Position numbers and translations under genes: made by a program. Shown here in pieces: positions 1 through 64,000 of a stretch of DNA of 64,000 bases. The notes beneath the pieces are model-generated. The model made no database searches. It was not told the DNA's origin and was given only the letters and a program-made list of their open reading frames with translations. The stretch is from Aeromicrobium chenweiae (lineage in GTDB: Bacteria > Actinomycetota > Actinomycetes > Propionibacteriales > Nocardioidaceae): assembly GCF_003065605.1 (NCBI RefSeq), contig NZ_CP026952.1, positions 186,001 through 250,000 of the forward strand, read 5' to 3'. Position 1 is the stretch's first letter. Each line of letters opens with the position of its first letter.

Positions 1-75
1 AGAGTCGGTGCTCTCGTCACGCAGCACGGTGAGCTTGTGCGAGATGAGTGGGTGGTCGGCGACGTGTACCTGCAT
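1..75 (-). CDS. upp: Uracil phosphoribosyltransferase, N-terminal 25 codons (cut by left edge)
   Basis: Read on the minus strand, the first residues are [19 protein letters not shown], the standard opening of actinobacterial Upp. Upp makes UMP from uracil and PRPP in the cytoplasm (pyrimidine salvage). Only 25 codons lie in the window. The gene diverges from the TadA-associated protein, an arrangement I know from other actinobacteria. There is no ribosome binding site; a TACTCT box ends 6 nt before the ATG, so translation is probably from a leaderless mRNA. Confidence 0.9.
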
Positions 76-81
76 GACTTG

Positions 82-87
82 AGAGTA
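82..87 (-). promoter_or_regulatory. -10 box of a leaderless upp promoter
   Basis: TACTCT on the minus strand fits the actinobacterial TANNNT pattern and is separated from the upp ATG by exactly 6 nt, so transcription should start at or next to the start codon. A GTGACA box lies 19 nt further upstream. Confidence 0.5.
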
Positions 88-146
88 GCGTCGAGCATCC
101 GCGACCTGTCACCATCGCAGGGAGACGTTCACAACAGGAGGCATCC

Positions 147-608
147 GTGGCCGAGGACGACGTCGACTTCGCGGTTGCCGCCTACCGTGACGACAACCGG
201 TGGCACGTGGTCGAGCTGAACCCGGACATCGCCGAGGACCTCGAGGAGCTGAGCGAGGCGCTCGCCCGGTTCCCCTCCGACGTCGGCGTGCTGGGGATCG
301 TCTCGGTGAACGACGACTTCTTCGTGATCCTGCGGCGCTGGGGCACCGAGGTGCGCGCGATGCTGTCGGACGTGACCGCCGTCGAGGACTGGTCGCTGGC
401 CGCGGAGGTCGCCGAGCTGCTCGACGTGGACACCGACGACGACGAGCCGCTCGCGGTCGGTGACATCGCGATCCTCAGCGACCTCGGGATGTCGGCCGCG
501 GACCTCGGGGGGCTCTGCGACGACGAGGACCTCTACCCGGAGGACATCCTGATGGACGTGGCCGGCCGTCTCGGCTTCGCCGCCCAGCTCGAGGCCATCA
601 TCGGGTGA
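147..608 (+). CDS. tRNA adenosine deaminase-associated protein
   Basis: Acidic 153-residue protein that matches the family found next to tadA in actinobacteria; its biochemical role is not known. The GTG start follows an AACAGGAGG ribosome binding site (133-142). The stop overlaps the tadA GTG by 3 nt, so the two are probably translationally coupled and may act together. There are no membrane segments, and the C-terminal half is rich in Asp and Glu. The assignment rests on the acidic composition and on the neighbour; no catalytic motif is visible. Confidence 0.8.
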   Translation: MAEDDVDFAVAAYRDDNRWHVVELNPDIAEDLEELSEALARFPSDVGVLGIVSVNDDFFVILRRWGTEVRAMLSDVTAVEDWSLAAEVAELLDVDTDDDEPLAVGDIAILSDLGMSAADLGGLCDDEDLYPEDILMDVAGRLGFAAQLEAIIG

Positions 609-1054
609 CGTACGACCAGCTGATGGGTGAGGCGCTCGACCTCGCCCGCTCCGCCGTGGCCGAGGGGGACGTCCCCGTCGGCGCCCTCGTCGTCGACCCC
701 TCCGGCGCGGTCATCGGCCGGGGCCGCAACACCCGCGAGCGCGACGGCGACCCGACCGGGCACGCCGAGATCGTGGCGATCCGGGAGGCGGCGGCTGCCC
801 GAGGTGAGTGGCGCCTCGAGGGCTGCACGCTGGTGGTCACGCTGGAGCCGTGCACGATGTGCGCGGGCGCCATCGTCGCCGCACGCCTCGACCGGCTGGT
901 CTTCGGCGCGTGGGACGACAAGGCAGGTGCGGTCGGCTCGTTGTGGGACGTGGTCCGCGACCGCCGGCTCAACCACCGCCCCGAGGTGCGGAGCGGCGTA
1001 CGCGCCCCGGAGTCCACCGCGCTCCTCCAGGAGTTCTTCGCCACCCACCGCTGA
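605..1054 (+). CDS. tadA: tRNA-specific adenosine deaminase TadA
   Basis: Converts adenosine-34 to inosine in the anticodon of tRNA-Arg(ACG), allowing one tRNA to read several Arg codons. The 149 residues form one cytidine/deoxycytidylate deaminase-type domain. Visible catalytic residues are H53-A-E55 (zinc ligand and proton shuttle) and P82-C83-T-M-C86 (zinc ligands). Length is usual for bacterial TadA. The GTG start overlaps the preceding stop (GTGA). It is followed by a structured intergenic element rather than a simple terminator. Confidence 0.95.
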   Translation: MTYDQLMGEALDLARSAVAEGDVPVGALVVDPSGAVIGRGRNTRERDGDPTGHAEIVAIREAAAARGEWRLEGCTLVVTLEPCTMCAGAIVAARLDRLVFGAWDDKAGAVGSLWDVVRDRRLNHRPEVRSGVRAPESTALLQEFFATHR

Positions 1055-1076
1055 CCGCCGCGCCGGGGTTGACGGT

Positions 1077-1156
1077 TTCCCACGGTACCGTGGGAATTCG
1101 TCACTCCCCTCGTGTTGTGACCCGAGGGAAGTGACCAAACCCCACGGTCCCGTGGG
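1077..1156. repeat. Three-part inverted-repeat element
   Basis: Three dyads lie in 80 bp. 1077-1096 is a perfect 20-bp palindrome (TTCCCACGG-TACCGTGGGAA). 1100-1135 is a 13-bp stem with one mismatch around a 10-nt loop (GTCACTCCCCTCG / CGAGGGAAGTGAC). 1141-1156 is CCCACGG-TC-CCGTGGG. The outer two are diverged copies of one unit, and each is followed by GGAATNCGNCAC. No T-run follows. It could be an interspersed structured repeat, a multi-site operator for the downstream operon, or a complex terminator of tadA. Confidence 0.7.
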
Positions 1157-1231
1157 AATCCGACACCGGTCGGACACCGGCCCGACGGCGGGCGGATGGA
1201 ACATCTCGCGGGCGGTGGCGTTGCAACCGTC

Positions 1232-2260
1232 ATGAGAGCAATCGTCTACAGCCAGACCGGGGCGCCGTCCGTCCTCCAGCTCGTCGAGCGTGAGGCCGCC
1301 GAGCCGGGAGCGGGCGAGGTGCGCGTGCGCGTCGTCGTGTCCGGGGTCAACCCGACCGACTGGAAGAGCCGCGCCGGCGCGACGGGCCAGGCGCTGGCGT
1401 TCCCGGAGATCGTGCCGAACCAGGACGGCGCCGGTGTCGTGGACGCCGTGGGTCCCGGCGTCGACACGGTCGCCGTCGGTGACCGTGTGTGGATGCTCCT
1501 CTCCGCCCACGGCCGACCCACCGGGACGGCGCAGGAGGTCGCGGTCGTCCCCGCGGACCGCGTCGTGCGGCTGCCCGACGGCGCGTCGTTCGACCTCGGC
1601 GCCTCGCTCGGCGTTCCCGCCGTGACCGCGCACCGCGCACTGACGGTGGCTGACGGCGGACCCACGCGCCTGACGCCGGATGCGCTCAAGGGACGCACGG
1701 TGCTCGTGGCCGGTGGTGCAGGCGCGGTCGGCCACGCAGCCATCCAGCTCGCGCGCTGGGCGGGCGCGACAGTCGTCACGACGATCAGCAGCCCGGCCAA
1801 GGCCGCGCTCGCGACAGCCGCCGGCGCGCACCACACCGTCGACTACACCGCGGGCGACGCGGCCGCCGCGATCCGCGAGGTCGCCCCGGACGGGGTGGAC
1901 CTCGTCGTCGAGGTCGCGCCGGCCGTGAACGCACCGCTCAACCAGGCGGTCATCGCGAACCACGGAACCGTCGCGGTCTACGCCAACAACGGCGGCGACC
2001 GCATGGAGCTCGACGTCCGCGCGCACTTCGCGCTCAACGTCCGCTACCAGTTCCTCCTGCTCTACACGCTGACCCCGCAGGCGTTGCGGGCCGCTACGGA
2101 GGACATCACCGCGGCCGCCGAGGCCGGGATCCTGCCGGTCGGCGAGGACGCCGGACTGCCGATCGCCCGGTTCCCGCTGGAGCGCACGGCCGAGGCGCAC
2201 GCCGCCGTTGAGGACGGCTTCGTCGGCAAGGTGCTGATCGACGTGTCGGACCCGGCGTGA
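1232..2260 (+). CDS. Zinc-free MDR-family NADPH:quinone reductase-like oxidoreductase
   Basis: Medium-chain dehydrogenase/reductase of 342 residues. An N-terminal GroES-like domain (about 1-120, with GVNPTDWKSR near 38) precedes a Rossmann domain with the NADPH loop GGAGAVG at 161-167. No structural-zinc cysteine cluster is seen, as in the quinone oxidoreductase branch, which reduces quinones or enones with NADPH. I chose the ATG at 1232 because family members open with M-R-A-I; an in-frame ATG at 1196 would add 12 residues. The stop overlaps the next GTG, making an operon with the LLM and GNAT genes. Substrate unknown. Confidence 0.85.
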   Translation: MRAIVYSQTGAPSVLQLVEREAAEPGAGEVRVRVVVSGVNPTDWKSRAGATGQALAFPEIVPNQDGAGVVDAVGPGVDTVAVGDRVWMLLSAHGRPTGTAQEVAVVPADRVVRLPDGASFDLGASLGVPAVTAHRALTVADGGPTRLTPDALKGRTVLVAGGAGAVGHAAIQLARWAGATVVTTISSPAKAALATAAGAHHTVDYTAGDAAAAIREVAPDGVDLVVEVAPAVNAPLNQAVIANHGTVAVYANNGGDRMELDVRAHFALNVRYQFLLLYTLTPQALRAATEDITAAAEAGILPVGEDAGLPIARFPLERTAEAHAAVEDGFVGKVLIDVSDPA

Positions 2261-3228
2261 GGCTCTCGCTGCTCGACCGGTCGAGGACCCGCGCGGGACA
2301 TCCCGAGCGCGAGGGCCTGACCGGCTCGGTCGAGCGAGCCGTCAACGCCGAGCGGCTCGGGTACGACCGCTTCTGGGTCGCCGAGCACCACGCCGTCCCG
2401 GGCATCGCCAGCGGATCGCCGGCGGTCCTCCTCGCGGCGATCGGCGCCCACACCGAGAGCATCCGCATCGGCTCGGGCGGGGTGATGCTGCCCAACCACC
2501 AGCCCCTCGTCGTCGCCGAGCAGTTCCTCATGCTGGACGCGCTGTTCCCCGGCCGGGTCGACCTCGGCGTGGGCCGTTCGCTGGGGTTCACCGCCGCGGT
2601 ACGCCGTGCCCTGCGGCACGAGCTGGACGCCGCCGACACGTTCGAGGACGACCTGGACGAGCTGCGTCACCTGCTCGACGGCGAGGCGGCGGTCACCGCG
2701 CACCCCGCGGCGACCGCACCGGTCCCGGTCTCGGTCCTGGCCACCGGCCAGGGCATGCAGATCGCCGCCCGCGCCGGTCTCCCGGTCGTGGTGGGCGGCC
2801 CGATCCTGATGAAGGACGCCGGCCGCGAGGCCATCGAGGCGTACCGGCGCGACTTCCGCCCCAGCAAGCAGGCCGCCGACCCGTACATCACGATCTCGCT
2901 CGACGTCACTGTCGCGGACGACGACGCGACCGCCCGCGAGCTGGCGCTGCCGGAGGCGTGGGCGATGGCCCGGTCCCGGCAGACGGGGGAGTTCCCACCC
3001 CTGGAGCCGGTCGAGTCGATCCGCGCGCAGCCGTGGACCTCGCAGGTCCGCCACCGCGTCGAGTCGTCCCTCGACAGCGCGGTCGCGGGCTCGCCCCGCA
3101 CGGTCCGGCGGATGCTCGACGACCTCGCCGCCCGCACCGGTGCCGACGAGCTCATGGCGTCCACCTCCACCTACGACCGCGAGGCGCTGCTCGCCTCCGA
3201 CGCGGCCCTTCGTGACCTCGTAGGCTGA
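2257..3228 (+). CDS. LLM-class flavin-dependent oxidoreductase
   Basis: Luciferase-like monooxygenase of 323 residues with the family hallmarks RFWVAEHHAVPG (about 36-47), an RIGSGGVMLPNH strand (about 70-81) and GRVDLGVGRSLGF (about 103-115). It resembles the MsnO8-like branch and should use reduced FMN or F420; the substrate cannot be read from sequence. The GTG start overlaps the previous stop (GTGA), so it is coupled to the quinone reductase-like gene, which could share its redox chemistry. A GNAT gene follows after 6 nt. Confidence 0.85.
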   Translation: MRLSLLDRSRTRAGHPEREGLTGSVERAVNAERLGYDRFWVAEHHAVPGIASGSPAVLLAAIGAHTESIRIGSGGVMLPNHQPLVVAEQFLMLDALFPGRVDLGVGRSLGFTAAVRRALRHELDAADTFEDDLDELRHLLDGEAAVTAHPAATAPVPVSVLATGQGMQIAARAGLPVVVGGPILMKDAGREAIEAYRRDFRPSKQAADPYITISLDVTVADDDATARELALPEAWAMARSRQTGEFPPLEPVESIRAQPWTSQVRHRVESSLDSAVAGSPRTVRRMLDDLAARTGADELMASTSTYDREALLASDAALRDLVG

Positions 3229-3234
3229 GGCCCC

Positions 3235-4287
3235 ATGACGTACGCGGTCGACGAGATCTCGATGCCCGAGTCGCTCGAGGCGGCGGGCGCCGAGCAGTTC
3301 CTGGAGTACGCCGCGGTGCGCAACGCGGTCGAGACCCACACCCTCGGCACGGGCCTGCTGTCGATGGCGCCGCCGGAGATCCTCGCGGAGTACCGCGACA
3401 ACCCGCACCGCGTCCGCCGGCACTTCGTGGTCAGGGACGACGGCCGGATCGTCGGTCGGGGCATGGTCACGCTGCGTCCCCACGTGCCCGACAACGGCGC
3501 GTACCTGATGGTCGACGTCCTGCCCTCGCACCGCGGGCGCGGCATCGGCGCGGCGATCCTGCGGACGGTGGAGCAGGCCGCCGTCGAGTCGGCGGCGCAC
3601 GTGCTGAAGGTCGCGGTGCCCCACTCCGCGGCTCCCGGCGGTGAGCGGCTCGCGTCACCGACCGGCTTCGGGGACGTGTCCGCGGCCGACGCGGGGGTGC
3701 GGTTCCTGACGTCGCACGGCTACGCGCTCGAGCAGATCACCCGCATCAGCACGCTCGACACCGCGGCCGCCGCCGTGCCGCGCGTCTCGGCCGGACCGGG
3801 CGCCGACCACCGCGTCATCACCTGGGTCGGGCCCACGCCGGCGGGATGGGTCGGCCACCTCGCGGTCCTGCGCACGCGGATGAGCACGGACGCCCCCTCG
3901 GCCGGCTTGGTGGCAGTCGCGGATCCGTGGGACGCCGCTCGGATCCGCGAGCACGACGAGCGGATCGCCGGCAGCGGGCGGACGATGCTGACCGCGGCCG
4001 TCGAGCACGTGCCGTCCGGCGCGCTGGTCGGGTTCTCCGAGCTCATCTGCTCCGATGCCGGGACGGTGGCGATCCAGGAGGACACGCTGGTGCTGCGTGA
4101 GCGCCGTGGGCGACGGCTGGGAACGGCCCTGAAGCTCGCGACGACGGACCTGCTGCTGCGTCACGCGCCCGAGGTCGAGGCGGTCGTGACCTGGAACGCC
4201 GAGGAGAACCGGCCGATGCTCGACGTCAACGAGGCGATGGGCTTCCGTGCGATCGGGTACGAGGGCGGCTGGCAGAAGCGGGTGTGA
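3235..4287 (+). CDS. GNAT N-acetyltransferase with two GNAT domains
   Basis: 350 residues, about twice one GNAT domain. The first acetyl-CoA loop is at 100-105 (RGRGIG, preceded by VDVLPSH). A second, RERRGRRLGTALK, lies near 285-297. Tandem GNATs of this type occur in actinobacteria (mycothiol synthase MshD is one example), but the MshD core is not clearly present, so no substrate is claimed. Last gene of the 1232-4287 operon. The ATG follows a GAGGCCCC stretch and leaves 6 nt to the previous stop. Confidence 0.8.
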   Translation: MTYAVDEISMPESLEAAGAEQFLEYAAVRNAVETHTLGTGLLSMAPPEILAEYRDNPHRVRRHFVVRDDGRIVGRGMVTLRPHVPDNGAYLMVDVLPSHRGRGIGAAILRTVEQAAVESAAHVLKVAVPHSAAPGGERLASPTGFGDVSAADAGVRFLTSHGYALEQITRISTLDTAAAAVPRVSAGPGADHRVITWVGPTPAGWVGHLAVLRTRMSTDAPSAGLVAVADPWDAARIREHDERIAGSGRTMLTAAVEHVPSGALVGFSELICSDAGTVAIQEDTLVLRERRGRRLGTALKLATTDLLLRHAPEVEAVVTWNAEENRPMLDVNEAMGFRAIGYEGGWQKRV

Positions 4288-4325
4288 GCAGCGTGATCCG
4301 CGCGGGAATACGCGCGATGGTAATC

Positions 4326-4343
4326 TAGTTTAAGTTTCAACAA
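4326..4343 (+). promoter_or_regulatory. A/T-rich imperfect dyad in front of the luciferase-like operon (possible MarR-type site)
   Basis: TAGTTTAAGTTTCAACAA is a strikingly AT-rich island in GC-rich sequence. It lies just downstream of a TAATCT box (4321-4326) and about 20 nt before the GAAGGAG ribosome binding site (4363-4369). It partly matches the MarR-type layout TAGTTTGAA-TTTCAAACTA. No regulator gene is adjacent, so the factor is unknown. Confidence 0.4.
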
Positions 4344-4375
4344 GCCCACTCAGGGACTTGGCGAAGGAGACCCGG

Positions 4376-5488
4376 ATGACCAGCATGCAGTTCGGACTGT
4401 TCACGGTCGGTGATGTCACCCCCGATCCCACGAACGGCACGACGCCGACCGAGCACGAGCGCATCAAGGCGACGATCACGATCGCCAAGAAGGCCGAGGA
4501 GATCGGTCTGGACGTCTTCGCGACCGGCGAGCACCACAACCCGCCGTTCGTCCCGTCGTCCCCGACGACCACGCTGGCGTACATCGCCGCGCAGACCGAG
4601 AAGCTCATCCTGTCGACGTCCACGACGCTGATCACGACCAACGACCCGGTCAAGATCGCCGAGGACTACGCGACGCTGCAGCACCTGTCGGACGGCCGCA
4701 TGGACCTCATGCTCGGCCGCGGCAACACCGCCCCGGTCTACCCGTGGTTCGGCTACGACGGCTCCAAGGCGGTCGAGCTGACCGTCGAGCACTACCACCT
4801 GCTGCGTCGCCTCTGGGACGAGGAGGTCGTCAGCTGGGAGGGCTCGTTCCGCACCCCGCTGCAGGGCTTCACCGCGACCCCGCGCCCGCTCGACGGCGTC
4901 CCGCCGTTCGTCTGGCACGCCAACATCCGTACGCCGGAGGTCGCCGAGCTCGCCGCGTTCTACGGCGACGGGTTCTTCGCGAACAACATCTTCTGGCCCA
5001 AGGAGCACTACATCCGGCTCATCAACTTCTACCGGCAGCGGTACGCCCACTACGGGCACGGCACGCCGGAGCAGGCGATCGTCGGCCTCGGTGGCCAGTT
5101 CTACATCCGCAAGAACAGCCAGGATGCGGTCAACGAGTTCCGGCCGTACTTCGACAACGCCCCGGTGTACGGTCACGGCCCGTCGTTGGAGGACTTCTCG
5201 GCGCAGACGCCGCTGACCGTGGGCAGCCCGCAGCACTTCATCGAGAAGACGCTGGCCTTCGCCGACTACTTCGGTGACTACCAGCGCCAGCTGTTCCTCG
5301 TCGACCACGCCGGCCTGCCGCTCAAGACGGTGCTGGAGCAGCTCGACGAGCTGGGCGAGGTGCTGCCGACCCTGCGCGCGGAGTTCGACGCCCGGCGTCC
5401 CGCGGAGGTCCCGGACGCACCGAACCACGAGGCGCGCGTCGCAGCCAAGCGGGCGTCCGCCGAGACCACCGAGGAGGTGTCCGCATGA
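4376..5488 (+). CDS. FMN-dependent luciferase-like monooxygenase (CE1758 family)
   Basis: LLM-type monooxygenase of 370 residues with FATGEHHNPPF (about 47-57), a loop of strand LILSTSTTLITTND (about 81-94) and RMDLMLGRGNTAPVYPWFG (about 111-129). These match the family named CE1758 after Corynebacterium, which is normally paired with an FMN reductase; here that partner follows with an ATGA overlap. The start is the ATG after GAAGGAG (4363-4369); an upstream in-frame TTG would bypass that site. The pair should form a two-component monooxygenase: reductase makes FMNH2, oxygenase uses it on an unknown substrate. Confidence 0.9.
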   Translation: MTSMQFGLFTVGDVTPDPTNGTTPTEHERIKATITIAKKAEEIGLDVFATGEHHNPPFVPSSPTTTLAYIAAQTEKLILSTSTTLITTNDPVKIAEDYATLQHLSDGRMDLMLGRGNTAPVYPWFGYDGSKAVELTVEHYHLLRRLWDEEVVSWEGSFRTPLQGFTATPRPLDGVPPFVWHANIRTPEVAELAAFYGDGFFANNIFWPKEHYIRLINFYRQRYAHYGHGTPEQAIVGLGGQFYIRKNSQDAVNEFRPYFDNAPVYGHGPSLEDFSAQTPLTVGSPQHFIEKTLAFADYFGDYQRQLFLVDHAGLPLKTVLEQLDELGEVLPTLRAEFDARRPAEVPDAPNHEARVAAKRASAETTEEVSA

Positions 5489-6087
5489 CCCGCGTCGTCG
5501 CCATCTCCTCGGGCCTCAGCGACCCGTCGTCCACCCGCATGCTCGCCGACCGGATCGTCGAGTCGATCGGCCGGCAGTCCGGTGACGTGTCCGTCGAGGT
5601 GGTGTCGCTGCGCGAGCTCGCGCACGACATCACCGACGCGTCCCTGATGGGGTTCGCCTCGCCGCGCCTGCAGGACGTCATCGACAAGGTCGTCGCCGCC
5701 GATGGCCTCGTGATCGCGGTGCCGATCTTCAAGGCATCGTACCCGGGACTGTTCAAGTCGTTCGTCGACGCGCTCGACAGCGACGTCCTGATCGGCAAGC
5801 CGGTGCTGCTCGCAGCGTCCGGCGGGACCGCCCGTCACTCGCTCGCGATCGACCACTCGCTGCGCCCGCTGATGGCGTACATGCAGGCGCTCGTCGTCCC
5901 GACCGGCGTCTTCGCGTCCCCGTACGACTGGGGCACCGACGGCTCGGATGCCCTCGGGGCCCGGATCGACCGCGCGGCGGGCGAGCTGGTCAGCCTGCTC
6001 AAGGGCGCCGGCACGGGGCGGGCGAAGGACGACGAGTTCGACCTGTTCAGCGACACGTTCCTCAAGGCGTCCAACCCGAACGCCTGA
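5485..6087 (+). CDS. NAD(P)H-dependent FMN reductase (CE1759 family)
   Basis: Flavodoxin-like reductase of 200 residues. The phosphate-binding loop SSGLSDPSSTRMLA (about 8-21) and the stretch DGLVIAVPIFKASYPGLFK (about 73-91) are typical of NADPH-dependent FMN reductases. It supplies reduced FMN to the monooxygenase encoded directly upstream, with which it overlaps by 4 nt. The acidic C-terminus is outside the conserved fold. The gene ends at a hairpin shared with the convergent small gene. Confidence 0.9.
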   Translation: MTRVVAISSGLSDPSSTRMLADRIVESIGRQSGDVSVEVVSLRELAHDITDASLMGFASPRLQDVIDKVVAADGLVIAVPIFKASYPGLFKSFVDALDSDVLIGKPVLLAASGGTARHSLAIDHSLRPLMAYMQALVVPTGVFASPYDWGTDGSDALGARIDRAAGELVSLLKGAGTGRAKDDEFDLFSDTFLKASNPNA

Positions 6088-6098
6088 CACCGGCGGTG

Positions 6099-6125
6099 AC
6101 CGGTCCTCGGATCACCGAGGCCGGT
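6099..6125. terminator. Hairpin between convergent genes
   Basis: ACCGGTCCTCGG (6099-6110), loop ATCA, CCGAGGCCGGT (6115-6125): a stem with one bulge and no T-run. It sits between the FMN reductase stop and the end of the small minus-strand gene, whose stop codon lies in the loop. Confidence 0.45.
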
Positions 6126-6246
6126 TGCCCCGGGACCGCACCTTGCTGACCGCGGACTTGATCCGGGCCTGGTTCTGGGGCTTGCGGGCCTCCCGGTAGA
6201 CCTTCTGGGCGATCCCGGCGGCGGCGATTCCACGAAAGAGCTTCAT
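6112..6246 (-). CDS. Small basic protein, 44 residues, function unknown
   Basis: Begins MKLFRGIAAAGIAQKVYREA and continues with RKPQNQARIKSAVSKVRSRG. Eleven of 44 residues are Lys or Arg and only one is acidic. A short amphipathic or hydrophobic stretch (GIAAAGIA) near the start is followed by a basic helix-like region, suggesting binding to membrane, RNA or DNA. The ATG on the minus strand is 6246-6244. It stands alone between convergent FMN reductase and the kinase gene. I recognise no named family; the open frame and strongly biased composition are the support. Confidence 0.55.
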   Translation of the reverse strand: MKLFRGIAAAGIAQKVYREARKPQNQARIKSAVSKVRSRGNRPR

Positions 6247-6396
6247 GTCCGTCCACTACCCCACGGACGGGGTTGCAGACGGTCGACCGCGCGGCTTTGT
6301 GCGACAGGTCGGTCTCGGTGGCGGTCCGGACCGAGGATGAGGGAAAGCGGCTGCTGCTCCTACCCGAAACCCTCATCGTCCGTCCCCCTCGGCGGC

Positions 6397-7023
6397 TCAG
6401 CCCTCGTGGATGACCAGGTCGGCGGTGTCGCGCCGGGCGATGACGCGGCGCGCGTTCGGCTCGTCGACGCGATCGACCCACGCCTGCGCCTCGTCGCGGC
6501 TCTTGCCGAACTTCACGTGGCGGTCGACGAGCCGGGCGCGCCGGCGGTCGTCGTCGAGGTCGACGAACCAGACCTCGTCCAGGGCCTCGCGGACCAGGGG
6601 CCACGGGTCGTCGGCGTCGAGCAGGTAGTTGCCCTCGGTCACCAAGACGCGCACGCCCGGGTCCACCGCGATCGCGGCGGCGATGGGCTGCTCCAGCGTG
6701 CGCTCGAACCCCGGCGCGTACACGGGGTGGTCGGTCTCGGTCCGAAGCCTGGCCAGCAGCGCGAGGAACCCGTACGCGTCGAACGTCTGGGGCGCACCCT
6801 TGACGTCGAGCAGCCCGCGCGCCCGGAGCACGTCGTCGGACAGGTGGAAGCCGTCCATGGGCACCCGCACGGCCGGGACGCCGTCGGCGGTCAGTCGCGA
6901 TGCCAGCCGTTTCGCCACGGTGGTCTTGCCCGACCCGGGGGCACCGCAGATGCCGACGATCGTCCGGCCGTCGTCGGTGACCAGGTCGCGGACGCGGCCC
7001 AGCAGGTCGTCCACGCCCGGCAC
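6397..7023 (-). CDS. Nucleoside/sugar kinase-like P-loop protein (PRK/pantothenate kinase-like)
   Basis: P-loop kinase of 208 residues with Walker A GAPGSGKT at 27-34, VPMDGFHLSDDVL near 54-66 (substrate-binding Asp) and VLVTEGNYLLDADDPW near 123-138. This is the family annotated as nucleoside/nucleotide kinase, related to uridine kinase, type I pantothenate kinase and FrcK. The GTG start lies 2 nt after the dipeptidase stop, so it is the last gene of the peptide-uptake operon. A role in phosphorylating a sugar or nucleoside released from the imported material is possible but unproven. Confidence 0.75.
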   Translation of the reverse strand: MPGVDDLLGRVRDLVTDDGRTIVGICGAPGSGKTTVAKRLASRLTADGVPAVRVPMDGFHLSDDVLRARGLLDVKGAPQTFDAYGFLALLARLRTETDHPVYAPGFERTLEQPIAAAIAVDPGVRVLVTEGNYLLDADDPWPLVREALDEVWFVDLDDDRRRARLVDRHVKFGKSRDEAQAWVDRVDEPNARRVIARRDTADLVIHEG

Positions 7024-7025
7024 GG

Positions 7026-8087
7026 TCAGTCCCCCGCGGTGGCGTCCAGGACGCGCAGGACGTTGTCGCCCATGAGCTTGGCGAGGTCGCCGGCGGACCA
7101 GCCGCGCTCGGCCAGGCGGTCGAGGACCACTGCGTGCCCGGTCACGTCGCCCATGCCCTCGGGGAAGATGTCGACGCCGTCGTAGTCGCTGCCGATGCCG
7201 ATGTGGTCGATGCCGGCGACGTCCCTGGCGTGCTCGATGTGCGCCACGACGTCGTCGACGGTCGAGCGCGGGGCGGGAGTGCTCCGGTCGGTGTCGGACC
7301 ACTGCGCGACGTCCTGGTTCACGAAGTACGGCACGTACGCGACCATGATGACGCCGCCGTTGGCCGGCAGCCGCTCGAGGACGTCGTCGGGCACGTTGCG
7401 GGGCCGGTCGGTCACTGCGCGGCACGACGAGTGGCTGAAGATCACCGGTGCCGACGAGACGTCGATCGCGTCGTGCATCGTCGTCGCGGCCACGTGGGAG
7501 AGGTCGACCAGCATGCCGACGCGGTTCATCTCGGCGACCACCTCGCGACCGAAGTCGGTCAGGCCGCCGTGGACGGGCTCGTCGGTGGCCGAGTCGGCCC
7601 ACGGGGTGTTGTCGTTGTGCGTCAGCGTCATGTAGCGGACGCCGAGGCGGGCGAGCTCGCGGAGCACCGCGAGCGAGCCGTCGATGCTGTGCCCGCCCTC
7701 CGCGCCGATCAGCGACGCGACCCGGCCGTCGCGCCAGGCCCGGCGCACGTCGTCGCCGCTCCAGGCATACGAGAACGCGTCCGGGTAGCGCTCGATCAGC
7801 CGGTGCACGAAGTCGATCTGCTCCAGCGTGTACGTCACCGCCTCGGCCGGCGGGATGTCGGACGGCGAGTAGACCGACCAGAACTGGCCGCCGACCCCAC
7901 CGCGCCGCAGGCGGGCGATGTCGGTGTCGAAGACGCCGGTCAGGTCGCCGTCGAGGCCCTCGACGGAGTACGCGCGGGCGTCGCGCGCCCCCCAGGCGAG
8001 GTCGTTGTGGCCGTCGATCAGGGGCGCGAGCTGCAGCGCCTCGATCGCGGCGGGCTGGGTGCAGGCGGCCTGGAGATGCTCAGTCAC
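7026..8087 (-). CDS. Membrane dipeptidase-type peptidase (M19 family)
   Basis: Renal-dipeptidase-like zinc enzyme of 353 residues. Metal-binding features are H27-N-D29 (DGHNDL), the bridging Glu in GAEGGHS (about 131), a His in VDLSHV, a His in FSHSSCR, and Asp in IGSDYDG near the C-terminus. Such enzymes hydrolyse dipeptides, often with a D-residue at the second position. No signal peptide is seen, so it should act in the cytoplasm on imported peptides. The GTG start overlaps the SIS gene by 8 nt. Its place after an LD-carboxypeptidase supports a role in cell-wall peptide breakdown. Confidence 0.88.
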
Positions 8088-8730
8088 GGTGGAGTCCTAA
8101 CTCGGAGGCGAGCCGCTGCCGTTCGGCGAAGCGGCGGTTGGCGCCCTTGGCGCTGGCGCTGGACAACGTGGCCAGCAGGTCGATCACCATCGCGACGACC
8201 GCCGGTGACACGTCAGGGGTCTCGGGGTGCATGCTCAGCTCGCCGGCGACGCCGTCCCGCTCGGCGGTCCCGCCGCCGATGACGATGGTCTCGGCAGCGT
8301 GCTCGGCGAGCGGGTTGTCGGCGGAGTCGGTCACCAGCACGAGCGACCCACCGGCCTGGGCGAACGGCAGGGCGGTGTCGATCGTGTAGCTGCGGTAGCG
8401 GCGGAACGAGATCACGATCATGACGTCGCTGGCCCGCACGTCCGACAAGATGTCGAGCGGACGCACGATCGTCCCGTCGACCAGGATCACCTGGGCCAGG
8501 GCGTTGCTCAGCTTGGCGGCCAGCAGTGACGCGTACGTGAACGAGGTGGCCGCGCCCAGCACGAACCGGCGGCGCGCCCCGGTGATGCGCGCGGCCGCGT
8601 TCTCGACGGCGGGGTCGGACAACGCCCACAGCAGCCCGGCGTCGAACTCCTCGCGGTGGGCGTCGATCAGCCGCGCCTTGAGGATCGTGGCCGACCGGGG
8701 TGCCCGGGTGCCGTCGGGGCGGGTACTCAC
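8080..8730 (-). CDS. SIS-domain protein related to MurR/RpiR regulators, lacking the HTH domain
   Basis: 216 residues, against about 280 for a complete MurR/RpiR regulator. A SIS fold is clear: [20 protein letters not shown] (about 56-75), [15 protein letters not shown] and [17 protein letters not shown]. The first 50 residues form one helical stretch, and the N-terminal helix-turn-helix of about 75 residues is not there. SIS domains bind sugar phosphates; MurR binds N-acetylmuramic acid 6-phosphate. The start is the GTG overlapping the LD-carboxypeptidase stop. Either it is a ligand sensor or enzyme, or it works with another DNA-binding protein. Confidence 0.75.
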
Positions 8731-9641
8731 CGGTCCAGCCTCCCAGACCAGGTCAGGTGCGGCGCCGCGCCCTCGGCGACGAGCGTCCCGCCCACGCCCA
8801 GGGGGATGCTGTGCGCTGCTGGTCCGTGCCCGAAGCCGAGCTCGCCGACGAGCGGGACGCCCAAGGGCCCGAGCACCTCGGCGCACAGCGCATGGATCTC
8901 CTCGACGGGTGAGCACGCGGCCCAGCTGCCGAGTGCGATGCCCGTGACGCCCTCGAACCAGCCCGCGCGGAGAAGCGTCTGCAGGTAGCCGTCGATGCGG
9001 TAGGTCTGCTCGGTGTAGTCCTCGAGCAGTGCGATGCAGCCGTGATGGTCCGGCGCGGGCCTGCCACGTGCCCCGACCGTCGCGGCCAGCAGGGAGAGGT
9101 TGCCGCCGATCAGGACGCCCTCCGCGCGCCCGGGGACGAGGGCGACCGCGCTGTCGGACGTCCACCGCCGGACCGCGCCAGGGTCGAGCACCGCGGTGCG
9201 GAGGCCGGCCCGAGCCAGGTCGTCCGCGAGCACCGCCGAGGTGCTGATCATCGGGGTGAACCAGCTGGGCGCGCCGAGCCGCTCGCGCAGCCACTCGTGC
9301 AGCGCGGTGATGTCGGAGCTGCCGAACAGCGGCTTCGCGGGGGCGGCGGCCATGGCTTCGGGGTCCAGCAGGTCGAGGATCCGCACCGTGCCGTAGCCAC
9401 CGCGGATGCAGAAGATCGCGGCGACGTCCGGATCGCACCACGCCTCCTGCACGTCCGCCGCCCGGACGGCGTCCGAGCCCGAGAGGTACGAGGCGCGCGG
9501 GTGGACGGCGGTGGCGCTGGGCCGGACGTCGGGCACCAGGTCCCACGAGCGCACCAGCTCGACCGCGGCGGCCAGCTGGTCCGCGGGCGCGGGACCCGCC
9601 GGCGCGACGAGGGCGACGCGGTCGCCGCGACGCACCCTCAC
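8727..9641 (-). CDS. LD-carboxypeptidase (peptidase S66 family)
   Basis: S66 serine peptidase of 304 residues; LdcA-type members remove the terminal D-Ala from murein tetrapeptides, and MccF-type members cleave peptide-nucleotide antibiotics. Seen here: CIRGGYGTVRIL (about 85-96), the nucleophile motif GSSDIT, LLEDYTEQTYRIDGYLQ with the likely catalytic Glu, and GFGHGP with the likely His. No signal peptide, so cytoplasmic. The GTG overlaps the ATPase stop (GTGA). Position between a peptide importer and a dipeptidase favours murein-peptide recycling. Confidence 0.85.
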   Translation of the reverse strand: MRVRRGDRVALVAPAGPAPADQLAAAVELVRSWDLVPDVRPSATAVHPRASYLSGSDAVRAADVQEAWCDPDVAAIFCIRGGYGTVRILDLLDPEAMAAAPAKPLFGSSDITALHEWLRERLGAPSWFTPMISTSAVLADDLARAGLRTAVLDPGAVRRWTSDSAVALVPGRAEGVLIGGNLSLLAATVGARGRPAPDHHGCIALLEDYTEQTYRIDGYLQTLLRAGWFEGVTGIALGSWAACSPVEEIHALCAEVLGPLGVPLVGELGFGHGPAAHSIPLGVGGTLVAEGAAPHLTWSGRLDR

Positions 9642-11257
9642 TGCAGCCCGAGTCGCGACGGCACGACCTTCAGCAAGGATCGGGTGTAGTCGTGCTGCGG
9701 GTCCAGCAGCACCTGCTCGACCGGTCCGTTCTCCACGATCCGTCCCTGGTGCATGACCACGACCCGGTCGGCGATGTTCCACGCCAGCCCGAGATCGTGC
9801 GTGATCACCAGCGCTCCCAGGCCCAGGTCGCGGCGCAGCTGCAGCAGCAGCGCGAGGATCTCCCCGCGGACCGAGGCGTCCAGGCTCGCGACGGGCTCGT
9901 CGGCGACGAGGTACGTCGGGTCGAGGGCCAGCGCGCCGGCGATGACGACGCGCTGCCGCTGACCTCCCGAGAGCTCTTGCGGGATCGCGGCGAAGAACTT
10001 CTCCGGCGGCGTCAGCTCGGCGCGGGTCAGGGCGCTCGCGACCCGTTCGCGCTCGTCCCCGTCGAGGCCGTGGATGCGGATGCCCTCGGCCACCGCCTCG
10101 TACACGGTGTGCTTGGGGTTGAGGGAGGCGCTCGGGTCCTGCAGCACGTACTGCACTTGTCGTCGGTACGCCTTGAGCGCGGCGCGACGACTGGGCAGCG
10201 GCCTGCCCTCGTGCAGCACCTGCCCGCTGGTCGGTCGCTGGAGACCCAGGATCGTCCGCGCCAGCGTCGTCTTGCCCGAGCCGGACTGCCCGACCAGCGC
10301 GACGATCTCGCCCGAGTCGCACGACAGGTCGACGTGGTCGACGGCGCGCACCTGCTGCCCCCGAGCCCGGAAGTCCACCGTCAGGTCCCGCACCTCCAGG
10401 ACCGTGCGGGCGTCGGTCTGCGACGCGTCGGCCGGGGCGGACTCGCCGCCGACGACGAGCCGGGAGGACGGGTCGCCGATGACCGGGAACGCCGCCGCGA
10501 GCTCGCGGGTGTGCGGATGCTGCGGCGCGGTGAGGATCTGCCGGGCCTTGCCCTCCTCGACGATCCGGCCCCGCTGCATCACCACGATCCGCTCGCAGAC
10601 CGCGGCCAGCACCGCGAGGTCGTGGCTGATCATCACCAGCGTCAGGTGCCGGTCGCGGACCAGGTCGCTGAGCACGTCGAGCACCTGCGCCTGCACGACG
10701 ACGTCCAGCGCGGTGGTGGGCTCGTCCGCGATGATCAGCTCGGGGTCGCAGGCCAGGGCCATCGCGATCATGACGCGCTGCCGCTGGCCGCCGGAGAGCT
10801 CGTGCGGGTAGCACCGCCCCTTGGCGGCGGACAGGTCGACCATCGCGAGCAGCTCGGCGACCCGGCCCAGCCGGGAGGCGGAGTCGGGGAAGCGGTCCGT
10901 GCTGTGCAGCTCCAGCGCCTCGGCGATCTGGTGGCGGACCTGCCGCACCGGGTTGAGCGAGTGCATCGCGCCCTGGAAGACGATCGCCGCCTCGGTCCAG
11001 CGGACCGCGCGCAGCCGGCCCCACGACATGTCGGAGATGTCCTCGCCGAGCAGCTCGATGCGTCCCTCGACGCGGGCGGTGCGGGGCAGCAGGCGAAGGA
11101 CGGACATCGCCATCGTCGACTTGCCGCAGCCGGACTCGCCGGCGATCCCGACCGTCCCGCCACGCTCGATCTGCAGGCTCACCCCGTCGACCGCGACGTG
11201 GCCGCCGCGGTACGTGATGCGGACGTCGTCCCAGGCCAGGGTCGGTGGGGTGGTCAT
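9638..11257 (-). CDS. Dipeptide/oligopeptide ABC importer ATPase, two nucleotide-binding domains fused
   Basis: 539 residues carrying the DppD-like and DppF-like ATPases in one chain. Domain 1 (about 1-265) has Walker A GESGCGKST and signature LSGGQRQRV with ADEPTTALD. Domain 2 (about 275-539) has GQSGSGKTT, LSGGQRQRV and ADEPVASLD. It energises the two permeases encoded upstream. The ATG overlaps the permease stop by 1 nt (TGATG). Such fusions are common in actinobacterial peptide importers. Confidence 0.93.
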   Translation of the reverse strand: MTTPPTLAWDDVRITYRGGHVAVDGVSLQIERGGTVGIAGESGCGKSTMAMSVLRLLPRTARVEGRIELLGEDISDMSWGRLRAVRWTEAAIVFQGAMHSLNPVRQVRHQIAEALELHSTDRFPDSASRLGRVAELLAMVDLSAAKGRCYPHELSGGQRQRVMIAMALACDPELIIADEPTTALDVVVQAQVLDVLSDLVRDRHLTLVMISHDLAVLAAVCERIVVMQRGRIVEEGKARQILTAPQHPHTRELAAAFPVIGDPSSRLVVGGESAPADASQTDARTVLEVRDLTVDFRARGQQVRAVDHVDLSCDSGEIVALVGQSGSGKTTLARTILGLQRPTSGQVLHEGRPLPSRRAALKAYRRQVQYVLQDPSASLNPKHTVYEAVAEGIRIHGLDGDERERVASALTRAELTPPEKFFAAIPQELSGGQRQRVVIAGALALDPTYLVADEPVASLDASVRGEILALLLQLRRDLGLGALVITHDLGLAWNIADRVVVMHQGRIVENGPVEQVLLDPQHDYTRSLLKVVPSRLGLQ

Positions 11258-12153
11258 CAGCGGGACCTCAGGGTCGGGTTCAGGACGGCCTCGATGGCGC
11301 GACCGATCAGGGTGAAGCACAGCACCACGACGACGATCGCGATGCCCGGCGACAGGACGAACCACCAGTAGCCGGCGGTCGCGGCGCCGGTGTCGAGGGC
11401 GGTCTTGAGCATCGATCCCCACGAGAACGTCGTCGGGTCGCCGAGGCCGAGGAACGCGAGCGTCGACTCGGCGATGATCGCAGCGCCGACCGCGAGGGTG
11501 GTGTTGGCCATGACCAGCGGAAGCACGGCCGGGAACACGTGCCGGCGCAGGATGTGGACGTCACCGGCGCCCAGGGCGCGGGAGCGCTCGATGTACGCGC
11601 GGGTCTCGATCGTCAGGGTCTGCGCGCGGACGACCCGGGCGGTCTGGGCCCAGCTGCTGACGCCGATCGCGATGATGATCGTCAGCAGACCGCGGGACAG
11701 CACCGTCGACAGGACGATGGCCAGCACCAGGCTGGGGACGACCAGGAAGAAGTCGATGATCCGCAGCAGGACGGATCGGGTGAGCCCGGTGAAGTGGCCG
11801 GCTGCCATGCCGGCGGTCGTGCCGATGACCATCGCGACCGCCGTCGCGGCGAAGCCGACGAGCAGCGACGCCCGCGATCCCCACAGCAGGATGCCCAGCA
11901 CGTCGCGGCCGGACGGGTCGGTGCCGAGCCAGTGGGCGCCGCTGGGGGACTCGTTGGACCGGGCGGTGACCCGGGTGACGTCGAGGCGGTCCATCGGCAT
12001 GATCAGCGGTGCCAGCAGCGCCAGCACGATGATGACCAGCAGGATCGCGGCGCCGATCACGGCCGACCGGTGGCCGGCGATCTCGCGCAGGACCTCCCGG
12101 GTCCGGGCCCGACGGCGGGCCCGGACGGACGTCCGCCCGCTCGCGCTGCTCAT
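11257..12153 (-). CDS. Peptide ABC transporter permease (DppC/OppC-like)
   Basis: 298-residue inner-membrane permease. A basic cytoplasmic N-terminus precedes the first membrane span (about 34-54) and a large loop HWLGTDPSGRDVLGILLWGS (about 75-94), the DppC hallmark, followed by five further hydrophobic segments. The EAA-type motif near RSRALGAGDVHILRRHVFP contacts the ATPase. Overlaps the DppB-like gene by 4 nt (ATGA) and the ATPase gene by 1 nt. Confidence 0.92.
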   Translation of the reverse strand: MSSASGRTSVRARRRARTREVLREIAGHRSAVIGAAILLVIIVLALLAPLIMPMDRLDVTRVTARSNESPSGAHWLGTDPSGRDVLGILLWGSRASLLVGFAATAVAMVIGTTAGMAAGHFTGLTRSVLLRIIDFFLVVPSLVLAIVLSTVLSRGLLTIIIAIGVSSWAQTARVVRAQTLTIETRAYIERSRALGAGDVHILRRHVFPAVLPLVMANTTLAVGAAIIAESTLAFLGLGDPTTFSWGSMLKTALDTGAATAGYWWFVLSPGIAIVVVVLCFTLIGRAIEAVLNPTLRSR

Positions 12154-13169
12154 GCGGCCTTCAGGCGCGGATCGAGGACGCGGTAGACCAGGTCCGCGAC
12201 GAAGTTCATGGCGATGACGACGGCCGAGAACACCACGAACGTGCCCTGCAGCAGCGGGAGGTCGGGTGCGCTGAGGCCCTTGTAGGTCAGGTAGCCGAGC
12301 CCGGGCCAGGAGAACACCACCTCGACGGCGACCGCGCCGGCGATGAGCAGGCCGAGCGTCAGGAAGATGAGGGTGACCGTCGGCAGCAGGGCGTTGGGCA
12401 CCGCGTGCCGCGTCCGCACGAGATCCTCGCGCAGGCCCTTGGCGCGGGCGGTCGTGAGGTAGTCCGCGGACATCTCCTCGATCACGGAGGCGCGCATCAC
12501 CATGAGGTACTGCGCGTAGATGACCGCGACCATCGTCGTCACGGGCAGGACCAGGTGCCGCGCGACGTCCAGGACGTGGTCGATCCCACCCTCGTGCGTC
12601 CCCGGTGTCGACATGCCGCCGGTGGGCAGCCAGTGCAGGCCGCCGCCGAACAGCAGCAGCAGGAGCAGGCCGAGCCAGAACGTCGGCACCGACCAGAACA
12701 CCAGTGCGATGCCGGTGTGGATCTTGTCGAACCAGCTGCCGCGCCGCCACGCCGTCCGCTGCCCCAGCCACAGGCCCAGGACGATCGAGATGATCGCGGC
12801 GATCCCGGTCAGGAGCAGCGTCGGGCCGAGGTAGTCCATGATCAGCCCGGACACCGGGCGGCGATAGACGTACGACGTGCCGAGGTCACCGGTGAACAGG
12901 TCGCGCACGTAGTGGCCGAACTGCACCAGCAGCGGCTGGTCGAGCCCCATCTGCGCGCGCAGGCGCTCGACCTCGTCGGCGCTGACCTTGCGCCCGCGGG
13001 TCATGTTGATCGCCGGGTCGCTGGGCATGATCCGGAAGATGAAGAAGCCCAGCACGATGACCAGCGCGAGGCTGGTCAGCGCGCCGCCGGCCTTCAGGGC
13101 CAGGTACCGCGGCAGCGAGGACCCCCTCGTGTCCTCGCTGTCCGCGGGGACCGTCTCGATGACGGCCAC
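12150..13169 (-). CDS. Peptide ABC transporter permease (DppB/OppB-like)
   Basis: 339-residue permease with an N-terminal membrane span (about 31-50), the conserved IMPSDPAINM followed by a basic stretch and LRAQMGLDQPLLVQFGHYV (about 71-89), five further spans, and the EAA loop containing ARAKGLREDLVRTRHAVPNA. Typical DppB length. The GTG start leaves 3 nt to the binding-protein stop. Partner of the DppC-like permease. Confidence 0.92.
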   Translation of the reverse strand: MAVIETVPADSEDTRGSSLPRYLALKAGGALTSLALVIVLGFFIFRIMPSDPAINMTRGRKVSADEVERLRAQMGLDQPLLVQFGHYVRDLFTGDLGTSYVYRRPVSGLIMDYLGPTLLLTGIAAIISIVLGLWLGQRTAWRRGSWFDKIHTGIALVFWSVPTFWLGLLLLLLFGGGLHWLPTGGMSTPGTHEGGIDHVLDVARHLVLPVTTMVAVIYAQYLMVMRASVIEEMSADYLTTARAKGLREDLVRTRHAVPNALLPTVTLIFLTLGLLIAGAVAVEVVFSWPGLGYLTYKGLSAPDLPLLQGTFVVFSAVVIAMNFVADLVYRVLDPRLKAA

Positions 13170-13172
13170 GTC

Positions 13173-14990
13173 TCACTCCCGGTCTTCGGCCGTGCTGCTG
13201 CGGCGGGTGGCGGCGACCGCGCCCGCGGCGATGACCAGGACCACCACGACGCCCACGGGGATGACCCACCCCGGCAGGCCGCCGTCGTCGTCCGAGGCGC
13301 TGTCGGCACTCGCGGGCTTGGCGCCGTACAGGCCCCAGTAGCCGTTCTGGTTGAGGATCACGCCGTCCTTGCTGGGCTGCTTCGTGAAGCCGGTGAAGTG
13401 GTCGTTGCGGTACGCCTCGAGGGACTTGGCGTACCAGATCGGGTCGCTGACGTACGCGTCGTAGATGATGCTGAACGCGTTCTTGACGAGCTCGGCGCGC
13501 TTGGCCTCGTCGAGCTCGGCGTGCTGTGCGGCGTACGCCGCGTCGAACTCCTTCGAGCACCAGTTGTTCTCGCTGGTGTTGCCCGAGCCGTCGGCGTTGG
13601 GGCGCGACGCGCAGGTGTTCATCGCGAGCTGGTTGTCCGGGTCCGGGCCGAGGCTCCAGCCGGTGAAGTACAGGTCGTACCGGCCGAGCGTGGAGTCCTC
13701 GTTGACCTTGTCCGGCGTGACCATCGAGACGTCGAGGCCGATGCCGATCTCCTTGAACCAGCTGGTCAGGAAGTCGGCCATCTGCGCGTGCGCGGGGTCG
13801 TTGTTGCGACCCATGAGGCGGAGCTTGAGCGGCTTGCCGTCCTTGTCCTCCCGGATGCCGCCGGAGCCCTGGGTGTAGCCCGCGTCGTCGAGCAGCTGGT
13901 TGGCGGCGTCGAGGTCGAACGGGACCTCCTCGTGGCCCTCGCCGAAGCCGAAGAAGGCCTCGTACGACTTGGGCACCTCGGTCTGCCCGACGTCGCCGAG
14001 ACCCTCGAGCACCCGGTCGACCAGGGTCTTCTTGTCGACCGCCATGAAGATCGCCTTGCGCAGCTGCGGGTCCTTGAGGGCGGGGTTGCCGTCGCCCATG
14101 GGCTTGCCGTCGATGTCGACAGTGCCGGGGTTGATCGCGAGCGCCTGGTAGCGGCGGCCGATGCCGGCGCTGCGGGTGATCGTGTCGCTGCCCTTCAGGG
14201 AGTTGTACTGCGCAGGCGTCAGGCCGTCGACGAGGTCGATCTCGCCGGACTTGAGCCCCTGCACCGCGGCGTCGGTGTTCTTGTACGCGACGTACGTGAC
14301 CCCGGAGATCTTGGGCTTGCCGCGCCAGAAGTGCGGGTTGGCCTTCAGCTCGACCGACTGCCCGGTCTTGTAGGTCGTGATCGTGAACGGTCCGGAGCCG
14401 ACGACGTCCTTGTCGGCCGCGAACGTCTCCGGGTCCTGCTTGCTCCAGACGTGCTCGGGGACGACCGGGATCTCCTGCCCGGGGTTCGAGGCCTGCGCCG
14501 ACTTGAGCGTCATGACGACGGTGCGGTCGTCGGGGGCCGTCACGTCGGCGATGTTGGTGACGAGCCCACCGTTCGCGGCCTGCAGGGCGTCGTCCTTCAT
14601 GATCGACGTGTAGGTGTAGACGACGTCCTTGGCCGTGACCGGCTCGCCGTCGGACCACATGCGGTCGTCGGGGATCGTGAACGTCCAGGTCTTGCCGTCC
14701 TCGCTGGTCTCCCACGTGCCGGCGAGGCCCGGCACCGGCTCGCTCTCGGTGCCGTAGCCGACCAGCGACTCGTACTGGTAGCGGTTGATGCCCGTGCTCT
14801 GCAGCAGGATCGCCGTGAACGGGTTGAAGGTGTCGACGTCGCCGGTCATCGAGATCTTGATCGGGTCGCCCTTGGCGGCGGTGTCGGCCTCGGCGGAGGC
14901 GGTCACGGCCACGCCGGAGAGGCTGAGGATGACGGCCACCGCGACGGCGATGAGCGGCCGCCGCAGGCGTGCGTGAGACATGTCGATCAT
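13173..14990 (-). CDS. Peptide ABC transporter substrate-binding protein (family 5)
   Basis: 605 residues; first gene of the importer operon. The Sec signal peptide RPLIAVAVAVILSLSGVAVT ends near an ASA-type site, and there is no lipobox. Instead a C-terminal membrane span (about 572-595, GVVVVLVIAAGAVAA) with a short basic-acidic tail anchors it. The solute-binding fold is recognised by DVDTFNPFTAI near the start and RKAIFMAVDKKTLVDRVL in the middle. I chose the ATG at 14990 behind GGGGACC; a second ATG lies 9 nt downstream. C-terminal anchoring instead of lipidation is less usual for DppA/OppA. Confidence 0.9.
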   Translation of the reverse strand: MIDMSHARLRRPLIAVAVAVILSLSGVAVTASAEADTAAKGDPIKISMTGDVDTFNPFTAILLQSTGINRYQYESLVGYGTESEPVPGLAGTWETSEDGKTWTFTIPDDRMWSDGEPVTAKDVVYTYTSIMKDDALQAANGGLVTNIADVTAPDDRTVVMTLKSAQASNPGQEIPVVPEHVWSKQDPETFAADKDVVGSGPFTITTYKTGQSVELKANPHFWRGKPKISGVTYVAYKNTDAAVQGLKSGEIDLVDGLTPAQYNSLKGSDTITRSAGIGRRYQALAINPGTVDIDGKPMGDGNPALKDPQLRKAIFMAVDKKTLVDRVLEGLGDVGQTEVPKSYEAFFGFGEGHEEVPFDLDAANQLLDDAGYTQGSGGIREDKDGKPLKLRLMGRNNDPAHAQMADFLTSWFKEIGIGLDVSMVTPDKVNEDSTLGRYDLYFTGWSLGPDPDNQLAMNTCASRPNADGSGNTSENNWCSKEFDAAYAAQHAELDEAKRAELVKNAFSIIYDAYVSDPIWYAKSLEAYRNDHFTGFTKQPSKDGVILNQNGYWGLYGAKPASADSASDDDGGLPGWVIPVGVVVVLVIAAGAVAATRRSSTAEDRE

Positions 14991-15065
14991 GAGGTCCCCG
15001 ATCCGGATGTGCTGTGCGCCGGATCGTCCGGGCACTCTTCGAACTGTTCATCAGGGGATCGGTGA

Positions 15066-15071
15066 TGTCAA
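15066..15071 (-). promoter_or_regulatory. -35-like TTGACA upstream of the peptide importer
   Basis: A perfect TTGACA on the minus strand, 76 nt before the binding-protein ATG. The matching -10 is weak (around GAACAG, 16-17 nt on). It lies in the 232-bp divergent region shared with the M20 peptidase gene; no clear operator dyad was seen there. Confidence 0.35.
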
Positions 15072-15222
15072 TGATTTGGCCAAGATGCGTAACACAACAT
15101 TCACACGGCACGCGGATCTCGCGGGAAAACTGGACCTGATCGGGGTGACTGGTGCACAGTGAGGCCCGTGATGTGTTCCGCAAATGCGCGAATGCCTGAT
15201 CTTGCAGCGTGAGGAGCCCAGC

Positions 15223-16548
15223 GTGGTGGAGCGCCCGGACGTCGTGGCCGTCCTGCAGACGTTGCTGCGGTTCGACACCACCAACCGGGGCCCGGGCGAC
15301 GCGGAGGGGGAGCGGTCCGCGGCCCTGTGGATCCGCGACCGACTCGTCGAGGCCGGGTACGCGCCGGTCGTCCTGGCCCGTGAGGACGCACCCGCGCGGA
15401 CGAACGTCGTCGTGCGTGTCGAGGGCACCGAGCCGGGGCTCGAGCGCGTGCTGGTGCACGCCCACCTGGACGTCGTGCCGGCCGAGCCCGACCAGTGGTC
15501 GTTCGACCCGTTCGGCGGCGAGGTCCTCGACGGCTACGTGACGGGGCGTGGCGCGATGGACATGAAGGACATGTGCGCCATGACCCTGGCGGTGCTGCTC
15601 GACTGGGCGGCGACCGGGCAGCGGCCCCGGCGCGACGTCGTGGTGGCGTTCGTGGCGGACGAGGAGACCGACGGTGCGTACGGCGCGCAGTGGCTCGTCG
15701 ACCACCACCCCGGGCTGTTCGCGGGCGTCGCGGTCGGCATCGGCGAGTCGGGCGGGGTCGTGGAGGAGCATCCCGGTGTCGGCGGTGAGCCGGTGCGGCT
15801 CGCGCGCATCGCGGCCGGGGAGCGTGGCACGCTGCACCTGCGCCTGACCGCCACCGGCACGTCGGGCCACGGTTCGCGGCCGAGCGAGGGCGGCGCCGTG
15901 CAGGCCCTGGTCGACGCGCTGCACCGGATCGGCCACCACCGGTGGCCGCTGCACGTGTCGGCCGTCGTCCGGGCGGAGCTGGAGCAGACCGCGACCGCGC
16001 TCGGCGTCCCGTACGACCTGTCCACCGACGACGGTGTGCTGCGCACGATCGAGGCCCTCGGGGACGCCGCGGGAGCCGCGGTGTTCACGGTCCGTGCCTC
16101 GACGACGCCGACCGTCGTGCGGGCGGGCTACAAGGTCAACGTGATCCCCGGGGTCGCAGAGGCCGAGGTCGACGTGCGGTGTCCGGTGGGCTTCGAGGAC
16201 GAGCTGCTGGCGACCTTGCCAGGGCTCATCGGTGACGCGGTCACGTTCGAGCACATCGTGCGCGAGCCGTCCGTGGAGGCGCCGGTCGACGGGGCGTGGT
16301 TCGACGCGATGGCGGCCGCGATCCGCCGTGAGGACCCGCTGGCCGTGGTCGTGCCCGGCTGCCTGGGCGGGGGGACCGACGCCAAGGCGTTCAGCGGCCT
16401 CGGCATCTCCTGCTACGGGTTCGCGCCGGCCGGCCTCGACCCCGACGGCCGACGACGCTCCGGCATGCACGGCATCGACGAGCGGGTGCCGGTCGCGTCG
16501 CTCGAGGGCGGGCGCCGCATCCTGGCCGACTTCCTGACGACAGTCTGA
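15223..16548 (+). CDS. M20-family metallopeptidase (M20/M25/M40)
   Basis: Zinc peptidase or deacylase of 441 residues. Metal and catalytic motifs are HAHLDVVPAEP (about 79-89, His and Asp), GRGAMDMKDM (about 108-117, bridging Asp), DEETDG (catalytic Glu) and GESGG. A dimerisation lid lies between. I chose GTG 15223 because GAGGAG (15211-15216) sits 6 nt upstream; the ATG at 15184 has no such site. It diverges from the peptide importer and precedes a serine hydrolase by 7 nt, so all may belong to peptide catabolism. Exact substrate not readable. Confidence 0.88.
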   Translation: MVERPDVVAVLQTLLRFDTTNRGPGDAEGERSAALWIRDRLVEAGYAPVVLAREDAPARTNVVVRVEGTEPGLERVLVHAHLDVVPAEPDQWSFDPFGGEVLDGYVTGRGAMDMKDMCAMTLAVLLDWAATGQRPRRDVVVAFVADEETDGAYGAQWLVDHHPGLFAGVAVGIGESGGVVEEHPGVGGEPVRLARIAAGERGTLHLRLTATGTSGHGSRPSEGGAVQALVDALHRIGHHRWPLHVSAVVRAELEQTATALGVPYDLSTDDGVLRTIEALGDAAGAAVFTVRASTTPTVVRAGYKVNVIPGVAEAEVDVRCPVGFEDELLATLPGLIGDAVTFEHIVREPSVEAPVDGAWFDAMAAAIRREDPLAVVVPGCLGGGTDAKAFSGLGISCYGFAPAGLDPDGRRRSGMHGIDERVPVASLEGGRRILADFLTTV

Positions 16549-16555
16549 CTAGGGT

Positions 16556-17368
16556 GTGATCGTGCTTCTCCCCGCGCTGTCCGACGACGTGGACTGGTCG
16601 GTCTGCGTGCGCGACGCGACCTCGTCGCAGGTGCTGGCGTCGGTCGAACCCGACCGGGTGTCGCGCACCGCGAGCATCGGCAAGCTGTTCCTGCTGATCG
16701 AGATCGCCCGCCGGTCGGAGGAGGGGACGCTCGACCTGGCCGAGCGGCTGGCCCGCACGCCGGACGTCGCGGTGGCCGAGTCCGGGCTCTGGTACCTGCT
16801 GCGGCAGGACTCGCTCGCGATCGACGACCTGTGCTGGCTGGTCGGCGGCTTCAGCGACAACTACGCGACGAACGTCCTGGTGCGCCACGTGGGCATCGAC
16901 GCGATCGCCGCGACCACGGCCTCGCTGGGCTTCGAGCGGTCGGCCCTGCTCGACATCGTCCGCGACGACCGTGGCCCAGAGCACCCGTGGACCCTGTCGG
17001 CCGGATGCGCCGGCGAGCTCTCCGACCTGATGGCGCGCCTGCACCGGGACGAGATCGTCTCCGCGGACGTGAGCGCCCGTGTGCTGCGGTGGATCGCGGC
17101 CAACGCCGACCTGTCGATGGTCGCGGCCGCGTTCGGCCTCGACCCCCTCGCGCACGCCGATCCCGACCGCGGGATCACCCTGGTCAACAAGACCGGGACG
17201 ATCAGCACGGTCCGCGCGGACGTCGGCGTCGTCGCCGGTCCCGAGGCGCGCGTCGCCTACGCCGTCCTGGCCAGCTGGTCCGAGGAGGCGCCGGACGACC
17301 CGCGCGACCGGGTGCTCGCGGACATGGCCGCCGTCGGCGCGGTCCTGCGCTCCCACGTCGCCGGCTGA
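16556..17368 (+). CDS. Serine hydrolase with class A beta-lactamase/PBP-like motifs
   Basis: 270 residues with all three active-site boxes of the class A fold: SIGK (40-43), SDN (100-102) and KTG (212-214). No signal peptide or membrane span is present, so unlike beta-lactamases it appears cytoplasmic, and the omega-loop Glu-x-x-Leu-Asn motif is not seen. A peptidase or amidase/esterase role on small peptides is therefore more likely than antibiotic resistance. GTG 16556 is used; GTG 16562 is 6 nt on. It forms an operon with the M20 peptidase. Confidence 0.82.
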   Translation: MIVLLPALSDDVDWSVCVRDATSSQVLASVEPDRVSRTASIGKLFLLIEIARRSEEGTLDLAERLARTPDVAVAESGLWYLLRQDSLAIDDLCWLVGGFSDNYATNVLVRHVGIDAIAATTASLGFERSALLDIVRDDRGPEHPWTLSAGCAGELSDLMARLHRDEIVSADVSARVLRWIAANADLSMVAAAFGLDPLAHADPDRGITLVNKTGTISTVRADVGVVAGPEARVAYAVLASWSEEAPDDPRDRVLADMAAVGAVLRSHVAG

Positions 17369-17423
17369 CGCCAGGGACCGGGCGGGTTCGGCCCCACGAC
17401 GGAGGTCCGGTAAGGTCTTCCGC

Positions 17424-17510
17424 GGTGGCGTGTCCGAGCGGCCGAAGGTGCAACACTCGAAATGTTGTGTGGGTTCACGCCCACCGTGGGTTCAAATCCC
17501 ACCGCCACCG
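17424..17510 (+). tRNA. tRNA-Ser, anticodon CGA
   Basis: 87 nt. Acceptor GGTGGCG (17424-17430) pairs with CGCCACC (17503-17509), and the discriminator is G17510, as expected for serine. Anticodon stem CAACA/TGTTG encloses CTCGAAA with anticodon CGA (17458-17460). A long class II variable arm follows, and the T arm is GTGGG-TTCAAAT-CCCAC. CCA is not encoded. Confidence 0.97.
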
Positions 17511-17516
17511 CACGAT

Positions 17517-17565
17517 GAGAACCCCCGATATTCACTGGAATTGCAGTGAAGTCGGGGGTTTTCTC
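17517..17565 (+). terminator. Rho-independent terminator after tRNA-Ser
   Basis: AACCCCCGA (17520-17528) pairs with TCGGGGGTT (17552-17560). An inner stem TTCACTG/CAGTGAA (17531-17537/17544-17550) extends it, and TTTCT follows. Strong terminator for the tRNA; it may also stop the convergent TetR transcript. Confidence 0.85.
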
Positions 17566-17579
17566 GTTGGTCGACCCCG

Positions 17580-18152
17580 TCAGCCCTGCTCGCGGCTGGG
17601 CGGCGGTCCCGGTATCGCGGCCACGGCGGCCCTGGCGATGGCGAGAACCTCCTCGGCCGAGCCGCCGTCCCTGGCGCAGCCCGACATGCCGCGCAGGACG
17701 GCCACCAGGAATGACGCCAGCTCGTCCGGCCGAACGGTGGCCGGGAGCTCGCCGTCTGCGAGTCCTTGTGCGATGCGGTCCGTGAGTCGACGGTGGACGA
17801 CCGCTCGTTGTTCGGCGAGGCGGGGCTCGGTCAGCATGAGGCACCCCAGCGGTGTGCCCGTATCGGTGTGCACGCGGGCGGTGTCGTCGAGCATCGTGGC
17901 GATGGCGTCGCGGACGGTCGGGCGGGCCAGCGCGCGGTCGAGGCCCTCGCAGGTCCAACGGAAGTACAGCGCGGACGCCTCCTCGAAGAGGTTGTCCTTG
18001 TCGCCGAACGCCGCGTACAGGCTGGGCGGAGTGACGCCCATGGCCTTGGTCAACATCGCGATGGACGTCTCGTCGTAGCCGGTGCGCCAGAACTGCTCGA
18101 CGGCCGCAGCCAGCGCGGTGTCGCGGTCGAAGCTTCTCGGTCTGCCTGCCAT
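17580..18152 (-). CDS. TetR-family transcriptional regulator
   Basis: 190 residues. The N-terminal helix-turn-helix is clear (residues about 10-57: ALAAAVEQFWRTGYDETSI then GVTPPSLYAAFGDKDNLF). The C-terminal ligand domain resembles the TetR_C group seen with SDR or oxidoreductase targets. It is divergent from an SDR gene, with two near-identical operators between them, so it most likely represses itself and the SDR and responds to the SDR's substrate. Convergent with the tRNA terminator. Confidence 0.9.
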   Translation of the reverse strand: MAGRPRSFDRDTALAAAVEQFWRTGYDETSIAMLTKAMGVTPPSLYAAFGDKDNLFEEASALYFRWTCEGLDRALARPTVRDAIATMLDDTARVHTDTGTPLGCLMLTEPRLAEQRAVVHRRLTDRIAQGLADGELPATVRPDELASFLVAVLRGMSGCARDGGSAEEVLAIARAAVAAIPGPPPSREQG

Positions 18153-18166
18153 GTCTCCAGCATATC

Positions 18167-18180
18167 GTAGTGATCACTAT
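18167..18180. promoter_or_regulatory. Operator 1 for the TetR/SDR pair
   Basis: GTAGTGATCACTAT contains the perfect 12-bp palindrome TAGTGATCACTA. It lies 15 nt from the tetR start. Confidence 0.75.
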
Positions 18181-18208
18181 GGAACGTGGTACCGTGAACA
18201 CGCAATTC

Positions 18209-18222
18209 ATAGTGATCGCTAC
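18209..18222. promoter_or_regulatory. Operator 2 for the TetR/SDR pair
   Basis: ATAGTGATCGCTAC is a second copy of the operator 1 sequence, with one central mismatch to the palindrome. Centres are 42 bp apart (about four helical turns). It ends 14 nt before the SDR start, where it would block RNA polymerase. Confidence 0.7.
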
Positions 18223-18236
18223 AGAAAGAGAATCTC

Positions 18237-18953
18237 ATGCAGCTGAAGAACGCCGTGGTGCTGGTGACCGGAGCCAATCGAGGGATCGGCGCGGAGTTCG
18301 TCGCGCAGCTCAAGGAGCGCGGAGCAGCCAAGATCTACGCAGCGTCGCGCAGTGGCGCTGTCGACGTGGACGGTGTGGAGCCGATCCGGTTGGACGTCAC
18401 GGACCCCGCGCAGATCCAGGCCGCCGCCGCCGTGGCCGGCGACGTCCAGGTCCTGATCAACAACGCCGGGATCTCGAGCGGCACGTCCCTCATCTCCGGC
18501 GACGTGACGGACGTCCGGCGAGAGATGGACACGAACTTCTACGGTCCGCTCCTCATGACCCAGGCATTCGCGCCCATCCTGAAGGCCAACGGGGGAGGCG
18601 CCATCCTCAACCTCATCTCGGCGATGTCGTGGTTCACCGCGCCGGGGTCCGGCGCTTACGCCGCCTCGAAGGCGGCGGCCTGGAGCCTCACCGACAGTGC
18701 GCGGATCGAGCTCGCCGACCAGGGCACGCACGTCGTCGGGGTCCACATGGGTCTGGTGGACACGGACATGGTCGCGGGCCTGGAGGCGCCGAAGATCTCG
18801 CCAGCCACGTTGGCGGTCGCCGCCTTGGACGCCGTCGAGTCGGGTCTCGACGAGGTGCTGGCCGACGACTGGGCCAAGCTCGTGAAGTCCGGACTCACTC
18901 TCGATCCGTCGGAGCGCTACGAGCGGCTGTTCTCCTCCTTGTCCGGGAGCTGA
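18237..18953 (+). CDS. Short-chain dehydrogenase/reductase
   Basis: Classical SDR of 238 residues: cofactor loop TGANRGIG (about 11-18), NNAG (about 77-80), catalytic Ser in LISAMSWF, and YAASKAAA (YxxxK). An acidic residue is absent after the second beta strand, where SR is found, which favours NADP(H). Typical members reduce ketones or aldehydes. Controlled by the divergent TetR gene through two operators; ribosome binding site AGAAAGAG lies just upstream. Monocistronic: a stable hairpin follows. Confidence 0.9.
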   Translation: MQLKNAVVLVTGANRGIGAEFVAQLKERGAAKIYAASRSGAVDVDGVEPIRLDVTDPAQIQAAAAVAGDVQVLINNAGISSGTSLISGDVTDVRREMDTNFYGPLLMTQAFAPILKANGGGAILNLISAMSWFTAPGSGAYAASKAAAWSLTDSARIELADQGTHVVGVHMGLVDTDMVAGLEAPKISPATLAVAALDAVESGLDEVLADDWAKLVKSGLTLDPSERYERLFSSLSGS

Positions 18954-18984
18954 TCAAGATGTGAACCTTCGGGAGGTCGCGATA

Positions 18985-19017
18985 CGCGGCAGCGTGGCAC
19001 TTTGCCACGTTGCCGCG
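18985..19017. terminator. 15-bp hairpin between SDR and amino-acid dehydrogenase genes
   Basis: CGCGGCAGCGTGGCA (18985-18999), loop CTT, TGCCACGTTGCCGCG (19003-19017), one mismatch. No T-run follows directly. It lies 8 nt before the TTGACC box of the next gene, so it may end SDR transcription or take part in control of the following operon. Confidence 0.55.
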
Positions 19018-19024
19018 GCATCTC

Positions 19025-19053
19025 TTGACCGGTGTGCCACCACTGCCCATGAT
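19025..19053 (+). promoter_or_regulatory. Promoter of the branched-chain amino-acid operon
   Basis: TTGACC (19025-19030), 17-nt spacer, CATGAT (19048-19053). Spacing is ideal and both boxes are near consensus. About 90 nt of leader follow before the dehydrogenase ATG. Confidence 0.55.
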
Positions 19054-19147
19054 CTTGGTAGCAGATTGGCGGTGCGATCCACCGGCAGTCGATCCAGATG
19101 CGACGTGGCCCACCGGCTCCGTCCTCGACATGAAATGAGCTGATCGC

Positions 19148-20242
19148 ATGTCCGTCGACGTTCTCACCCACGATGTCTCACCCGACAGGGTCTTCGACCG
19201 GACCGATGAGCTGGCCGACGCCGGCCACGAGCAGGTCGTGTTCTGCCGCGACGTGGAGACCGGCCTCCGGGCCATCATCAGCATCCACGACACGACGCTC
19301 GGTCCCGCCCTCGGCGGCACGCGCTTCTTCCCCTACCGGTCAGAGGCCGAGGCCCTGACCGACGGGCTGCGCCTGGCCCAGGGCATGACGTTCAAGGCCG
19401 CCGCCGCGGGGATGCCCCTCGGTGGTGGCAAGGCGGTCATCATCGGCGATCCCCGCACGCTCAAGACGCCCGAGCTGCTGAGGGCCTACGGGCGGTTCAT
19501 CGACACCCTCGGAGGGCGCTACATCAGCGCAGCCGACGTCGGCACGACCTCGGACGACCTCGACGTCATCGGCCAGAGCACCCGCCACATCGTCGGCCGC
19601 ACCACCGCCGCGGGAGGCTCGGGGGACAGCGGGTTCTCCACGGCGTACGGCGTGTTCTGCGCTATGCAGGCCGCCGCCCGGCTCACCTGGGGCGCGGACG
19701 GTCTGACCGGACGGACGGTCGGCGTCGAGGGGGCGGGCAAGGTCGGGGTGCACCTGATCGGCCTGCTCGCCGAGCAGGGTGCGTCCGTCGTGGTGTCGGA
19801 CCCGTACGGCCCCGCGCTGGACCGTGTCCGAGACCTCTACGACGACGTCAGGACGGCCGACTCGGTCATCGACCTGCCCGTGGACGTGTACGCGCCCTGC
19901 GCCCTCGGTGCGACGCTCACGCCCGCGACGGTCGCGGCCCTCTCGGCCCAGGTCGTGTGCGGGGCGGCCAACAACCAGCTGCTCACCACCGAGGTGGGCG
20001 AGGCGCTCCGCCACCGGGGCATCACCTGGGTGCCCGACTTCGTCGCGAACGCGGGCGGCCTGATCCAGGTCGGCAGCGAGCTGCAGGACAAGACCGAGGA
20101 GCAGGTCCTCGCGGGTGTCGAGCGGATCGGGACGACGGTCTCGGAGATCCTCACGACGGCGACCGACCACGACGTGTCGACGAGCGCCGCGGCCCTCGCG
20201 GTCGTGCGCTCCCGCCTCGACGCGGCCCGCACCGGCCGCTAG
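19148..20242 (+). CDS. Leucine/valine dehydrogenase (Glu/Leu/Phe/Val dehydrogenase family)
   Basis: 364 residues; oxidatively deaminates a branched-chain amino acid with NAD+ to its 2-oxo acid. Substrate-binding and catalytic lysines K83 (GMTFKAAAAG) and K95 (PLGGGKAVI) are in place, and the Rossmann loop GVEGAGKVGVHL lies near 194. Directly followed by E1alpha, E1beta and E2 of a 2-oxo-acid dehydrogenase complex, which identifies the pathway as Val/Leu/Ile breakdown. It could supply branched starter units for membrane lipids. Val versus Leu preference cannot be told from sequence. Confidence 0.92.
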   Translation: MSVDVLTHDVSPDRVFDRTDELADAGHEQVVFCRDVETGLRAIISIHDTTLGPALGGTRFFPYRSEAEALTDGLRLAQGMTFKAAAAGMPLGGGKAVIIGDPRTLKTPELLRAYGRFIDTLGGRYISAADVGTTSDDLDVIGQSTRHIVGRTTAAGGSGDSGFSTAYGVFCAMQAAARLTWGADGLTGRTVGVEGAGKVGVHLIGLLAEQGASVVVSDPYGPALDRVRDLYDDVRTADSVIDLPVDVYAPCALGATLTPATVAALSAQVVCGAANNQLLTTEVGEALRHRGITWVPDFVANAGGLIQVGSELQDKTEEQVLAGVERIGTTVSEILTTATDHDVSTSAAALAVVRSRLDAARTGR

Positions 20243-20325
20243 CACCTCCGCGCCACCACCTGCCGACCCATCCGACGGGCCGGAGGTCACCCCTTCCTAC
20301 CGCCCGCCGGCGAAGGAGAACGCCC

Positions 20326-21435
20326 ATGTCATCTGCAGTCAACGAGCACGTCCAGGACCTCGCGTCGCTGCGTCAGGGACAGCCGATGTTCCAGCTGATC
20401 GGCCCGGACGGAACGCTGACCGACGCCGGCGCGTCGATCGGCGTCTCGGTCGAGCTCGCGCAGGAGCTGCACCGCGACATGGTGCTGGCGCGGCGTCTGG
20501 ACCAGGAGGCGCTGGCCCTGCAGCGGCAGGGAGAGCTGAGCCTGTGGCTGATGAGCTGGGGGCAGGAGGCCGCCCAGGTCGGATCCGTCCGTGCGCTCCG
20601 GCCCACCGACATGGTCTTCCCGAGCTATCGCGAGCACGCCGCGGCCCTGTGCCGGGGCATCTCGCCCGCGGACCTGATGCGCCAGTGGAAGGGCGCCGCG
20701 CACTCCGGATGGAACCCGGCCGAGTCGCGGTTCCACATCTACTCCCTGGTGCTGGGCACGCAGACGCTGCACGCGACGGGCTACGCCGCCGGTGCCGCCA
20801 TGGAGGGCAGCGACGAGGTCGTCGCGACCTACTTCGGTGACGGTGCCGCGAGCCAGGGCGACGTCAACGAGGCGTTGAACTGGGCCGCGGCCGGCTCGCT
20901 GCCCGTGCTGTTCTTCTGCCAGAACAACCAGTGGGCCATCTCCACCCCGACCGCGACGCAGATGCGGACACCGCTGCACGTGCGCGCCGCCGGCTTCGGC
21001 CTGGACGCGTTCCACGTGGACGGCAACGACGTGATGGCCGTGCACGCCATCACCTCCCTGGCCGCCGAGCGCATCCGGGACGGTGGCGGGCCGGCGCTGG
21101 TCGAGGCGCAGACGTACCGGTTCGGCGGCCACAGCAGCTCCGACGATCCCCAGCGCTACCGCTCCGCGGACGACGTCGCCGCGTGGCAGCTGCGCGATCC
21201 CCTGGTCCGCAGCGAGGCGTTCCTCCGTTCCTCGGGGGTCGACGAGGCCTACTTCACGGATCTGGCCGAGGAGGCCGGCGACTTCGCGGCGTCCGTGCGC
21301 ACCGCGTGCCGCTCGATCACCGGCGCCGCCCTGGAATCGGTGTTCGATGCGGTCTACGCCGAGCCGCACCCCGGAATGACCGCGGAACGGGCGGCGCACC
21401 TGGCGCACGCGGCCTCCTACGGATCGGAGAACTGA
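20326..21435 (+). CDS. Branched-chain 2-oxo-acid dehydrogenase E1 component, alpha subunit
   Basis: 369 residues; thiamine-diphosphate enzyme that decarboxylates the 2-oxo acid together with the beta subunit. The TPP motif runs from GDGAASQGDVNEA (171-183) to the N-N pair at 200-201. YRFGGHSSSDDPQRYR, the phosphorylation-loop region, is conserved. The ATG at 20326 follows GAAGGAGAA. Gene order after a Leu/Val dehydrogenase and before E1beta and E2 argues for a branched-chain complex rather than pyruvate dehydrogenase. The beta gene starts 1 nt after the stop. Confidence 0.92.
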   Translation: MSSAVNEHVQDLASLRQGQPMFQLIGPDGTLTDAGASIGVSVELAQELHRDMVLARRLDQEALALQRQGELSLWLMSWGQEAAQVGSVRALRPTDMVFPSYREHAAALCRGISPADLMRQWKGAAHSGWNPAESRFHIYSLVLGTQTLHATGYAAGAAMEGSDEVVATYFGDGAASQGDVNEALNWAAAGSLPVLFFCQNNQWAISTPTATQMRTPLHVRAAGFGLDAFHVDGNDVMAVHAITSLAAERIRDGGGPALVEAQTYRFGGHSSSDDPQRYRSADDVAAWQLRDPLVRSEAFLRSSGVDEAYFTDLAEEAGDFAASVRTACRSITGAALESVFDAVYAEPHPGMTAERAAHLAHAASYGSEN

Positions 21436-21436
21436 C

Positions 21437-22408
21437 ATGGCGACCATGACGCTCGGCGGGGCGATCAACGCGGGCCTGCGCGCGGCGATGGAGGCGGACG
21501 ACCGGGTCGTCGTCATGGGCGAGGACGTCGGCGTCCTCGGCGGCGTCTTCCGCGTGACCGACGGGCTCCACAAGGACTTCGGCCCGGCCCGGGTCGTGGA
21601 CACCCCGCTGGCCGAGTCGGGCATCGTGGGCACTGCGATCGGGCTCGCCCTCCGCGGCTACCGGCCGGTCTGCGAGATCCAGTTCGACGGCTTCGTCTAC
21701 CCCGCGTTCGACCAGATCGTGAGCCAGCTCGCGAAGATGCGGGCACGCTCGGGCGGCCTGCTGTCGTTGCCGGTCGTCATCCGCATCCCCGTCGGAGGTG
21801 GCATCGGCGCGGTCGAGCACCACAGCGAGTCGAACGAGGCGTACTTCGCGCACACCGCGGGCCTTCGGGTGGTGTCGTGCTCGAACCCCGACGACGCCTT
21901 CCACATGATCCAGCAGGCCATCGCGTCGGACGACCCGGTCATCTTCTACGAGCCGAAGCGCCGCTACTGGGACAAGGCCGAGGTGTCGGAGCACCCCGCC
22001 CACGACCTCCACGCCGCGGCCGTGCTCCGCCCCGGGACGGACTGCACGCTCGTCGCCCACGGCCCGACCGTCACCACAGCACTCGCTGCTGCCGCGGCCG
22101 CTGAGGAGGACGGCTTCTCGGTCGGTGTGGTCGACCTGCGGTCGATCTCCCCGCTCGACCTGGTCACGCTGCGCCGGGAGGCGTCCGCGTCGGGCCGGGT
22201 CGTCGTGGTCCACGAGGCGTCAACCTTCGCCGGCATCGGCGCCGAGATCGCGGCGGCCATCACCGAGTCGTGCTTCTACGACCTGCAGGCGCCCGTCCTG
22301 CGGGTGGGCGCCTACAACGTGCCGTACCCGCCGGCATCCGTCGAGGACGACTTCCTGCCCGACGTCGACCGTCTCCTCGAGGCCGTCGACCAGAGCCTCC
22401 ACTTCTAG
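21437..22408 (+). CDS. Branched-chain 2-oxo-acid dehydrogenase E1 component, beta subunit
   Basis: 323 residues, usual length. Transketolase-like pyrimidine domain with VMGEDVGVLGGVFRVTDGL (about 25-43), DTPLAESGIVGTAIGLA (about 55-71) and the His-containing stretch GAVEHHSESNEAYFAHT (about 119-135), then the C-terminal transketolase domain (from about 200). Forms the alpha2beta2 E1 with the preceding gene product. Confidence 0.93.
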   Translation: MATMTLGGAINAGLRAAMEADDRVVVMGEDVGVLGGVFRVTDGLHKDFGPARVVDTPLAESGIVGTAIGLALRGYRPVCEIQFDGFVYPAFDQIVSQLAKMRARSGGLLSLPVVIRIPVGGGIGAVEHHSESNEAYFAHTAGLRVVSCSNPDDAFHMIQQAIASDDPVIFYEPKRRYWDKAEVSEHPAHDLHAAAVLRPGTDCTLVAHGPTVTTALAAAAAAEEDGFSVGVVDLRSISPLDLVTLRREASASGRVVVVHEASTFAGIGAEIAAAITESCFYDLQAPVLRVGAYNVPYPPASVEDDFLPDVDRLLEAVDQSLHF

Positions 22409-22422
22409 AGAGCGAGCAGACC

Positions 22423-23691
22423 ATGTTCGAGTTCGCCCTGCCCGACGTCGGCGAAGGCCTGACCGAGGCCGAGATCGTCACCTGGCACGTCGTCGTCGGG
22501 GAGTCGGTCGAGATCAACGACACCCTGGTCGAGATCGAGACCGCCAAGTCGATCGTCGAGCTGCCGTCGCCGGCGGCCGGCACCATCGTCGCCGTCCACG
22601 TCGACACAGGTACGACCGTCGACGTCGGCACCGTGCTGATCAGCATCGAGGACGGTGTCTCCGCGCCGGTGGCACCGCCGCCCCCGACCGCGGAGCGCGA
22701 GGAAGAGCCTCTGGTTCTCGTCGGCAAGGCACCCACCGACGCCGCTCCCCGCCGCCGACGCCTGCGGGCCCGCGAGGACGGGGCGCCGGCGGTGGCCACC
22801 GCCGTGGTGCCGCCGCCGGAGCGGACGTCAGCCGGCCGCGGGAGGACGAAGCCGCCCGTGCGCCTCCTGGCGAAGCAGCTCGGCGTCGACCTCTCGACCG
22901 TCACACCGTCGTCGGGCGACCTCATCACCCGTGGCGACGTGGAGGCCGCAGCAACCGGCGGTCAGCCGGTCGCGCAGGTGCCGGCGACGGGTCGGGAGAC
23001 CAGGGTGCCGATCAAGGGCGTCCGCAAGGCGACGGCGGCCGCGATGACCCGGTCCGCGTTCACCGCCCCGCACGTCACGGAGTGGCTGACCGTCGACGTC
23101 ACCCGCACCATGGACATGGTCCGCCGGTTGAAGGCCGACCGTGCCTGGAACGGGGTCCGCCTGACGCCGCTGGTGTTCGTCGCTCGCGCGTTCCTGCTCG
23201 CGATCCGCCGCTTCCCCGACATCAACGCCCGCTGGGACGAGGACGCACAGGAGATCGTCCTGCAGCACTACGTGAACCTCGGCATCGCCGCGGCCACCCC
23301 GCGCGGGCTCATGGTGCCCAACATCAAGGACAGCCACACGCTCGACCTGGCCGGCCTGGCCCACGCCCTCGACGATCTGGTCCAGACGGCGAGGGCCGGC
23401 AGGACCTCGCCGGAGCAGATGTCCCACGGCACCGTCACGATCACCAACATCGGCGCCTTGGGCGTGGACGCCGGCACGCCGATCCTCAACCCCGGCGAGT
23501 CCGCGATCCTCGCGTTCGGCGCGGTGCGGGAGATGCCGTGGGTCGTCGACGGCGAGGTCGTGGTCCGTCAGGTCACCCAGCTCGCGATGTCGTTCGACCA
23601 CCGTCTCGTCGACGGCGAGCTGGGGTCGAACGTCCTGGCCGAGGTGGGTCGGCTGCTGAGCGATCCGGGGGAGACCTTCCTGTACGTGTGA
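22423..23691 (+). CDS. 2-oxo-acid dehydrogenase E2 (dihydrolipoyl acyltransferase)
   Basis: 422 residues in classic order: one lipoyl domain (1-77) with lipoyl lysine K42 in EIETAKSIVELPSP, a Pro/Glu-rich linker, a peripheral subunit-binding domain (about 144-176), a second linker, and the catalytic domain ending in the HxxxDG motif H393-R-L-V-D397-G398. Transfers the acyl group to CoA. A separate E3 gene is absent from the operon, so a housekeeping lipoamide dehydrogenase must serve. The operon ends at a strong hairpin. A lipoate ligase lies 3 kb away. Confidence 0.94.
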   Translation: MFEFALPDVGEGLTEAEIVTWHVVVGESVEINDTLVEIETAKSIVELPSPAAGTIVAVHVDTGTTVDVGTVLISIEDGVSAPVAPPPPTAEREEEPLVLVGKAPTDAAPRRRRLRAREDGAPAVATAVVPPPERTSAGRGRTKPPVRLLAKQLGVDLSTVTPSSGDLITRGDVEAAATGGQPVAQVPATGRETRVPIKGVRKATAAAMTRSAFTAPHVTEWLTVDVTRTMDMVRRLKADRAWNGVRLTPLVFVARAFLLAIRRFPDINARWDEDAQEIVLQHYVNLGIAAATPRGLMVPNIKDSHTLDLAGLAHALDDLVQTARAGRTSPEQMSHGTVTITNIGALGVDAGTPILNPGESAILAFGAVREMPWVVDGEVVVRQVTQLAMSFDHRLVDGELGSNVLAEVGRLLSDPGETFLYV

Positions 23692-23700
23692 GCGTGACGC

Positions 23701-23738
23701 ACGCAGGGCCGACCGGAACGATCCGGTCGGCCCTGCGT
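23701..23738. terminator. Bidirectional 17-bp perfect hairpin
   Basis: Arms 23701-23717 and 23722-23738 (core GCAGGGCCGACCGGA) pair perfectly around the loop ACGA, midway between the convergent E2 and hydrolase genes. No T-run; shared terminator. Confidence 0.75.
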
Positions 23739-23749
23739 GGGTGGTGCGG

Positions 23750-24580
23750 TCAGCGAACCGTGCGCGCGGCGCGCTCGATCAGGTCCGTCACGGCTGACGG
23801 GTGGCTGACGAGCGAGGCGTGGGACGCCTTGATCTCGACGGTCGTGGCGTGCATCCGCTTGGCCATGAACCGCTGGAGCTCGGGCGCGATGGCCTGGTCC
23901 TGGGTTCCCACGAGGTACCACGACGGGATGCTCCTCCACGCCGGTGTGGAGATCTTGCCGGTCAGTGCGGACGCGTCGGTGGCGCGCTGCGTCGCCGCCA
24001 TCAGGTCCGCGGTGCCCTTCGGGACATCGCCCGCGAACGCCGCCCGGAAGCCCTTGCGGTCCAGGTAGATCTCGGTCGACTGCGTTCCGTCCGGGTTCGT
24101 GATCGCCACGGGGACCACGGGCAGGGGAGGCGTCGGGTGCGTCAGCGGCTTCTCCAGGAGCGAGCTGATGCTCTCGCCGGCGTCGGGCGCGAACCCGGCG
24201 ATGTAGACGAGGCCCTTCACGTTCTTGTTGCCGGTCGCCGCCTCGGTGATGACGTCGCCGCCGTAGGAGTGTCCGGCCAGGATGACAGGGCCCTTGATGG
24301 TGCTGAGGAGGCCGCGGAGGCTGGCCACGTCCTGCGGCAGGCCGCGCAGCGGGTTCGGGGCGGCCACGACGTCGTACCCGTCGTGCGACAGGCGCTTGAC
24401 CACGCCGTTCCAGGACGAGGCGTCGGCCCACGCGCCGTGCTCGAGCACGATGGTCGGCTTCGCGGACGGGGCGGGGTGCTTCGGCTCGGCCTGCGCCGAG
24501 TTGACGCCGACGATGCCGACGGCGGCCACGGCGGCGACAGCGGCGATGGTGACGTTCCGGGCCTTGCGAGATGTCTTCAT
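23750..24580 (-). CDS. Secreted alpha/beta hydrolase
   Basis: 276 residues. A signal peptide (KARNVTIAAVAAVAAVGIVG followed by NSAQA) points to export. The mature part is an alpha/beta hydrolase with the HGAWADASSW oxyanion region, nucleophile GHSYGG (about 112-117), an Asp in YLVGTQDQAI and catalytic His in KASHASLVSHP. This is the subgroup often annotated as an esterase or haloperoxidase-like hydrolase. I chose the ATG at 24580 with AAGGAAG upstream; an upstream in-frame start would add a polar stretch before the signal peptide. Divergent from a TetR gene through two operators. Confidence 0.87.
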   Translation of the reverse strand: MKTSRKARNVTIAAVAAVAAVGIVGVNSAQAEPKHPAPSAKPTIVLEHGAWADASSWNGVVKRLSHDGYDVVAAPNPLRGLPQDVASLRGLLSTIKGPVILAGHSYGGDVITEAATGNKNVKGLVYIAGFAPDAGESISSLLEKPLTHPTPPLPVVPVAITNPDGTQSTEIYLDRKGFRAAFAGDVPKGTADLMAATQRATDASALTGKISTPAWRSIPSWYLVGTQDQAIAPELQRFMAKRMHATTVEIKASHASLVSHPSAVTDLIERAARTVR

Positions 24581-24618
24581 GGTCTTCCTTGCGTTCGATG
24601 GGTGATGTCCTGTTTTTC

Positions 24619-24638
24619 TAGACAGACAGGTCTGTCTA
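24619..24638. promoter_or_regulatory. Operator 1 (hydrolase side)
   Basis: TAGACAGACAGGTCTGTCTA, near-perfect palindrome. Its complement shares AGACAGACCTGTCTGTCT with operator 2. Located 38 nt upstream of the hydrolase start. Confidence 0.75.
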
Positions 24639-24670
24639 CTCGACGATGACACCTCGGAGGAGGGTTGTCA

Positions 24671-24688
24671 AGACAGACCTGTCTGTCT
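24671..24688. promoter_or_regulatory. Operator 2 (tetR side)
   Basis: AGACAGACCTGTCTGTCT, the same 18-bp site as operator 1 on the other strand, ending 7 nt before the TAGAAT -10 box of tetR. It therefore lies over the spacer and -35 region and should mediate autorepression. Confidence 0.75.
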
Positions 24689-24695
24689 GTCCTGC

Positions 24696-24701
24696 TAGAA
24701 T
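24696..24701 (+). promoter_or_regulatory. -10 box of a leaderless tetR promoter
   Basis: TAGAAT, 6 nt before the ATG at 24708. No ribosome binding site precedes the start, so the transcript is probably leaderless. Confidence 0.5.
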
Positions 24702-24707
24702 GGTGTG

Positions 24708-25292
24708 ATGACGACGACAGCGGCCCGTCCCTCCGACGCGAGGGACCGCCTTCTCCGCACCGCGGGTGAGCTCTTCTACGCCGAGGGCATCAACACCGTC
24801 GGCGTCGATCGGGTGGTGGCCGAGGCCAAGGTCACGAAGGCGACGTTCTACCGGCACTTCCCGAGCAAGGAAGACCTGGTCGTGGCCTATCTGGAGTCGG
24901 TCGACGAGCAGTTCCGGCAGTGGTTCGACCAGCTGGCCGTCGAGCACCCCGACCCGGCCGAGCGGCTGCGGGCGTTCTTCGAGGGCATAGCGACGTACCT
25001 GTGCGGGCCGGACTTCCGCGGCTGCCACTTCATCAATGCGGGCGCGGAGGACGCTCGGAAGGACTCGCGCCCCCGACGCGCGGTCGCCCGCCACCGCGAG
25101 TGGTTCCGCACGACGGTGCGCGAGACGCTGCGCGAAGCAGGAGTCGACCGTGCCGACGCGGTGGGCGATCAGCTGGTCGCGCTGCGGGACGGAGCGATGG
25201 TCGAGGGCTACCTGGAGTCCCCGGAGTTCGCGGGCACGGTGTTGATGAAGGGCTTCGACATGACGGTCGGCAACCCTGCGCTCCTGGGCTGA
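24708..25292 (+). CDS. TetR/AcrR-family transcriptional regulator
   Basis: 194 residues. HTH at about 10-58 (LFYAEGINTVGVDRVVAEA then TKATFYRHFPSKEDLV). The C-terminal region (HFINAGAEDARKDSRPRRAV) resembles TetR_C domains of regulators that control hydrolase or redox genes. Divergent from the secreted hydrolase and flanked by two copies of an 18-bp operator, so it probably controls both genes. The start is ATG 24708, although a GTG lies directly before it in frame; the promoter position suggests a leaderless message. Confidence 0.9.
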   Translation: MTTTAARPSDARDRLLRTAGELFYAEGINTVGVDRVVAEAKVTKATFYRHFPSKEDLVVAYLESVDEQFRQWFDQLAVEHPDPAERLRAFFEGIATYLCGPDFRGCHFINAGAEDARKDSRPRRAVARHREWFRTTVRETLREAGVDRADAVGDQLVALRDGAMVEGYLESPEFAGTVLMKGFDMTVGNPALLG

Positions 25293-25376
25293 GCAACCGC
25301 GTCTCCCGAACGGTGTGAGGTCGGGGGTGCTGGGTACGAGACCTGGAGTCCCTCCCCGAATGAAATCGGAGCTCCC

Positions 25377-25958
25377 ATGATCACCAAGATCCTCAGCACT
25401 CCCGTGTCCATCGCCCAGCACCTGGTGACCGGTGCGGTCCACGGCGGCGTGGGCGTCACCACGGCCGTCGCTCGCAAGATCGCACCGTTGCTGCCCGGTC
25501 TCGGCGGACACGACAGCGCCGGCTCGTCGGACGCACCGACCCCGGCTCCGTCCAGCTCGGCGCCCACGGCCCCCGCGCCCCCGAAGGTGAGCACCGAGCC
25601 GGTCACCCAGCCGCCCGCGCCGAAGCCCACGCGCACGCCCGGTGCCACGACGACGATGGCCGATCCCGCACCGGCGACGATCAACCCGAAGACCCGGTCG
25701 ACCGCGAAGCGGGCGACGTCCATCAAGCCCGGGGAGGCGACCCCGGCGTCGGTCGCACCGGCCAAGAAGGCCGCAGCCAAGAAGGCGGCAGCGAAGAAGG
25801 CTCCCGCCAAGAAGGTGCCGGCCAAGTCCAAGCCCGCCGCCGTGCTGGACGAGCCGGCCGCACCCGTCGAGGACGATGCCGTGGTCTACAGCACGGGTCC
25901 GGAGTCGATGACCTCCCCGATCGCCGAGGAGCTGAAGGACGCCGCCAAGGAGTCCTGA
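25377..25958 (+). CDS. Ala/Pro/Lys-rich protein with histone H1-like tail, function unknown
   Basis: 193 residues of low complexity. Residues 1-40 may form a short amphipathic segment (ITKILSTPVSIAQHLVTGAV). Residues 45-110 are Pro/Ala/Thr-rich. Residues about 120-155 carry repeated AKKAA/AKKAP/AKKVP units like the tails of histone H1 and the actinobacterial HupB/Lsr2-type nucleoid proteins. The C-terminus is acidic. A DNA- or polyphosphate-binding or cell-envelope-associated role is possible; none is shown. Start ATG with GGAGC upstream. Ends before a strong hairpin. Confidence 0.7.
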   Translation: MITKILSTPVSIAQHLVTGAVHGGVGVTTAVARKIAPLLPGLGGHDSAGSSDAPTPAPSSSAPTAPAPPKVSTEPVTQPPAPKPTRTPGATTTMADPAPATINPKTRSTAKRATSIKPGEATPASVAPAKKAAAKKAAAKKAPAKKVPAKSKPAAVLDEPAAPVEDDAVVYSTGPESMTSPIAEELKDAAKES

Positions 25959-25974
25959 GGCCCACGGGACGATC

Positions 25975-26007
25975 GAGCAGGCGGAGCCGCGCGGGCTCCG
26001 CCTGCTC
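25975..26007. terminator. 14-bp perfect hairpin
   Basis: GAGCAGGCGGAGCC (25975-25988), loop GCGCG, GGCTCCGCCTGCTC (25994-26007). Ends the Ala/Lys-rich gene. Confidence 0.75.
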
Positions 26008-26076
26008 CTCGTCCTACGGCCCGGTCGTCCCGGGGGGTCCCGGAATAACGGTCGGTCGGGTCTCCTTGCAACAGGC

Positions 26077-26940
26077 ATGACCTCACCTCTCTCAGCCGCC
26101 CCGTCCGGTACGTTCCAGCTCGGTGGCGACCTGCCCGTCGTACGCCTGGGCTACGGCACGATGCAGCTGCCGGGCAAGGGCGTTTGGGGTGAGCCCACCG
26201 ACCGCGACGGTGCGATCGCCGTCCTGCGTCGCGCCGTCGAGCTGGGCGTCACGTTCTTCGACACCGCCGACTCGTACGGCCCCGAGGTCGCCGAGGACCT
26301 GCTCCGCGAGGCGCTGCACCCGTACGCCGAGGACGTGGTCATCGCGACCAAGGCCGGGCTGACCCGCCAGGGCCCCGACAAATGGCACCCCGTCGGCCGT
26401 CCGGCGTACCTGCGCCAGCAGGCCGAGCTGAGCCTGCGCCGGCTGCGCCTGGACACCATCGACCTGTTCCAGCTGCACCGCATCGACTCCGAGGTGCCGC
26501 TGGAGGACCAGATCGGCGAGCTCAAGGCGCTGCAGGACGAGGGCAAGATCCGGCACATCGGCCTCAGCGAGGTCGACGTCGACCAGCTCAAGCAGGCCCA
26601 GGAGATCGCGACGATCGTCTCGGTGCAGAACCTGTTCAACCTCTCGAACCGCTCCGCCGAGGCGCTGCTGGACTACTCCGAGGAGCAGGGCATCGCCTTC
26701 ATCCCGTGGTTCCCGCTCGCGACCGGCGGCCTCGTCAAGGACGGCGGCCCGCTCGAGGAGATCGCGAAGGAGCAGGGCGCGACCCCCTCGCAGCTCGCCC
26801 TCGCGTGGCTGCTCCGGCGTTCGCCCGTCATGCTGCCGATCCCGGGGACGTCGAGCATCGACCACCTCGAGGACAACGTCGGCGCGGCGGCCATCGAGCT
26901 GACCGACGAGCAGTTCGACGCCCTCTCGAACGCTGTGTGA
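26077..26940 (+). CDS. Aldo/keto reductase
   Basis: 287-residue (beta/alpha)8 NADPH oxidoreductase. The catalytic tetrad is visible: Asp and Tyr in FFDTADSYGPE (about 64-74), Lys in VIATKAGLTR, His in FQLHRIDS. The C-terminal cofactor stretch LPIPGTSSIDHLEDNV is conserved. CAACAGG precedes the ATG. The lipoate ligase gene begins at or just after its stop, so the two are co-transcribed. Substrate unknown. Confidence 0.92.
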   Translation: MTSPLSAAPSGTFQLGGDLPVVRLGYGTMQLPGKGVWGEPTDRDGAIAVLRRAVELGVTFFDTADSYGPEVAEDLLREALHPYAEDVVIATKAGLTRQGPDKWHPVGRPAYLRQQAELSLRRLRLDTIDLFQLHRIDSEVPLEDQIGELKALQDEGKIRHIGLSEVDVDQLKQAQEIATIVSVQNLFNLSNRSAEALLDYSEEQGIAFIPWFPLATGGLVKDGGPLEEIAKEQGATPSQLALAWLLRRSPVMLPIPGTSSIDHLEDNVGAAAIELTDEQFDALSNAV

Positions 26941-26945
26941 CCCTC

Positions 26946-27992
26946 ATGCACGGCGAGTACAAGGTCTCCGGCGGCAAGCTGGTCGTGGTCGACCTGGAGG
27001 TCGACGACGGAGTCATCCGCGACGTCGTCCTGAGCGGTGACTTCTTCCTGGAGCCCGACGAGGCGCTGGGCCGGATGTCTGACGCCCTCGAAGGGCTCTC
27101 GGCGGAGGCGAGCCTCGGCGCGCTCGTCGCGGCGATCGACCAGGCGCGCGGCGACGCGGTCATGGTCGGCTTCGACCCGCCGGCGGTCGCGCACGCCGTG
27201 CTGCGCGCTCTCGGGCGCAGCACGGCGTGGCACGACCACCACTTCGAGCTCCTGCACGCGGGTCCCCAGCACCCGCCGGCGCAGATGGCGATCGACGAGA
27301 TCGTGGCCCGGCAGGTCGGCGAGGGGCTGCGTCCACCCACGCTGCGCGTGTGGGAGTGGGCGTCCAACGCTGTCATCATCGGCTCGTTCCAGTCGCTCTC
27401 GAACGAGGTCGACCTCGAGGCGGCCGAGCGCCACGGGGCCACCGTGGTGCGGCGGATCTCCGGCGGCGGGGCGATGTTCGTCGAGCCCGGCAACACCATC
27501 ACGTACTCGCTGTACGTGCCGGCGACGCTGGTCGAGGGCCTGTCGTTCGCCGAGTCGTACGCCTTCCTGGACGCGTGGGTCATCCGTGCCCTGCGCGAGC
27601 TCGGCGTCGATGCCACGTACGTCCCCCTCAACGACATCGCCTCGCCGCAGGGCAAGATCGGCGGCGCGGCCCAGAAGCGGCTCGCGAGCGGTGTCGTGCT
27701 GCACCACGTGACGATGTCGTACGACATGGACGCGGCCAAGATGCTCGATATCCTCCGCATCGGCCGCGAGAAGCTCAGCGACAAGGGCACCGTGAGCGCC
27801 GCCAAGCGCGTCGACCCGATCCGGAGCCAGACCGGGCTCAGCCGCGAGGACGTCGTCGAGGCGATGCTCGAGCACTTCCGCCAGAGCTACGGCCTGACCG
27901 AGGTCGAGATCGACGCCGCGACGCTCGAGGAGGCCGCGGCGCTCGCCGAGAGCAAGTACCTCGATCCCGCCTGGACCGCCCGCGTCCCCTGA
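26946..27992 (+). CDS. Lipoate--protein ligase family protein, accessory domain first
   Basis: 348 residues. The small LplA C-terminal-type domain stands at the N-terminus (about 1-85, MHGEYKVSGGKLVVVD), followed by the biotin/lipoate-ligase catalytic domain (about 95-348) with VRRISGGGAMF, the lipoyl-AMP-binding loop, and GKIGGAAQKR with the catalytic Lys. It should attach lipoate or octanoate to E2/H proteins, such as the E2 encoded 3 kb upstream. ATG 26946 matches the family start; GTG 26937 overlaps the previous stop (GTGA) and is the alternative. Confidence 0.85.
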   Translation: MHGEYKVSGGKLVVVDLEVDDGVIRDVVLSGDFFLEPDEALGRMSDALEGLSAEASLGALVAAIDQARGDAVMVGFDPPAVAHAVLRALGRSTAWHDHHFELLHAGPQHPPAQMAIDEIVARQVGEGLRPPTLRVWEWASNAVIIGSFQSLSNEVDLEAAERHGATVVRRISGGGAMFVEPGNTITYSLYVPATLVEGLSFAESYAFLDAWVIRALRELGVDATYVPLNDIASPQGKIGGAAQKRLASGVVLHHVTMSYDMDAAKMLDILRIGREKLSDKGTVSAAKRVDPIRSQTGLSREDVVEAMLEHFRQSYGLTEVEIDAATLEEAAALAESKYLDPAWTARVP

Positions 27993-28005
27993 CGGGGAGG
28001 GCGGC

Positions 28006-28392
28006 TCAGCGGGGAGGGGAGGCGGTGTCGATGACCGAGTTGGGGTGGAAGAGGACGGGATCGCCTCGGCGGGTGGGACGGACGAGGTCGAAGCCGCCCG
28101 TCGTGACCACGAGCCACCGCCGGGGAGCCTCCGCCTGACCCAGGGCCGTGCGGGCCGCGATCGCGTCGTGGGCGCAGCTGACATGGGTCGGCGGGAACGT
28201 GAACAGGCCGTCCAGTGCCTCGTCCTCCGGCCCGAGGAACGCGATGGGCCGCGTCAGCACCTCACCGCAGACGCCGCAGATGCGGCTGAGGGCGCACCGG
28301 ATGGCGCGACTCTTCACGACGCCGTCGTGGACCCGGCCGTCGTCGTCCCGGCACGCGAACGGCACCGCCGCGGCGTCACTCACCGCGGTCAC
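28006..28392 (-). CDS. Hypothetical protein with CxxC motif
   Basis: 128 residues. A CxxC pair in RICGVCGEVL and a further Cys-His in THVSCAHD could bind a metal. The C-terminal half (RRWLVVTTGGFDLVRPTRR) is predicted to be beta-rich. No membrane span or signal. The GTG start overlaps the desaturase stop (GTGA), so it is translated with the desaturase; a second in-frame GTG lies 9 nt on. I do not recognise a named family. Coupling suggests a role with the desaturase system. Confidence 0.65.
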   Translation of the reverse strand: MTAVSDAAAVPFACRDDDGRVHDGVVKSRAIRCALSRICGVCGEVLTRPIAFLGPEDEALDGLFTFPPTHVSCAHDAIAARTALGQAEAPRRWLVVTTGGFDLVRPTRRGDPVLFHPNSVIDTASPPR

Positions 28393-29576
28393 GCCGACGC
28401 CGCGGCCGACCACTTGCCGAGCTCGGAGCGCCGGGTCGGGCGCTCGGAGTCGTCGAGGCGGCGACGCTTGCGCGGGGCCACCGGTGCCGGGTTGTCGGTC
28501 GTACGCCGGTTCGGCAGCGACAGCTTCATGATCGTGCGCAGCGTCTGGCCGTACTGCTTGTGCAGCGGTCCGGTCGTGTACGGGATGTCGTACCGCCGGC
28601 AGATGTCCTTGACCTTGACCGCGATGTCCGCGTACCGGTTGCTCGGCAGGTCGGGGAAGAGGTGGTGCTCGATCTGGTAGCCGAGCTGGCCGCTCATGAG
28701 GTGCAGGAGCTTGCCGCCCTCGAAGTTCGCCGACCCCAGCATCTGGCGCAGGTACCACTCGGCGCGCGTCTCGTCCTCGAGCTCCTCCTCGGAGAAGTGC
28801 ACCGCCCCGTCGGGGAAGTGGCCGCAGAAGATGATCATGTACGACCACACGTTGCGCATGATGTTGGCGGTGAAGTTGGCCGACAATGTGTGGAAGAACG
28901 ACGGACCGCTCAGCGCGGGGTACATGACGTAGTCCTTGAACGCCTGCTTGCCGACCTTGTCGCCGATCTGCTTGAGCTGCTTCTTCAGCAGCTTGGGATC
29001 CTTCTTGCCCTTGCGGATCGCCTCGATGTCGAGGTCGTGCAGCGCGACGCCCCACTCGAAGAACAGCGCCAGCAGCGCGTTGTAGACCGGCTGCCCGAGG
29101 TTGTACGGCGTCCACTTCTGGTCGCGCGACATCCGCAGGATGCCGTAGCCGATGTCGTTGTCGTGGCCGAGGACGTTGGTGAACTGGTGGTGGATGTAGT
29201 TGTGCGAGTGCTTCCACTGCTCGGCCGGCTGGGTCGTGTCCCACTCCCAGTTGCTGGAGTGGATCTCCGGGTCGTTCATCCAGTCCCACTGGCCGTGCAT
29301 CGTGTTGTGGCCGATCTCCATGTTCTCGAGGATCTTGGCCGAGCCGAGCATCACGGTGCCGAGCAGCCACGCGGGCGGGAACATGCTGGCGAACAGCGTG
29401 ATGCGTCCGGCGGCGGCGAGGCGGCGCTGCAGGGTGATGACGCGGGTGACGTGGTCACGGTCGGCCTGGCCGCGCTCGGCCTCGACCTGCGCGCGGATCT
29501 CGTCGAGCTCGCGGCCGATGGCCTCGACCTCCTCGTCGGTCAAATGGGTGTACTCACGGACATCGGCGAATGCCAT
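28389..29576 (-). CDS. Membrane fatty-acid (acyl-CoA) desaturase, DesA3-like
   Basis: 395 residues with the three histidine boxes of membrane di-iron desaturases: HNTMH (about 89-93), HSHNYIHH (about 121-128) and QIEHH (about 290-294). Hydrophobic pairs flank them. It inserts a double bond (probably delta-9) into an acyl-CoA in the membrane. The gene upstream encodes a ferredoxin reductase with its own 2Fe-2S domain, the same pairing as mycobacterial DesA3 (Rv3229c) with Rv3230c. GAAGGAG precedes the ATG; the gene couples to a small CxxC protein. Confidence 0.92.
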   Translation of the reverse strand: MAFADVREYTHLTDEEVEAIGRELDEIRAQVEAERGQADRDHVTRVITLQRRLAAAGRITLFASMFPPAWLLGTVMLGSAKILENMEIGHNTMHGQWDWMNDPEIHSSNWEWDTTQPAEQWKHSHNYIHHQFTNVLGHDNDIGYGILRMSRDQKWTPYNLGQPVYNALLALFFEWGVALHDLDIEAIRKGKKDPKLLKKQLKQIGDKVGKQAFKDYVMYPALSGPSFFHTLSANFTANIMRNVWSYMIIFCGHFPDGAVHFSEEELEDETRAEWYLRQMLGSANFEGGKLLHLMSGQLGYQIEHHLFPDLPSNRYADIAVKVKDICRRYDIPYTTGPLHKQYGQTLRTIMKLSLPNRRTTDNPAPVAPRKRRRLDDSERPTRRSELGKWSAAASA

Positions 29577-29619
29577 GGCTGGCTCCTTCGCTAGTGGGTG
29601 GAGTTCGGGACGGGTGCTT

Positions 29620-30708
29620 CTAGAGAGCGAGCGTGCAGTCGCCGACGGCGACCGAGATGCAGGTCTGGATGTACTCGTTGGGCTCGCCGTGCTCGTCGCC
29701 GCTGCGCAGGTCGCGCACCCGGCCGGCGGCCAGCGGCACGTCGCAGGTGTGGCAGATGCCCATGCGGCAGCCGAACAGCATGTTGACGCCGGCCTCCTCG
29801 CCGGCCTCGAGCAACGTCGTGGCGCCGTCGACCTCGACCGTGGGACCGCCGTCGCCGAACGTCACGCTGCCGCCGGCGCCCTCGGTGCCTGCGGTGGCGA
29901 GGGTGAAGCGCTCGACGTGCAGGTGATCCTCGCGACCCAGGCGCTGGAAGTGGTCGGTGAACGCGTCGAGCATCGGCGCGGGACCGCACGCCCAGGTCTC
30001 GCGGTCCATCCAGTCGTGGCAGACGTCGTCGAGCTGCTCGGGGGCGAGGATGCCGTCCACGTCGGTGAAGCGCTCGTGGAACGTGAAGCCCTCGTGCCGC
30101 CCGGACAGCTCCCGCAGCTCCTGCAGGAACATCATGTCCTCCTCGAAGCGTGCCGAGTAGATCAGCACGACGTCGTCGAGGGTCCCGCGCCGGTCCAGGG
30201 TGCGCAGGATGGACATGACGGGCGTGATGCCGCTGCCGCCGACGAGGAAGAGCATCCTGTCCGGCGGCGGGTCCGGCACGACGAAGTCACCCTGTGGGGA
30301 GGCCAGTCGCACGATGGTCCCCGGCTCGAGGCCGTTGACGAGGTGGTCGGACAAGAATCCCTCCGGCATCGCCTTCACGGTGATGCTGACGGTCTTGCCC
30401 TCGACCAGGGGAGCGGAGGAGAGCGAGTACGACCGCCAGTGGAAGCGGCCGTCGATCTCGACGCCGATGCCGATGTACTGGCCCGGCGAGTGGTCGAAGC
30501 GCCAGCCCCAACCGGGCCGGATGACGAGGGTCGCGGCGTTCTCCGTCTCCGGCACGACCTTCTCCACCCGGCCGCGCAGCTCGCGCTGGGACCACAGCGG
30601 ATTGACCAGGGCGAGGTAGTCGTCGGGGGACAGCGGCGTGGTCAGGGCCTTGCCGGCCTGCCGGATCCGTCGCAGCACTGACGTCCGCTCGATGGGCGCT
30701 GAGGTCAT
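29620..30708 (-). CDS. Ferredoxin--NAD(P) reductase with C-terminal 2Fe-2S domain
   Basis: 362 residues in three parts: an FAD domain with RSYSLSSAP (about 132-140), an NAD(P) domain with LVGGSGITPVMSILR (about 189-203), and a plant-type ferredoxin domain with C-x4-C-x2-C in GCRMGICHTC (about 308-317) and the fourth Cys near TCISV. It passes electrons from NAD(P)H to the desaturase encoded 43 nt downstream. The ATG at 30708 has GAGGAG upstream; a start 21 nt earlier lacks one. Confidence 0.92.
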   Translation of the reverse strand: MTSAPIERTSVLRRIRQAGKALTTPLSPDDYLALVNPLWSQRELRGRVEKVVPETENAATLVIRPGWGWRFDHSPGQYIGIGVEIDGRFHWRSYSLSSAPLVEGKTVSITVKAMPEGFLSDHLVNGLEPGTIVRLASPQGDFVVPDPPPDRMLFLVGGSGITPVMSILRTLDRRGTLDDVVLIYSARFEEDMMFLQELRELSGRHEGFTFHERFTDVDGILAPEQLDDVCHDWMDRETWACGPAPMLDAFTDHFQRLGREDHLHVERFTLATAGTEGAGGSVTFGDGGPTVEVDGATTLLEAGEEAGVNMLFGCRMGICHTCDVPLAAGRVRDLRSGDEHGEPNEYIQTCISVAVGDCTLAL

Positions 30709-30820
30709 GGGCTCCTCAATTCGGTGCACAAGTGTTCACTGGGTGCTTGTAACTCAGAGTGACACCTGAAACCGCAGGGCGCAACAGGACGAGGGTCACC
30801 TTTTCCTCGATGATGGGCAC

Positions 30821-31981
30821 ATGTCCTCGACGCACCCCCTCCGCGAGCTCTCCCTGACCGATCTACGCCGTCGCACCAGCATCAAGTGGCGCGAGCACCC
30901 CGACGACGTGCTGCCGCTCTGGGTCGCGGAGATGGACGTCCGGATCGCCGCACCCGTCGCCGACGCGTTGACCGCGGCGATCGCGGACAGCGACACGGGC
31001 TACCCGCACGGCAACGCGTACGCCGAGGCGTTCGCGGACTTCGCGGCCCGCCGCTGGAGCTGGGAGGGCCTCGACTCGACCCACACGGCCTACGCCGCCG
31101 ACGTCATGACGGGCCTGGTCGAGGCCATCCGCCTCGTCTCGGCGCCCGGGGACCCGGTCGTGGTCAACCCGCCCGTGTACCCGCCGTTCTTCGGGTACGT
31201 CGAGCACGCCGAGCGTGAGCGCGTGGACGCACCGCTCGGCGAGGACGGCCGGCTCGACCTGGACGCGCTCGAGGCCGCGTTCATCCGCGCCGGGGCGCAG
31301 GGCCGGTCCGTCACGTACCTGCTGTGCAATCCGCACAACCCGACCGCGGTCGTGCACACCGCGGACGAGTTGGCCGCGGTGGCCGCGCTGGCGTCGACGT
31401 ACGACGTGCGGGTCGTGGTCGACGAGATCCACGGACCGCTCGTCCCGGAAGGATTCGTCCCCTACCTGAGCGTCGACGGCACGGAGGACGCTTTCGTGGT
31501 GACCTCCGCCTCGAAGGCATGGAACCTCGCGGGGCTGAAGGCCGCGGTGATGATCGCGGGCGAGCGCTCGGCCGCGGACCTGGCCCGCATCCCTGAGGTG
31601 GTGTCGCACGGGCCGAGCCACCTCGGCATGCTCGCGCACACGGTCGCCCTGCGCGAAGGCGTCCCGTGGCTCGACGCCCTCCAGTCGGACCTCGCCGAGA
31701 ACCGGGCGCTGCTGGCCCGCCTGCTGGACAAGCACCTCCCGGCCGCGACCTGGTCGGCCAACCCGGGAACGTACCTCGCCTGGCTGGACTGCCGTGAGCT
31801 CGGCCTGGGGGACGACCCGGCCGCCGCGTTCCTCGAGCAGGGACGGGTCGCGCTCAACCCGGGACCGACCTTCGGTCCCGGTGGCGCAGGGCACGTGCGG
31901 CTGAACTACGCGACCTCCCCGGAGATCCTCACCGAGGCGATCGAGCGGATGGCCCGCGTGGTCACGGAGGCCATCTTCTGA
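30821..31981 (+). CDS. MalY/PatB-family PLP-dependent enzyme (C-S lyase/aminotransferase)
   Basis: 386 residues, fold type I. Recognised by [10 protein letters not shown] (about 28-37), [17 protein letters not shown] and the PLP-lysine motif [10 protein letters not shown] (about 228-237, Lys near 231). MalY/PatB proteins cleave cystathionine or cysteine-S-conjugates; some are aminotransferases. Divergent from the desaturase operon. A GATGAT box lies 6 nt before the ATG, so it may be read from a near-leaderless message. No ribosome binding site is seen. Confidence 0.88.
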
Positions 31982-32068
31982 GTCGCGGCGGGCCGGATGT
32001 ACGCGGCCAAGGCGGCCCGGCAGCGCGCATGAGGTGCCGGTCGCGCCGCCCGGACGTACGGTGCGTGG

Positions 32069-32497
32069 ATGAGCGATGGACCTGACGATGCACACATCCG
32101 TCCCGACGGCGTCGACGACGCCACCGTCGAGGCGCTCGGGAAGCTGAGCGAGGCCCTCGAGGCCGTCGAGGAGGCGCGCGGGCACCTCTACGCGTTCCAC
32201 CGCCGGTGCGGGACCGCCGACCTCATGCTCGGGGACGCGGTCGACCTGCTGCGCTCGGCCGGCCACGACGAGATCGCCGACCGCGTCGAGGCCGACCTGG
32301 TGGGGCGCAACATCATCGAGGGGCGGTGGTCGTTCCAGGTCGTCGAGGACTACGACGACAACTACTACGCCGCGTTCCGCGACCACGAGCGGAAGGCCCG
32401 CGAGGAGCTGGCCGACGGCAAGCGGCACCTGTTCGAGGCCGAGATGAAGGAGGACCGCCGCACGGCGGGCCGCCGGCACCACGAGGCACTGCCCTGA
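32069..32497 (+). CDS. Conserved-looking hypothetical protein, 142 residues
   Basis: Soluble, highly charged and mostly helical: residues 24-60 (LSEALEAVEEARGHLYAFHR) and 100-135 look like long helices, possibly a coiled coil. A central GRNIIEGRWSFQVVEDYDDN segment is the most distinctive part. I recall similar proteins in other actinobacteria but know no function. It stands alone between the MalY-like gene and the CsbD gene. Confidence 0.7.
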   Translation: MSDGPDDAHIRPDGVDDATVEALGKLSEALEAVEEARGHLYAFHRRCGTADLMLGDAVDLLRSAGHDEIADRVEADLVGRNIIEGRWSFQVVEDYDDNYYAAFRDHERKAREELADGKRHLFEAEMKEDRRTAGRRHHEALP

Positions 32498-32520
32498 GGG
32501 ATCTTCTCGCAAATTGGTGC

Positions 32521-32545
32521 GATTCAGTCCCGCAAGGGCGGGTAC
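32521..32545 (+). promoter_or_regulatory. SigB-type promoter of the CsbD gene
   Basis: GATT (32521-32524), 15 nt, GGGTAC (32540-32545). This matches the stress sigma factor pattern reported for Streptomyces SigB (GNNT-N14-16-GGGTAC/T). It lies 30 nt before the CsbD ATG. CsbD is a SigB-controlled gene in Bacillus. Confidence 0.55.
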
Positions 32546-32575
32546 ATCGCAGGTAGTCGACGAAAGGAGTCCCTC

Positions 32576-32749
32576 ATGGGTCTCGGAGACAAGGTCAGCA
32601 ACGCAGGCGACGACGCCAAGGGCAAGGCGAAGGAAGCCGTGGGCGGAGCCACCGACGACAAGGAACTTGAGCGTCAGGGCAAGGGAGATCAGGCCAAGGC
32701 CGATCTCAAGAATGCCGGCGAAAAGGTGAAGGACGCCTTCAAGCACTGA
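32576..32749 (+). CDS. CsbD-family stress-response protein
   Basis: 57 residues, MGLGDKVSNAGDDAKGKAKE followed by AVGGATDDKELERQGKGDQA: the short, Lys/Asp/Gly-rich CsbD pattern. CsbD proteins accumulate under general stress; their mechanism is unknown. A strong GAAAGGAG site (32562-32569) precedes the ATG and a SigB-like promoter lies further upstream. Ends at a convergent hairpin. Confidence 0.88.
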   Translation: MGLGDKVSNAGDDAKGKAKEAVGGATDDKELERQGKGDQAKADLKNAGEKVKDAFKH

Positions 32750-32768
32750 GCTCATCCCGGATCACGGG

Positions 32769-32795
32769 CGCATCGACCACACGCTGGTCGGTGCG
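32769..32795. terminator. Hairpin between CsbD and hydrolase genes
   Basis: CGCATCGACC (32769-32778), 7-nt loop, GGTCGGTGCG (32786-32795), one mismatch, followed by TCCGTTCCGTT. Serves the convergent pair. Confidence 0.55.
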
Positions 32796-32818
32796 TCCGT
32801 TCCGTTGGTGGCGGTGGT

Positions 32819-33643
32819 TCAGAGCTGCTCGAGGAGCTCCAGGGTGCGAGCCCAGGCAGCAGATGCCGGATCGATGACCACGAAGTGGTCGCCCTCGACC
32901 TCGACGACGGCCGCGTCCCCGCCTGCCGCGGTGGCCCGCTCGACGTACTCGACGGACTGGCTCAGCGGGACGACGTCGTCGGACCTGCCATGGACGCATC
33001 GCACCGGCACGTCGACGGGGACGACCCGCGTGGGGTCCGCCAGCGCGTACCGCTCGTCGACCGTCCCGCCCATCATCTGCTGCACGGCGCCGGACCCCAG
33101 GTCGGCGTGGATCGCCGCCGCGAGGTCGAGCACGCCGGCCTGGGAGACCGCAGCGGTCACCGGCACGACGGGATCGGCCCAGTCCGAGCCCGCGAGCTTC
33201 GACCGCCCGGCCGCCCACACCGCGAGGTGGCCGCCCGCGGAGTGACCGAGGGTGATGACCTTGGCCGTGTCCAGGCCGTCGACGCCGGCCAGCGCGTCGA
33301 GCGCCGCCGCGACGTCGTCGAACGTGGTCGGCCAGCCCCCGCCGCTGCCGACACGCCGGTACTCCACGTTGTACGCCGCCCAACCCTCCGCGACCAGGGA
33401 CGCGGCAAGAGGGCGTCCGAGCGCGAGGTCGTACTGCGCCTTCCAGAACCCGCCGTGGATCACGACGACGACTCCCTTGGCCGCTCCGGACGGTCTGGAG
33501 AGCTCCGCGTGCTGCTGCGGATCCGGGCCGTACGAGATCTTCTCCACGCGTCTTCCTCTGTCAGGTTGTCTCCTCTCGTCGGGCGACGAGCAGGCGGCGA
33601 GCACGGAGCCGCCCAGGAGGGCGAGCATGCTCCGGCGGTCCAC
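32819..33643 (-). CDS. Lipoprotein alpha/beta hydrolase (BD-FAE/formamidase-like)
   Basis: 274 residues. The N-terminus DRRSMLALLGGSVLAAC is a lipoprotein signal with an RR pair (possible Tat) and lipobox LAAC. The hydrolase domain has HGGFW (oxyanion hole), nucleophile GHSAGG, Asp in VHGRSDDVVP and His in EGDHF. This resembles the esterase/kynurenine-formamidase-like group; the substrate is unknown. I chose GTG 33643, which places the signal at the start; longer in-frame starts would put 40 polar residues before it. Divergent from the antiporter. Confidence 0.85.
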   Translation of the reverse strand: MDRRSMLALLGGSVLAACSSPDERRQPDRGRRVEKISYGPDPQQHAELSRPSGAAKGVVVVIHGGFWKAQYDLALGRPLAASLVAEGWAAYNVEYRRVGSGGGWPTTFDDVAAALDALAGVDGLDTAKVITLGHSAGGHLAVWAAGRSKLAGSDWADPVVPVTAAVSQAGVLDLAAAIHADLGSGAVQQMMGGTVDERYALADPTRVVPVDVPVRCVHGRSDDVVPLSQSVEYVERATAAGGDAAVVEVEGDHFVVIDPASAAWARTLELLEQL

Positions 33644-33724
33644 GGTGCCATCCCAGCCGACGCTCCGTGCTCCCGCCACCTGAACCGGCCATGGTGCGCG
33701 GTCAGGGCGGTCGTCGATCACCGG

Positions 33725-33730
33725 TAGAAT
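33725..33730 (+). promoter_or_regulatory. -10 box of the antiporter gene
   Basis: TAGAAT, preceded by CGG; no clear -35. It lies 34 nt before the GTG start and upstream of GGAGGAGC (33751-33758). Confidence 0.35.
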
Positions 33731-33764
33731 CGGAGTCCGTCGAGTCCATGGGAGGAGCACTTTC

Positions 33765-35252
33765 GTGGACGTGCATGACCTCGACAGCTACCTGCTGGTC
33801 GGGGCCGGTGTCCTGATTCTCGCCGTCCTCGCGGTTCGACTGTCGGTCATGGTCGGCCTGCCGTCCCTGCTGGTCTACCTCGCGCTCGGTCTGCTGCTGG
33901 GCAGCTCGGGCCTCGGCATCGAGTTCGCCGACGCGGACCTCGCCCACGCCCTGGGATTCGGCGGTCTCGTGCTGATCCTCGCCGAGGGCGGTCTGACGAC
34001 GAAGTGGGAGCACGTCCGGCCCAATCTCGGGTACGGCCTGCTGCTCGCGACCCTGGGCTCGGCGATCAGCGTCATCGTGGTCGCCGCCGGCGCGCACACC
34101 CTGCTCGACCTGGACTGGGAGCTCGCGGTCCTCCTCGCTGCTGTGCTGACCCCGACCGACGCCGCCGCCGTCTTCTCGGTGCTGCGCACGGTGCCGCTGA
34201 AGTCGTCCGTCAATGGCACGCTCGAGGCCGAGTCGGGCCTCAACGACGCCCCGATCGTGGTGCTGGTCGTCGCGATCAGCGCCGGCGAGGTGGCGGACAA
34301 GGGCATCGGCTATCTCATCGGGTTGGTGGTCTTCGAGCTCGTCGTGGGCGCCATCATCGGCATCGCGATCGGCTGGTTCGGCGCGTGGCTCCTGCGCCGG
34401 GTGGCCCTGCCGGCGTCCGGCCTCTACCCACTCGTGGTCATCGCCTTCACCGTGCTGGCGTACGGCTCCGCGGCGGCGATCCACGCGAGCGGGTTCGCCG
34501 CGGTCTACATCGCCGCGCTGATCCTCGGCAACGCCGAGCTGCCCCACCGCATGGCCACCCGCTCGTTCATCGAGGGCATCGGCTGGCTGGCGCAGATCGG
34601 CCTGTTCGTCATGCTGGGCCTGCTCGCCAGCCCCGACGAGCTCCAGTGGTGGCACGTCTGGCACGGGCTGCTCATCGGCGCGATCCTGACGTTCATCGCC
34701 CGGCCCCTGACGGTGATGGCGTGCGCCGTGTGGTTCGGCCGCAGCGCCCGCGAGCAGCTGTTCGTGGGGTGGGCCGGGCTGCGCGGCGCGGTGCCCATCG
34801 TCCTGGCGACGATCCCGCTCTCGGCAGGGGTCGCGGGTGCGCGCGACCTGTTCAACACTGTGTTCGTCGCGGTCGTCATCTACACGCTCCTGCAGGCGGC
34901 GCCGTTGGCGAGGCTGGCGGCCGCGTGCGGTGTGCTGACCGACGCCGCCCGCGACGTCGAGGTCGAGGCCGCACCTCTGGAGCGGGTGTCGGCCGATCTG
35001 CTGCAGATCAGGGTGCCGAAGGGATCCAGGCTCGCCGGCGTCGAGATCGGTGAGCTCCGGCTGCCGGTGGGCGCCTCGGTCACGCTGGTCGTCCGCGACG
35101 ACAAGACGTTCGTCCCGCACCGCACCGACCGCATCGCGGTCCGTGACGACCTGCTCATCGTCGCCGAGCGCTCGGTCCGCGAGCAGACCGAGGACCGGCT
35201 GCGGGACGTCGGGCGCAACGGCCGGCTCGCCGGCTGGGGCCGCGACGCCTGA
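33765..35252 (+). CDS. Potassium/sodium-proton antiporter (CPA1, NhaP2/CvrA-like)
   Basis: 495 residues. Residues 1-390 hold about 12 membrane spans with the CPA1 motifs TPTDAAAVFSVLR (about 129-141) and ESGLNDAP (about 157-164; the Asn-Asp ion-binding pair). Residues about 395-480 form a soluble RCK_C/TrkA-C domain that senses ions or nucleotides. It exchanges K+ or Na+ for H+ across the cell membrane. The GTG start is supported by GGAGGAGC. Length and domain order match NhaP2-type potassium/proton antiporters. Confidence 0.92.
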   Translation: MDVHDLDSYLLVGAGVLILAVLAVRLSVMVGLPSLLVYLALGLLLGSSGLGIEFADADLAHALGFGGLVLILAEGGLTTKWEHVRPNLGYGLLLATLGSAISVIVVAAGAHTLLDLDWELAVLLAAVLTPTDAAAVFSVLRTVPLKSSVNGTLEAESGLNDAPIVVLVVAISAGEVADKGIGYLIGLVVFELVVGAIIGIAIGWFGAWLLRRVALPASGLYPLVVIAFTVLAYGSAAAIHASGFAAVYIAALILGNAELPHRMATRSFIEGIGWLAQIGLFVMLGLLASPDELQWWHVWHGLLIGAILTFIARPLTVMACAVWFGRSAREQLFVGWAGLRGAVPIVLATIPLSAGVAGARDLFNTVFVAVVIYTLLQAAPLARLAAACGVLTDAARDVEVEAAPLERVSADLLQIRVPKGSRLAGVEIGELRLPVGASVTLVVRDDKTFVPHRTDRIAVRDDLLIVAERSVREQTEDRLRDVGRNGRLAGWGRDA

Positions 35253-35270
35253 CGGGCCGGGTCGCCCGGG

Positions 35271-35780
35271 TCAGGGCAGCGGCACGATGGGGATGCACAC
35301 CGCGACGTCGCGGTTGGTCTTGATCGACGTGCGCGCGTTGTCCTTCAGGCCGGAGAACTTGTTGCCGATCACGACCGTCACGCCGCTCGGCACGTCGATG
35401 TCCGGTGTGGCGTAGCTGACCTTGTCGCGGAACTGGGACGCCACGAGCCGGACGCGCGGGTCCTTCCTGTCCGCGGTCAGGATCGCCACCCGTCGAGGCT
35501 TCGTCTTGCTCGTGCTGTTGCCGATCCTGCCGCCGAGGAAGCCGTTGGCCTGCAGGTTGATCGTCACGCGGTTCGCGAGGCCCGAGCGCACCGAGGCGTT
35601 GAAGACGTTCACCCGGACGACGTTGCTGTTGAGCGCTGCCCCCTTCTTGACGACCGAGGACCGGCAGGTCGACTCGGTCGCCCCCGATGCCTCGGTGCCC
35701 GAGATGAGGAGGCGGACGCCGACGATCGTGCCGGCGAGGAAGACGATGGCCGCGGCCATCATCGTGAGGGTCTTGGTCAT
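35271..35780 (-). CDS. LytR C-terminal domain protein, membrane-anchored
   Basis: 169 residues. One N-terminal membrane span (TLTMMAAAIVFLAGTIVGVR) and an extracytoplasmic LytR_C domain (about 55-165) with VRVNVFNASVRSGLANRV and VTVVIGNKFSGL. The LytR-CpsA-Psr catalytic domain itself is missing. Stand-alone LytR_C proteins are common in actinobacteria and are thought to act at the cell wall. The ATG overlaps the stop of the VapB-like gene (ATGA), an order I recall from related genomes. Confidence 0.85.
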   Translation of the reverse strand: MTKTLTMMAAAIVFLAGTIVGVRLLISGTEASGATESTCRSSVVKKGAALNSNVVRVNVFNASVRSGLANRVTINLQANGFLGGRIGNSTSKTKPRRVAILTADRKDPRVRLVASQFRDKVSYATPDIDVPSGVTVVIGNKFSGLKDNARTSIKTNRDVAVCIPIVPLP

Positions 35781-36079
35781 ACGTTCTTGCCGATCGAGTG
35801 GACGCGGGCGTGGAGCATGTTGCGCTGTTGGAGCGCGGCGCGCAGGGCGCGGTGGAGGCCGTCCTCCAGGTAGAGCTCGCCCCGCCAGCTCACGACGTGC
35901 GCGAACAGGTCGCCGAAGTAGGTCGAGTCGTCGTCCAGCAGGTGCTCGAGGTCGAGCTGGGTCTTCGTGGTGGTCAGGTCGTCCAGGCGCACCTGGGAGG
36001 GGGAGATCTCGGCCCACGCGTTCTGTGAGAGCCCGTGGTCCGGGTACGGGCGTCCGTCGCCCACCCTCCTGAAGATCAT
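35777..36079 (-). CDS. Conserved actinobacterial protein annotated as VapB-like
   Basis: 100 residues, starts MIFRRVGDGRPYPDHG and contains TTTKTQLDLEHLLDDDSTYF and LYLEDGLHRALRAALQQRN. It belongs to a conserved family that genome pipelines label a type II antitoxin (VapB), although no VapC toxin gene is adjacent and the family always seems to sit next to a LytR_C gene. I therefore regard the toxin-antitoxin label as doubtful. ATG 36079 has a TACACT box 6 nt upstream and no ribosome binding site: probably leaderless. Confidence 0.8.
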   Translation of the reverse strand: MIFRRVGDGRPYPDHGLSQNAWAEISPSQVRLDDLTTTKTQLDLEHLLDDDSTYFGDLFAHVVSWRGELYLEDGLHRALRAALQQRNMLHARVHSIGKNV

Positions 36080-36380
36080 CCCGCCAGTGTAGACAGAGCA
36101 AAGCCCCATCGACGGTAGCCTGCGCTGATCACGGCACCCGGGACCGAGATCCCGCGCGACCAGCCGCTCCGGAACGCCTGGGAACTCGTGAAGAACCTGC
36201 TCCGGAAACGTCGCTGGCTGGCTTTATCGTCAGATCTTGACGAGAATATGGGTGGCCCTGAGGAACAGATCAGGGATTCCACTGGTTGTCCCTCATGTCG
36301 GGGTGCAACAGGATCGACAACAGAAGGCGCGCCTGGGCGCCTTCCTGGGTTCAGAGCCCGGACGGACCGCAGGAGGCGCG
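36080..36380. other. 301-bp divergent intergenic region
   Basis: Between the VapB-like gene and the PAP2 gene. It holds the leaderless promoter of the former (TACACT, minus strand 36091-36086), an 8-bp hairpin GAAGGCGC/GCGCCTTC (36323-36344) in the PAP2 leader and an AGGAGG-containing site at 36370-36376. No further gene is supported. Confidence 0.5.
36086..36091 (-). promoter_or_regulatory. -10 box of a leaderless promoter (VapB-like gene)
   Basis: TACACT on the minus strand, 6 nt before the ATG at 36079; no Shine-Dalgarno sequence in between. Confidence 0.45.
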
Positions 36381-37187
36381 ATGACGCAGTCATCAGCACG
36401 AACCATGCCGGTGGAGACCGGCAGTCGTTCGTCAGGCCTCCTCCGCGCCGCCAGCCGCGCAGGCTTCGAGGTCGCGCTGATCGGCGTCCTCTACGTCGGC
36501 TACGTCATCACGCGCACGTTCGCCTCGACCGCCTTCGCGCCGGCCCGTGGCCGTGCCCTCGACATCCTGACGTTCGAGAAGTCGTGGCGCATCGACATCG
36601 AGTCGTGGCTCAACGACCTGTTCTTCAAGCACGAGTGGATCGGCATCGCCAGCAGCTACTGGTACGCCACGACCCACTACTTCGTCACGCTGGCCGTGCT
36701 GATCTGGCTCTATCGCCGCAACAAGTCGCAGTACGTGACGGCCCGTCGGGCGATCGTGCTGGCGTCCCTGATGGGGCTGACCTGCTACCTGCTGATGCCG
36801 ACCGCCCCGCCGCGCCTCGTGGGCGGTGGCTACCACGACATCCTGAGCATGAACTCGGGTATCGGCTGGTGGAGCCAGAACGGCTCGGCGCCCAAGGGCA
36901 TGGGCGACATCACCAACGAGCTCGCGGCGTTCCCGTCCCTGCACGCCGGGTGGGCGCTGTGGGTCGCGATCGTGCTGATCCGCGCCGGCCTGCCCCGCAT
37001 CATCCAGGGTCTCGGCGTGGCGTACGCGGCGATGATGACCGTGGTGATCATCGGCACCGGCAACCACTGGCTCGTCGACGCGGTGGTCGGCTGGGCCGTC
37101 GTCGTGGTGGCGTTCGGCGTGATGATCGCCTTCGACCGCGACACCGGGCATGCGCACGAGCCCCAACCGGACTCAGTGCGGTCCTGA
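36381..37187 (+). CDS. PAP2-superfamily membrane phosphatase/inositolphosphotransferase-like protein
   Basis: 268 residues, six hydrophobic segments. Active-site features of the PAP2 fold: PSLHAGWALW (about 185-194, His) and GTGNHWLVDAVVGW (about 227-240, His and Asp). The first Lys/Arg motif is loose, as in the PAP2_3 branch that includes inositol phosphorylceramide synthase-like and AUR1-like proteins. Acts on lipid-linked phosphates at the membrane. GCAGGAGGCGCG sits right before the ATG, which decides the start over longer in-frame options. Confidence 0.85.
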   Translation: MTQSSARTMPVETGSRSSGLLRAASRAGFEVALIGVLYVGYVITRTFASTAFAPARGRALDILTFEKSWRIDIESWLNDLFFKHEWIGIASSYWYATTHYFVTLAVLIWLYRRNKSQYVTARRAIVLASLMGLTCYLLMPTAPPRLVGGGYHDILSMNSGIGWWSQNGSAPKGMGDITNELAAFPSLHAGWALWVAIVLIRAGLPRIIQGLGVAYAAMMTVVIIGTGNHWLVDAVVGWAVVVVAFGVMIAFDRDTGHAHEPQPDSVRS

Positions 37188-37221
37188 CGCCGCCGCCCGA
37201 TCGCGGGGGCGCGGTGGATGC

Positions 37222-37259
37222 GCCACCGTATGGGCCCGAATTCCGCCTCATACGGTGGC
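37222..37259. terminator. 11-bp hairpin between convergent genes
   Basis: GCCACCGTATG (37222-37232) and CATACGGTGGC (37249-37259) pair perfectly around a 16-nt loop, between the PAP2 gene and the convergent gene ending at 37320. Confidence 0.6.
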
Positions 37260-37319
37260 AGAAGCACCGCGCCGGGGTGAAACGGTCGAGGGCGTCCACA
37301 ACCGCTGGTGAGCCGGCCG

Positions 37320-37793
37320 TCAGCGGCCGACCGAGCGACTGAGGACGAACGGCGTGCCCGGCGCCCGCCGCAGGCCGGCCAGGTCGACGAACGTCATGCC
37401 CAGCAGCGTGTGGTCGTCCCACGGCCGGAACTCGTCACGCACCCAGCGCCACGGACGGGGCGCGTCCCGCGGGTAGGTGACCAGGAGCGCCGGCCGGCCG
37501 TCCGCGAGGGAGGGGCCGAGGGCCGCGGTCATGGGGAGCGTCTCGGTCAGGCCGCCCCCGGAGCGCAGCAGGTTCACCCCGTCGAGCCTGGCCGGGTCGA
37601 TGCCGGAGGCGATGAACCGCTTGCCGAACCAGCGCGGGAGCCCGACGATGGCCAGGCCGCGGGGAGCGATCGTGCGCAGCGGGGCACCGACGTACGACGC
37701 CTCGAAGGTGCCGGTCAGGTCCGTCAGCCGCGGATCGGCCAGCGAGCCCCAGCCGCGGCGGAGGTCACGGAGCGACTCGTCGTGGATGGTCAT
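37320..37793 (-). CDS. Hypothetical protein coupled to a GMC oxidoreductase
   Basis: 157 residues, soluble, with WGSLADPRLTDLTGTFEAS, PRWFGKRF and a C-terminal PWDDHTLLGMTFVDLAGLRR. The pattern (small beta-barrel-like protein with repeated W/F-G-K and L-G-M-T-F segments) is loosely reminiscent of the GXWXG/DUF4334 type, but I would not assign it. The ATG overlaps the GMC stop by 4 nt, so it is probably made together with that enzyme and might bind its substrate. Confidence 0.65.
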   Translation of the reverse strand: MTIHDESLRDLRRGWGSLADPRLTDLTGTFEASYVGAPLRTIAPRGLAIVGLPRWFGKRFIASGIDPARLDGVNLLRSGGGLTETLPMTAALGPSLADGRPALLVTYPRDAPRPWRWVRDEFRPWDDHTLLGMTFVDLAGLRRAPGTPFVLSRSVGR

Positions 37794-39418
37794 GACGCGC
37801 TCCCCGCCGCCGTGGCGTCGACCGGCACCCGCCGCGTCCGCCCCGCGGGAGCCGCGGGGAACCCGGCCGCGAACCGCTCCGCCATGGCGGTGATCGTCAG
37901 TGAGGGGTTGACGCCGAGGTTGGCCGGGATCGTGCTGGCGTCCGCGACGTAGAGCCCCGGGTGGCCGAACACCTCGTGCCGGACGTCCACCACGCCCTCG
38001 GCGGCGTCCGAGCCCATGACCGCACCGCCCAGGATGTGCGCGGTCACGGACAGGCCGCCCAGGGTCTCGCCGAGGAGGTTGAAGGGCGTGCCGCCGGACG
38101 CCTCCGCGTACGCGCGGGTGACCTCGTTGGCGACCGGCAGGAAGCTGGGGGCCTCGCGGCCGGTGACGGACCGGGACCGCAGGACCCGGCGCCACGGGCG
38201 GAACGGCGAGCGGCGCAGCTCGAACGACAGCTCGTTGTCGAGCCGCTGCATGACCGTGAGCACCGTGAGGCGCTGCTCGAACCGCCGGGCGCCCATCGCG
38301 CGCAGCTGCCGCAGCGGGTGCGCCAGGATCGCGCCGACGGTGCGCAGCGCGCGTCGCCCCGGTCGGTGCCCGTCCACGATGGGGCCGATCTGGAAGCGCA
38401 TGTGCCACCCGCCGACGTACCGGTTCTGCGTGACGTGCGTGTCCGCGTCCGGGTGGAAGTCGGTCGTGATCGTGGGTCCGTGGGACAGGTCCTGCCCCGG
38501 CGGCTGCTGCACGGCGGTCAGGGCCTCGCTGTTGGTGCGCACGTGCCGGCCGAGCTGGCGCGAGACGTGGGGCAGGGTGCCGAGCTCGTCGCGGCAGCGG
38601 AACAGCAGGTCCAGGCTGCCCAGCACGCCGCCGGCCAGCACGACACGCTGTGCGCGGATGGGCTCGCGGACCACGTCGCGCCGCCACGGGTGGCCGACCG
38701 TGAGCTCGTAGCCGCCGGGCAGCGGCGTGATCGCGGTGACCTCGTGCTCGGCGCGGATCTGCGCACCGTAGCGCTCGGCGAGGTGCAGGTAGTTGCGGGT
38801 CAGCTGGTTCTTCGCGCCGTACGGGCAGCCCAGGAGACACTCGCCGCAGAGCCGGCAGCCGGTGCGTTCGGGGCCCTCTCCGCCGAAGAACGGGTCCGGC
38901 TCGGTCACCCCCTCGGTGCCGAAGTGGATCGCGAGCGGCACCGGCCCGAACGTGTGCTCGGCGCCCACGGCGCGGGCCGCGGTGCGCAGGTGCTCGTCCA
39001 TCGGGCCGAGGTGGGCGTTCGTCACCCGGCCCAGCATGCGGGCGGCGCGCGCGTAGTGCGGAGCCAGCTCGCTGCGCCAGTCATCGGCGAGGTGGGCCCA
39101 CGCGGGGTCGCGGTAGAACGCGTCCCCGGGCTCGAGCAGCACGCCGGCCCAGACGATCGAGCCGCCGCCGACGCCGTTGGCGCCGATGATGCCGACGTCC
39201 TTGAAGATGCGCTGCCAGAAGAAGCCACGCAGGCCCGCGCCGGGCTGCCAGAGGTACGCGCGAGGGTCCTTGCGGGCGCGCAGCAGGTCGGCGTCGCTGA
39301 GTCTTTGACCTCGTTCGAGGACGACGACCCGGTGGCCGGCCTCGGTGAGTCGCAGCGCTGCCACCGCGCCGCCGAAGCCGCTGCCCACCACGACCACGTC
39401 GGCGTCAAAGTCAGTCAT
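37790..39418 (-). CDS. GMC-family FAD oxidoreductase (cholesterol-oxidase-like group)
   Basis: 542 residues. FAD loop VVVVGSGFGGAVAALRL (about 8-24) and the second GMC signature at NGVGGGSIVWAGVLL (about 81-95); the C-terminal HILGGAVMG and VNPSLTITAMAERFA complete the FAD site. A four-Cys stretch CRLCGECLLGCPYG (about 186-199) resembles that in bacterial GMC dehydrogenases of the cholesterol-oxidase type. Oxidises an alcohol, possibly a sterol or a terpenoid. No signal peptide. The adjacent gene is translationally coupled. Confidence 0.88.
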   Translation of the reverse strand: MTDFDADVVVVGSGFGGAVAALRLTEAGHRVVVLERGQRLSDADLLRARKDPRAYLWQPGAGLRGFFWQRIFKDVGIIGANGVGGGSIVWAGVLLEPGDAFYRDPAWAHLADDWRSELAPHYARAARMLGRVTNAHLGPMDEHLRTAARAVGAEHTFGPVPLAIHFGTEGVTEPDPFFGGEGPERTGCRLCGECLLGCPYGAKNQLTRNYLHLAERYGAQIRAEHEVTAITPLPGGYELTVGHPWRRDVVREPIRAQRVVLAGGVLGSLDLLFRCRDELGTLPHVSRQLGRHVRTNSEALTAVQQPPGQDLSHGPTITTDFHPDADTHVTQNRYVGGWHMRFQIGPIVDGHRPGRRALRTVGAILAHPLRQLRAMGARRFEQRLTVLTVMQRLDNELSFELRRSPFRPWRRVLRSRSVTGREAPSFLPVANEVTRAYAEASGGTPFNLLGETLGGLSVTAHILGGAVMGSDAAEGVVDVRHEVFGHPGLYVADASTIPANLGVNPSLTITAMAERFAAGFPAAPAGRTRRVPVDATAAGSAS

Positions 39419-39479
39419 GACGCTGACAGTAGTGGTGTCACGGTGGCGTCCGCCGGGAACCTGACGCTCGCCCTCGCCG

Positions 39480-40316
39480 TCACCCGCGGAACGGCATCAC
39501 GTCGACGACGAGCCCGAGGTGGTCACCCGCGCCCACCTCGACGACGTCCGCCCGGCCCGCGGGGCGCACCGGCCCGTCGGCGAGGACGTGGTCGAGCTGG
39601 GCGCGCGGGCCGGACGCCGGGAACGTGCGCCCCTTGACCATCGGCCGCCACCTGGTCAGCCGCGCGGGCCAGGAGCCGACCAGGTTGAGGTCGCCGAGCA
39701 GGACGAGGGGACGTGGCAGGTCCTGCGCCCAGTGCCGGATCTGCCGCAGCTGCCGGGCCGCGCGCGGCGGCGCGAACGACAGGTGGGTGCTCACGACGGT
39801 CAGGGGGCCGCGAGGTCCGTCGAGCACGGCCGCCAGGGCGACGCGCTGCTCGTCCGGCATGAACCAGACGCGAGGACGCGTGCCGGGCGGCAGCGCGATC
39901 GGCAGTCGTCCCCGGGCCGCCGCCATCCGCAGCTCGTGGGTCGCGAGGACCGGCAGGTGGGTCAGCAGCCCGACGCCGTACGAGGGCTCGGCCCCGAGCG
40001 TCGCCGGAGCCGGGCGCGACCCGGCGCCGGGCCCGGGCGATCCGTGCACGGCGGCGGCGAACAACGCGGACCAGGCAGGTTGTCCCGGCGCTCGGCAGGC
40101 CGCCGCCAGCTCGGCGGCCTGGTCGGCCCGCCCGGAGCGGTCGAGCAGCCGGTCGACCTCCTGCACGGCCACGACGTCGGGCGCCAGCTGGGCGAGGTCG
40201 TGCCCGGTGCGGGCGAGCGAGACCGTCCCGTCGCCCGTGCGTCCTGACGCGATGTTGAGCGACACGAGACGCACGGTGGAGTCCGCACCGGCATCACTCA
40301 GGGAGGCGGGGGGCAT
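39480..40316 (-). CDS. Endonuclease/exonuclease/phosphatase-family protein
   Basis: 278 residues with the EEP fold: VRLVSLNIASGRTG (about 15-28, metal Asn), VVAVQEVDRLLDRSG (metal Glu), VVSTHLSF, LLGDLNLV (Asp-x-Asn) and the closing AGDHLGLVVDV (Asp-His). Such enzymes cut DNA, phosphoinositides or other phosphodiesters; members without a signal are often phosphodiesterase-like. ATG 40316 has no good ribosome binding site, so the exact start is uncertain. The GMC gene lies 61 nt downstream on the same strand. Confidence 0.8.
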   Translation of the reverse strand: MPPASLSDAGADSTVRLVSLNIASGRTGDGTVSLARTGHDLAQLAPDVVAVQEVDRLLDRSGRADQAAELAAACRAPGQPAWSALFAAAVHGSPGPGAGSRPAPATLGAEPSYGVGLLTHLPVLATHELRMAAARGRLPIALPPGTRPRVWFMPDEQRVALAAVLDGPRGPLTVVSTHLSFAPPRAARQLRQIRHWAQDLPRPLVLLGDLNLVGSWPARLTRWRPMVKGRTFPASGPRAQLDHVLADGPVRPAGRADVVEVGAGDHLGLVVDVMPFRG

Positions 40317-40437
40317 CGGACCGGCGGGCTTCCCTTCTGGGACGTCGTGCTGCTCGTGCCCCCTGTACCCGCGTGCGGGGTTCTGAGACGCCGTTTCCGA
40401 CGGGCAGGACGACCGGTGCGTCGGTACGGTTGACCGC

Positions 40438-41019
40438 ATGGGAACGGTCGAGAACGTCGTGCTGCTGGACGAGTCGGGGCACGGCATCGGCGTGGCCCCG
40501 AAGACCGGCGTCCACCACGGGACGACACCGCTGCACCTGGCGTTCTCCTGCTACGTGTTCGACGCCGACGACCAGCTGCTGGTGACCCGCCGCGCGCTGG
40601 ACAAGACGACGTTCCCGGGCGTCTGGACCAACAGCGCGTGCGGGCACCCCGCGCCCGAGGAGTCGATGCGCGCCGCCGTGCGACGACGCGTCCAGCAGGA
40701 GCTGGGGCTCTCGGTCGAGCAGGTCCGACTGGTCCTGCCGGAGTTCCGCTACACCGCGCACATGAACGGCATCCGCGAGAACGAGATGTGCCCCGTGTTC
40801 ACCGCCCGGGCCGCCGGTCGGATGACGCTGGATCCCGCCGAGGTCGGCGACGCCGTGTGGGAGCCGTGGACAAAGTTCTCGCAGGACGTCCTGTCCGGGC
40901 GGCGCGAGGTGTCGTCCTGGTGCCGGATGCAGGTCGAGGGCCTTGACGCGCTGGGCCCGCTCCCCGGCGAGTGGCCCGCCGCCGACCCGTCTCGTCTCCC
41001 TCCCGCCGTCACGGTCTGA
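40438..41019 (+). CDS. idi: Isopentenyl-diphosphate delta-isomerase, type I
   Basis: 193 residues, Nudix fold. Catalytic Cys68 (TNSACGH) and Glu116 (ENEMCPVF) are present, and metal ligands H26/H27, H33, H70, E114 and E116 correspond to those of the E. coli enzyme. Interconverts IPP and DMAPP, feeding the crtE gene 9 kb away. A TACGGT box lies 7 nt upstream of the ATG with no ribosome binding site, so translation may be leaderless. First gene of the carotenoid locus; the CDP-alcohol transferase gene follows 1 nt after. Confidence 0.96.
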   Translation: MGTVENVVLLDESGHGIGVAPKTGVHHGTTPLHLAFSCYVFDADDQLLVTRRALDKTTFPGVWTNSACGHPAPEESMRAAVRRRVQQELGLSVEQVRLVLPEFRYTAHMNGIRENEMCPVFTARAAGRMTLDPAEVGDAVWEPWTKFSQDVLSGRREVSSWCRMQVEGLDALGPLPGEWPAADPSRLPPAVTV

Positions 41020-41020
41020 C

Positions 41021-41749
41021 ATGCCGGTCGACCCGGATCCCGACCCGGCCGGACGGCTCGCCCGGGACCGTTGGTCGGCCGCGCACGGGGGCGTCGACCC
41101 GGACGCCTCGCGGTGGATCAGCGGCTGGCTCGCACTCGTGCACCGTCTTGCCCGCCCGCTGGCCGCGCGGCGCGTCCCGCCGAGCCTCATCACGGCGGCC
41201 GGGCTGATCGCCTCCGCCCTCGTGCCACTGGTCGCCGGAGCCCCGGGGGCGTGGCCGATCGCTGCGGCCGTCCTGGCCGTCGCCGCCGGCCTGCTGGACG
41301 GGATGGACGGGGCGGTGGCGCGCATGAACGGCACCGACACCGCCTGGGGTGCCGTGCTGGACGAGCTCGTCGACCGGATCTCGGACCTGCTCCTGCTGTC
41401 CGCCCTGTGGGTGCTCGGGGCGCCGGCGTGGGCGTGCCTCGCGGCAGGTGCCCTGACCCTGCTGCTGGAGTCGCTGCGCTCGTCCGCGCGGGGCGGCGGG
41501 ATGGTCGGGGTCGGTGTGATCACCGTCTGGGAGAGGCCGTCGCGGATCATCGTCGTGATGACCGTCGGCGTGCTGTGCGGTCTCGTGCGGATCGTCCAGG
41601 ACGCCGTCGACCTCCCGGACGGTGCCGTCGAGGTGCTGGCGGGCGTGGGCGCGGTCGTCGCCGCCGTGCTGGCGGCGTGGTCGACCGTTCACCTGGCGCT
41701 GGTGGTGCGGCGCAGCCTCGGGGTCAGGAAGGCCCCACGAGACCGCTGA
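41021..41749 (+). CDS. CDP-alcohol phosphatidyltransferase-family membrane protein
   Basis: 242 residues with six hydrophobic segments and a complete CDP-alcohol motif D93-x2-D-G-x2-A-R-x8-G-x3-D-x3-D118. Enzymes of this family join a CDP-activated lipid to an alcohol, making phospholipids. The motif guarantees the fold and the reaction type; the substrates are unknown. It is 1 nt after idi and overlaps the convergent CrtD-like gene by 26 bp. Its presence inside a carotenoid locus is unusual. Confidence 0.85.
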   Translation: MPVDPDPDPAGRLARDRWSAAHGGVDPDASRWISGWLALVHRLARPLAARRVPPSLITAAGLIASALVPLVAGAPGAWPIAAAVLAVAAGLLDGMDGAVARMNGTDTAWGAVLDELVDRISDLLLLSALWVLGAPAWACLAAGALTLLLESLRSSARGGGMVGVGVITVWERPSRIIVVMTVGVLCGLVRIVQDAVDLPDGAVEVLAGVGAVVAAVLAAWSTVHLALVVRRSLGVRKAPRDR

Positions 41750-43208
41750 CGATCTCGGCCGAGAGCATCACCAGCGGCAGCCCGCCGCCGGGATGGGCCG
41801 ATCCGCCGACCAGGAACAGCCCGGGGACCGGCGACCGGTTGGCCGGTCGCAGGAACGCCGACCGGGGTCCGTTCGACGAGGAGCCGTAGATGGCACCGCC
41901 CCCGGTCAGGGTGGCCCGGCCCAGGTCCGCCGGGGTGCGCACCTCGCGCCAGCGAAGGTGCGGCCGGACGTCGAAGCCGCGCCGGGCCATCGTGTCGAGC
42001 ACGTGCTCGGCGTACTCGTCGGCGAGCCCGGGCTCGTCCCAGTCGACCCCGCCCCGTGGGTCGTGGGGTGCGGCGTTGACCAGCACGAACAGTCCCTCGG
42101 CACCGTCCGGTGCCATCGCCGGATCGCCCGGCGACGAGACGTAGACCGTGGGGGCCTCGACCGGGCGGCGCCGGCCGCGAGGGCCGAGCACACCGTCGAA
42201 CTCGGCGTCGTAGTCGTCGGTGAACAGTACCTGGTGGTGGCGGTGCTCGTACAGCAGCGCGTCCGTCGCCAGCAGCAGGACGAACCCGGACAGCGAGCGG
42301 CTGCGGTCGAGGCGGGCCGCGGTCCGCCACGCGCGGGGATCGGGGGGAACCAGCCGGCCGTACAGCTGGGCCGCGTCGACCCCGGCCACCACCACGTCCG
42401 CGGCCAGCAGCTCGCCGTCCGCGAGCCGTACGCCGCAGGCCCGGCCCGCAGCGGTCACCACCTCGACGACCTCCGTGGACAGCCGCACGGTGGCGCCCCG
42501 CTCGACGGCACGGTCGCGGACGGTCTCGGCGATCCGGTGCAGCCCGCCGGGCACGTGCCAGGACCCGTGCGCCTGCTCCACGTACGGGACGGTCGCCAGC
42601 GCGGCGGGCGCGCGTCGCGGGTCCGAACCGGTGTAGGTCGCGTAGCGGTCGAGCAGCTGGCGCAGGCGAGGGTCGTGCAGGTACGACGCGCCGAGCCCGC
42701 GCAGCGTCTGCCACGGGGCGACGTCGCGGACGTCGGTGAGCCGGCGGGACAGCCGGGCCATGTCGCGGAGCGTGATCGGCGACTCCAGGAACGGCTCGTG
42801 CGTCGCGTCCCAGATGCGCTCCGCCCGGTCCAGGAACGTCGACCACTGGGCGCCGCGACCGGGGCCGAGGGCGGTGTCGAGCGCCGGACCGATCGCGCCG
42901 GCGTCGCCGGGCATGTCGAGCACGGTGCCGTCGGGGAAGCGGTAGCGGCACGCGGTCTCGAGCGGCTGCAGCGGCAGCACCGACGCGAGGGGATCGCCGG
43001 TCGCGGCGAACAGGTCCTCCAGCACGTACGGCATCGTCAGCAGCGAGGGTCCGGTGTCGAACGTGAAACCGTCGCGCCGGAACGTGCCGAGCTTGCCGCC
43101 GATCGCGTCGGACTGCTCCACGACGGTCACGTCGTGCCCGGCCGCGGCGAGGCGCGCCGCGGCCGCGAGACCACCGAGGCCGGCACCGACGACGACGACG
43201 CGGCTCAT
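41724..43208 (-). CDS. Carotenoid desaturase/dehydrogenase-like FAD oxidoreductase (CrtD-like)
   Basis: 494 residues, CrtI/CrtD/CrtO superfamily. FAD loop VVVVGAGLGGLAAAARLA (about 3-20), GGKLGTFRRDGFTFDTGPSL (about 40-59) and the C-terminal GLFLVGGSAHPGGGLPLVML. A second CrtI-like gene exists in the same locus, so this copy is most likely the modifier, for example a C-3',4' desaturase acting after hydration by CruF. A CrtO-type ketolase is the alternative. Overlaps the GT2 gene by 4 nt. Confidence 0.85.
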   Translation of the reverse strand: MSRVVVVGAGLGGLAAAARLAAAGHDVTVVEQSDAIGGKLGTFRRDGFTFDTGPSLLTMPYVLEDLFAATGDPLASVLPLQPLETACRYRFPDGTVLDMPGDAGAIGPALDTALGPGRGAQWSTFLDRAERIWDATHEPFLESPITLRDMARLSRRLTDVRDVAPWQTLRGLGASYLHDPRLRQLLDRYATYTGSDPRRAPAALATVPYVEQAHGSWHVPGGLHRIAETVRDRAVERGATVRLSTEVVEVVTAAGRACGVRLADGELLAADVVVAGVDAAQLYGRLVPPDPRAWRTAARLDRSRSLSGFVLLLATDALLYEHRHHQVLFTDDYDAEFDGVLGPRGRRRPVEAPTVYVSSPGDPAMAPDGAEGLFVLVNAAPHDPRGGVDWDEPGLADEYAEHVLDTMARRGFDVRPHLRWREVRTPADLGRATLTGGGAIYGSSSNGPRSAFLRPANRSPVPGLFLVGGSAHPGGGLPLVMLSAEIVSGLVGPS

Positions 43209-44332
43209 CCGGCGTCCCCGCCGACCGGGCGGCCCTTCCACCGCAGCTCGCCGCGGGCCCGGCGGCGGAACGAGTCGACCAGCAGCCCGTCGAGGAGCAG
43301 GACCGAGAACGGATGGAGCCACACGTCCGGGACGAGCCGGCCGCGGGTGCGCCGGGCCACGAGCGCCCGGCCGGCGACCGCCGCGAGGTAGCCCAGCAGG
43401 CCGGTGCGCGACCCCCGGAGGGCGGCCGCGGGTGGCACGACGTACGCCAGCCCCAGCACGCCCGAGACGGCGGTCGCGCCGGCAGGCGAGCCGAAGGCCG
43501 ACCAGAGCGACTTGGCGTAGCCGTCACGCAGCCCGGGCCAGCCGTCGTACATGCGGCACGTCGCGACGGCGCTGCCGTCGGCCACGACGCCCCGTCCGCC
43601 GGATCCCTTGACCGCGCGCAGGAGCGCGATGTCCTCCAGCACCTCGTGGCGCACGGCGGCGTGCCCGCCCGCGCGGCGGTACGCGGCGGCGTCGACGCAC
43701 AGCAGCTGTCCGTTGGCGGCCCCGAGAGACGGTCGGGACGAGCGCTCGGCGAGGCGCAGGGGCAGGGTGCTCATCCACGACCACTGCAGCAACGGCTGGA
43801 CCAGGCGCTCGGACCAGGTCAGGGCGAGCTGGCGCGGGTAGGGGCAGACCAGGTCGAGGTCTGCCGCGCGCAGGAGGCCGACGGTCGCGGACAGGCACGA
43901 CGCGGCCACGGTGACGTCGGCGTCCACGAACAGCAGGACGCCGGCTGTCGGTGGTGCCGCCTCCGCCAGCTGCTGGCAGGCCCACGGCTTGCCGAGCCAG
44001 CCGACGGGCAGGGGAGCGCCGGCAAGGAGAGTGACGCGCGGATCGGTGGCGGCGACGGACCGCACCAGGTCCGCGGTGCCGTCGGTCGAGCCGTCGTCGA
44101 GCACGAGGACGTCGACCGTCCCGGCGCACCGGTCGGCTGAGCGCAGGATGCTGCGCAGGCAGGCGAGGACGGCCGCCTCCTCGTCCCGCACGGGCAGCAG
44201 GACGGCCACGTGCTCCTCGGCCGGCGGGCCGTCGGTGTCGGGCACACGCAGCGTCCGCAGGTTGCGCACCACCAGCCCGAGCGACGCGAGGGACAGGACT
44301 GTCCCGGCGCGCACGACGGGTCCGGACCTCAC
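43205..44332 (-). CDS. Glycosyltransferase family 2 membrane protein (CruC-like)
   Basis: 375 residues. N-terminal span, then a GT2 domain with AVLLPVRDEE (about 42-51), VLVLDDGSTDGTADLV (about 74-89) and the DXD-type LLFVDADVTV (about 131-140). C-terminal hydrophobic segments anchor it. Family GT2 and the location between CruF-like and CrtD-like genes suggest a carotenoid 1'-hydroxyl glycosyltransferase such as CruC. The GTG start overlaps the CruF stop (GTGA). Confidence 0.82.
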   Translation of the reverse strand: MRSGPVVRAGTVLSLASLGLVVRNLRTLRVPDTDGPPAEEHVAVLLPVRDEEAAVLACLRSILRSADRCAGTVDVLVLDDGSTDGTADLVRSVAATDPRVTLLAGAPLPVGWLGKPWACQQLAEAAPPTAGVLLFVDADVTVAASCLSATVGLLRAADLDLVCPYPRQLALTWSERLVQPLLQWSWMSTLPLRLAERSSRPSLGAANGQLLCVDAAAYRRAGGHAAVRHEVLEDIALLRAVKGSGGRGVVADGSAVATCRMYDGWPGLRDGYAKSLWSAFGSPAGATAVSGVLGLAYVVPPAAALRGSRTGLLGYLAAVAGRALVARRTRGRLVPDVWLHPFSVLLLDGLLVDSFRRRARGELRWKGRPVGGDAG

Positions 44333-45141
44333 GAGCCGCCCTCGCGCCGGTGACGGCGCACCAGCTGGACGGCGAGCGGGATCGCGACGGTCCCCATGAG
44401 CAGACCGCCGACCAGCGCCACCGGCGGCCGGCCGAAGAACAGCGCGTGGGCGAGCACGGACGACGCGTACGTCCACAGGAACACGGTCAGCGGCAGCAGG
44501 TCACCGTCCGTGGCAGCACGCGGTGTGCGGGCGACAACCCGGTCCAGAACGGTGCACATGACCACGGCGACGACGAGCCAGCCGGCGAAGTTCGTCAGCG
44601 GGATGTCCTCCACGCCCGGCAGGGACGGGGTGGGGTGGTCCCAGCGCCAGTGCCCGGCGTCCACCATCTGCGGGTCGAGGAAGACGTCCCACGTGGTCAG
44701 GGCCCATCCGGCGAGCACCGGGACGAGGGGACGGTACGACCCGGCGAGCCGCCGTGCCGCCAGCAGGGCGGGGTACGCCATCATCAGCCACGCCAGCGGG
44801 ACCACGGCCGGCACGCCCAGCACCTCGGGACCGAGGGTGCCCGTGTAGTCGTACGAGCCGAACGGGATCCCGGTGTGCACGCCGACGGCCTCCGCGACCA
44901 GCCCGCCACCGCCGGCGACGAGCAGCAGCCCGAGCGCCGACGTGGGACCGCGGGTGGCCGTCACGTGGACCAGTGCGGCGGCAGACAGCAGCACGACGCT
45001 CAGGATCGTCAGCCGGTTGCTGCCGCCGTCGGTGAACGGGAAGACCATCTGCGTGAGGATCGCGGCCGCGCCGAGCGCCCACGCGAGCAGCACGACCGGC
45101 GGCGTGCCCGTGCGGTGGACCACGGGGAGGGACGGGGTCAC
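44329..45141 (-). CDS. cruF: Carotenoid biosynthesis membrane protein (CruF-like 1',2'-hydratase)
   Basis: 270 residues, seven hydrophobic segments. Family-specific stretches: AEAVGVHTGIPFGSYDYTG (about 88-106) and WDVFLDPQMVDAGHWRW (about 154-170), with the acidic and His residues conserved in CruF/bisanhydrobacterioruberin hydratases. It adds water to the 1',2' double bond of an open psi end. The neighbours encode enzymes that act before and after this step. GTG overlaps the CrtA-like stop (GTGA); internal starts are possible. Confidence 0.85.
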   Translation of the reverse strand: MTPSLPVVHRTGTPPVVLLAWALGAAAILTQMVFPFTDGGSNRLTILSVVLLSAAALVHVTATRGPTSALGLLLVAGGGGLVAEAVGVHTGIPFGSYDYTGTLGPEVLGVPAVVPLAWLMMAYPALLAARRLAGSYRPLVPVLAGWALTTWDVFLDPQMVDAGHWRWDHPTPSLPGVEDIPLTNFAGWLVVAVVMCTVLDRVVARTPRAATDGDLLPLTVFLWTYASSVLAHALFFGRPPVALVGGLLMGTVAIPLAVQLVRRHRREGGS

Positions 45142-45848
45142 GGTGCCGTCCCCCGGTAGGTGCCCTCGACCTCGCGGAGCGCGAACCGGGCGAAGAGCTC
45201 CTCGGCGTACCAACCGGCCGACGCGGTGCGGCGGACCACCTCGCGGTGCGGCGCGCGACGATAGGCGAAGTCCACCAGGGCGTCGGAGGACTCCCAGAGG
45301 CTGAACGTCCCCTGCAGGCCGATGGGTGCCTCGCCGATGCCGAGCGACATCCGCAGGCCCGGAGACCCCTGCAGGTCGCTCGAGACCGGCGGGACGGCCC
45401 GCCAGAACGTGGCCGCGCGGCGCACGCGCAGGCGGGCCCGCGTGATCGCGGCGACCGGGCCGGCGTGCCGCTCGGCCGGCTCGACGGTGGAGGGCTCGGC
45501 GGTGAAGGGCTCGGCGGTGAAGGGCTCGGCCCCCGACCACGAGCCGCGCGACGACAGCGGGGACATCACGACCCGCAGGCGCTCGTGCGCGAGGGAGTCC
45601 CAGGCCCCGACGAGGCGTCCGGAGTCGAACGCGCGGGCGGATGCGTCGTCGTCCCACACGGTCAGCGTGGCCCAGTGGTGCGGGTCGGCGTCGCGCAGCG
45701 TGAACGTCTCGCCCGAGCCGGTCCCCAGCAGCTTGGCGAAGCGCAGGCCCGGCGTGCTGCGCAGGCCGACCCGGTCGCGGCCCATGCGCCAGAGCGCCGA
45801 GGGCACCGATCGGGTGCCCCACACGTGCAGCACCGCGACCTCGCTCAC
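45138..45848 (-). CDS. Spheroidene monooxygenase-like protein (CrtA-like)
   Basis: 236 residues. CrtA-type sequence: an LHVWGTRSVPSAL opening (about 7-19), RSTPGLRFAKLLGTGSGETF (about 29-48), TLRDADPHHWATLTVWD and the closing FSLWESSDALVDFAYR with GWYAEELFARFA. CrtA oxidises C-2 of an acyclic end group using O2. Between the two halves lies an expanded TAEPF repeat (residues about 107-123). Overlaps the CruF gene by 4 nt. Its role would follow CruF and CrtD. Confidence 0.85.
   Translation of the reverse strand: MSEVAVLHVWGTRSVPSALWRMGRDRVGLRSTPGLRFAKLLGTGSGETFTLRDADPHHWATLTVWDDDASARAFDSGRLVGAWDSLAHERLRVVMSPLSSRGSWSGAEPFTAEPFTAEPSTVEPAERHAGPVAAITRARLRVRRAATFWRAVPPVSSDLQGSPGLRMSLGIGEAPIGLQGTFSLWESSDALVDFAYRRAPHREVVRRTASAGWYAEELFARFALREVEGTYRGTAP
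45481..45525. repeat. 15-bp tandem repeat inside the CrtA-like gene
   Basis: Three in-frame units of TCGGCGGTGAAGGGC (the first with two changes) encode TAEPF/TAEPF/TVEPS-like repeats. It falls in the linker between the conserved halves, so copy number could vary without loss of function. Confidence 0.8.
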
Positions 45849-46708
45849 CGCTTGCCCTCCCGCGCGGCGCGCAGCCGGTCGTCCAGCTCGACGGTGAGGA
45901 CCCAGCCCACGAGGAGGACCAGGTGCAGCAGGAACAGCCAGAACCCGACAGCGACGACCCCGCCGACGACGTCGAGCCCGCCGAACGGGACGCCCAGGTC
46001 GATCGGGATCGACAGGAACAGCAGGAAGCCCTGCAGGAAGCCGGCCAGGAACGCGGCGGTGGCGAGCGCGCCGATCCCCGCCGACGTCCAGCGCAGGTGG
46101 CCGGGCGCGACCTGGCGGAACACCCAGGTCAGCGGTGCGGTGAGCGCGAGCCAGGTGATCGTGAACTCGACGACGATCAGCAGCAGGCGTGCGCCCAGGC
46201 CCTCGCGCCCGGCCAGGTCGAGCGGTCCCGAGGAGAGGCGGATGACCGCGATCGACAGCGGGGCGACCAGCACCAGGAGCGGCAGCATCCAGAGCCGGGC
46301 CTGCCAGCCGGTCAACCTGTCGTGCGCGGGCAGCAGGGACAGGCAGCCCCGGCGGATGCCCTCGCCGTAGAAGCTGGCCGGGAGCACCGTGACGAGCGCA
46401 CCGCCCACCCCCAGGCCGGTGCCGGCCGTCACGAGCGTCGCGAACGGGCCCCGGGCGCCCATGTCCGGTGGCACCAGGGACCGCAGGTCGAGCAGGCGTC
46501 GCTCGGCCTCGGACGTGTCGGTGAACCAGGTCGTCGACCAGCACGCGAGCAGCAGCCAGGGCACGATAGCGATGCTGGCGAAGTAGGTGAGCTGGGCGGC
46601 CGAGACCGACACGTCGCGGCGCGCGATCGTGCGTCCGGCAGATCGCAGGGTCTCGAGGGCCTCGGTCGCGATCCCGGACGTCCCACCAGCCCGCTCCGCC
46701 GCCGTCAC
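45845..46708 (-). CDS. YihY/BrkB-family membrane protein
   Basis: 287 residues, six hydrophobic segments, and the opening of the family (ARRDVSVSAAQLTYFASIA, about 26-44), then LPASFYGEGIRRG and the terminal HLVLLVGWVLTVELDDRLR. YihY/BrkB proteins are widely conserved inner-membrane proteins with no assured function; it is not an RNase despite the RNase BN name once used. The GTG start overlaps nothing upstream, so this is the first gene of the BrkB-CrtA-CruF-GT2-CrtD operon. It may help localise the carotenoid. Confidence 0.82.
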   Translation of the reverse strand: MTAAERAGGTSGIATEALETLRSAGRTIARRDVSVSAAQLTYFASIAIVPWLLLACWSTTWFTDTSEAERRLLDLRSLVPPDMGARGPFATLVTAGTGLGVGGALVTVLPASFYGEGIRRGCLSLLPAHDRLTGWQARLWMLPLLVLVAPLSIAVIRLSSGPLDLAGREGLGARLLLIVVEFTITWLALTAPLTWVFRQVAPGHLRWTSAGIGALATAAFLAGFLQGFLLFLSIPIDLGVPFGGLDVVGGVVAVGFWLFLLHLVLLVGWVLTVELDDRLRAAREGKR

Positions 46709-46851
46709 CTGTCCATCTTCCCGCACGCCGACCGCGCACGCATGCCGTCGACGCCCCCGGCCCGCGCCCAGTGCGTCCGCACTCGGCTCGCGGCAGGCTC
46801 CCATCGCCGGGACACTGGAAGCCCCACGAGCCAACCGCAGGAGGTCTGCCG

Positions 46852-47193
46852 ATGGAGTCCTGGACGTACGCCGGGATGCTGCTGTTCGTCCTGGCCGCGA
46901 CGCTCCCGCTGGAGCTCGTCCTGCGCACGCGCGTGTACGCCCGGCCCCGCCGGCTCGCCCTCGTCCTGCTCTGCGTCGCGCCGCCGTTCATCCTCTGGGA
47001 CGTGCTCGCGACCCGGGCGGGTCATTGGTCGTTCGACCTGTCCCAGACCTTGGGCGTCACGATCGGCGACCTGCCGCTCGAGGAGCTGGCGTTCTTCTTC
47101 GTGGTCCCGGTCGCGTCGGTGCTGACCCTCGAGGCCGTGCGGTCGGTGCGTGGCTGGACCGTGGGCGACGAGCCGGAGGCGGACGGCCGGTGA
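46852..47193 (+). CDS. crtYc: Lycopene cyclase subunit (CrtYc type)
   Basis: 113 residues, three membrane spans. The PxEE motif P-L-E-E-L-A-F-F (about 80-87) is the hallmark of the heterodimeric actinobacterial cyclases. Together with the next protein it closes beta- or epsilon-rings on lycopene. AGGAGG lies upstream of the ATG (46839-46844). The GTG of the second subunit overlaps its stop (GTGA). Which half corresponds to CrtYc and CrtYd is assigned by order. Confidence 0.88.
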   Translation: MESWTYAGMLLFVLAATLPLELVLRTRVYARPRRLALVLLCVAPPFILWDVLATRAGHWSFDLSQTLGVTIGDLPLEELAFFFVVPVASVLTLEAVRSVRGWTVGDEPEADGR

Positions 47194-47579
47194 CGCACAC
47201 CGAGGTGTCCCTGCTCGCGGTGCTCGCGACGATCGTGCTGGACCTGTGGGTCCTGCGCACCCGCTTGCTGACCAGGCGGGTCTTCTGGGTGTCGTACGCG
47301 ATCGTGCTGTTCTTCCAGCTGCTGACCAACGAGTGGCTGACCTCGCGCGGGGTGTTCCGGTACGACCCGGATGCGATCCTCGGGTGGCGCGTGGGTCATG
47401 CACCGGTCGAGGACTTCCTGTTCGGCTTCGCCCTGGTCACGTGGTCGATGTGCTGGTGGACGTGGTGGGGCCGTCGGGGGGTGCAGGCCGGGCCGTTCGG
47501 CGAGCGCGGGCTGCTGCGACGAGGCGCGGGGCGGCGATCCGCAGACGCCGACGACGCGGCACCGTCACGCGCTGATTGA
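47190..47579 (+). CDS. crtYd: Lycopene cyclase subunit (CrtYd type)
   Basis: 129 residues, three membrane spans and the partner motif P-V-E-D-F-L-F (about 72-78). The last 30 residues, after the conserved WWTWWGRRG, are hydrophilic and lie opposite the end of crtB: the two genes overlap tail to tail by 143 bp (47437-47579). Works with CrtYc as a heterodimer. Confidence 0.88.
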   Translation: MTHTEVSLLAVLATIVLDLWVLRTRLLTRRVFWVSYAIVLFFQLLTNEWLTSRGVFRYDPDAILGWRVGHAPVEDFLFGFALVTWSMCWWTWWGRRGVQAGPFGERGLLRRGAGRRSADADDAAPSRAD

Positions 47580-48387
47580 GCACGTCGTGCCCGGCCTTCT
47601 CAACCTCGTCGAGGATGCCGCCGTAGAGGCCGAACGCGGTCCAGACGCAGTCACGGCTCGTCGGGTCGAGCAGGTCGATGCCGGGCGCCGCCTGCGCGTA
47701 CAGGCTCCGCGCCCGATCGACCTCGAAGCGCACCAGGTCGCGGACCTCGGCCGTGACGGGACCCGGCTGCAGGTCCGCGGGCTTCACGCCGAACCGGTCC
47801 AGGTCCTCCTGGGGGAGATAGACCCGGCCGCGCACCAGGTCCTCGGCCACGTCGCGGATGAAGTTGGTCAGCTGGAACGCCTCGCCCAGCAGCTGGGCGT
47901 GGTGGTGGGCGCGGTCGTCCACGACACCGAGGACCGGCACCATCTGCAGCCCGATGACGGACGCCGAGCCGTACATGTAGCCGCGCAGGTCCTCGTACGT
48001 CTCGTAGGAGGAGACCGTGATGTCCTCACGCATCGAGTGCAGGAACGCCTCGACGTACGACAGGGGGATCCGGTACCGGCTCATCGTGTGCGACGCCGCT
48101 GCCGCCACCGGGTCGTCCGAGCCGCCGGTCCGGACGGCGTCGAGGAACGCGTCGCCCCACGCGACGAGCCGGTCCGGGTCCGGAGCGGTCAGCGAGTCCA
48201 CGAAGTCGTCGGCGTAGCGGGCGAAGCCGTACAGGGCGTGGACGTGCGGTCGCTTGTGCGGCGGCAGCAACAGGGTCGCGAGGTAGTAGGACTTGCCGTG
48301 CTCGGCGTTGAGCCGGCGGCACGTCTCGTACGACGAGCGCAGCAGCGGGTCGTGGATGCCTGCGGCTTCGAGCTCGCGGGCGCTCAC
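47437..48387 (-). CDS. crtB: Phytoene synthase
   Basis: 316 residues. Joins two GGPP molecules to phytoene. Aspartate motifs are YADDFVD (about 58-64) and FIRDVAEDL (about 175-183), and YGSASVIGLQM lies between. The C-terminal 45 residues are a basic, then Pro/Thr/Ser-rich tail that overlaps crtYd on the other strand. The GTG start overlaps the crtI stop (GTGA). Confidence 0.95.
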   Translation of the reverse strand: MSARELEAAGIHDPLLRSSYETCRRLNAEHGKSYYLATLLLPPHKRPHVHALYGFARYADDFVDSLTAPDPDRLVAWGDAFLDAVRTGGSDDPVAAAASHTMSRYRIPLSYVEAFLHSMREDITVSSYETYEDLRGYMYGSASVIGLQMVPVLGVVDDRAHHHAQLLGEAFQLTNFIRDVAEDLVRGRVYLPQEDLDRFGVKPADLQPGPVTAEVRDLVRFEVDRARSLYAQAAPGIDLLDPTSRDCVWTAFGLYGGILDEVEKAGHDVLNQRVTVPRRRRLRIAAPRLVAAARARRTARPAPPDGPTTSTSTSTT

Positions 48388-49883
48388 GGCCAGGTCCTCG
48401 ACCGGTAGCCCGGCTGGGGGCCGGTGATGCGCTCGGCCGCGAGGCGTCCCGAGACCAGCACCATCGGCACGCCGACGCCGGGGGTGGTGCCCGAGCCGGC
48501 GAACACGACGTTGTCCCCCCAGATGTTGCGGGGGCGGAAGGGGCCGGTCTGGCCGAACGTGTGCGCCGCCGCGAAGGGGGCGCCGCGCTCCATGCCCTGG
48601 GCCTCCCAGTCCAGCGGGGTCGTCGCGTGCTCGACCTCGATGGCGTCCCCGAACCCGGGGTAGCCGCGCCGCTCGAGCGTCTCGATCACGTGCTCGCGGT
48701 AGCGCGGCTCGAAGGTCCGCCAGTCGATGTCCGCGTCCAGGTTGGGGGTCGGGAACAGCACGTAGTAGCTGTGCCGGCCGGGAGGCGCGAGGCTCGGGTC
48801 CATGTGGGTGGGCACCGACACCAGCAGCGACGGGTCGCTCATGACCCGGCGCTCGTCGATCAGCTCGGTGAACACGCCCTCCCACGAGTCGCCGAAGGAG
48901 ATGTTGTGCAGCGCGCCCGGGGCGTAGTCGACGGTCGACCCGGCCAGGAGCAGGTAGCAGGAGGGCGAGTACGACAGCCGGGCCACACGGCGCGGGGTGC
49001 GGCCGAGGAGGTCACGCCACGCGACGGGGAGGTCCGGCGTCAGGACCACGGCGTCGCAGGCGATCCGCTCGCCGTCCGTCGTGTGCACCGCGGTCGCGCG
49101 CTTGCCGTCCAGCTCCACGCGGTCGACCGTCGTGCCGTACCGGAAGGTCACGCCGTGCTTCTCCGCCGCTCCGGCGAGGGCCTGCGGCACCGCGTGCATC
49201 CCGCCGCGCGCGAAGAAGACGCCGGCGACCGAGTCCATGTAGCTGATGACGCTGTAGATCGCGAGGGCGTCGTACGGCGACAGCCCCGCGTACATCGCCT
49301 GGAAGCTGTAGGCCTTCTGCAGGCGCGGGTCCTTCAGGTACTGCGCGACCTTCGGGGCCAGGCGCCGGAACCCACCGATCGCGGCCAGGCGGGCGAGGTT
49401 GGGTGTCGCGACCGAGAGCGGCGAGTCCATGTTGGTGTCGATGAAGTCCCGCATCTCGTAGCGGTAGACCTTCTCGAGGAACGCCGTGAAGTCGCGGAAA
49501 CCCGCCGCGTCGCCGTGACCGCAGACCTCGCGGATCTCCTGCTCCATGCGGGCGGGATCGGCGTGCACGTCCAGGCGCGAGCCGTCCGGGTACGTCGCCC
49601 GGTAGAGCGGGTCGACCGGCACCAGGTCGAGCCAGTCGTCCATCTCCTCGCCGACGCAGTCGAAGGCATCGGCGATGAGGTCGGGCATCGTCAGCACGGT
49701 CGGCCCGGTGTCGAACGAGTAGCCGCCGGTGCGGACCACGCCGGCCCGGCCGCCGGGCTCCTCGTCCCGTTCGACGACCGTGACCTGTCGGCCGGCGCCG
49801 GCGAGACGGAGTGCTGCGGACAGGCCGCCGAGTCCTGCCCCCACGATCACGACGTGGTCGGTCGGGCCCTTGACGGTGCGCAT
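48384..49883 (-). CDS. crtI: Phytoene desaturase
   Basis: 499 residues. FAD loop VVIVGAGLGGLSAALRL (about 11-27) and PGGRAGVVRTGGYSFDTGPT (about 43-62), and the C-terminal bacterial-type desaturase signature NIWGDNVVFAGSGTTPGVGV (about 459-478). Introduces double bonds into phytoene to form lycopene. The ATG and the crtE stop overlap (TGATG). This is the closer match to authentic CrtI of the two desaturases in the locus. Confidence 0.95.
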   Translation of the reverse strand: MRTVKGPTDHVVIVGAGLGGLSAALRLAGAGRQVTVVERDEEPGGRAGVVRTGGYSFDTGPTVLTMPDLIADAFDCVGEEMDDWLDLVPVDPLYRATYPDGSRLDVHADPARMEQEIREVCGHGDAAGFRDFTAFLEKVYRYEMRDFIDTNMDSPLSVATPNLARLAAIGGFRRLAPKVAQYLKDPRLQKAYSFQAMYAGLSPYDALAIYSVISYMDSVAGVFFARGGMHAVPQALAGAAEKHGVTFRYGTTVDRVELDGKRATAVHTTDGERIACDAVVLTPDLPVAWRDLLGRTPRRVARLSYSPSCYLLLAGSTVDYAPGALHNISFGDSWEGVFTELIDERRVMSDPSLLVSVPTHMDPSLAPPGRHSYYVLFPTPNLDADIDWRTFEPRYREHVIETLERRGYPGFGDAIEVEHATTPLDWEAQGMERGAPFAAAHTFGQTGPFRPRNIWGDNVVFAGSGTTPGVGVPMVLVSGRLAAERITGPQPGYRSRTWP

Positions 49884-51058
49884 CAGGACGCCCGTCCGGC
49901 GATGCGCTCGGCGAGCTCGGCGAGGCCGGACGCGACCGGTGCGGGCACGTCGCTCGTGCGGATCGCGTCCGCCCCCCGCGCCGTGAGCTCGGCGATCCGC
50001 TGCTCGACGAGGTCGAGGGCGCCGGTGCTCACCAGCACCTGCTGCAGTGCCGCGACGCCGGCGGCGTCCAGGTCGCGGTTGCCGAGACCGGCCTCCAGCA
50101 CCTCGCGGCCGGCCCGGTCCGCGCGGTCCCGCGCGACGAGCACCAGGAGCGTCTTCTTGCCCTCGCGGAGGTCGTCGCCGACCGGCTTGCCGGTGCGGGT
50201 CTCGTCGCCGAAGACCCCGAGGACGTCGTCGCGGAGCTGGAACGCCTCGCCGACCGGCAGCCCGTACGCCGAGCAGGCGCGCAGCAGGTCCGGACCGGCT
50301 CCCGCGGCCGCCCCGCCGAGCATCAACGGGTGCTCGACGGTGTACTTCGCGCTCTTGAACTGCAGCACGGTGCGCGCCGCGTCCACCGTGGTGTGGTCGC
50401 GCGACTGCTCGAGCACGTCGAGGTACTGGCCGGCGACGACCTGCGTCCGCATGAGGTTGTAGATCCTGCGAGCCGCGACGTGCCGGGCCGGTGCGAGGAG
50501 GCTGCCGTCCAGGAGCTCGTCGGACCAGGTCAGGCACAGGTCGCCGACCAGCAGGGCGGCTCCGTTGCCGAACTCGGCGGCGTCGCCCCGCAGCCCGCCG
50601 CGCCGGTGCTGGCCCGCGAACGCCGTGTGGACGGTGGGGACGCCGCGGCGGGTCGCGCTGTGGTCCATCAGGTCGTCGTGCACCAACGCGGCGAGGTGGA
50701 ACAGCTCCAGCGCCGCGGCGACGTCGACCGTGGCGTCGGTGACGGGGGTGCCGGTCGCCCGCCAGCCCCAGTACCCGAAGGTGGCGCGCAGCCGCTTGCC
50801 GCCGCGGGCCACCTCGCGGAGGATCCGGGTCACGGGCTGCAGGTCGGGACTCACCTCGAGCAGGAGGCTGGACCGCGCTGCCAGGAACGTGTCGAGACGC
50901 GCCTCGACACGCTCGAGGAATGCGGCGGCGTCCGCCACCTCCGCGAGGTCCTCGCGCTGGCGTGGCGCGGCGTGCTCAGCCGTCGCGGTCATGATGGGTC
51001 GTGGTCCGGCACGTGCTTCCTCGTCGGTCGGTGAGGAGCACCCCTCCTGCGGAGGCAT
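49883..51058 (-). CDS. crtE: Geranylgeranyl diphosphate synthase (polyprenyl synthetase)
   Basis: 391 residues from ATG 51058. Aspartate-rich motifs D128-D-L-M-D132 (VHDDLMD) and QLRDDVLGVFGD further on bind the diphosphate/Mg2+; GGKRLRATFGYW precedes the first. Makes GGPP for CrtB. I chose 51058 because GGAGGGAG lies 9 nt upstream. The alternative ATG 50992 gives a 369-residue protein without a ribosome binding site, but it overlaps the stop of a 34-codon open frame with a perfect AGGAGG. First gene of the crtE-crtI-crtB operon. Confidence 0.93.
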   Translation of the reverse strand: MPPQEGCSSPTDEEARAGPRPIMTATAEHAAPRQREDLAEVADAAAFLERVEARLDTFLAARSSLLLEVSPDLQPVTRILREVARGGKRLRATFGYWGWRATGTPVTDATVDVAAALELFHLAALVHDDLMDHSATRRGVPTVHTAFAGQHRRGGLRGDAAEFGNGAALLVGDLCLTWSDELLDGSLLAPARHVAARRIYNLMRTQVVAGQYLDVLEQSRDHTTVDAARTVLQFKSAKYTVEHPLMLGGAAAGAGPDLLRACSAYGLPVGEAFQLRDDVLGVFGDETRTGKPVGDDLREGKKTLLVLVARDRADRAGREVLEAGLGNRDLDAAGVAALQQVLVSTGALDLVEQRIAELTARGADAIRTSDVPAPVASGLAELAERIAGRAS

Positions 51059-51093
51059 GCTCGCGGTCTCCCTCCATCCTCAGCGAGGTGCAT
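50989..51093 (-). other. Possible 34-codon leader frame overlapping the crtE start
   Basis: ATG 51093 preceded by AGGAGG (51107-51102) with 8-nt spacing. The frame ends in a TGA that overlaps the ATG at 50992 (ATGA). The product would be basic and Pro/Arg-rich, without a known family. It competes with the crtE start at 51058 in another frame, so only one of the two layouts is likely to be used. Confidence 0.35.
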
Positions 51094-51121
51094 CGAGCGC
51101 GCCTCCTGAAATTGCTTCGAC

Positions 51122-51146
51122 GCTTGGGGAGGCGGTGTGCGGGTAA
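51122..51146 (+). promoter_or_regulatory. SigB-like promoter candidate for the DUF2243 gene
   Basis: GCTT (51122-51125), 15 nt, GGGTAA (51141-51146). Same layout as in front of the CsbD gene, but the last base differs from the C/T consensus. It lies 9 nt before the DUF2243 ATG. Confidence 0.35.
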
Positions 51147-51155
51147 TGGGGCGTC

Positions 51156-51665
51156 ATGCCCGCAGACGTGAAGGACCCGACCGCGCGACGTCTTCCCTCG
51201 CCTTGGGGTGGGCTCCTCATGGGCATCGGCCTGGGGGGCTTCGTGGACGGGATCGTGCTCCACCAGATCTTCCAGTGGCACCACATGCTGACCGACCAGG
51301 AGACGGACAAGACCGTCGCCGGGCTCGAGATCAACACGGTCGCCGACGGGTTCTTCCACCTCGCGACCTGGGTCTTCGTGCTCGCGGGCTCGATCGTCAT
51401 GCTGCGCAGCTGGCGCCACGGCCGGATGTCGCCGAACCTGCCGTTCCACCTGGGTCTGCTGCTGGCCGGGTGGGGCCTGTTCAACGTCGTCGAGGGCATC
51501 ATCGACCACCACGTCCTGCAGGTCCACCACGTCCGCGACGACCTCGGCGGTCCGCTGTCGTGGGACCTCGGTTTCCTGGCGTTCGGCGTCGCGTTGCTGG
51601 TCGTGGGGTGGTTGCTGTACCGCCGGGGTGCCGAGCGGATGCGCCGCAGGAGCGTCCGGGCGTAG
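51156..51665 (+). CDS. DUF2243-family membrane protein
   Basis: 169 residues, four membrane spans. Family motifs: GGFVDGIVLHQIFQWHHML (about 27-45) and NVVEGIIDHHVLQVHHVRDD (about 111-130), both with paired His residues that could bind metal. Function unknown. Divergent from crtE with a shared 97-bp region. A SigB-like box is suggested upstream. Confidence 0.88.
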   Translation: MPADVKDPTARRLPSPWGGLLMGIGLGGFVDGIVLHQIFQWHHMLTDQETDKTVAGLEINTVADGFFHLATWVFVLAGSIVMLRSWRHGRMSPNLPFHLGLLLAGWGLFNVVEGIIDHHVLQVHHVRDDLGGPLSWDLGFLAFGVALLVVGWLLYRRGAERMRRRSVRA

Positions 51666-52139
51666 CTGCGCGGCCACGTTACGGTCGAGCCTTGTCTCTC
51701 GGGCGAACAGATGCGTGGCCGGTGACCCGTTCTGGAGCACGGTCCGGCCCGAGAATCCTGACCTCGACCTGATTGTCTCGTCGGGCCATCGCCGCTGGAT
51801 TGCCCGGCCCGACGCCGAAGGGCCCTTCGGGCCCGACCCGACCCCCGGTCTGATCGTCCCCGGTCTCCCGGCGCGGGCAGGTCAGGCGTACGTCGTCCAG
51901 AAGGCCCGCGGGAGTCCGGGGGTCATCCCGTCCATCGAGGGCGGCTGTGTGAGGGGCTCAAGGACGATGATGTCCGACAGTTGCCGCCGAGCGCCGGGAC
52001 GATCTGGACCTGTCCATCTCGTCCTGGGGAGGAGGACAGGCACCCCTCGTCGTATTCAGCGAGAGACGTCGGTCTGGGGCGTAGACTAAGTGTGAGGGCG
52101 CCGCTTTACAGTTGAACCTGAACTCAGTATAAGTAAAGT
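51666..52139. other. 474-bp region without a supported gene (left border of the catabolic block)
   Basis: Contains a 16-bp perfect palindrome CCGAAGGG-CCCTTCGG (51815-51830). One plus-strand frame carries GDPFWSTVRPENPDLDLI (from about 51720), which looks like the C-terminus of a small actinobacterial protein and may be a remnant; it has no start with a ribosome binding site. The last 35 bp hold the tetR promoter. Base composition and codon use change after this point. No tRNA, integrase or attachment repeat was found. Confidence 0.45.
52105..52133 (+). promoter_or_regulatory. Promoter of tetR with operator A
   Basis: TTTACA (52105-52110), 17 nt, TATAAG (52128-52133), then 6 nt to the ATG: a well-formed leaderless promoter. 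Operator A (52112-52133) is TTGAAC-CTGAACTCAG-TATAAG, one of four copies of the block's motif TTGAAY-N10-NTTCAA, and it covers the -10 box. Confidence 0.65.
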
Positions 52140-52814
52140 ATGGGTGACACAGACACGCCGTTGATCGAGCTGGAAGAGGGACTGTCACCGGAGAGTCCCT
52201 CCAAGGACAAGCCGCTAACGGCTAGGGGTGCACGCACCAGGGCCGCGCTGGTCGCTGCCGCCCGGGTCATCTTCGAACGTGACGGTTATCTTGATTGTCG
52301 TCTGACCGACATCACCGCGCAGGCCCGGTGCTCGACAGGCACGTTCTACACCTACTTCTCCAGCAAGGAGGAGGTCTTCGCCGCCGTGCTGGAAGCGTCG
52401 CAGAACGACATGCTCCACCCGGGCATGCCGCGTCTTGACCCAGGGCAGAGCTCTCACGTCGAGGTCATCGAGGCCAGCCACCGGGCCTATTTCGAGGCCT
52501 ACCGTCGCAACGCGAAACTCATGATGTTGTTGGAGCAAGTCGCCATGATCGACCCGAAGTTCCGCGAGATGCGCCGCCAACGAGGCAAGGTCTTCGGCGA
52601 GCGAAACGCCCGCGCCATTGCGGATCTGCAGCAGCGTGGCTTGGCAGACCCAAATTTGGATCCGTACATGGCGTCCATGGCACTTAACGGCATGGTCGGA
52701 CGCTTGGCGTATCACAATTTCGCTCTGGGAGACGACATGGAGTTCGAGGCCCTGGTCGACACTGCGACCAAACTGTGGGTCAACGCGCTGAAGATCGTCG
52801 CGACGCCAAGCTAA
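52140..52814 (+). CDS. TetR/AcrR-family regulator of the catabolic block
   Basis: 224 residues. HTH at about 33-80 (AARVIFERDGYLDCRLTDIT then STGTFYTYFSSKEEVF). The C-terminal ligand domain is helical and resembles that of regulators controlling acyl-CoA metabolism. A 25-residue acidic/Ser-rich extension precedes the HTH. Its promoter contains operator A, and three further copies lie in front of maoC, the first hydratase and the dehydrogenase. It is therefore the likely repressor of the whole block, released by an acyl-CoA or the substrate. Confidence 0.9.
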   Translation: MGDTDTPLIELEEGLSPESPSKDKPLTARGARTRAALVAAARVIFERDGYLDCRLTDITAQARCSTGTFYTYFSSKEEVFAAVLEASQNDMLHPGMPRLDPGQSSHVEVIEASHRAYFEAYRRNAKLMMLLEQVAMIDPKFREMRRQRGKVFGERNARAIADLQQRGLADPNLDPYMASMALNGMVGRLAYHNFALGDDMEFEALVDTATKLWVNALKIVATPS

Positions 52815-52823
52815 CGAACGTAC

Positions 52824-53312
52824 TCAGTGTGGGTGCGTGGCGTGCTCGGTCAAGCGCGCGACCTGCTCGGCGACGCAGAATGGTTTGTCGGCTCCCTCGC
52901 GCTCATAGCGTTGGGAGATCACGATATTCGCGGCTGTGCCGAGGTCGTCCACTCTCGAAACCGTCGCACGCATGCGAATCCGGGATCCCACAGGGAGTGG
53001 GGAGGGGAATCGGACCTTGTCGTACCCGTAGTTGAGGCTGTGAGCGAATCCGTCGAAGACGATCAGTTCTTCCATCAGGCCGGGTCCCAGTGAAAGCCCG
53101 AACAATCCGTGGGCGATTGTCGAGCCGAATTCGCTTTCGGCAGCACGCACCGGATCCACATGAATCCATTGATGATCGCCGGTGAGGTCGGCAAATCGGT
53201 CGATGTCTTCTTGGGTCACGTGATGCCAGGTGGTCGCGCCCAGATCGGCGCCGATTAGCTCTCGGAGGTCGGCAGTTGTCCTAGGGCGGAGGGGGCGGGC
53301 GAGTTCGATCAT
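52824..53312 (-). CDS. MaoC-family (R)-enoyl-CoA hydratase/dehydratase
   Basis: 162-residue single hot-dog domain. The hydratase-2 motif is present as DLTGDHQWIHVDPVRA (about 45-60, catalytic Asp and His) with FGSTIAHGLFGLSL following. Hydrates trans-2-enoyl-CoA to the (R)-3-hydroxyacyl form or the reverse. GAAGGAG precedes ATG 53312. Divergent from the first enoyl-CoA hydratase, with operators B and C between them. Confidence 0.87.
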   Translation of the reverse strand: MIELARPLRPRTTADLRELIGADLGATTWHHVTQEDIDRFADLTGDHQWIHVDPVRAAESEFGSTIAHGLFGLSLGPGLMEELIVFDGFAHSLNYGYDKVRFPSPLPVGSRIRMRATVSRVDDLGTAANIVISQRYEREGADKPFCVAEQVARLTEHATHPH

Positions 53313-53342
53313 GGCGTTCTCCTTCGGTCGCAAGGAACGTAC

Positions 53343-53364
53343 CTGAAGTTGATGTCGAGTTCAA
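53343..53364. promoter_or_regulatory. Operator B
   Basis: On the minus strand: TTGAAC-TCGACATCAA-CTTCAG. Matches the 22-bp motif in front of tetR. It lies 31 nt upstream of the maoC start and probably controls maoC. Confidence 0.65.
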
Positions 53365-53408
53365 TAGACCTCGTATCCATATAAAATCATTTCTGAGATC
53401 TTCTGGAA

Positions 53409-53430
53409 TTGAACTTGACACCGGGTTCAT
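53409..53430. promoter_or_regulatory. Operator C (with -35 box inside)
   Basis: TTGAAC-TTGACACCGG-GTTCAT: the most symmetrical copy. A perfect TTGACA (53415-53420) lies inside it and would be the -35 box of the hydratase/transport operon, so binding here would repress it. Confidence 0.65.
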
Positions 53431-53511
53431 GTGTGCGATCACATGGTGTGACGCACACCACGCAGCGCCGGCCTCTCGCCGGACCTGTCCAACCAGGAGG
53501 GTTCGTATCCC

Positions 53512-54372
53512 ATGAGCGAAACCGAGCAGCCAGCCACGGTTATGTACGAGATCCAGGACGGCGTCGTCACACTCACGCTCAATCGTCCAGACCGTCTGAA
53601 CGCCTGGACGCCCCTGATGCAGCAGGAGCTCTACGACTCCCTCGATCGCATCATGTCGGACCCCGATGCTCGGATTGTCGTGCTGACCGGCGCCGGCCGC
53701 GGTTTCTGCGGCGGTGCCGACATGTCCGTGCTGCAGGTCGCGAGCGCTGAGACCGAGAAGGGGAGCCGGCCACTCCTGGCGCCGATGTGGTTTCCCAAGC
53801 CGATCATCGCGGCGATCAACGGCCCCTGCGCCGGCATCGGGCTGCAGCTCGCACTGATGTGCGACGTGCGGATCGCGGCCCGTAACGCCAAGTTCACCAC
53901 TTCATTCGCGCGGCGCGGGCTCATCGCCGAGCACGGCCTGTCGTGGCTGCTGCCCAAGATCACAACCATGGCGACGGCTATGGAACTCCTGCTCTCGGCT
54001 CGCGTCTTCCTCGCCGAAGAGGCCAAGGAGCTCGGCGTGATCCACCAGGTCGCCGACGAGGGGAACGCGCTCGCCGCCGCTCTCGAGTACGCCCACGACC
54101 TCGCCGACAACGTCTCGCCGACCTCGATGGCCGTCATCAAGTGGCAGATGTACAACCATGCTGACGCGCCGCTCCTCGATGTCGTCGATGACTCAGACGT
54201 CCTGATGTTCGAGTCGCTCGAGCGACCCGACCTGGCCGAGGGAGTCGCGAGCTTCATGGAGAAGCGCAAGCCGAACTTCCCGCCAGTGCTGATGGCGCAC
54301 GTGCCAGCCAACACCCGCGTGCTCGGCACGAAGCCCGACTCCCTCGATGCCGAATCCGACCTCCGTGTCTGA
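53512..54372 (+). CDS. Enoyl-CoA hydratase/isomerase (crotonase family), copy 1
   Basis: 286 residues. Crotonase oxyanion-hole segments are LTGAGRGFCGGADMS (about 58-72) and NGPCAGIGLQLALMCDVRIA (about 103-122). The usual catalytic Glu at the second acid position is not obvious: ARRGLIAEHGLSWLLPK (about 136-152) carries Glu and His there. Adds water to enoyl-CoA or isomerises it. AGGAGG precedes the ATG. The following permease gene overlaps its 3' end by 26 bp. Confidence 0.9.
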   Translation: MSETEQPATVMYEIQDGVVTLTLNRPDRLNAWTPLMQQELYDSLDRIMSDPDARIVVLTGAGRGFCGGADMSVLQVASAETEKGSRPLLAPMWFPKPIIAAINGPCAGIGLQLALMCDVRIAARNAKFTTSFARRGLIAEHGLSWLLPKITTMATAMELLLSARVFLAEEAKELGVIHQVADEGNALAAALEYAHDLADNVSPTSMAVIKWQMYNHADAPLLDVVDDSDVLMFESLERPDLAEGVASFMEKRKPNFPPVLMAHVPANTRVLGTKPDSLDAESDLRV

Positions 54373-55291
54373 GGTGGTCGCCGTCACGCCTCGGCGGCCG
54401 GTACGCAGGAACCGGTTCACGGCGTACCTGTTTGTCGCTCCGGCTGCGATATATCTGCTGGTTCTGATGGCATACCCGCTGTTTGAGGGCCTCCGCCTCA
54501 GCTTCACCGACACGAACTTGCTCAACCCGCGGGGCGGTGAGTACGTCGGAACGGAGAACTACTCCGAGCTGTTCTCGGACCCCGCCTTCTGGCGCACGCT
54601 GCGGATCACCTTGATCTACACGATCGTCAGCGTGGTCGGAGCCATCGGCGTCGGACTGCTGGCCGCCCTCGGCATGAACCGGTTGACCGGCCGTAGTCGG
54701 CTCCTTCGCGGACTGGTCATCATCCCGTGGGCCGCCCCGATGATCCCTGTCGCCCTGATCTCCGCATGGATCTTCGACAACCAGTACGGCGTGCTGAACT
54801 GGTTCGTCACCAAGGTCGGGATCAGCGACGGCTACGTCCAGTGGCTCGACAACGAGCACACCGCCCTGCCGTCCATCCTGGCCGTCACGATCTGGCGGGT
54901 CTTCCCCTTCTCCGCCGTCATCCTCCTGGCCGCCTTGCAGGGCGTCTCGGCCGATCTGTACGAGGCCGCACGCATCGATGGGACGAGTCGGATGAACGTG
55001 TTCAAGCACATCACGCTGCCGGCGATCCGTCCCACCCTCGGTGTCCTGACGTTGTTTGTCACGATCTGGTCGCTGCGTCGTTTCGACCTGATCTGGGTGC
55101 TGACCGAGGGCGGCCCTCTGGGCTCGACCAACACCTTGGTGATCGACCTGTACAAGACGGCGTTCCGGAACTCGCATCTCGGGCTGGGATCCGCGATCGG
55201 TGTCGTCGGCTTTGCCATCTCCACCTCTGTCACGGCGGTGTACTTCCTGCTCGCCGCCCGTAGAGCCCGAGCGACTGGAGCGAACGCATGA
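54347..55291 (+). CDS. ABC importer permease (MalF/UgpA-like)
   Basis: 314 residues, six membrane spans; EAA loop at YEAARIDGTSRMNVFKHITL (about 205-224). Belongs to the carbohydrate uptake (CUT1) type. ATG 54347 overlaps the hydratase gene; a GTG at 54365 is the alternative. Partner of the next gene. Sugar-type permeases also import polyols, osmolytes and some aromatic or terpenoid glycosides, so the substrate is open. Confidence 0.9.
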   Translation: MPNPTSVSEVVAVTPRRPVRRNRFTAYLFVAPAAIYLLVLMAYPLFEGLRLSFTDTNLLNPRGGEYVGTENYSELFSDPAFWRTLRITLIYTIVSVVGAIGVGLLAALGMNRLTGRSRLLRGLVIIPWAAPMIPVALISAWIFDNQYGVLNWFVTKVGISDGYVQWLDNEHTALPSILAVTIWRVFPFSAVILLAALQGVSADLYEAARIDGTSRMNVFKHITLPAIRPTLGVLTLFVTIWSLRRFDLIWVLTEGGPLGSTNTLVIDLYKTAFRNSHLGLGSAIGVVGFAISTSVTAVYFLLAARRARATGANA

Positions 55292-56193
55292 CCACCATTG
55301 CGGAAAGCCAGCCCGCGAGCCGTACGACTCCGCCACTCGCGGCTGCACCCCGGCCACGGCGCCGCATCGGCAAGCTCACGCGCCGCGCGGTGACGACGAT
55401 CGTGATCCTGGTCGGCATCCTGCTCGTGCTGTTCCCGGTCTACTGGATGTTCGTGACATCGCTGACGACGGACAAGGATCTGACCAGCAGCAGCCCGAGA
55501 TTCTTCCCCGACTTCTCCCGCTTGGGTATCTATAAGGACGTCCTCGCGGACACCCAGATCTTGAAGTGGTTGGGCAACAGCGCGGTCATCGCGATCGGCA
55601 CGGCCGTCTGCACCATGGTGCTCGGGTTCTTCGCGGCATACGCGCTGTCCCGCTATCGCTTCAAGGGACAGTCCTTGTTCGGCTTCGCGCTGTTCGCGAC
55701 GCAGATGCTGCCCGAGGCGCTTCTGGTCGTGCCGTTCTACGCGCTGTTCGTCAGCCTCGGCCTCCTCAACAACCTCGGTGGACTCGTGCTCGTGCACACC
55801 GCCTTCGTGATGCCGGTCGTCGTCTTCCTGCTCAAGAGCGCGATCGACGGCGTGCCGGTGGAGATCGAGGAGAGCGCCAAGATGGACGGGGCCAGCTCGC
55901 TGACCACCGCGACCCTGGTCGTTGCGCCCCTGATCGCGCCGTCGCTGGCGGCGGGCGCCATCGTCGCCTTCTTCTACGGCTGGGACGAGTTCCTGTTCGC
56001 CTCAACCTTCATCACCGATGAGGGCGCCCGGCCTGCGTCGGTGGGGCTCGCCTCGTTCATCGGCGAGTACCTCGTACCGATCAACACCGTGATGGCTGCA
56101 TCGGCGATCTACACCCTGCCTGCCATTGCCTTCTTCGTGCTGCTCCAGCGGTACGTCGTCAGCGGCCTCATTTCCGGCTCCATCAAGGGATAA
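55288..56193 (+). CDS. ABC importer permease (MalG/UgpE-like)
   Basis: 301 residues, six membrane spans. The MalG signature at IEESAKMDGASSLTTATLVV (about 192-211) contacts the ATPase, and YWMFVTSLTTDKDLTSSSPR follows the first span. The ATG overlaps the MalF-like stop (ATGA). Confidence 0.9.
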   Translation: MTTIAESQPASRTTPPLAAAPRPRRRIGKLTRRAVTTIVILVGILLVLFPVYWMFVTSLTTDKDLTSSSPRFFPDFSRLGIYKDVLADTQILKWLGNSAVIAIGTAVCTMVLGFFAAYALSRYRFKGQSLFGFALFATQMLPEALLVVPFYALFVSLGLLNNLGGLVLVHTAFVMPVVVFLLKSAIDGVPVEIEESAKMDGASSLTTATLVVAPLIAPSLAAGAIVAFFYGWDEFLFASTFITDEGARPASVGLASFIGEYLVPINTVMAASAIYTLPAIAFFVLLQRYVVSGLISGSIKG

Positions 56194-56196
56194 GTG

Positions 56197-57456
<1,260 letters not shown>

Positions 57457-57484
57457 CAGCGGACGTCGATCGACGCCCGCCAGC

Positions 57485-57523
57485 GCAGTGTGCATCAACA
57501 ACCACGCAGTGCATCAACAACCA
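57485..57523. repeat. Two direct repeats upstream of the binding protein gene
   Basis: GCAGTGTGCATCAACAACCA (57485-57504) and GCAGTGCATCAACAACCA (57506-57523). The 21-bp spacing puts both on the same face of the helix. They lie 15 nt before the binding-protein start and may be a regulatory site or a recent duplication. Confidence 0.65.
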
Positions 57524-57538
57524 ATCTAGGGAGTAGAC

Positions 57539-58795
57539 ATGCGGAAAAGAATTTTGGGCACAGTGCTAGCGGCGGGGGCGCTGGTCCTCGCTGGATGCGG
57601 CGGTGGGTCCGACTCCAAGGAGAGCTCAGGCCCCGTGGAGATCACCTTCAGCCACTGGGCGCTGACAGCGCCGCCGTTCGGCACCTTCACCAAGATCATG
57701 GACGACTTCAATGCTTCGCAGAGCAAGTACGTCATTAAGGCCATCAACGCGCCGTATGAGGGCTATCACGACACGATCTTCACCCAGATCGGTGCGGGCA
57801 AGGGACCGACCATCGCCGGCGTCGAGGAGTCCGAGTTCGGCCGCGCCGTCGAGGCCGGCCTGACCACCGACCTGACCGACAAGGTCGACGTGCCGTCTGA
57901 CGGCCTGGTTGCGTACGACAAGACGCTCTTCGACGGCGACAAGCGGATGGGCGTGGTGTTCACGGCGAGTCCGTACCAGATGCTGGTGAACCGTCCCGCG
58001 CTCGACAAGCTCGGGCTCAAGGTCCCCACGACGTACGACGAGTTCCTTGCGACCGCCAAGGCCGCGACCAAGGGCAAGGACAACTTCGGCTTCGCCTTCC
58101 GGCACACCTCGTCCGACACCACCGGGTGGTTTGTCGACCTGACCAACTGGCTGTACGGGTCGGGGGGCTCCTGGACCGATGAGTCGGGCAAGCCGACGCT
58201 TGACTCTCCCGAGGCCGTCGCGACTGTGAAGCGGATGAAGACCTTCATTGACGACAAGATCATCCCGGTGGGAGCCGACGCTCCGACCTACCGCCGCGCC
58301 TTCGGCGAGGGCAAGATCCCGATGGTCATCGAGGCCCTGCCACTGGCCGGGATCATGGCCGCCCAGACGCCCGCCCTGGCCGAGGGGCTCGAGGTGCACC
58401 CGTTGCCTTTCGGCTCCGACCAGTACCTGAACATCTACCACGCTGCCTTCGTCAACAAGAACGCGAGCGACGAGGAGAAGAAGGGCGCCGAGGCGTTCCT
58501 CAGCTACATGCTGACCGATGACGTCCAGCAGAAGATGCTGGACACGATGGGTGGAGCACTCGGGGCGACTGACGCTCCCTTCTCCTCGGCGACCGACACC
58601 TCGAGCCCATGGCTGAAGGACTTCTCGCAGACGGCCGGCGCCGTGAACGAGACGCCGGTGGGCGCCGAGTCCGAGTTCGCAGCCTTCCGTCAGATTTTGC
58701 TCGACCAGGTCGAGAAGATCTTCGCGGGTCAGGTCTCGGCCGAGGACGGTCTGGCCGAAGCGCAGAAGCAGGCGGTCGAGCTCCTCGACAAGTAA
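57539..58795 (+). CDS. ABC importer substrate-binding lipoprotein (family 1)
   Basis: 418 residues. Lipoprotein signal with lipobox LAGC at the end of LAAGALVLAGC (Cys about 20). Mature sequence is a family 1 solute-binding fold (THW-type opening EITFSHWALTAPPFGTF; EGLEVHPLPFGSDQYLNIYH in the hinge). Delivers the substrate to the MalF/MalG-like permeases. Start ATG after CTAGGGAGTAG. The only importer gene with its own leader region. Followed by a 19-bp hairpin. Confidence 0.92.
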   Translation: MRKRILGTVLAAGALVLAGCGGGSDSKESSGPVEITFSHWALTAPPFGTFTKIMDDFNASQSKYVIKAINAPYEGYHDTIFTQIGAGKGPTIAGVEESEFGRAVEAGLTTDLTDKVDVPSDGLVAYDKTLFDGDKRMGVVFTASPYQMLVNRPALDKLGLKVPTTYDEFLATAKAATKGKDNFGFAFRHTSSDTTGWFVDLTNWLYGSGGSWTDESGKPTLDSPEAVATVKRMKTFIDDKIIPVGADAPTYRRAFGEGKIPMVIEALPLAGIMAAQTPALAEGLEVHPLPFGSDQYLNIYHAAFVNKNASDEEKKGAEAFLSYMLTDDVQQKMLDTMGGALGATDAPFSSATDTSSPWLKDFSQTAGAVNETPVGAESEFAAFRQILLDQVEKIFAGQVSAEDGLAEAQKQAVELLDK

Positions 58796-58811
58796 GGCCC
58801 CGCACGGTGGA

Positions 58812-58852
58812 GCGGATGGTGTCGCCGCCCGATGGGCGGCGACACCATCCGC
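58812..58852. terminator. 19-bp perfect hairpin after the binding protein
   Basis: Arms 58812-58830 and 58834-58852 (core GATGGTGTCGCCGCCC) pair fully around the loop GAT. No T-run. It could terminate, or stabilise the binding-protein mRNA so that more of it is made than of the permeases. Confidence 0.75.
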
Positions 58853-58873
58853 AGACAGAAGAGGTGTTCGGAC

Positions 58874-59674
58874 ATGGATTATCAAGACATCACCGTCGAG
58901 ACCCGCGAGGAAGGCATCACCTGGCTGACGCTGAACAGGTCGGCGTCGATGAACGCGTACACCTCGTTGACGGTGCAGGAGTGCACGCACGCGGTGGGGG
59001 TCTTCGCCGCTGACGACTCATCCAGGGTGCTGGTGATCACCGGCGCCGGACGCGGATTCTGCTCCGGCGGTGACGTCAAGAGCCAGGTCGAGCTCGAGGT
59101 CGCGGACACGCGCGTGCTGGGTCATGCGACGGTCATGCGCGAGGGCTTCCACCCGCTGACCCGTGCCATGCGCCAGCTCGACAAGCCAGTCATCGGGATG
59201 ATCAACGGGCCGGCCATGGCGGGCGGACTGGTCCTGGCGCTTTTGACGGACATCCGGGTGGCGAGCGACCGTGCGACCTTCGGTGATCCGTCCGGATCCG
59301 TGGGGCTGCTCCCTGATGAGGGAGGGGCCTGGCTCTTCCCCCGAGTCATGGGCCTGGAGCGAGCGTTGCGCATGACGCTGCTCGCGGAGACATACGGAGC
59401 CGATCAGGCGCTCAGCCTGGGTCTGGTCAGTGAGGTCGTGCCGCACGACGAGCTGGAGGACAGAGTCCTGTCCCTCGCTCGTACCTTGGCCGCGCGCGCC
59501 CCTCTGGCGGTCCGCCTCGCCAAGCGGATGATGATCCGCGCCCAGGAGTCGACGATGTCGCAGGCCCTGGACGACGCCGAGCTCGCAGTCATGATCACCA
59601 ACGACAGCGCGGACTTCGCCGAGGGCGTGGCCGCGTTCCTCGGGCGTCGTGCGCCGCGATTCGAAGGCCGATGA
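58874..59674 (+). CDS. Enoyl-CoA hydratase/isomerase (crotonase family), copy 2
   Basis: 266 residues. Oxyanion-hole segments ITGAGRGFCSGGDVKSQV (about 57-74) and NGPAMAGGLVLALLTDIRVA (about 113-132), with a Glu at PDEGGAWLFPR. More canonical than copy 1. ATG 58874 is preceded by GAAGAGGTG. The acyl-CoA ligase start overlaps its stop (ATGA), so the two are coupled. Confidence 0.9.
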   Translation: MDYQDITVETREEGITWLTLNRSASMNAYTSLTVQECTHAVGVFAADDSSRVLVITGAGRGFCSGGDVKSQVELEVADTRVLGHATVMREGFHPLTRAMRQLDKPVIGMINGPAMAGGLVLALLTDIRVASDRATFGDPSGSVGLLPDEGGAWLFPRVMGLERALRMTLLAETYGADQALSLGLVSEVVPHDELEDRVLSLARTLAARAPLAVRLAKRMMIRAQESTMSQALDDAELAVMITNDSADFAEGVAAFLGRRAPRFEGR

Positions 59675-61218
59675 CCGAGGTGAGCGAGATGACCGCCAAC
59701 ATGAATGTGTCCTACACCCCGACCGCCCAGGCGGCACTCCATCCTGATCACCCGGCGCAGATCATGGCGGGCTCGGGGAAGGTCATGACGTACGCCGAGC
59801 TGGACGCTGAGTCCGCCCGGATCGCCCGATTGCTCCGAGAGCGCGGACTGCGCACGGGTGACCATGTGGCGCTGCTTGTCGGGAACCACGAGCGCACCCT
59901 GCAGTTGTGCTGGGCGGCTCAACGCTCAGGTCTCTACTGGACGCCGCTCAACACTCGCTGGACGGTTGACGAGCTCACGCACGTCGTCAGTGACAGCGGA
60001 GCGGCGGCTCTTTTCGTTGCTGCCGACTTCATGGCGACCGGCCAGGAGATCGCCGAGCTCGTGCCCGCACTCAAGGTCCGGATCGGACTGGACGGCGGGG
60101 GAGGCCTGTTCGAGGGCCTCGAGCAGGCGTGCGCCGGGCTGTCCGGCGAGCCTCTGGACGACGAGTCCGAGGGGTGCGACATGTTGTACTCCTCCGGCAC
60201 GACCGGCAAACCCAAAGGGGTCAAGCCGGGCTCGGTCGGTGCCCCCTTCGGGACGCTGGACGCCACCACGACGGCGATCCGCAAGAACCACGGAATGACC
60301 GAGGACAGCGTGTTCCTCGCTGCCACCCCGTTGTTCCATGTCGCAGCCCTGGCGTCCGCGCTCACCTCACACCGCATTGGCGGCATCGTCGTGGTGCTGG
60401 AGCGTTTCGGCACCACAGCCTTCCTCAGCGCGGTGGAGACCTTCGGCGTCACCCACACGATGGTCGTCCCCACGATTCTCAGCCGCCTGCTCGAGGTGCC
60501 CGAGGAGAGTCGGGCGCAGCACGACCTCAGCAGCCTGGTCTTTGTGGGCCACGGTGGGGCGCCGTGTCCGGTCTCGATCAAGGACCGTTCCCTAGAGTGG
60601 CTTGGTCCGATCGTCTACGACTGCTGGGGCGCGACCGAGCGCCCCGGTCTCACGATGATCGGACCGGATGAGTGGCCACTCAAGAAGGGGTCCATCGGGC
60701 GTCCCATCTCCGGGGTGGCGCACGTTCTCGACGAGCAGGAGCGTGAGCTCCCGCCCGGTGAGGTCGGCTATTTCTACTGGTCGGGCAACAAGCCGTTTGA
60801 GTATCACCACGACCCAGTCAAGACCGCCGCGTCGCGCGACCACCGGGGTTGGTGCACCGTCGGCGACATGGGCTACATCGACGAGGACGGCTACCTGTTC
60901 ATCACCGACCGAGCCGCCCACATGATTATCACCGGCGGGGAGAACGTCTACCCGCTGGAGGTGGAGAACTTGCTCGTCGAGCACCCCAGAGTGCGGGATG
61001 TCGCGGTCATTGGTCGCGACGACGCCGACTACGGACAGCGGGTCGTCGCGGTCATCGAGCCCACGCCGGGCGACGAGGCCGGAAGCGAGCTGGCCGAGGA
61101 GTTGCTCGCCTTTTGCCGGAAACGGCTGGCGGGATACAAGTGCCCGCGCACGATCGAATTCCTGCCCCATCTACCGCGAAGTGCCACCGGCAAGCTCGTC
61201 AAACGCCTGCTGATCTGA
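59671..61218 (+). CDS. Acyl-CoA synthetase (AMP-forming)
   Basis: 515 residues, ANL superfamily. P-loop YSSGTTGKPKGV (about 172-183), YDCWGATERPG (A5 region), GDMGYIDEDGYLFITDR (about 399-415) and the C-terminal catalytic Lys region PRSATGKLVKRLL. Activates a carboxylic acid with ATP and CoA, the entry step for the block. In the lva pathway LvaE fills this position. Overlaps the hydratase stop; an ATG 18 nt on is possible. Confidence 0.92.
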   Translation: MTEVSEMTANMNVSYTPTAQAALHPDHPAQIMAGSGKVMTYAELDAESARIARLLRERGLRTGDHVALLVGNHERTLQLCWAAQRSGLYWTPLNTRWTVDELTHVVSDSGAAALFVAADFMATGQEIAELVPALKVRIGLDGGGGLFEGLEQACAGLSGEPLDDESEGCDMLYSSGTTGKPKGVKPGSVGAPFGTLDATTTAIRKNHGMTEDSVFLAATPLFHVAALASALTSHRIGGIVVVLERFGTTAFLSAVETFGVTHTMVVPTILSRLLEVPEESRAQHDLSSLVFVGHGGAPCPVSIKDRSLEWLGPIVYDCWGATERPGLTMIGPDEWPLKKGSIGRPISGVAHVLDEQERELPPGEVGYFYWSGNKPFEYHHDPVKTAASRDHRGWCTVGDMGYIDEDGYLFITDRAAHMIITGGENVYPLEVENLLVEHPRVRDVAVIGRDDADYGQRVVAVIEPTPGDEAGSELAEELLAFCRKRLAGYKCPRTIEFLPHLPRSATGKLVKRLLI

Positions 61219-61294
61219 GCCGGACGTCAATTCGTCCGAAATATGCCCACCAAATCGACCGAGGCCATTGAAGTGGATACCTAGCTCCGCTAAG

Positions 61295-61316
61295 TTGAAT
61301 CCGACCTCAACATCAA
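61295..61316. promoter_or_regulatory. Operator D
   Basis: TTGAAT-CCGACCTCAA-CATCAA, fourth copy of the block's motif, 36 nt upstream of the acyl-CoA dehydrogenase start. Confidence 0.65.
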
Positions 61317-61352
61317 CTACGTATCAGGCGCGGTCCTGGTCATGGAGGAAAC

Positions 61353-62570
61353 ATGCAGTTCGAGAAGTCCGACCGAGGTACGAAGTACGCAGAGCTGCTG
61401 CAAGCCTTCATGGACGAGGAGATCTACCCGGCCGAGCCGGTCTACGCCCAGCAGATGCGCGACTCCGGTGACCCGCACTTCTATCCGCCCGTTCTCGACG
61501 AGCTCAAGAAGGAGGCGAAGGCGCGAGGCCTCTGGAACCTCTTCAGCCCGCACCCCGAAACCGGTCCCGGTCTGACGAACCTGGAATACGCCCCGCTCGC
61601 CGAGATCATGGGTCGCAGCCTCCACCTCGCCCCAGAGGCGACGAACTGCGGAGCGCCCGACACCGGCAACATGGAGGTCCTGACGCTGTTCGGGACTGAC
61701 GAGCACAAGGAGAAGTGGCTGCGCCCACTCCTGGACGGCGAGATCCGGTCGGCGTTCGCGATGACCGAGCCGGCCGTGGCCAGCTCCGACGCGACCAATA
61801 TCCAGATGCGGATGGAGCGCGATGGCGACGACTACATCCTGAACGGACGCAAGTGGTGGACGTCGAACGCCCTGCACCGGAACTGCAAGGTCCTGATCGT
61901 CATGGGCAAGACCGACCCCTCGGCTGAGTCCTACCGTCAGCAGAGCATGATGGTCGTCCCGATCGACACCCCCGGCGTCACGATCGTCCGCTCCCTGCCG
62001 ATCTTCGGCTATCAGGACCGCGAGGGGCATGCGGAGGTACTGTTCGAGAACGTGCGCGTCCCGGCGACGGCGCTCCTGGCGAACGAGGGTGACGGCTTCC
62101 TGATCAGCCAGTCGCGGCTGGGGCCAGGCCGGATCCACCACTGCATGCGCTCAATCGGTGCAGCCGAGCGCGCCCTTGACCTGATGATCGATCGGGCCAA
62201 GTCGCGCTCGACCTTCGGTGCCCCGCTGGCCGACCGCGCGAACATCCAGGACTGGATCGCCGAGTCGCGGGTCGAGATCGAGATGGTGCGCCTGCTGACG
62301 ATGAAAGCGGCTTGGCTCATGGACACAGTCGGCAACAAGCACGCGCGGGTCGAGATCGCGGCGATCAAGGTCGCCGCGCCGTCGATGGCCTTGAAAGTCA
62401 TCGACCGGGCGATCCAGGTGCACGGTGGTGGCGGGCTCTCCGACGACTTCCCCCTGGCCGAGATGTTTGCCCAGCAGCGCACGCTGCGCTTCGCGGACGG
62501 TCCGGACGAGGTGCACAAGCGCGTGATCGCCCGCCAGGAGATGCGGCGTCGGGACAAGGCGAACGCATGA
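61353..62570 (+). CDS. Acyl-CoA dehydrogenase of the ACAD10/11 (LvaC-like) type
   Basis: 405 residues. FAD-binding segments [16 protein letters not shown] (about 134-149) and KWWTSNAL, and [20 protein letters not shown] (about 285-304). The C-terminal substrate region reads ADGPDEVH (about 385-392) instead of the GTSEI-type motif of ordinary acyl-CoA dehydrogenases; I associate this variant with ACAD10/11 and LvaC, which act on 4-phosphoacyl-CoA. The APH-like kinase gene lies two genes downstream. Operator D and GGAGGAAAC precede the ATG. Confidence 0.9.
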
Positions 62571-63355
62571 GCAACCCTCGGAGCCTGTCCCTCGAGGGGA
62601 AGACCGCGATCGTCACGGGTGCGTCCCGAGGCATCGGGCTGGCGATCGCGCGCTCGTTCCACGACCTCGGCGCCAATGTGGTCCTCACCTCGCGCACGGC
62701 CGCTTCCGCGGAGGCGGCAGCGGAGGGCGTCGGCGAGCGTGCCATGGGCTTCGAGGCGCACGCGACGTCCCAGGAGCGCGCCTGCGCCTGCGTCGACGAG
62801 ACGCTGGCCAAGTTCGGCAGCATCGACATCCTAGTGAACAACGCCGGCACGAACCCGGCGTACGGCCCTGTCATCGACCAGGACTACGGACGCTTCAGCA
62901 AGACGCTGGAGGTCAACCTCTGGGCACCCGTGCTCTGGACGTCGCTGGTGGTCAAGTCCTGGATGGGCGAGCACGGTGGCTCCATCATCAACACCTCGTC
63001 CGTCGGTGGTCTCGCCGTCGGCCCGGACCTGGGCGTCTACCACGTGTCAAAGGCCGCGTTGATCCATCTGACGAAGCAGCTGGCCTTCGAGCTGGGCCCG
63101 AAGGTCCGGGTCAACGCCGTCGCTCCCGGTGTCGTGCGGACGAAGCTGTCCGAGGCGTTGTGGCAGGAGCGCGAGGATGAGGTCGCCCAGGGGACCCCCT
63201 TGGGTCGTATCGGCGAGCCGGAGGACGTCAGCGCGGCCGTCTCCTTCTTGGCGTCCGACGCCAGCAGCTGGATCACCGGCACGACGACGGTCATCGACGG
63301 CGGACAGATCCTCGGCAAGATCGAGGAAGCGCCGCCGGCAGCGGACCGGAGCTGA
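62567..63355 (+). CDS. Short-chain dehydrogenase/reductase (LvaD-like position)
   Basis: 262 residues. TGASRGIG (about 18-25), [10 protein letters not shown] (about 88-97), catalytic Ser in INTSSVGG, and [10 protein letters not shown] (YxxxK). Matches the 3-oxoacyl reductase/3-hydroxyacyl-CoA dehydrogenase style of SDR. The ATG overlaps the dehydrogenase stop by 4 nt. It could oxidise the 3-hydroxyacyl-CoA formed downstream. Confidence 0.92.
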
Positions 63356-63358
63356 TCG

Positions 63359-64000
63359 GTGCACCCCCACGTCGAGAGTCAGGGCGTCGGCGTCGAGGAC
63401 GTCGGGGTCACCGAGGTCTTCGTCGACCTGGACATCGAGCACACCGAGCCCCTGCGGTACGAGCGTGTGGGCAAAGGGCAGTCCAACCTGACCTTTGCGG
63501 TGACCGATGGCGATGGCCGGCAGTGGATCCTGCGTCGGCCGCCGCTCGGCGCCCTGCTCCACTCGGCCCACGACGTAGGCCGGGAGGCGCGCATCCTCAA
63601 CGCCTTGGGGCCGACCGCTGTGCCGTCGCCCCACGTGCTGGGTCTGCGGACCTCGCTCGAACCTCCAGTCCTGGTCATGGGGCACGTCGATGGCCTGGTC
63701 ATCGACGACATGGAGGCCGCTGCTGCGACCTCCGCCTCCGTACGGAGGCGCGTGGGGGGCGACATGGCCCGCACGCTCGCAGCCATCCACGCGGTGGACC
63801 TCGAACAAGCCGGACTGGCCTCGTTGGCGAGCCACGGGTCCTACGCCCAACGCCAGCTTCGCCGATGGTCGGCGCAGTGGGAGCAGTCCAGGATCGGCGA
63901 GCTGCGTGAGGTAGACATGCTTACGGCGCGGCTCCGGGCTGCCGCACCGGCACGTGAGGAGCTCACGCTCGTGCACGGCGACTTCCACATCAGGAACGTG
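63359..64000 (+). CDS. APH-type phosphotransferase (LvaA-like), cut by right edge
   Basis: The frame from GTG 63359 stays open to the window end (214 codons). Kinase-like features: GKGQSNLTFAV (about 42-52, nucleotide-binding loop), WILRRPPLG (Lys/Arg strand), and the Brenner loop HGDFHIRN at about 206-213. Related proteins include aminoglycoside phosphotransferase-like kinases, the N-terminal part of ACAD10/11 and LvaA, which phosphorylates 4-hydroxyacyl-CoA. The GTG is 3 nt after the SDR stop. The C-terminus is outside the window. Confidence 0.88.
   Translation, partial: MHPHVESQGVGVEDVGVTEVFVDLDIEHTEPLRYERVGKGQSNLTFAVTDGDGRQWILRRPPLGALLHSAHDVGREARILNALGPTAVPSPHVLGLRTSLEPPVLVMGHVDGLVIDDMEAAAATSASVRRRVGGDMARTLAAIHAVDLEQAGLASLASHGSYAQRQLRRWSAQWEQSRIGELREVDMLTARLRAAAPAREELTLVHGDFHIRNV

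Follow-up and report, generated by a model that had tools for sequence, protein, structure and literature searches.

Which carotenoid would the pigment locus of Aeromicrobium chenweiae make, and do all of the genes that accompany the pathway have a part in it? The locus occupies positions 40438-51058 of the window, by which we mean the whole 64,000 nt stretch analysed here (assembly GCF_003065605.1, contig NZ_CP026952.1, positions 186,001-250,000 of the forward strand). It probably encodes a complete C40 carotenoid pathway, whose product would be monocyclic with a 1′-glycosylated, 2′-hydroxy, 3′,4′-didehydro open end.

Gene content and layout of the locus

The proteins of the locus were assigned to families with Pfam and NCBIfam models. 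The features are as follows, in positions of the window.

49883..51058, minus strand: crtE, prenyl diphosphate synthase (PF00348, 9.5e-49)
48384..49883, minus strand: crtI, phytoene desaturase (TIGR02734, 501 bits, cut-off 238)
47437..48387, minus strand: crtB, phytoene synthase (PF00494, 8.6e-77)
46852..47193, plus strand: crtYc, lycopene cyclase half (PF18916, 5.9e-12; TIGR03462, 78.9 bits, above the cut-off of 39.4)
47190..47579, plus strand: crtYd, lycopene cyclase half (PF18916, 8.3e-12; TIGR03462, 67.5 bits, above the cut-off of 39.4)
45845..46708, minus strand: yihY/brkB, membrane protein, first gene of the modification operon (PF03631, 2.4e-21)
45138..45848, minus strand: crtA-like oxygenase, predicted C2′ hydroxylase (NF045923, 2.7e-49, 167.5 bits, cut-off 300; tree; fold)
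44329..45141, minus strand: cruF, carotenoid 1′,2′-hydratase (PF04240, 4.4e-39; TIGR03460, 125 bits, cut-off 154.7)
43205..44332, minus strand: GT2 glycosyltransferase, kin of CruG and HpnB (CruG model, 102 of 600 bits; HpnB, 117 of 379)
41724..43208, minus strand: crtD-like 1′-hydroxycarotenoid 3′,4′-desaturase (NF045637, 6.3e-110, 368 bits, cut-off 580)
41021..41749, plus strand: CDP-alcohol phosphatidyltransferase family gene, convergent with crtD (PF01066, 6.2e-12)
40438..41019, plus strand: idi, isopentenyl diphosphate isomerase (PRK03759, 230 bits, cut-off 127)

The initial annotation had named crtE, crtI, crtB, both cyclase halves, cruF, the GT2 gene and the CrtD-like and CrtA-like genes, and the models recovered every one of them; the YihY/BrkB protein, the CDP-alcohol phosphatidyltransferase and idi had been left unnamed. 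The first two belong to the locus. Of 92 other loci, only 5 gave a match to idi (E <= 1e-8), the gene at which the annotated range begins, so we treat it as a neighbour here and not as a constant component. Each cyclase half carries one Lycopene_cyc domain, and cruF is present in one copy in the genome. CrtA, CrtD, CruF and the GT2 protein all score below the NCBIfam equivalog cut-offs, and the predicted action of the GT2 enzyme on a carotenoid is assigned by gene context. For crtE, a later ATG at 50992 is also a possible start.

The genes had been described as one overlapping operon, a reading that strand and gene order rule out, since there are two minus-strand units, crtE-crtI-crtB and yihY-crtA-cruF-GT2-crtD, and the plus-strand pair crtYc-crtYd lies between them, divergent from yihY and convergent with crtB. 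Within the first unit, crtE and crtI overlap by one base and crtI and crtB by four; within the second, each of the four junctions is a four-base overlap. The 3′ end of crtYd runs antisense to crtB for 143 bases. A promoter scan of 46650-46900 found nothing, as was expected.

Predicted pathway and product

From this gene set we infer the reactions, their order, the ring type, and the sugar and its position. CrtE, CrtB and CrtI would supply lycopene, on one end of which the CrtYc/CrtYd pair would form a beta-ring. At the end left open, CruF is predicted to add water across C1′-C2′, CrtD to introduce the 3′,4′ double bond and the CrtA-like protein, a putative haem oxygenase, to hydroxylate C2′, and the GT2 enzyme would then glycosylate the 1′-hydroxyl, most likely with glucose. 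The product is most likely the beta-ring counterpart of sioxanthin, of the phleixanthophyll type, with a 2′-hydroxyl rather than a 2′-keto group.

A close parallel is the sioxanthin pathway of Salinispora, the genes of which are credited to Richter, Hughes and Moore 2015 in PMC8469146, PMC6341766 and PMC5765111. Sioxanthin is described as a 1′-glucosyloxy-3′,4′-didehydro-2′-ol with an aromatic other end (PMC8469146), and the open end predicted for A. chenweiae would match it in its 1′-glucosyl, 2′-hydroxyl and 3′,4′-didehydro groups. The A. chenweiae locus and a 20.7 kb Salinispora locus share crtA-cruF-GT2-crtD in the same order and on the same strand; in both, the CDP-alcohol phosphatidyltransferase gene follows crtD in convergent orientation. 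The proteins are about 46-52% identical. The two differ at the other end of the molecule: the Salinispora pigment has an aromatic (phi) ring, whereas A. chenweiae carries crtYc-crtYd, and within its 20.7 kb the Salinispora locus gave no match to crtYc, crtYd, crtB, crtI or YihY.

A second parallel comes from flavobacteria, in which CruF, CrtD and CrtA-OH are reported to make the open end of myxol, and the Nonlabens enzymes in Escherichia coli are reported to yield 1′-hydroxytorulene and then deoxymyxol (PMC11855829). The same three families occur together in A. chenweiae, where they would modify a single open end of a monocyclic carotenoid, as in the myxol clusters of Nonlabens spongiae and Flavobacterium P99-3. 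The myxol cluster, as reported, differs in its other type of CrtY, its CrtZ ring hydroxylase and its lack of a glycosyltransferase (PMC11855829); the genes examined at the A. chenweiae locus include no CrtZ. The initial annotation knew of no exact match once CrtA was added, but myxol (PMC11855829) and sioxanthin both offer precedents, the latter a putative one drawn from product structure (PMC8469146) and the conserved cassette. The locus is of a common actinobacterial kind and most likely makes a product of an already known type.

Phleixanthophyll, the type of product predicted here, is likewise a hydroxylated monocyclic carotenoid glycoside of an actinobacterium. It is reported from Nocardia kirovani (PMC5822342), and a limited literature search found no gene set for it.

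A 4-ketolase is not claimed for this pathway: the best match to the CrtO model in the genome, at a distance of about 2.9 Mb, is an FAD oxidoreductase lying in two frames that reaches 141 of 1000 bits. That gene, or an orphan third UbiA gene, could alter the product. A reading as a salinixanthin-like antenna pigment of a rhodopsin was also tried and set aside; the rhodopsin search gave no match in the A. chenweiae genome, but 14 controls were equally silent, so the result does not establish absence.

The CrtA-like oxygenase and alternative products

The predicted model of CrtA resembles aldoxime dehydratases, which are haem enzymes, over its whole length in a fold comparison (Z 14.0-14.6); a search of the PDB with the CrtA sequence gave no match. 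All 47 alignment rows have His199. The purple-bacterial CrtA enzymes are described as having a 5-coordinated haem and as 2-ketolases that work by two hydroxylations (PMC10604819). The tree places 42 of its 43 actinobacterial rows in a single group (98/98) that excludes the three alphaproteobacterial ones; A. chenweiae CrtA falls in this group together with those of Salinispora and Micromonospora.

Were CrtA to act twice at C2′, as the purple-bacterial ketolases are reported to do, the product would be 1′-glycosyloxy-2′-keto-torulene. The A. chenweiae protein is homologous to the purple type, with 37-39% identity to the three alphaproteobacterial copies; however, the purple-bacterial spheroidene monooxygenase is a ketolase of acyclic carotenoids in a separate group of the tree, and A. 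chenweiae CrtA does not reach the curated cut-off of 300 for that equivalog (NF045923). The pigment of Salinispora, with whose CrtA it groups, is a 2′-alcohol (PMC8469146), presumably made by the Salinispora crtA, and the flavobacterial CrtA-OH is reported to stop at the alcohol (PMC11855829). The tree sampled actinobacterial and three alphaproteobacterial rows and no flavobacterial CrtA-OH (the genome contig scan was restricted to actinobacteria, and plasmid searches found no CrtA-OH), so the choice between hydroxylase and ketolase draws on the structure of sioxanthin. A 2′-hydroxyl appears better supported and a 2′-ketone unlikely. Of the product first proposed, the hydroxylated, 3′,4′-desaturated and glycosylated monocyclic carotenoid stands as the best prediction, and its possible 2′-keto group gives way to the hydroxyl favoured by sioxanthin and myxol.

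Two further alternatives concern the backbone. If the cyclase acted at both ends, the main pigment would be beta-carotene or another bicyclic carotenoid and the tailoring genes would lead to minor products only. Flavobacterial CrtY alone is indeed reported to give mostly beta-carotene, but together with CruF it gives mainly the monocyclic 1′-hydroxy-gamma-carotene (PMC11855829), and the tailoring genes are preserved here as a tight operon; a bicyclic main product is very unlikely. That CruF works on a bacterioruberin-like compound in a C50 locus is suggested by its best model, the bisanhydrobacterioruberin hydratase of the C50 pathway (125 of 154.7 bits), and by an orphan third UbiA gene in the genome. 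A UbiA search of the genome found three genes, at 1.51, 1.73 and 3.22 Mb, and no UbiA-type lycopene elongase with the cluster near 0.23 Mb; the third gene lies more than 1.2 Mb away and passes no NCBIfam cut-off. A C50 product is highly improbable.

Conservation of the crtA-cruF-GT2-crtD cassette

Of 93 actinobacterial CrtA loci (92 distinct), 56 (55 distinct), among them that of Salinispora, carry the cassette crtA-cruF-GT2-crtD on one strand in this order, which was verified in every one of the 56. With its genes recurring in a constant order across dozens of genomes, the gene set is more than chance. The cassette spans many actinobacterial genera as well as MAGs, a breadth that could matter given that two papers confine the ketolase CrtA to purple bacteria and give CrtA-OH as its relative in flavobacteria (PMC11855829, PMC10604819). 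Cultured relatives that carry the locus include Nocardioides zeae and N. rubriscoriae. Where at least 4.8 kb of downstream sequence is present, 19 loci have crtA but lack the cassette, and 17 of these come from Geodermatophilaceae. No CrtA was confirmed in viral contigs. Eight further genomes of the genus gave weak matches to the CrtA model (E 7e-11 to 5e-5) and were left out of the counts; searched with ten locus proteins, three of these loci gave one match each, at 25-30%, and five gave none.

Companion genes of the cassette

The CDP-alcohol phosphatidyltransferase lies near crtD in 46 of the 56 full-cassette loci (45 of 55 distinct), convergent with it every time, and yihY precedes crtA in 16 (15 of 55 distinct), all from Propionibacteriales. 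The family motif, D..DG..AR-x8-G...D...D, is present in the A. chenweiae transferase and is strictly kept in 3 of 46 cassette transferases, with the arginine replaced in the rest; its aspartate and glycine residues are kept in 45 of 45 aligned rows. For YihY, no PDB chain matched by fold at E <= 0.001 and two matched by sequence at E 0.84, so structure gives no mechanism.

That a phospholipid-type transferase accompanies the cassette across distant families points to a step after glycosylation, one that nobody may have looked for. The glucoside might be acylated further, or this transferase might attach a phosphatidyl or phospho-alcohol group to it. Besides lying near crtD, the transferase orthologue is found where CrtA is: in the same 3 of 49 genomes of the genus and, joined by the yihY-type protein, in the same 12 among 293 from the order, although these co-occurrences are non-independent because the genes are linked at one locus. 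Ten full-cassette loci show no transferase, eight of them with more than 1 kb of contig remaining, and the Salinispora locus has one, yet sioxanthin is described with glucose only (PMC8469146). Such an extra step is rather unlikely, and the simple glucoside is the product that we favour. It is similarly doubtful that the cassette includes a dedicated transferase subfamily that would make a phospholipid-like carotenoid glucoside so far overlooked, or else a partner phospholipid of a special kind, with the YihY/BrkB protein of Propionibacteriales flipping or placing the glucoside form in the membrane. A possible relative of this link between transferase and carotenoid genes is known by description from Streptomyces, in which a CDP-alcohol phosphatidyltransferase and a GT2 gene are reported to sit alongside crtB and teichoic acid genes in a syntenic region (PMC13118837).

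Gene content and organization of the carotenoid locus

As a pathway, the locus belongs to an already known kind, and its interest lies in two unexplained companions of the biosynthetic genes, a CDP-alcohol phosphatidyltransferase foremost and a YihY/BrkB membrane protein. The source genome (G000) is a single contig of 3.72 Mb, and the genes are arranged as follows.

Genes of the carotenoid locus (window positions, strand, gene)
40438-41019, plus, idi, converging on crtD
41021-41749, plus, CDP-alcohol phosphatidyltransferase, converging on crtD
41724-43208, minus, crtD
43205-44332, minus, GT2
44329-45141, minus, cruF
45138-45848, minus, crtA
45845-46708, minus, yihY/brkB
46852-47193, plus, crtYc
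47190-47579, plus, crtYd
47437-48387, minus, crtB
48384-49883, minus, crtI
49883-51058, minus, crtE

The initial annotation had described a single operon, which the strands refute. Minus-strand crtE-crtI-crtB (overlapping by 1 and 4 bases) is followed by plus-strand crtYc-crtYd, the 3′ end of crtYd lying antisense to that of crtB over 143 bases (47437-47579), then by a minus-strand run from yihY/brkB through crtA, cruF and GT2 to crtD, with a 4-base overlap at each of its four junctions, and lastly by plus-strand idi and the transferase gene. Elsewhere in the window, G+C content drops from roughly 0.68-0.76 over the initial 52 kb to 0.61-0.66 at positions 52001-62000, which are perhaps a different piece of genome.

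Pfam and NCBIfam matches support the gene names first proposed, and the gene content holds. Those of the tailoring enzymes are homology names, all scoring below the NCBIfam equivalog cut-offs: CrtA reaches 167 bits (cut-off 300), CrtD 368 (580) and CruF 125 (154.7, for a model named for bisanhydrobacterioruberin), and GT2 scores 102 of 600 bits with the CruG model and 117 of 379 with the HpnB model. GT2 is assigned to the carotenoid through its gene context.

Predicted product

Stepwise addition of Nonlabens CruF, CrtD and CrtA-OH in Escherichia coli is described as giving 1′-hydroxy-gamma-carotene, 1′-hydroxytorulene and deoxymyxol (PMC11855829). The Salinispora pigment sioxanthin has a 1′-glucosyloxy, 3′,4′-didehydro, 2′-ol end (PMC8469146), and one study of Micromonospora places the sioxanthin cluster in all but two of its strains (PMC5765111). 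Salinispora and the window have the crtA-cruF-GT2-crtD cassette in common, at 46-52% identity. The torulene-type glycoside predicted initially was right in kind, but the claim that a set including CrtA had no known match was wrong, and the suggested 2′-ketone is less likely and probably mistaken, since sioxanthin carries a 2′-ol. The presence of crtYc-crtYd among these genes makes a beta-ring counterpart of sioxanthin the simplest prediction, a compound that we take to be phleixanthophyll, every reaction being putative.

G000 also contains a CrtO-like FAD oxidoreductase (L118, G000:C1:3134654-3136206), two parts of which match in different frames. On Deinococcus deserti plasmid 2 (L152), a CruF-matched carotenoid biosynthesis protein, an acyltransferase, a DoxX protein, a GT2 and an FAD oxidoreductase stand in a row, perhaps for another glycosylated, acylated carotenoid.

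Phylogeny and fold of CrtA

In a tree of 47 CrtA rows picked from 98 loci, with three alphaproteobacterial rows as outgroup, 42 of the 43 actinobacterial rows formed one group (support 98/98), including those of Salinispora and Micromonospora; its internal branching was partly unsettled. The row from Nonomuraea fell outside it, as did one from a Deinococcus plasmid. A CrtA relative (43% identity) on a Deinococcus taeanensis plasmid (L026) has no annotated carotenoid gene within 8 kb.

The CrtA model, built from a 42-row alignment (pLDDT 91.8, pTM 0.89), is a tandem alpha/beta-barrel protein. Foldseek gave its lowest E-values to putative monooxygenases (TM-score 0.31-0.40), with aldoxime dehydratases at 0.56-0.62; the latter came top in VIA-align (Z 14.0-14.6, rmsd 3.6-3.9 over 216-221 residues). 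Purple-bacterial CrtA is reported to require oxygen and ferredoxin and to have a 5-coordinated haem (PMC10604819). His199, invariant in 47/47 rows, may be the haem ligand.

Conservation and distribution of the cassette

A mixed CrtA alignment matched at least 595 stretches of genome contigs, at least 567 of them encoding a relative; the best 80 loci retained, all actinobacterial by title, are those closest to the window CrtA among these matches and not an even sample. Together with 12 loci from genome searches and the window they make 93 loci, 92 of them distinct (L034 and L123 being one contig). Profile searches placed cruF, GT2 and crtD downstream of crtA in the same orientation and within 9 kb in 56/93 loci, always in the order crtA-cruF-GT2-crtD. 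Twelve loci had a partial cassette (nine with less than 3.3 kb of contig past crtA) and 25 no cassette gene beyond crtA (six with less than 2.4 kb of contig). In the other 19 of these 25, with at least 4.8 kb of contig (17 from Geodermatophilaceae, L059 and L060), cassette genes were not found in the fetched stretch. Geodermatophilaceae loci with crtA apart from cruF, GT2 and crtD in that stretch are L032, L033, L035, L036, L039, L041, L043 and L044, and likewise L046-L048, L050, L051, L055, L057, L061 and L077.

Full-cassette hosts include Nocardioides, Kineosporia, Kineococcus, Quadrisphaera, Gordonia, Salinispora, Micromonospora and many MAGs, one titled Candidatus Nanopelagicales (L058). 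Frame-split genes occur in two loci (cruF of L031, crtA of L093). Five MAGs titled Bifidobacterium breve (L068, L083, L099, L107, L109) have loci like those of other environmental actinobacterial MAGs, and their titles are probably wrong; the L068 CrtA row clusters with UBA5976.

Close relatives carry the locus as an accessory block, in a few species. The CrtA model matched strongly in 3 of 49 Aeromicrobium genomes and weakly in eight more, and CruF was found in the same three. CrtB occurred in 20 of the 49, at 83-100% identity in the three CrtA genomes, 45-46% in four and 32-38% in 13. Across 293 genomes of Propionibacteriales, 12 had CrtA (E <= 1e-20).

The companion genes

The phosphatidyltransferase surfaced by tblastn of neighbouring genes in 44/92 loci (E <= 1e-8), and in an open-frame comparison of 42 chosen full-cassette loci, with queries from 15 of them, it appeared in 31, always on the strand opposite crtD. 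Profile search found it in 46/56 full-cassette loci (45/55 distinct), opposite crtD in all 46, and in none of the 37 loci without the full cassette. Its start lay within 1.5 kb of the crtD end in 41 loci and 1.5-4.1 kb away in L125, L122, L058, L069 and L079. The same search did not find it in 10 full-cassette loci, of which L045 and L065 had about 200 bases of contig remaining and L031, L052, L053, L056, L063, L070, L071 and L088 had 1.1-6.6 kb. Within the genus, orthologues were confined to the three cassette genomes (491, 386 and 221 bits; next best match 36.4), and in the order sample to the same 12/293 genomes as CrtA (E <= 6e-28; next 1.6e-12). These co-occurrences are not independent events, given the linkage of the genes at a single locus; the stronger argument is that the arrangement is maintained across distant actinobacterial families.

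Five G000 genes belong to this Pfam family, and the four outside the cassette retain the AR pair of the motif. Among cassette transferases the pair is kept in the window, L121 and L120 and the Arg is lost in the rest, while the motif Asp and Gly residues are conserved in 45/45 rows. A quick tree split 44 cassette rows from the four paralogues, but with support of 72 and very long branches among the paralogues a single origin is not established. Among NCBIfam models the transferase scores highest with that for archaetidylinositol phosphate synthase, at 83 of 180 bits. On the boldest reading, the enzyme would move a phosphatidyl group onto the carotenoid glucoside, a candidate role only; against it, Salinispora possesses the transferase gene, yet its pigment is described without phosphate.

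The yihY/brkB gene stood immediately before crtA in 16/56 full-cassette loci (15 distinct), all belonging to Propionibacteriales by kinship code or title; in Nocardioides rubriscoriae (L038) the cassette is present but yihY/brkB is not. Of the 40 full-cassette loci lacking it, five have less than 950 bases upstream and so are uninformative. Within the order sample, the 12/293 genomes with CrtA are also those with this gene (E <= 7e-67), and no other genome matched at E <= 1e-15. Comparison of its model (pLDDT 85) with the PDB did not find a clear structural match. E. coli YhjD, of the same family, has been linked to lipid export, and a flippase function for the YihY/BrkB protein would be a guess. 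Directly upstream of crtA in L072 lies an open-frame family with, judged by eye from its sequence letters, an alpha/beta-hydrolase look; the family stands on the same strand immediately before crtA in 13/42 loci, L072 included.
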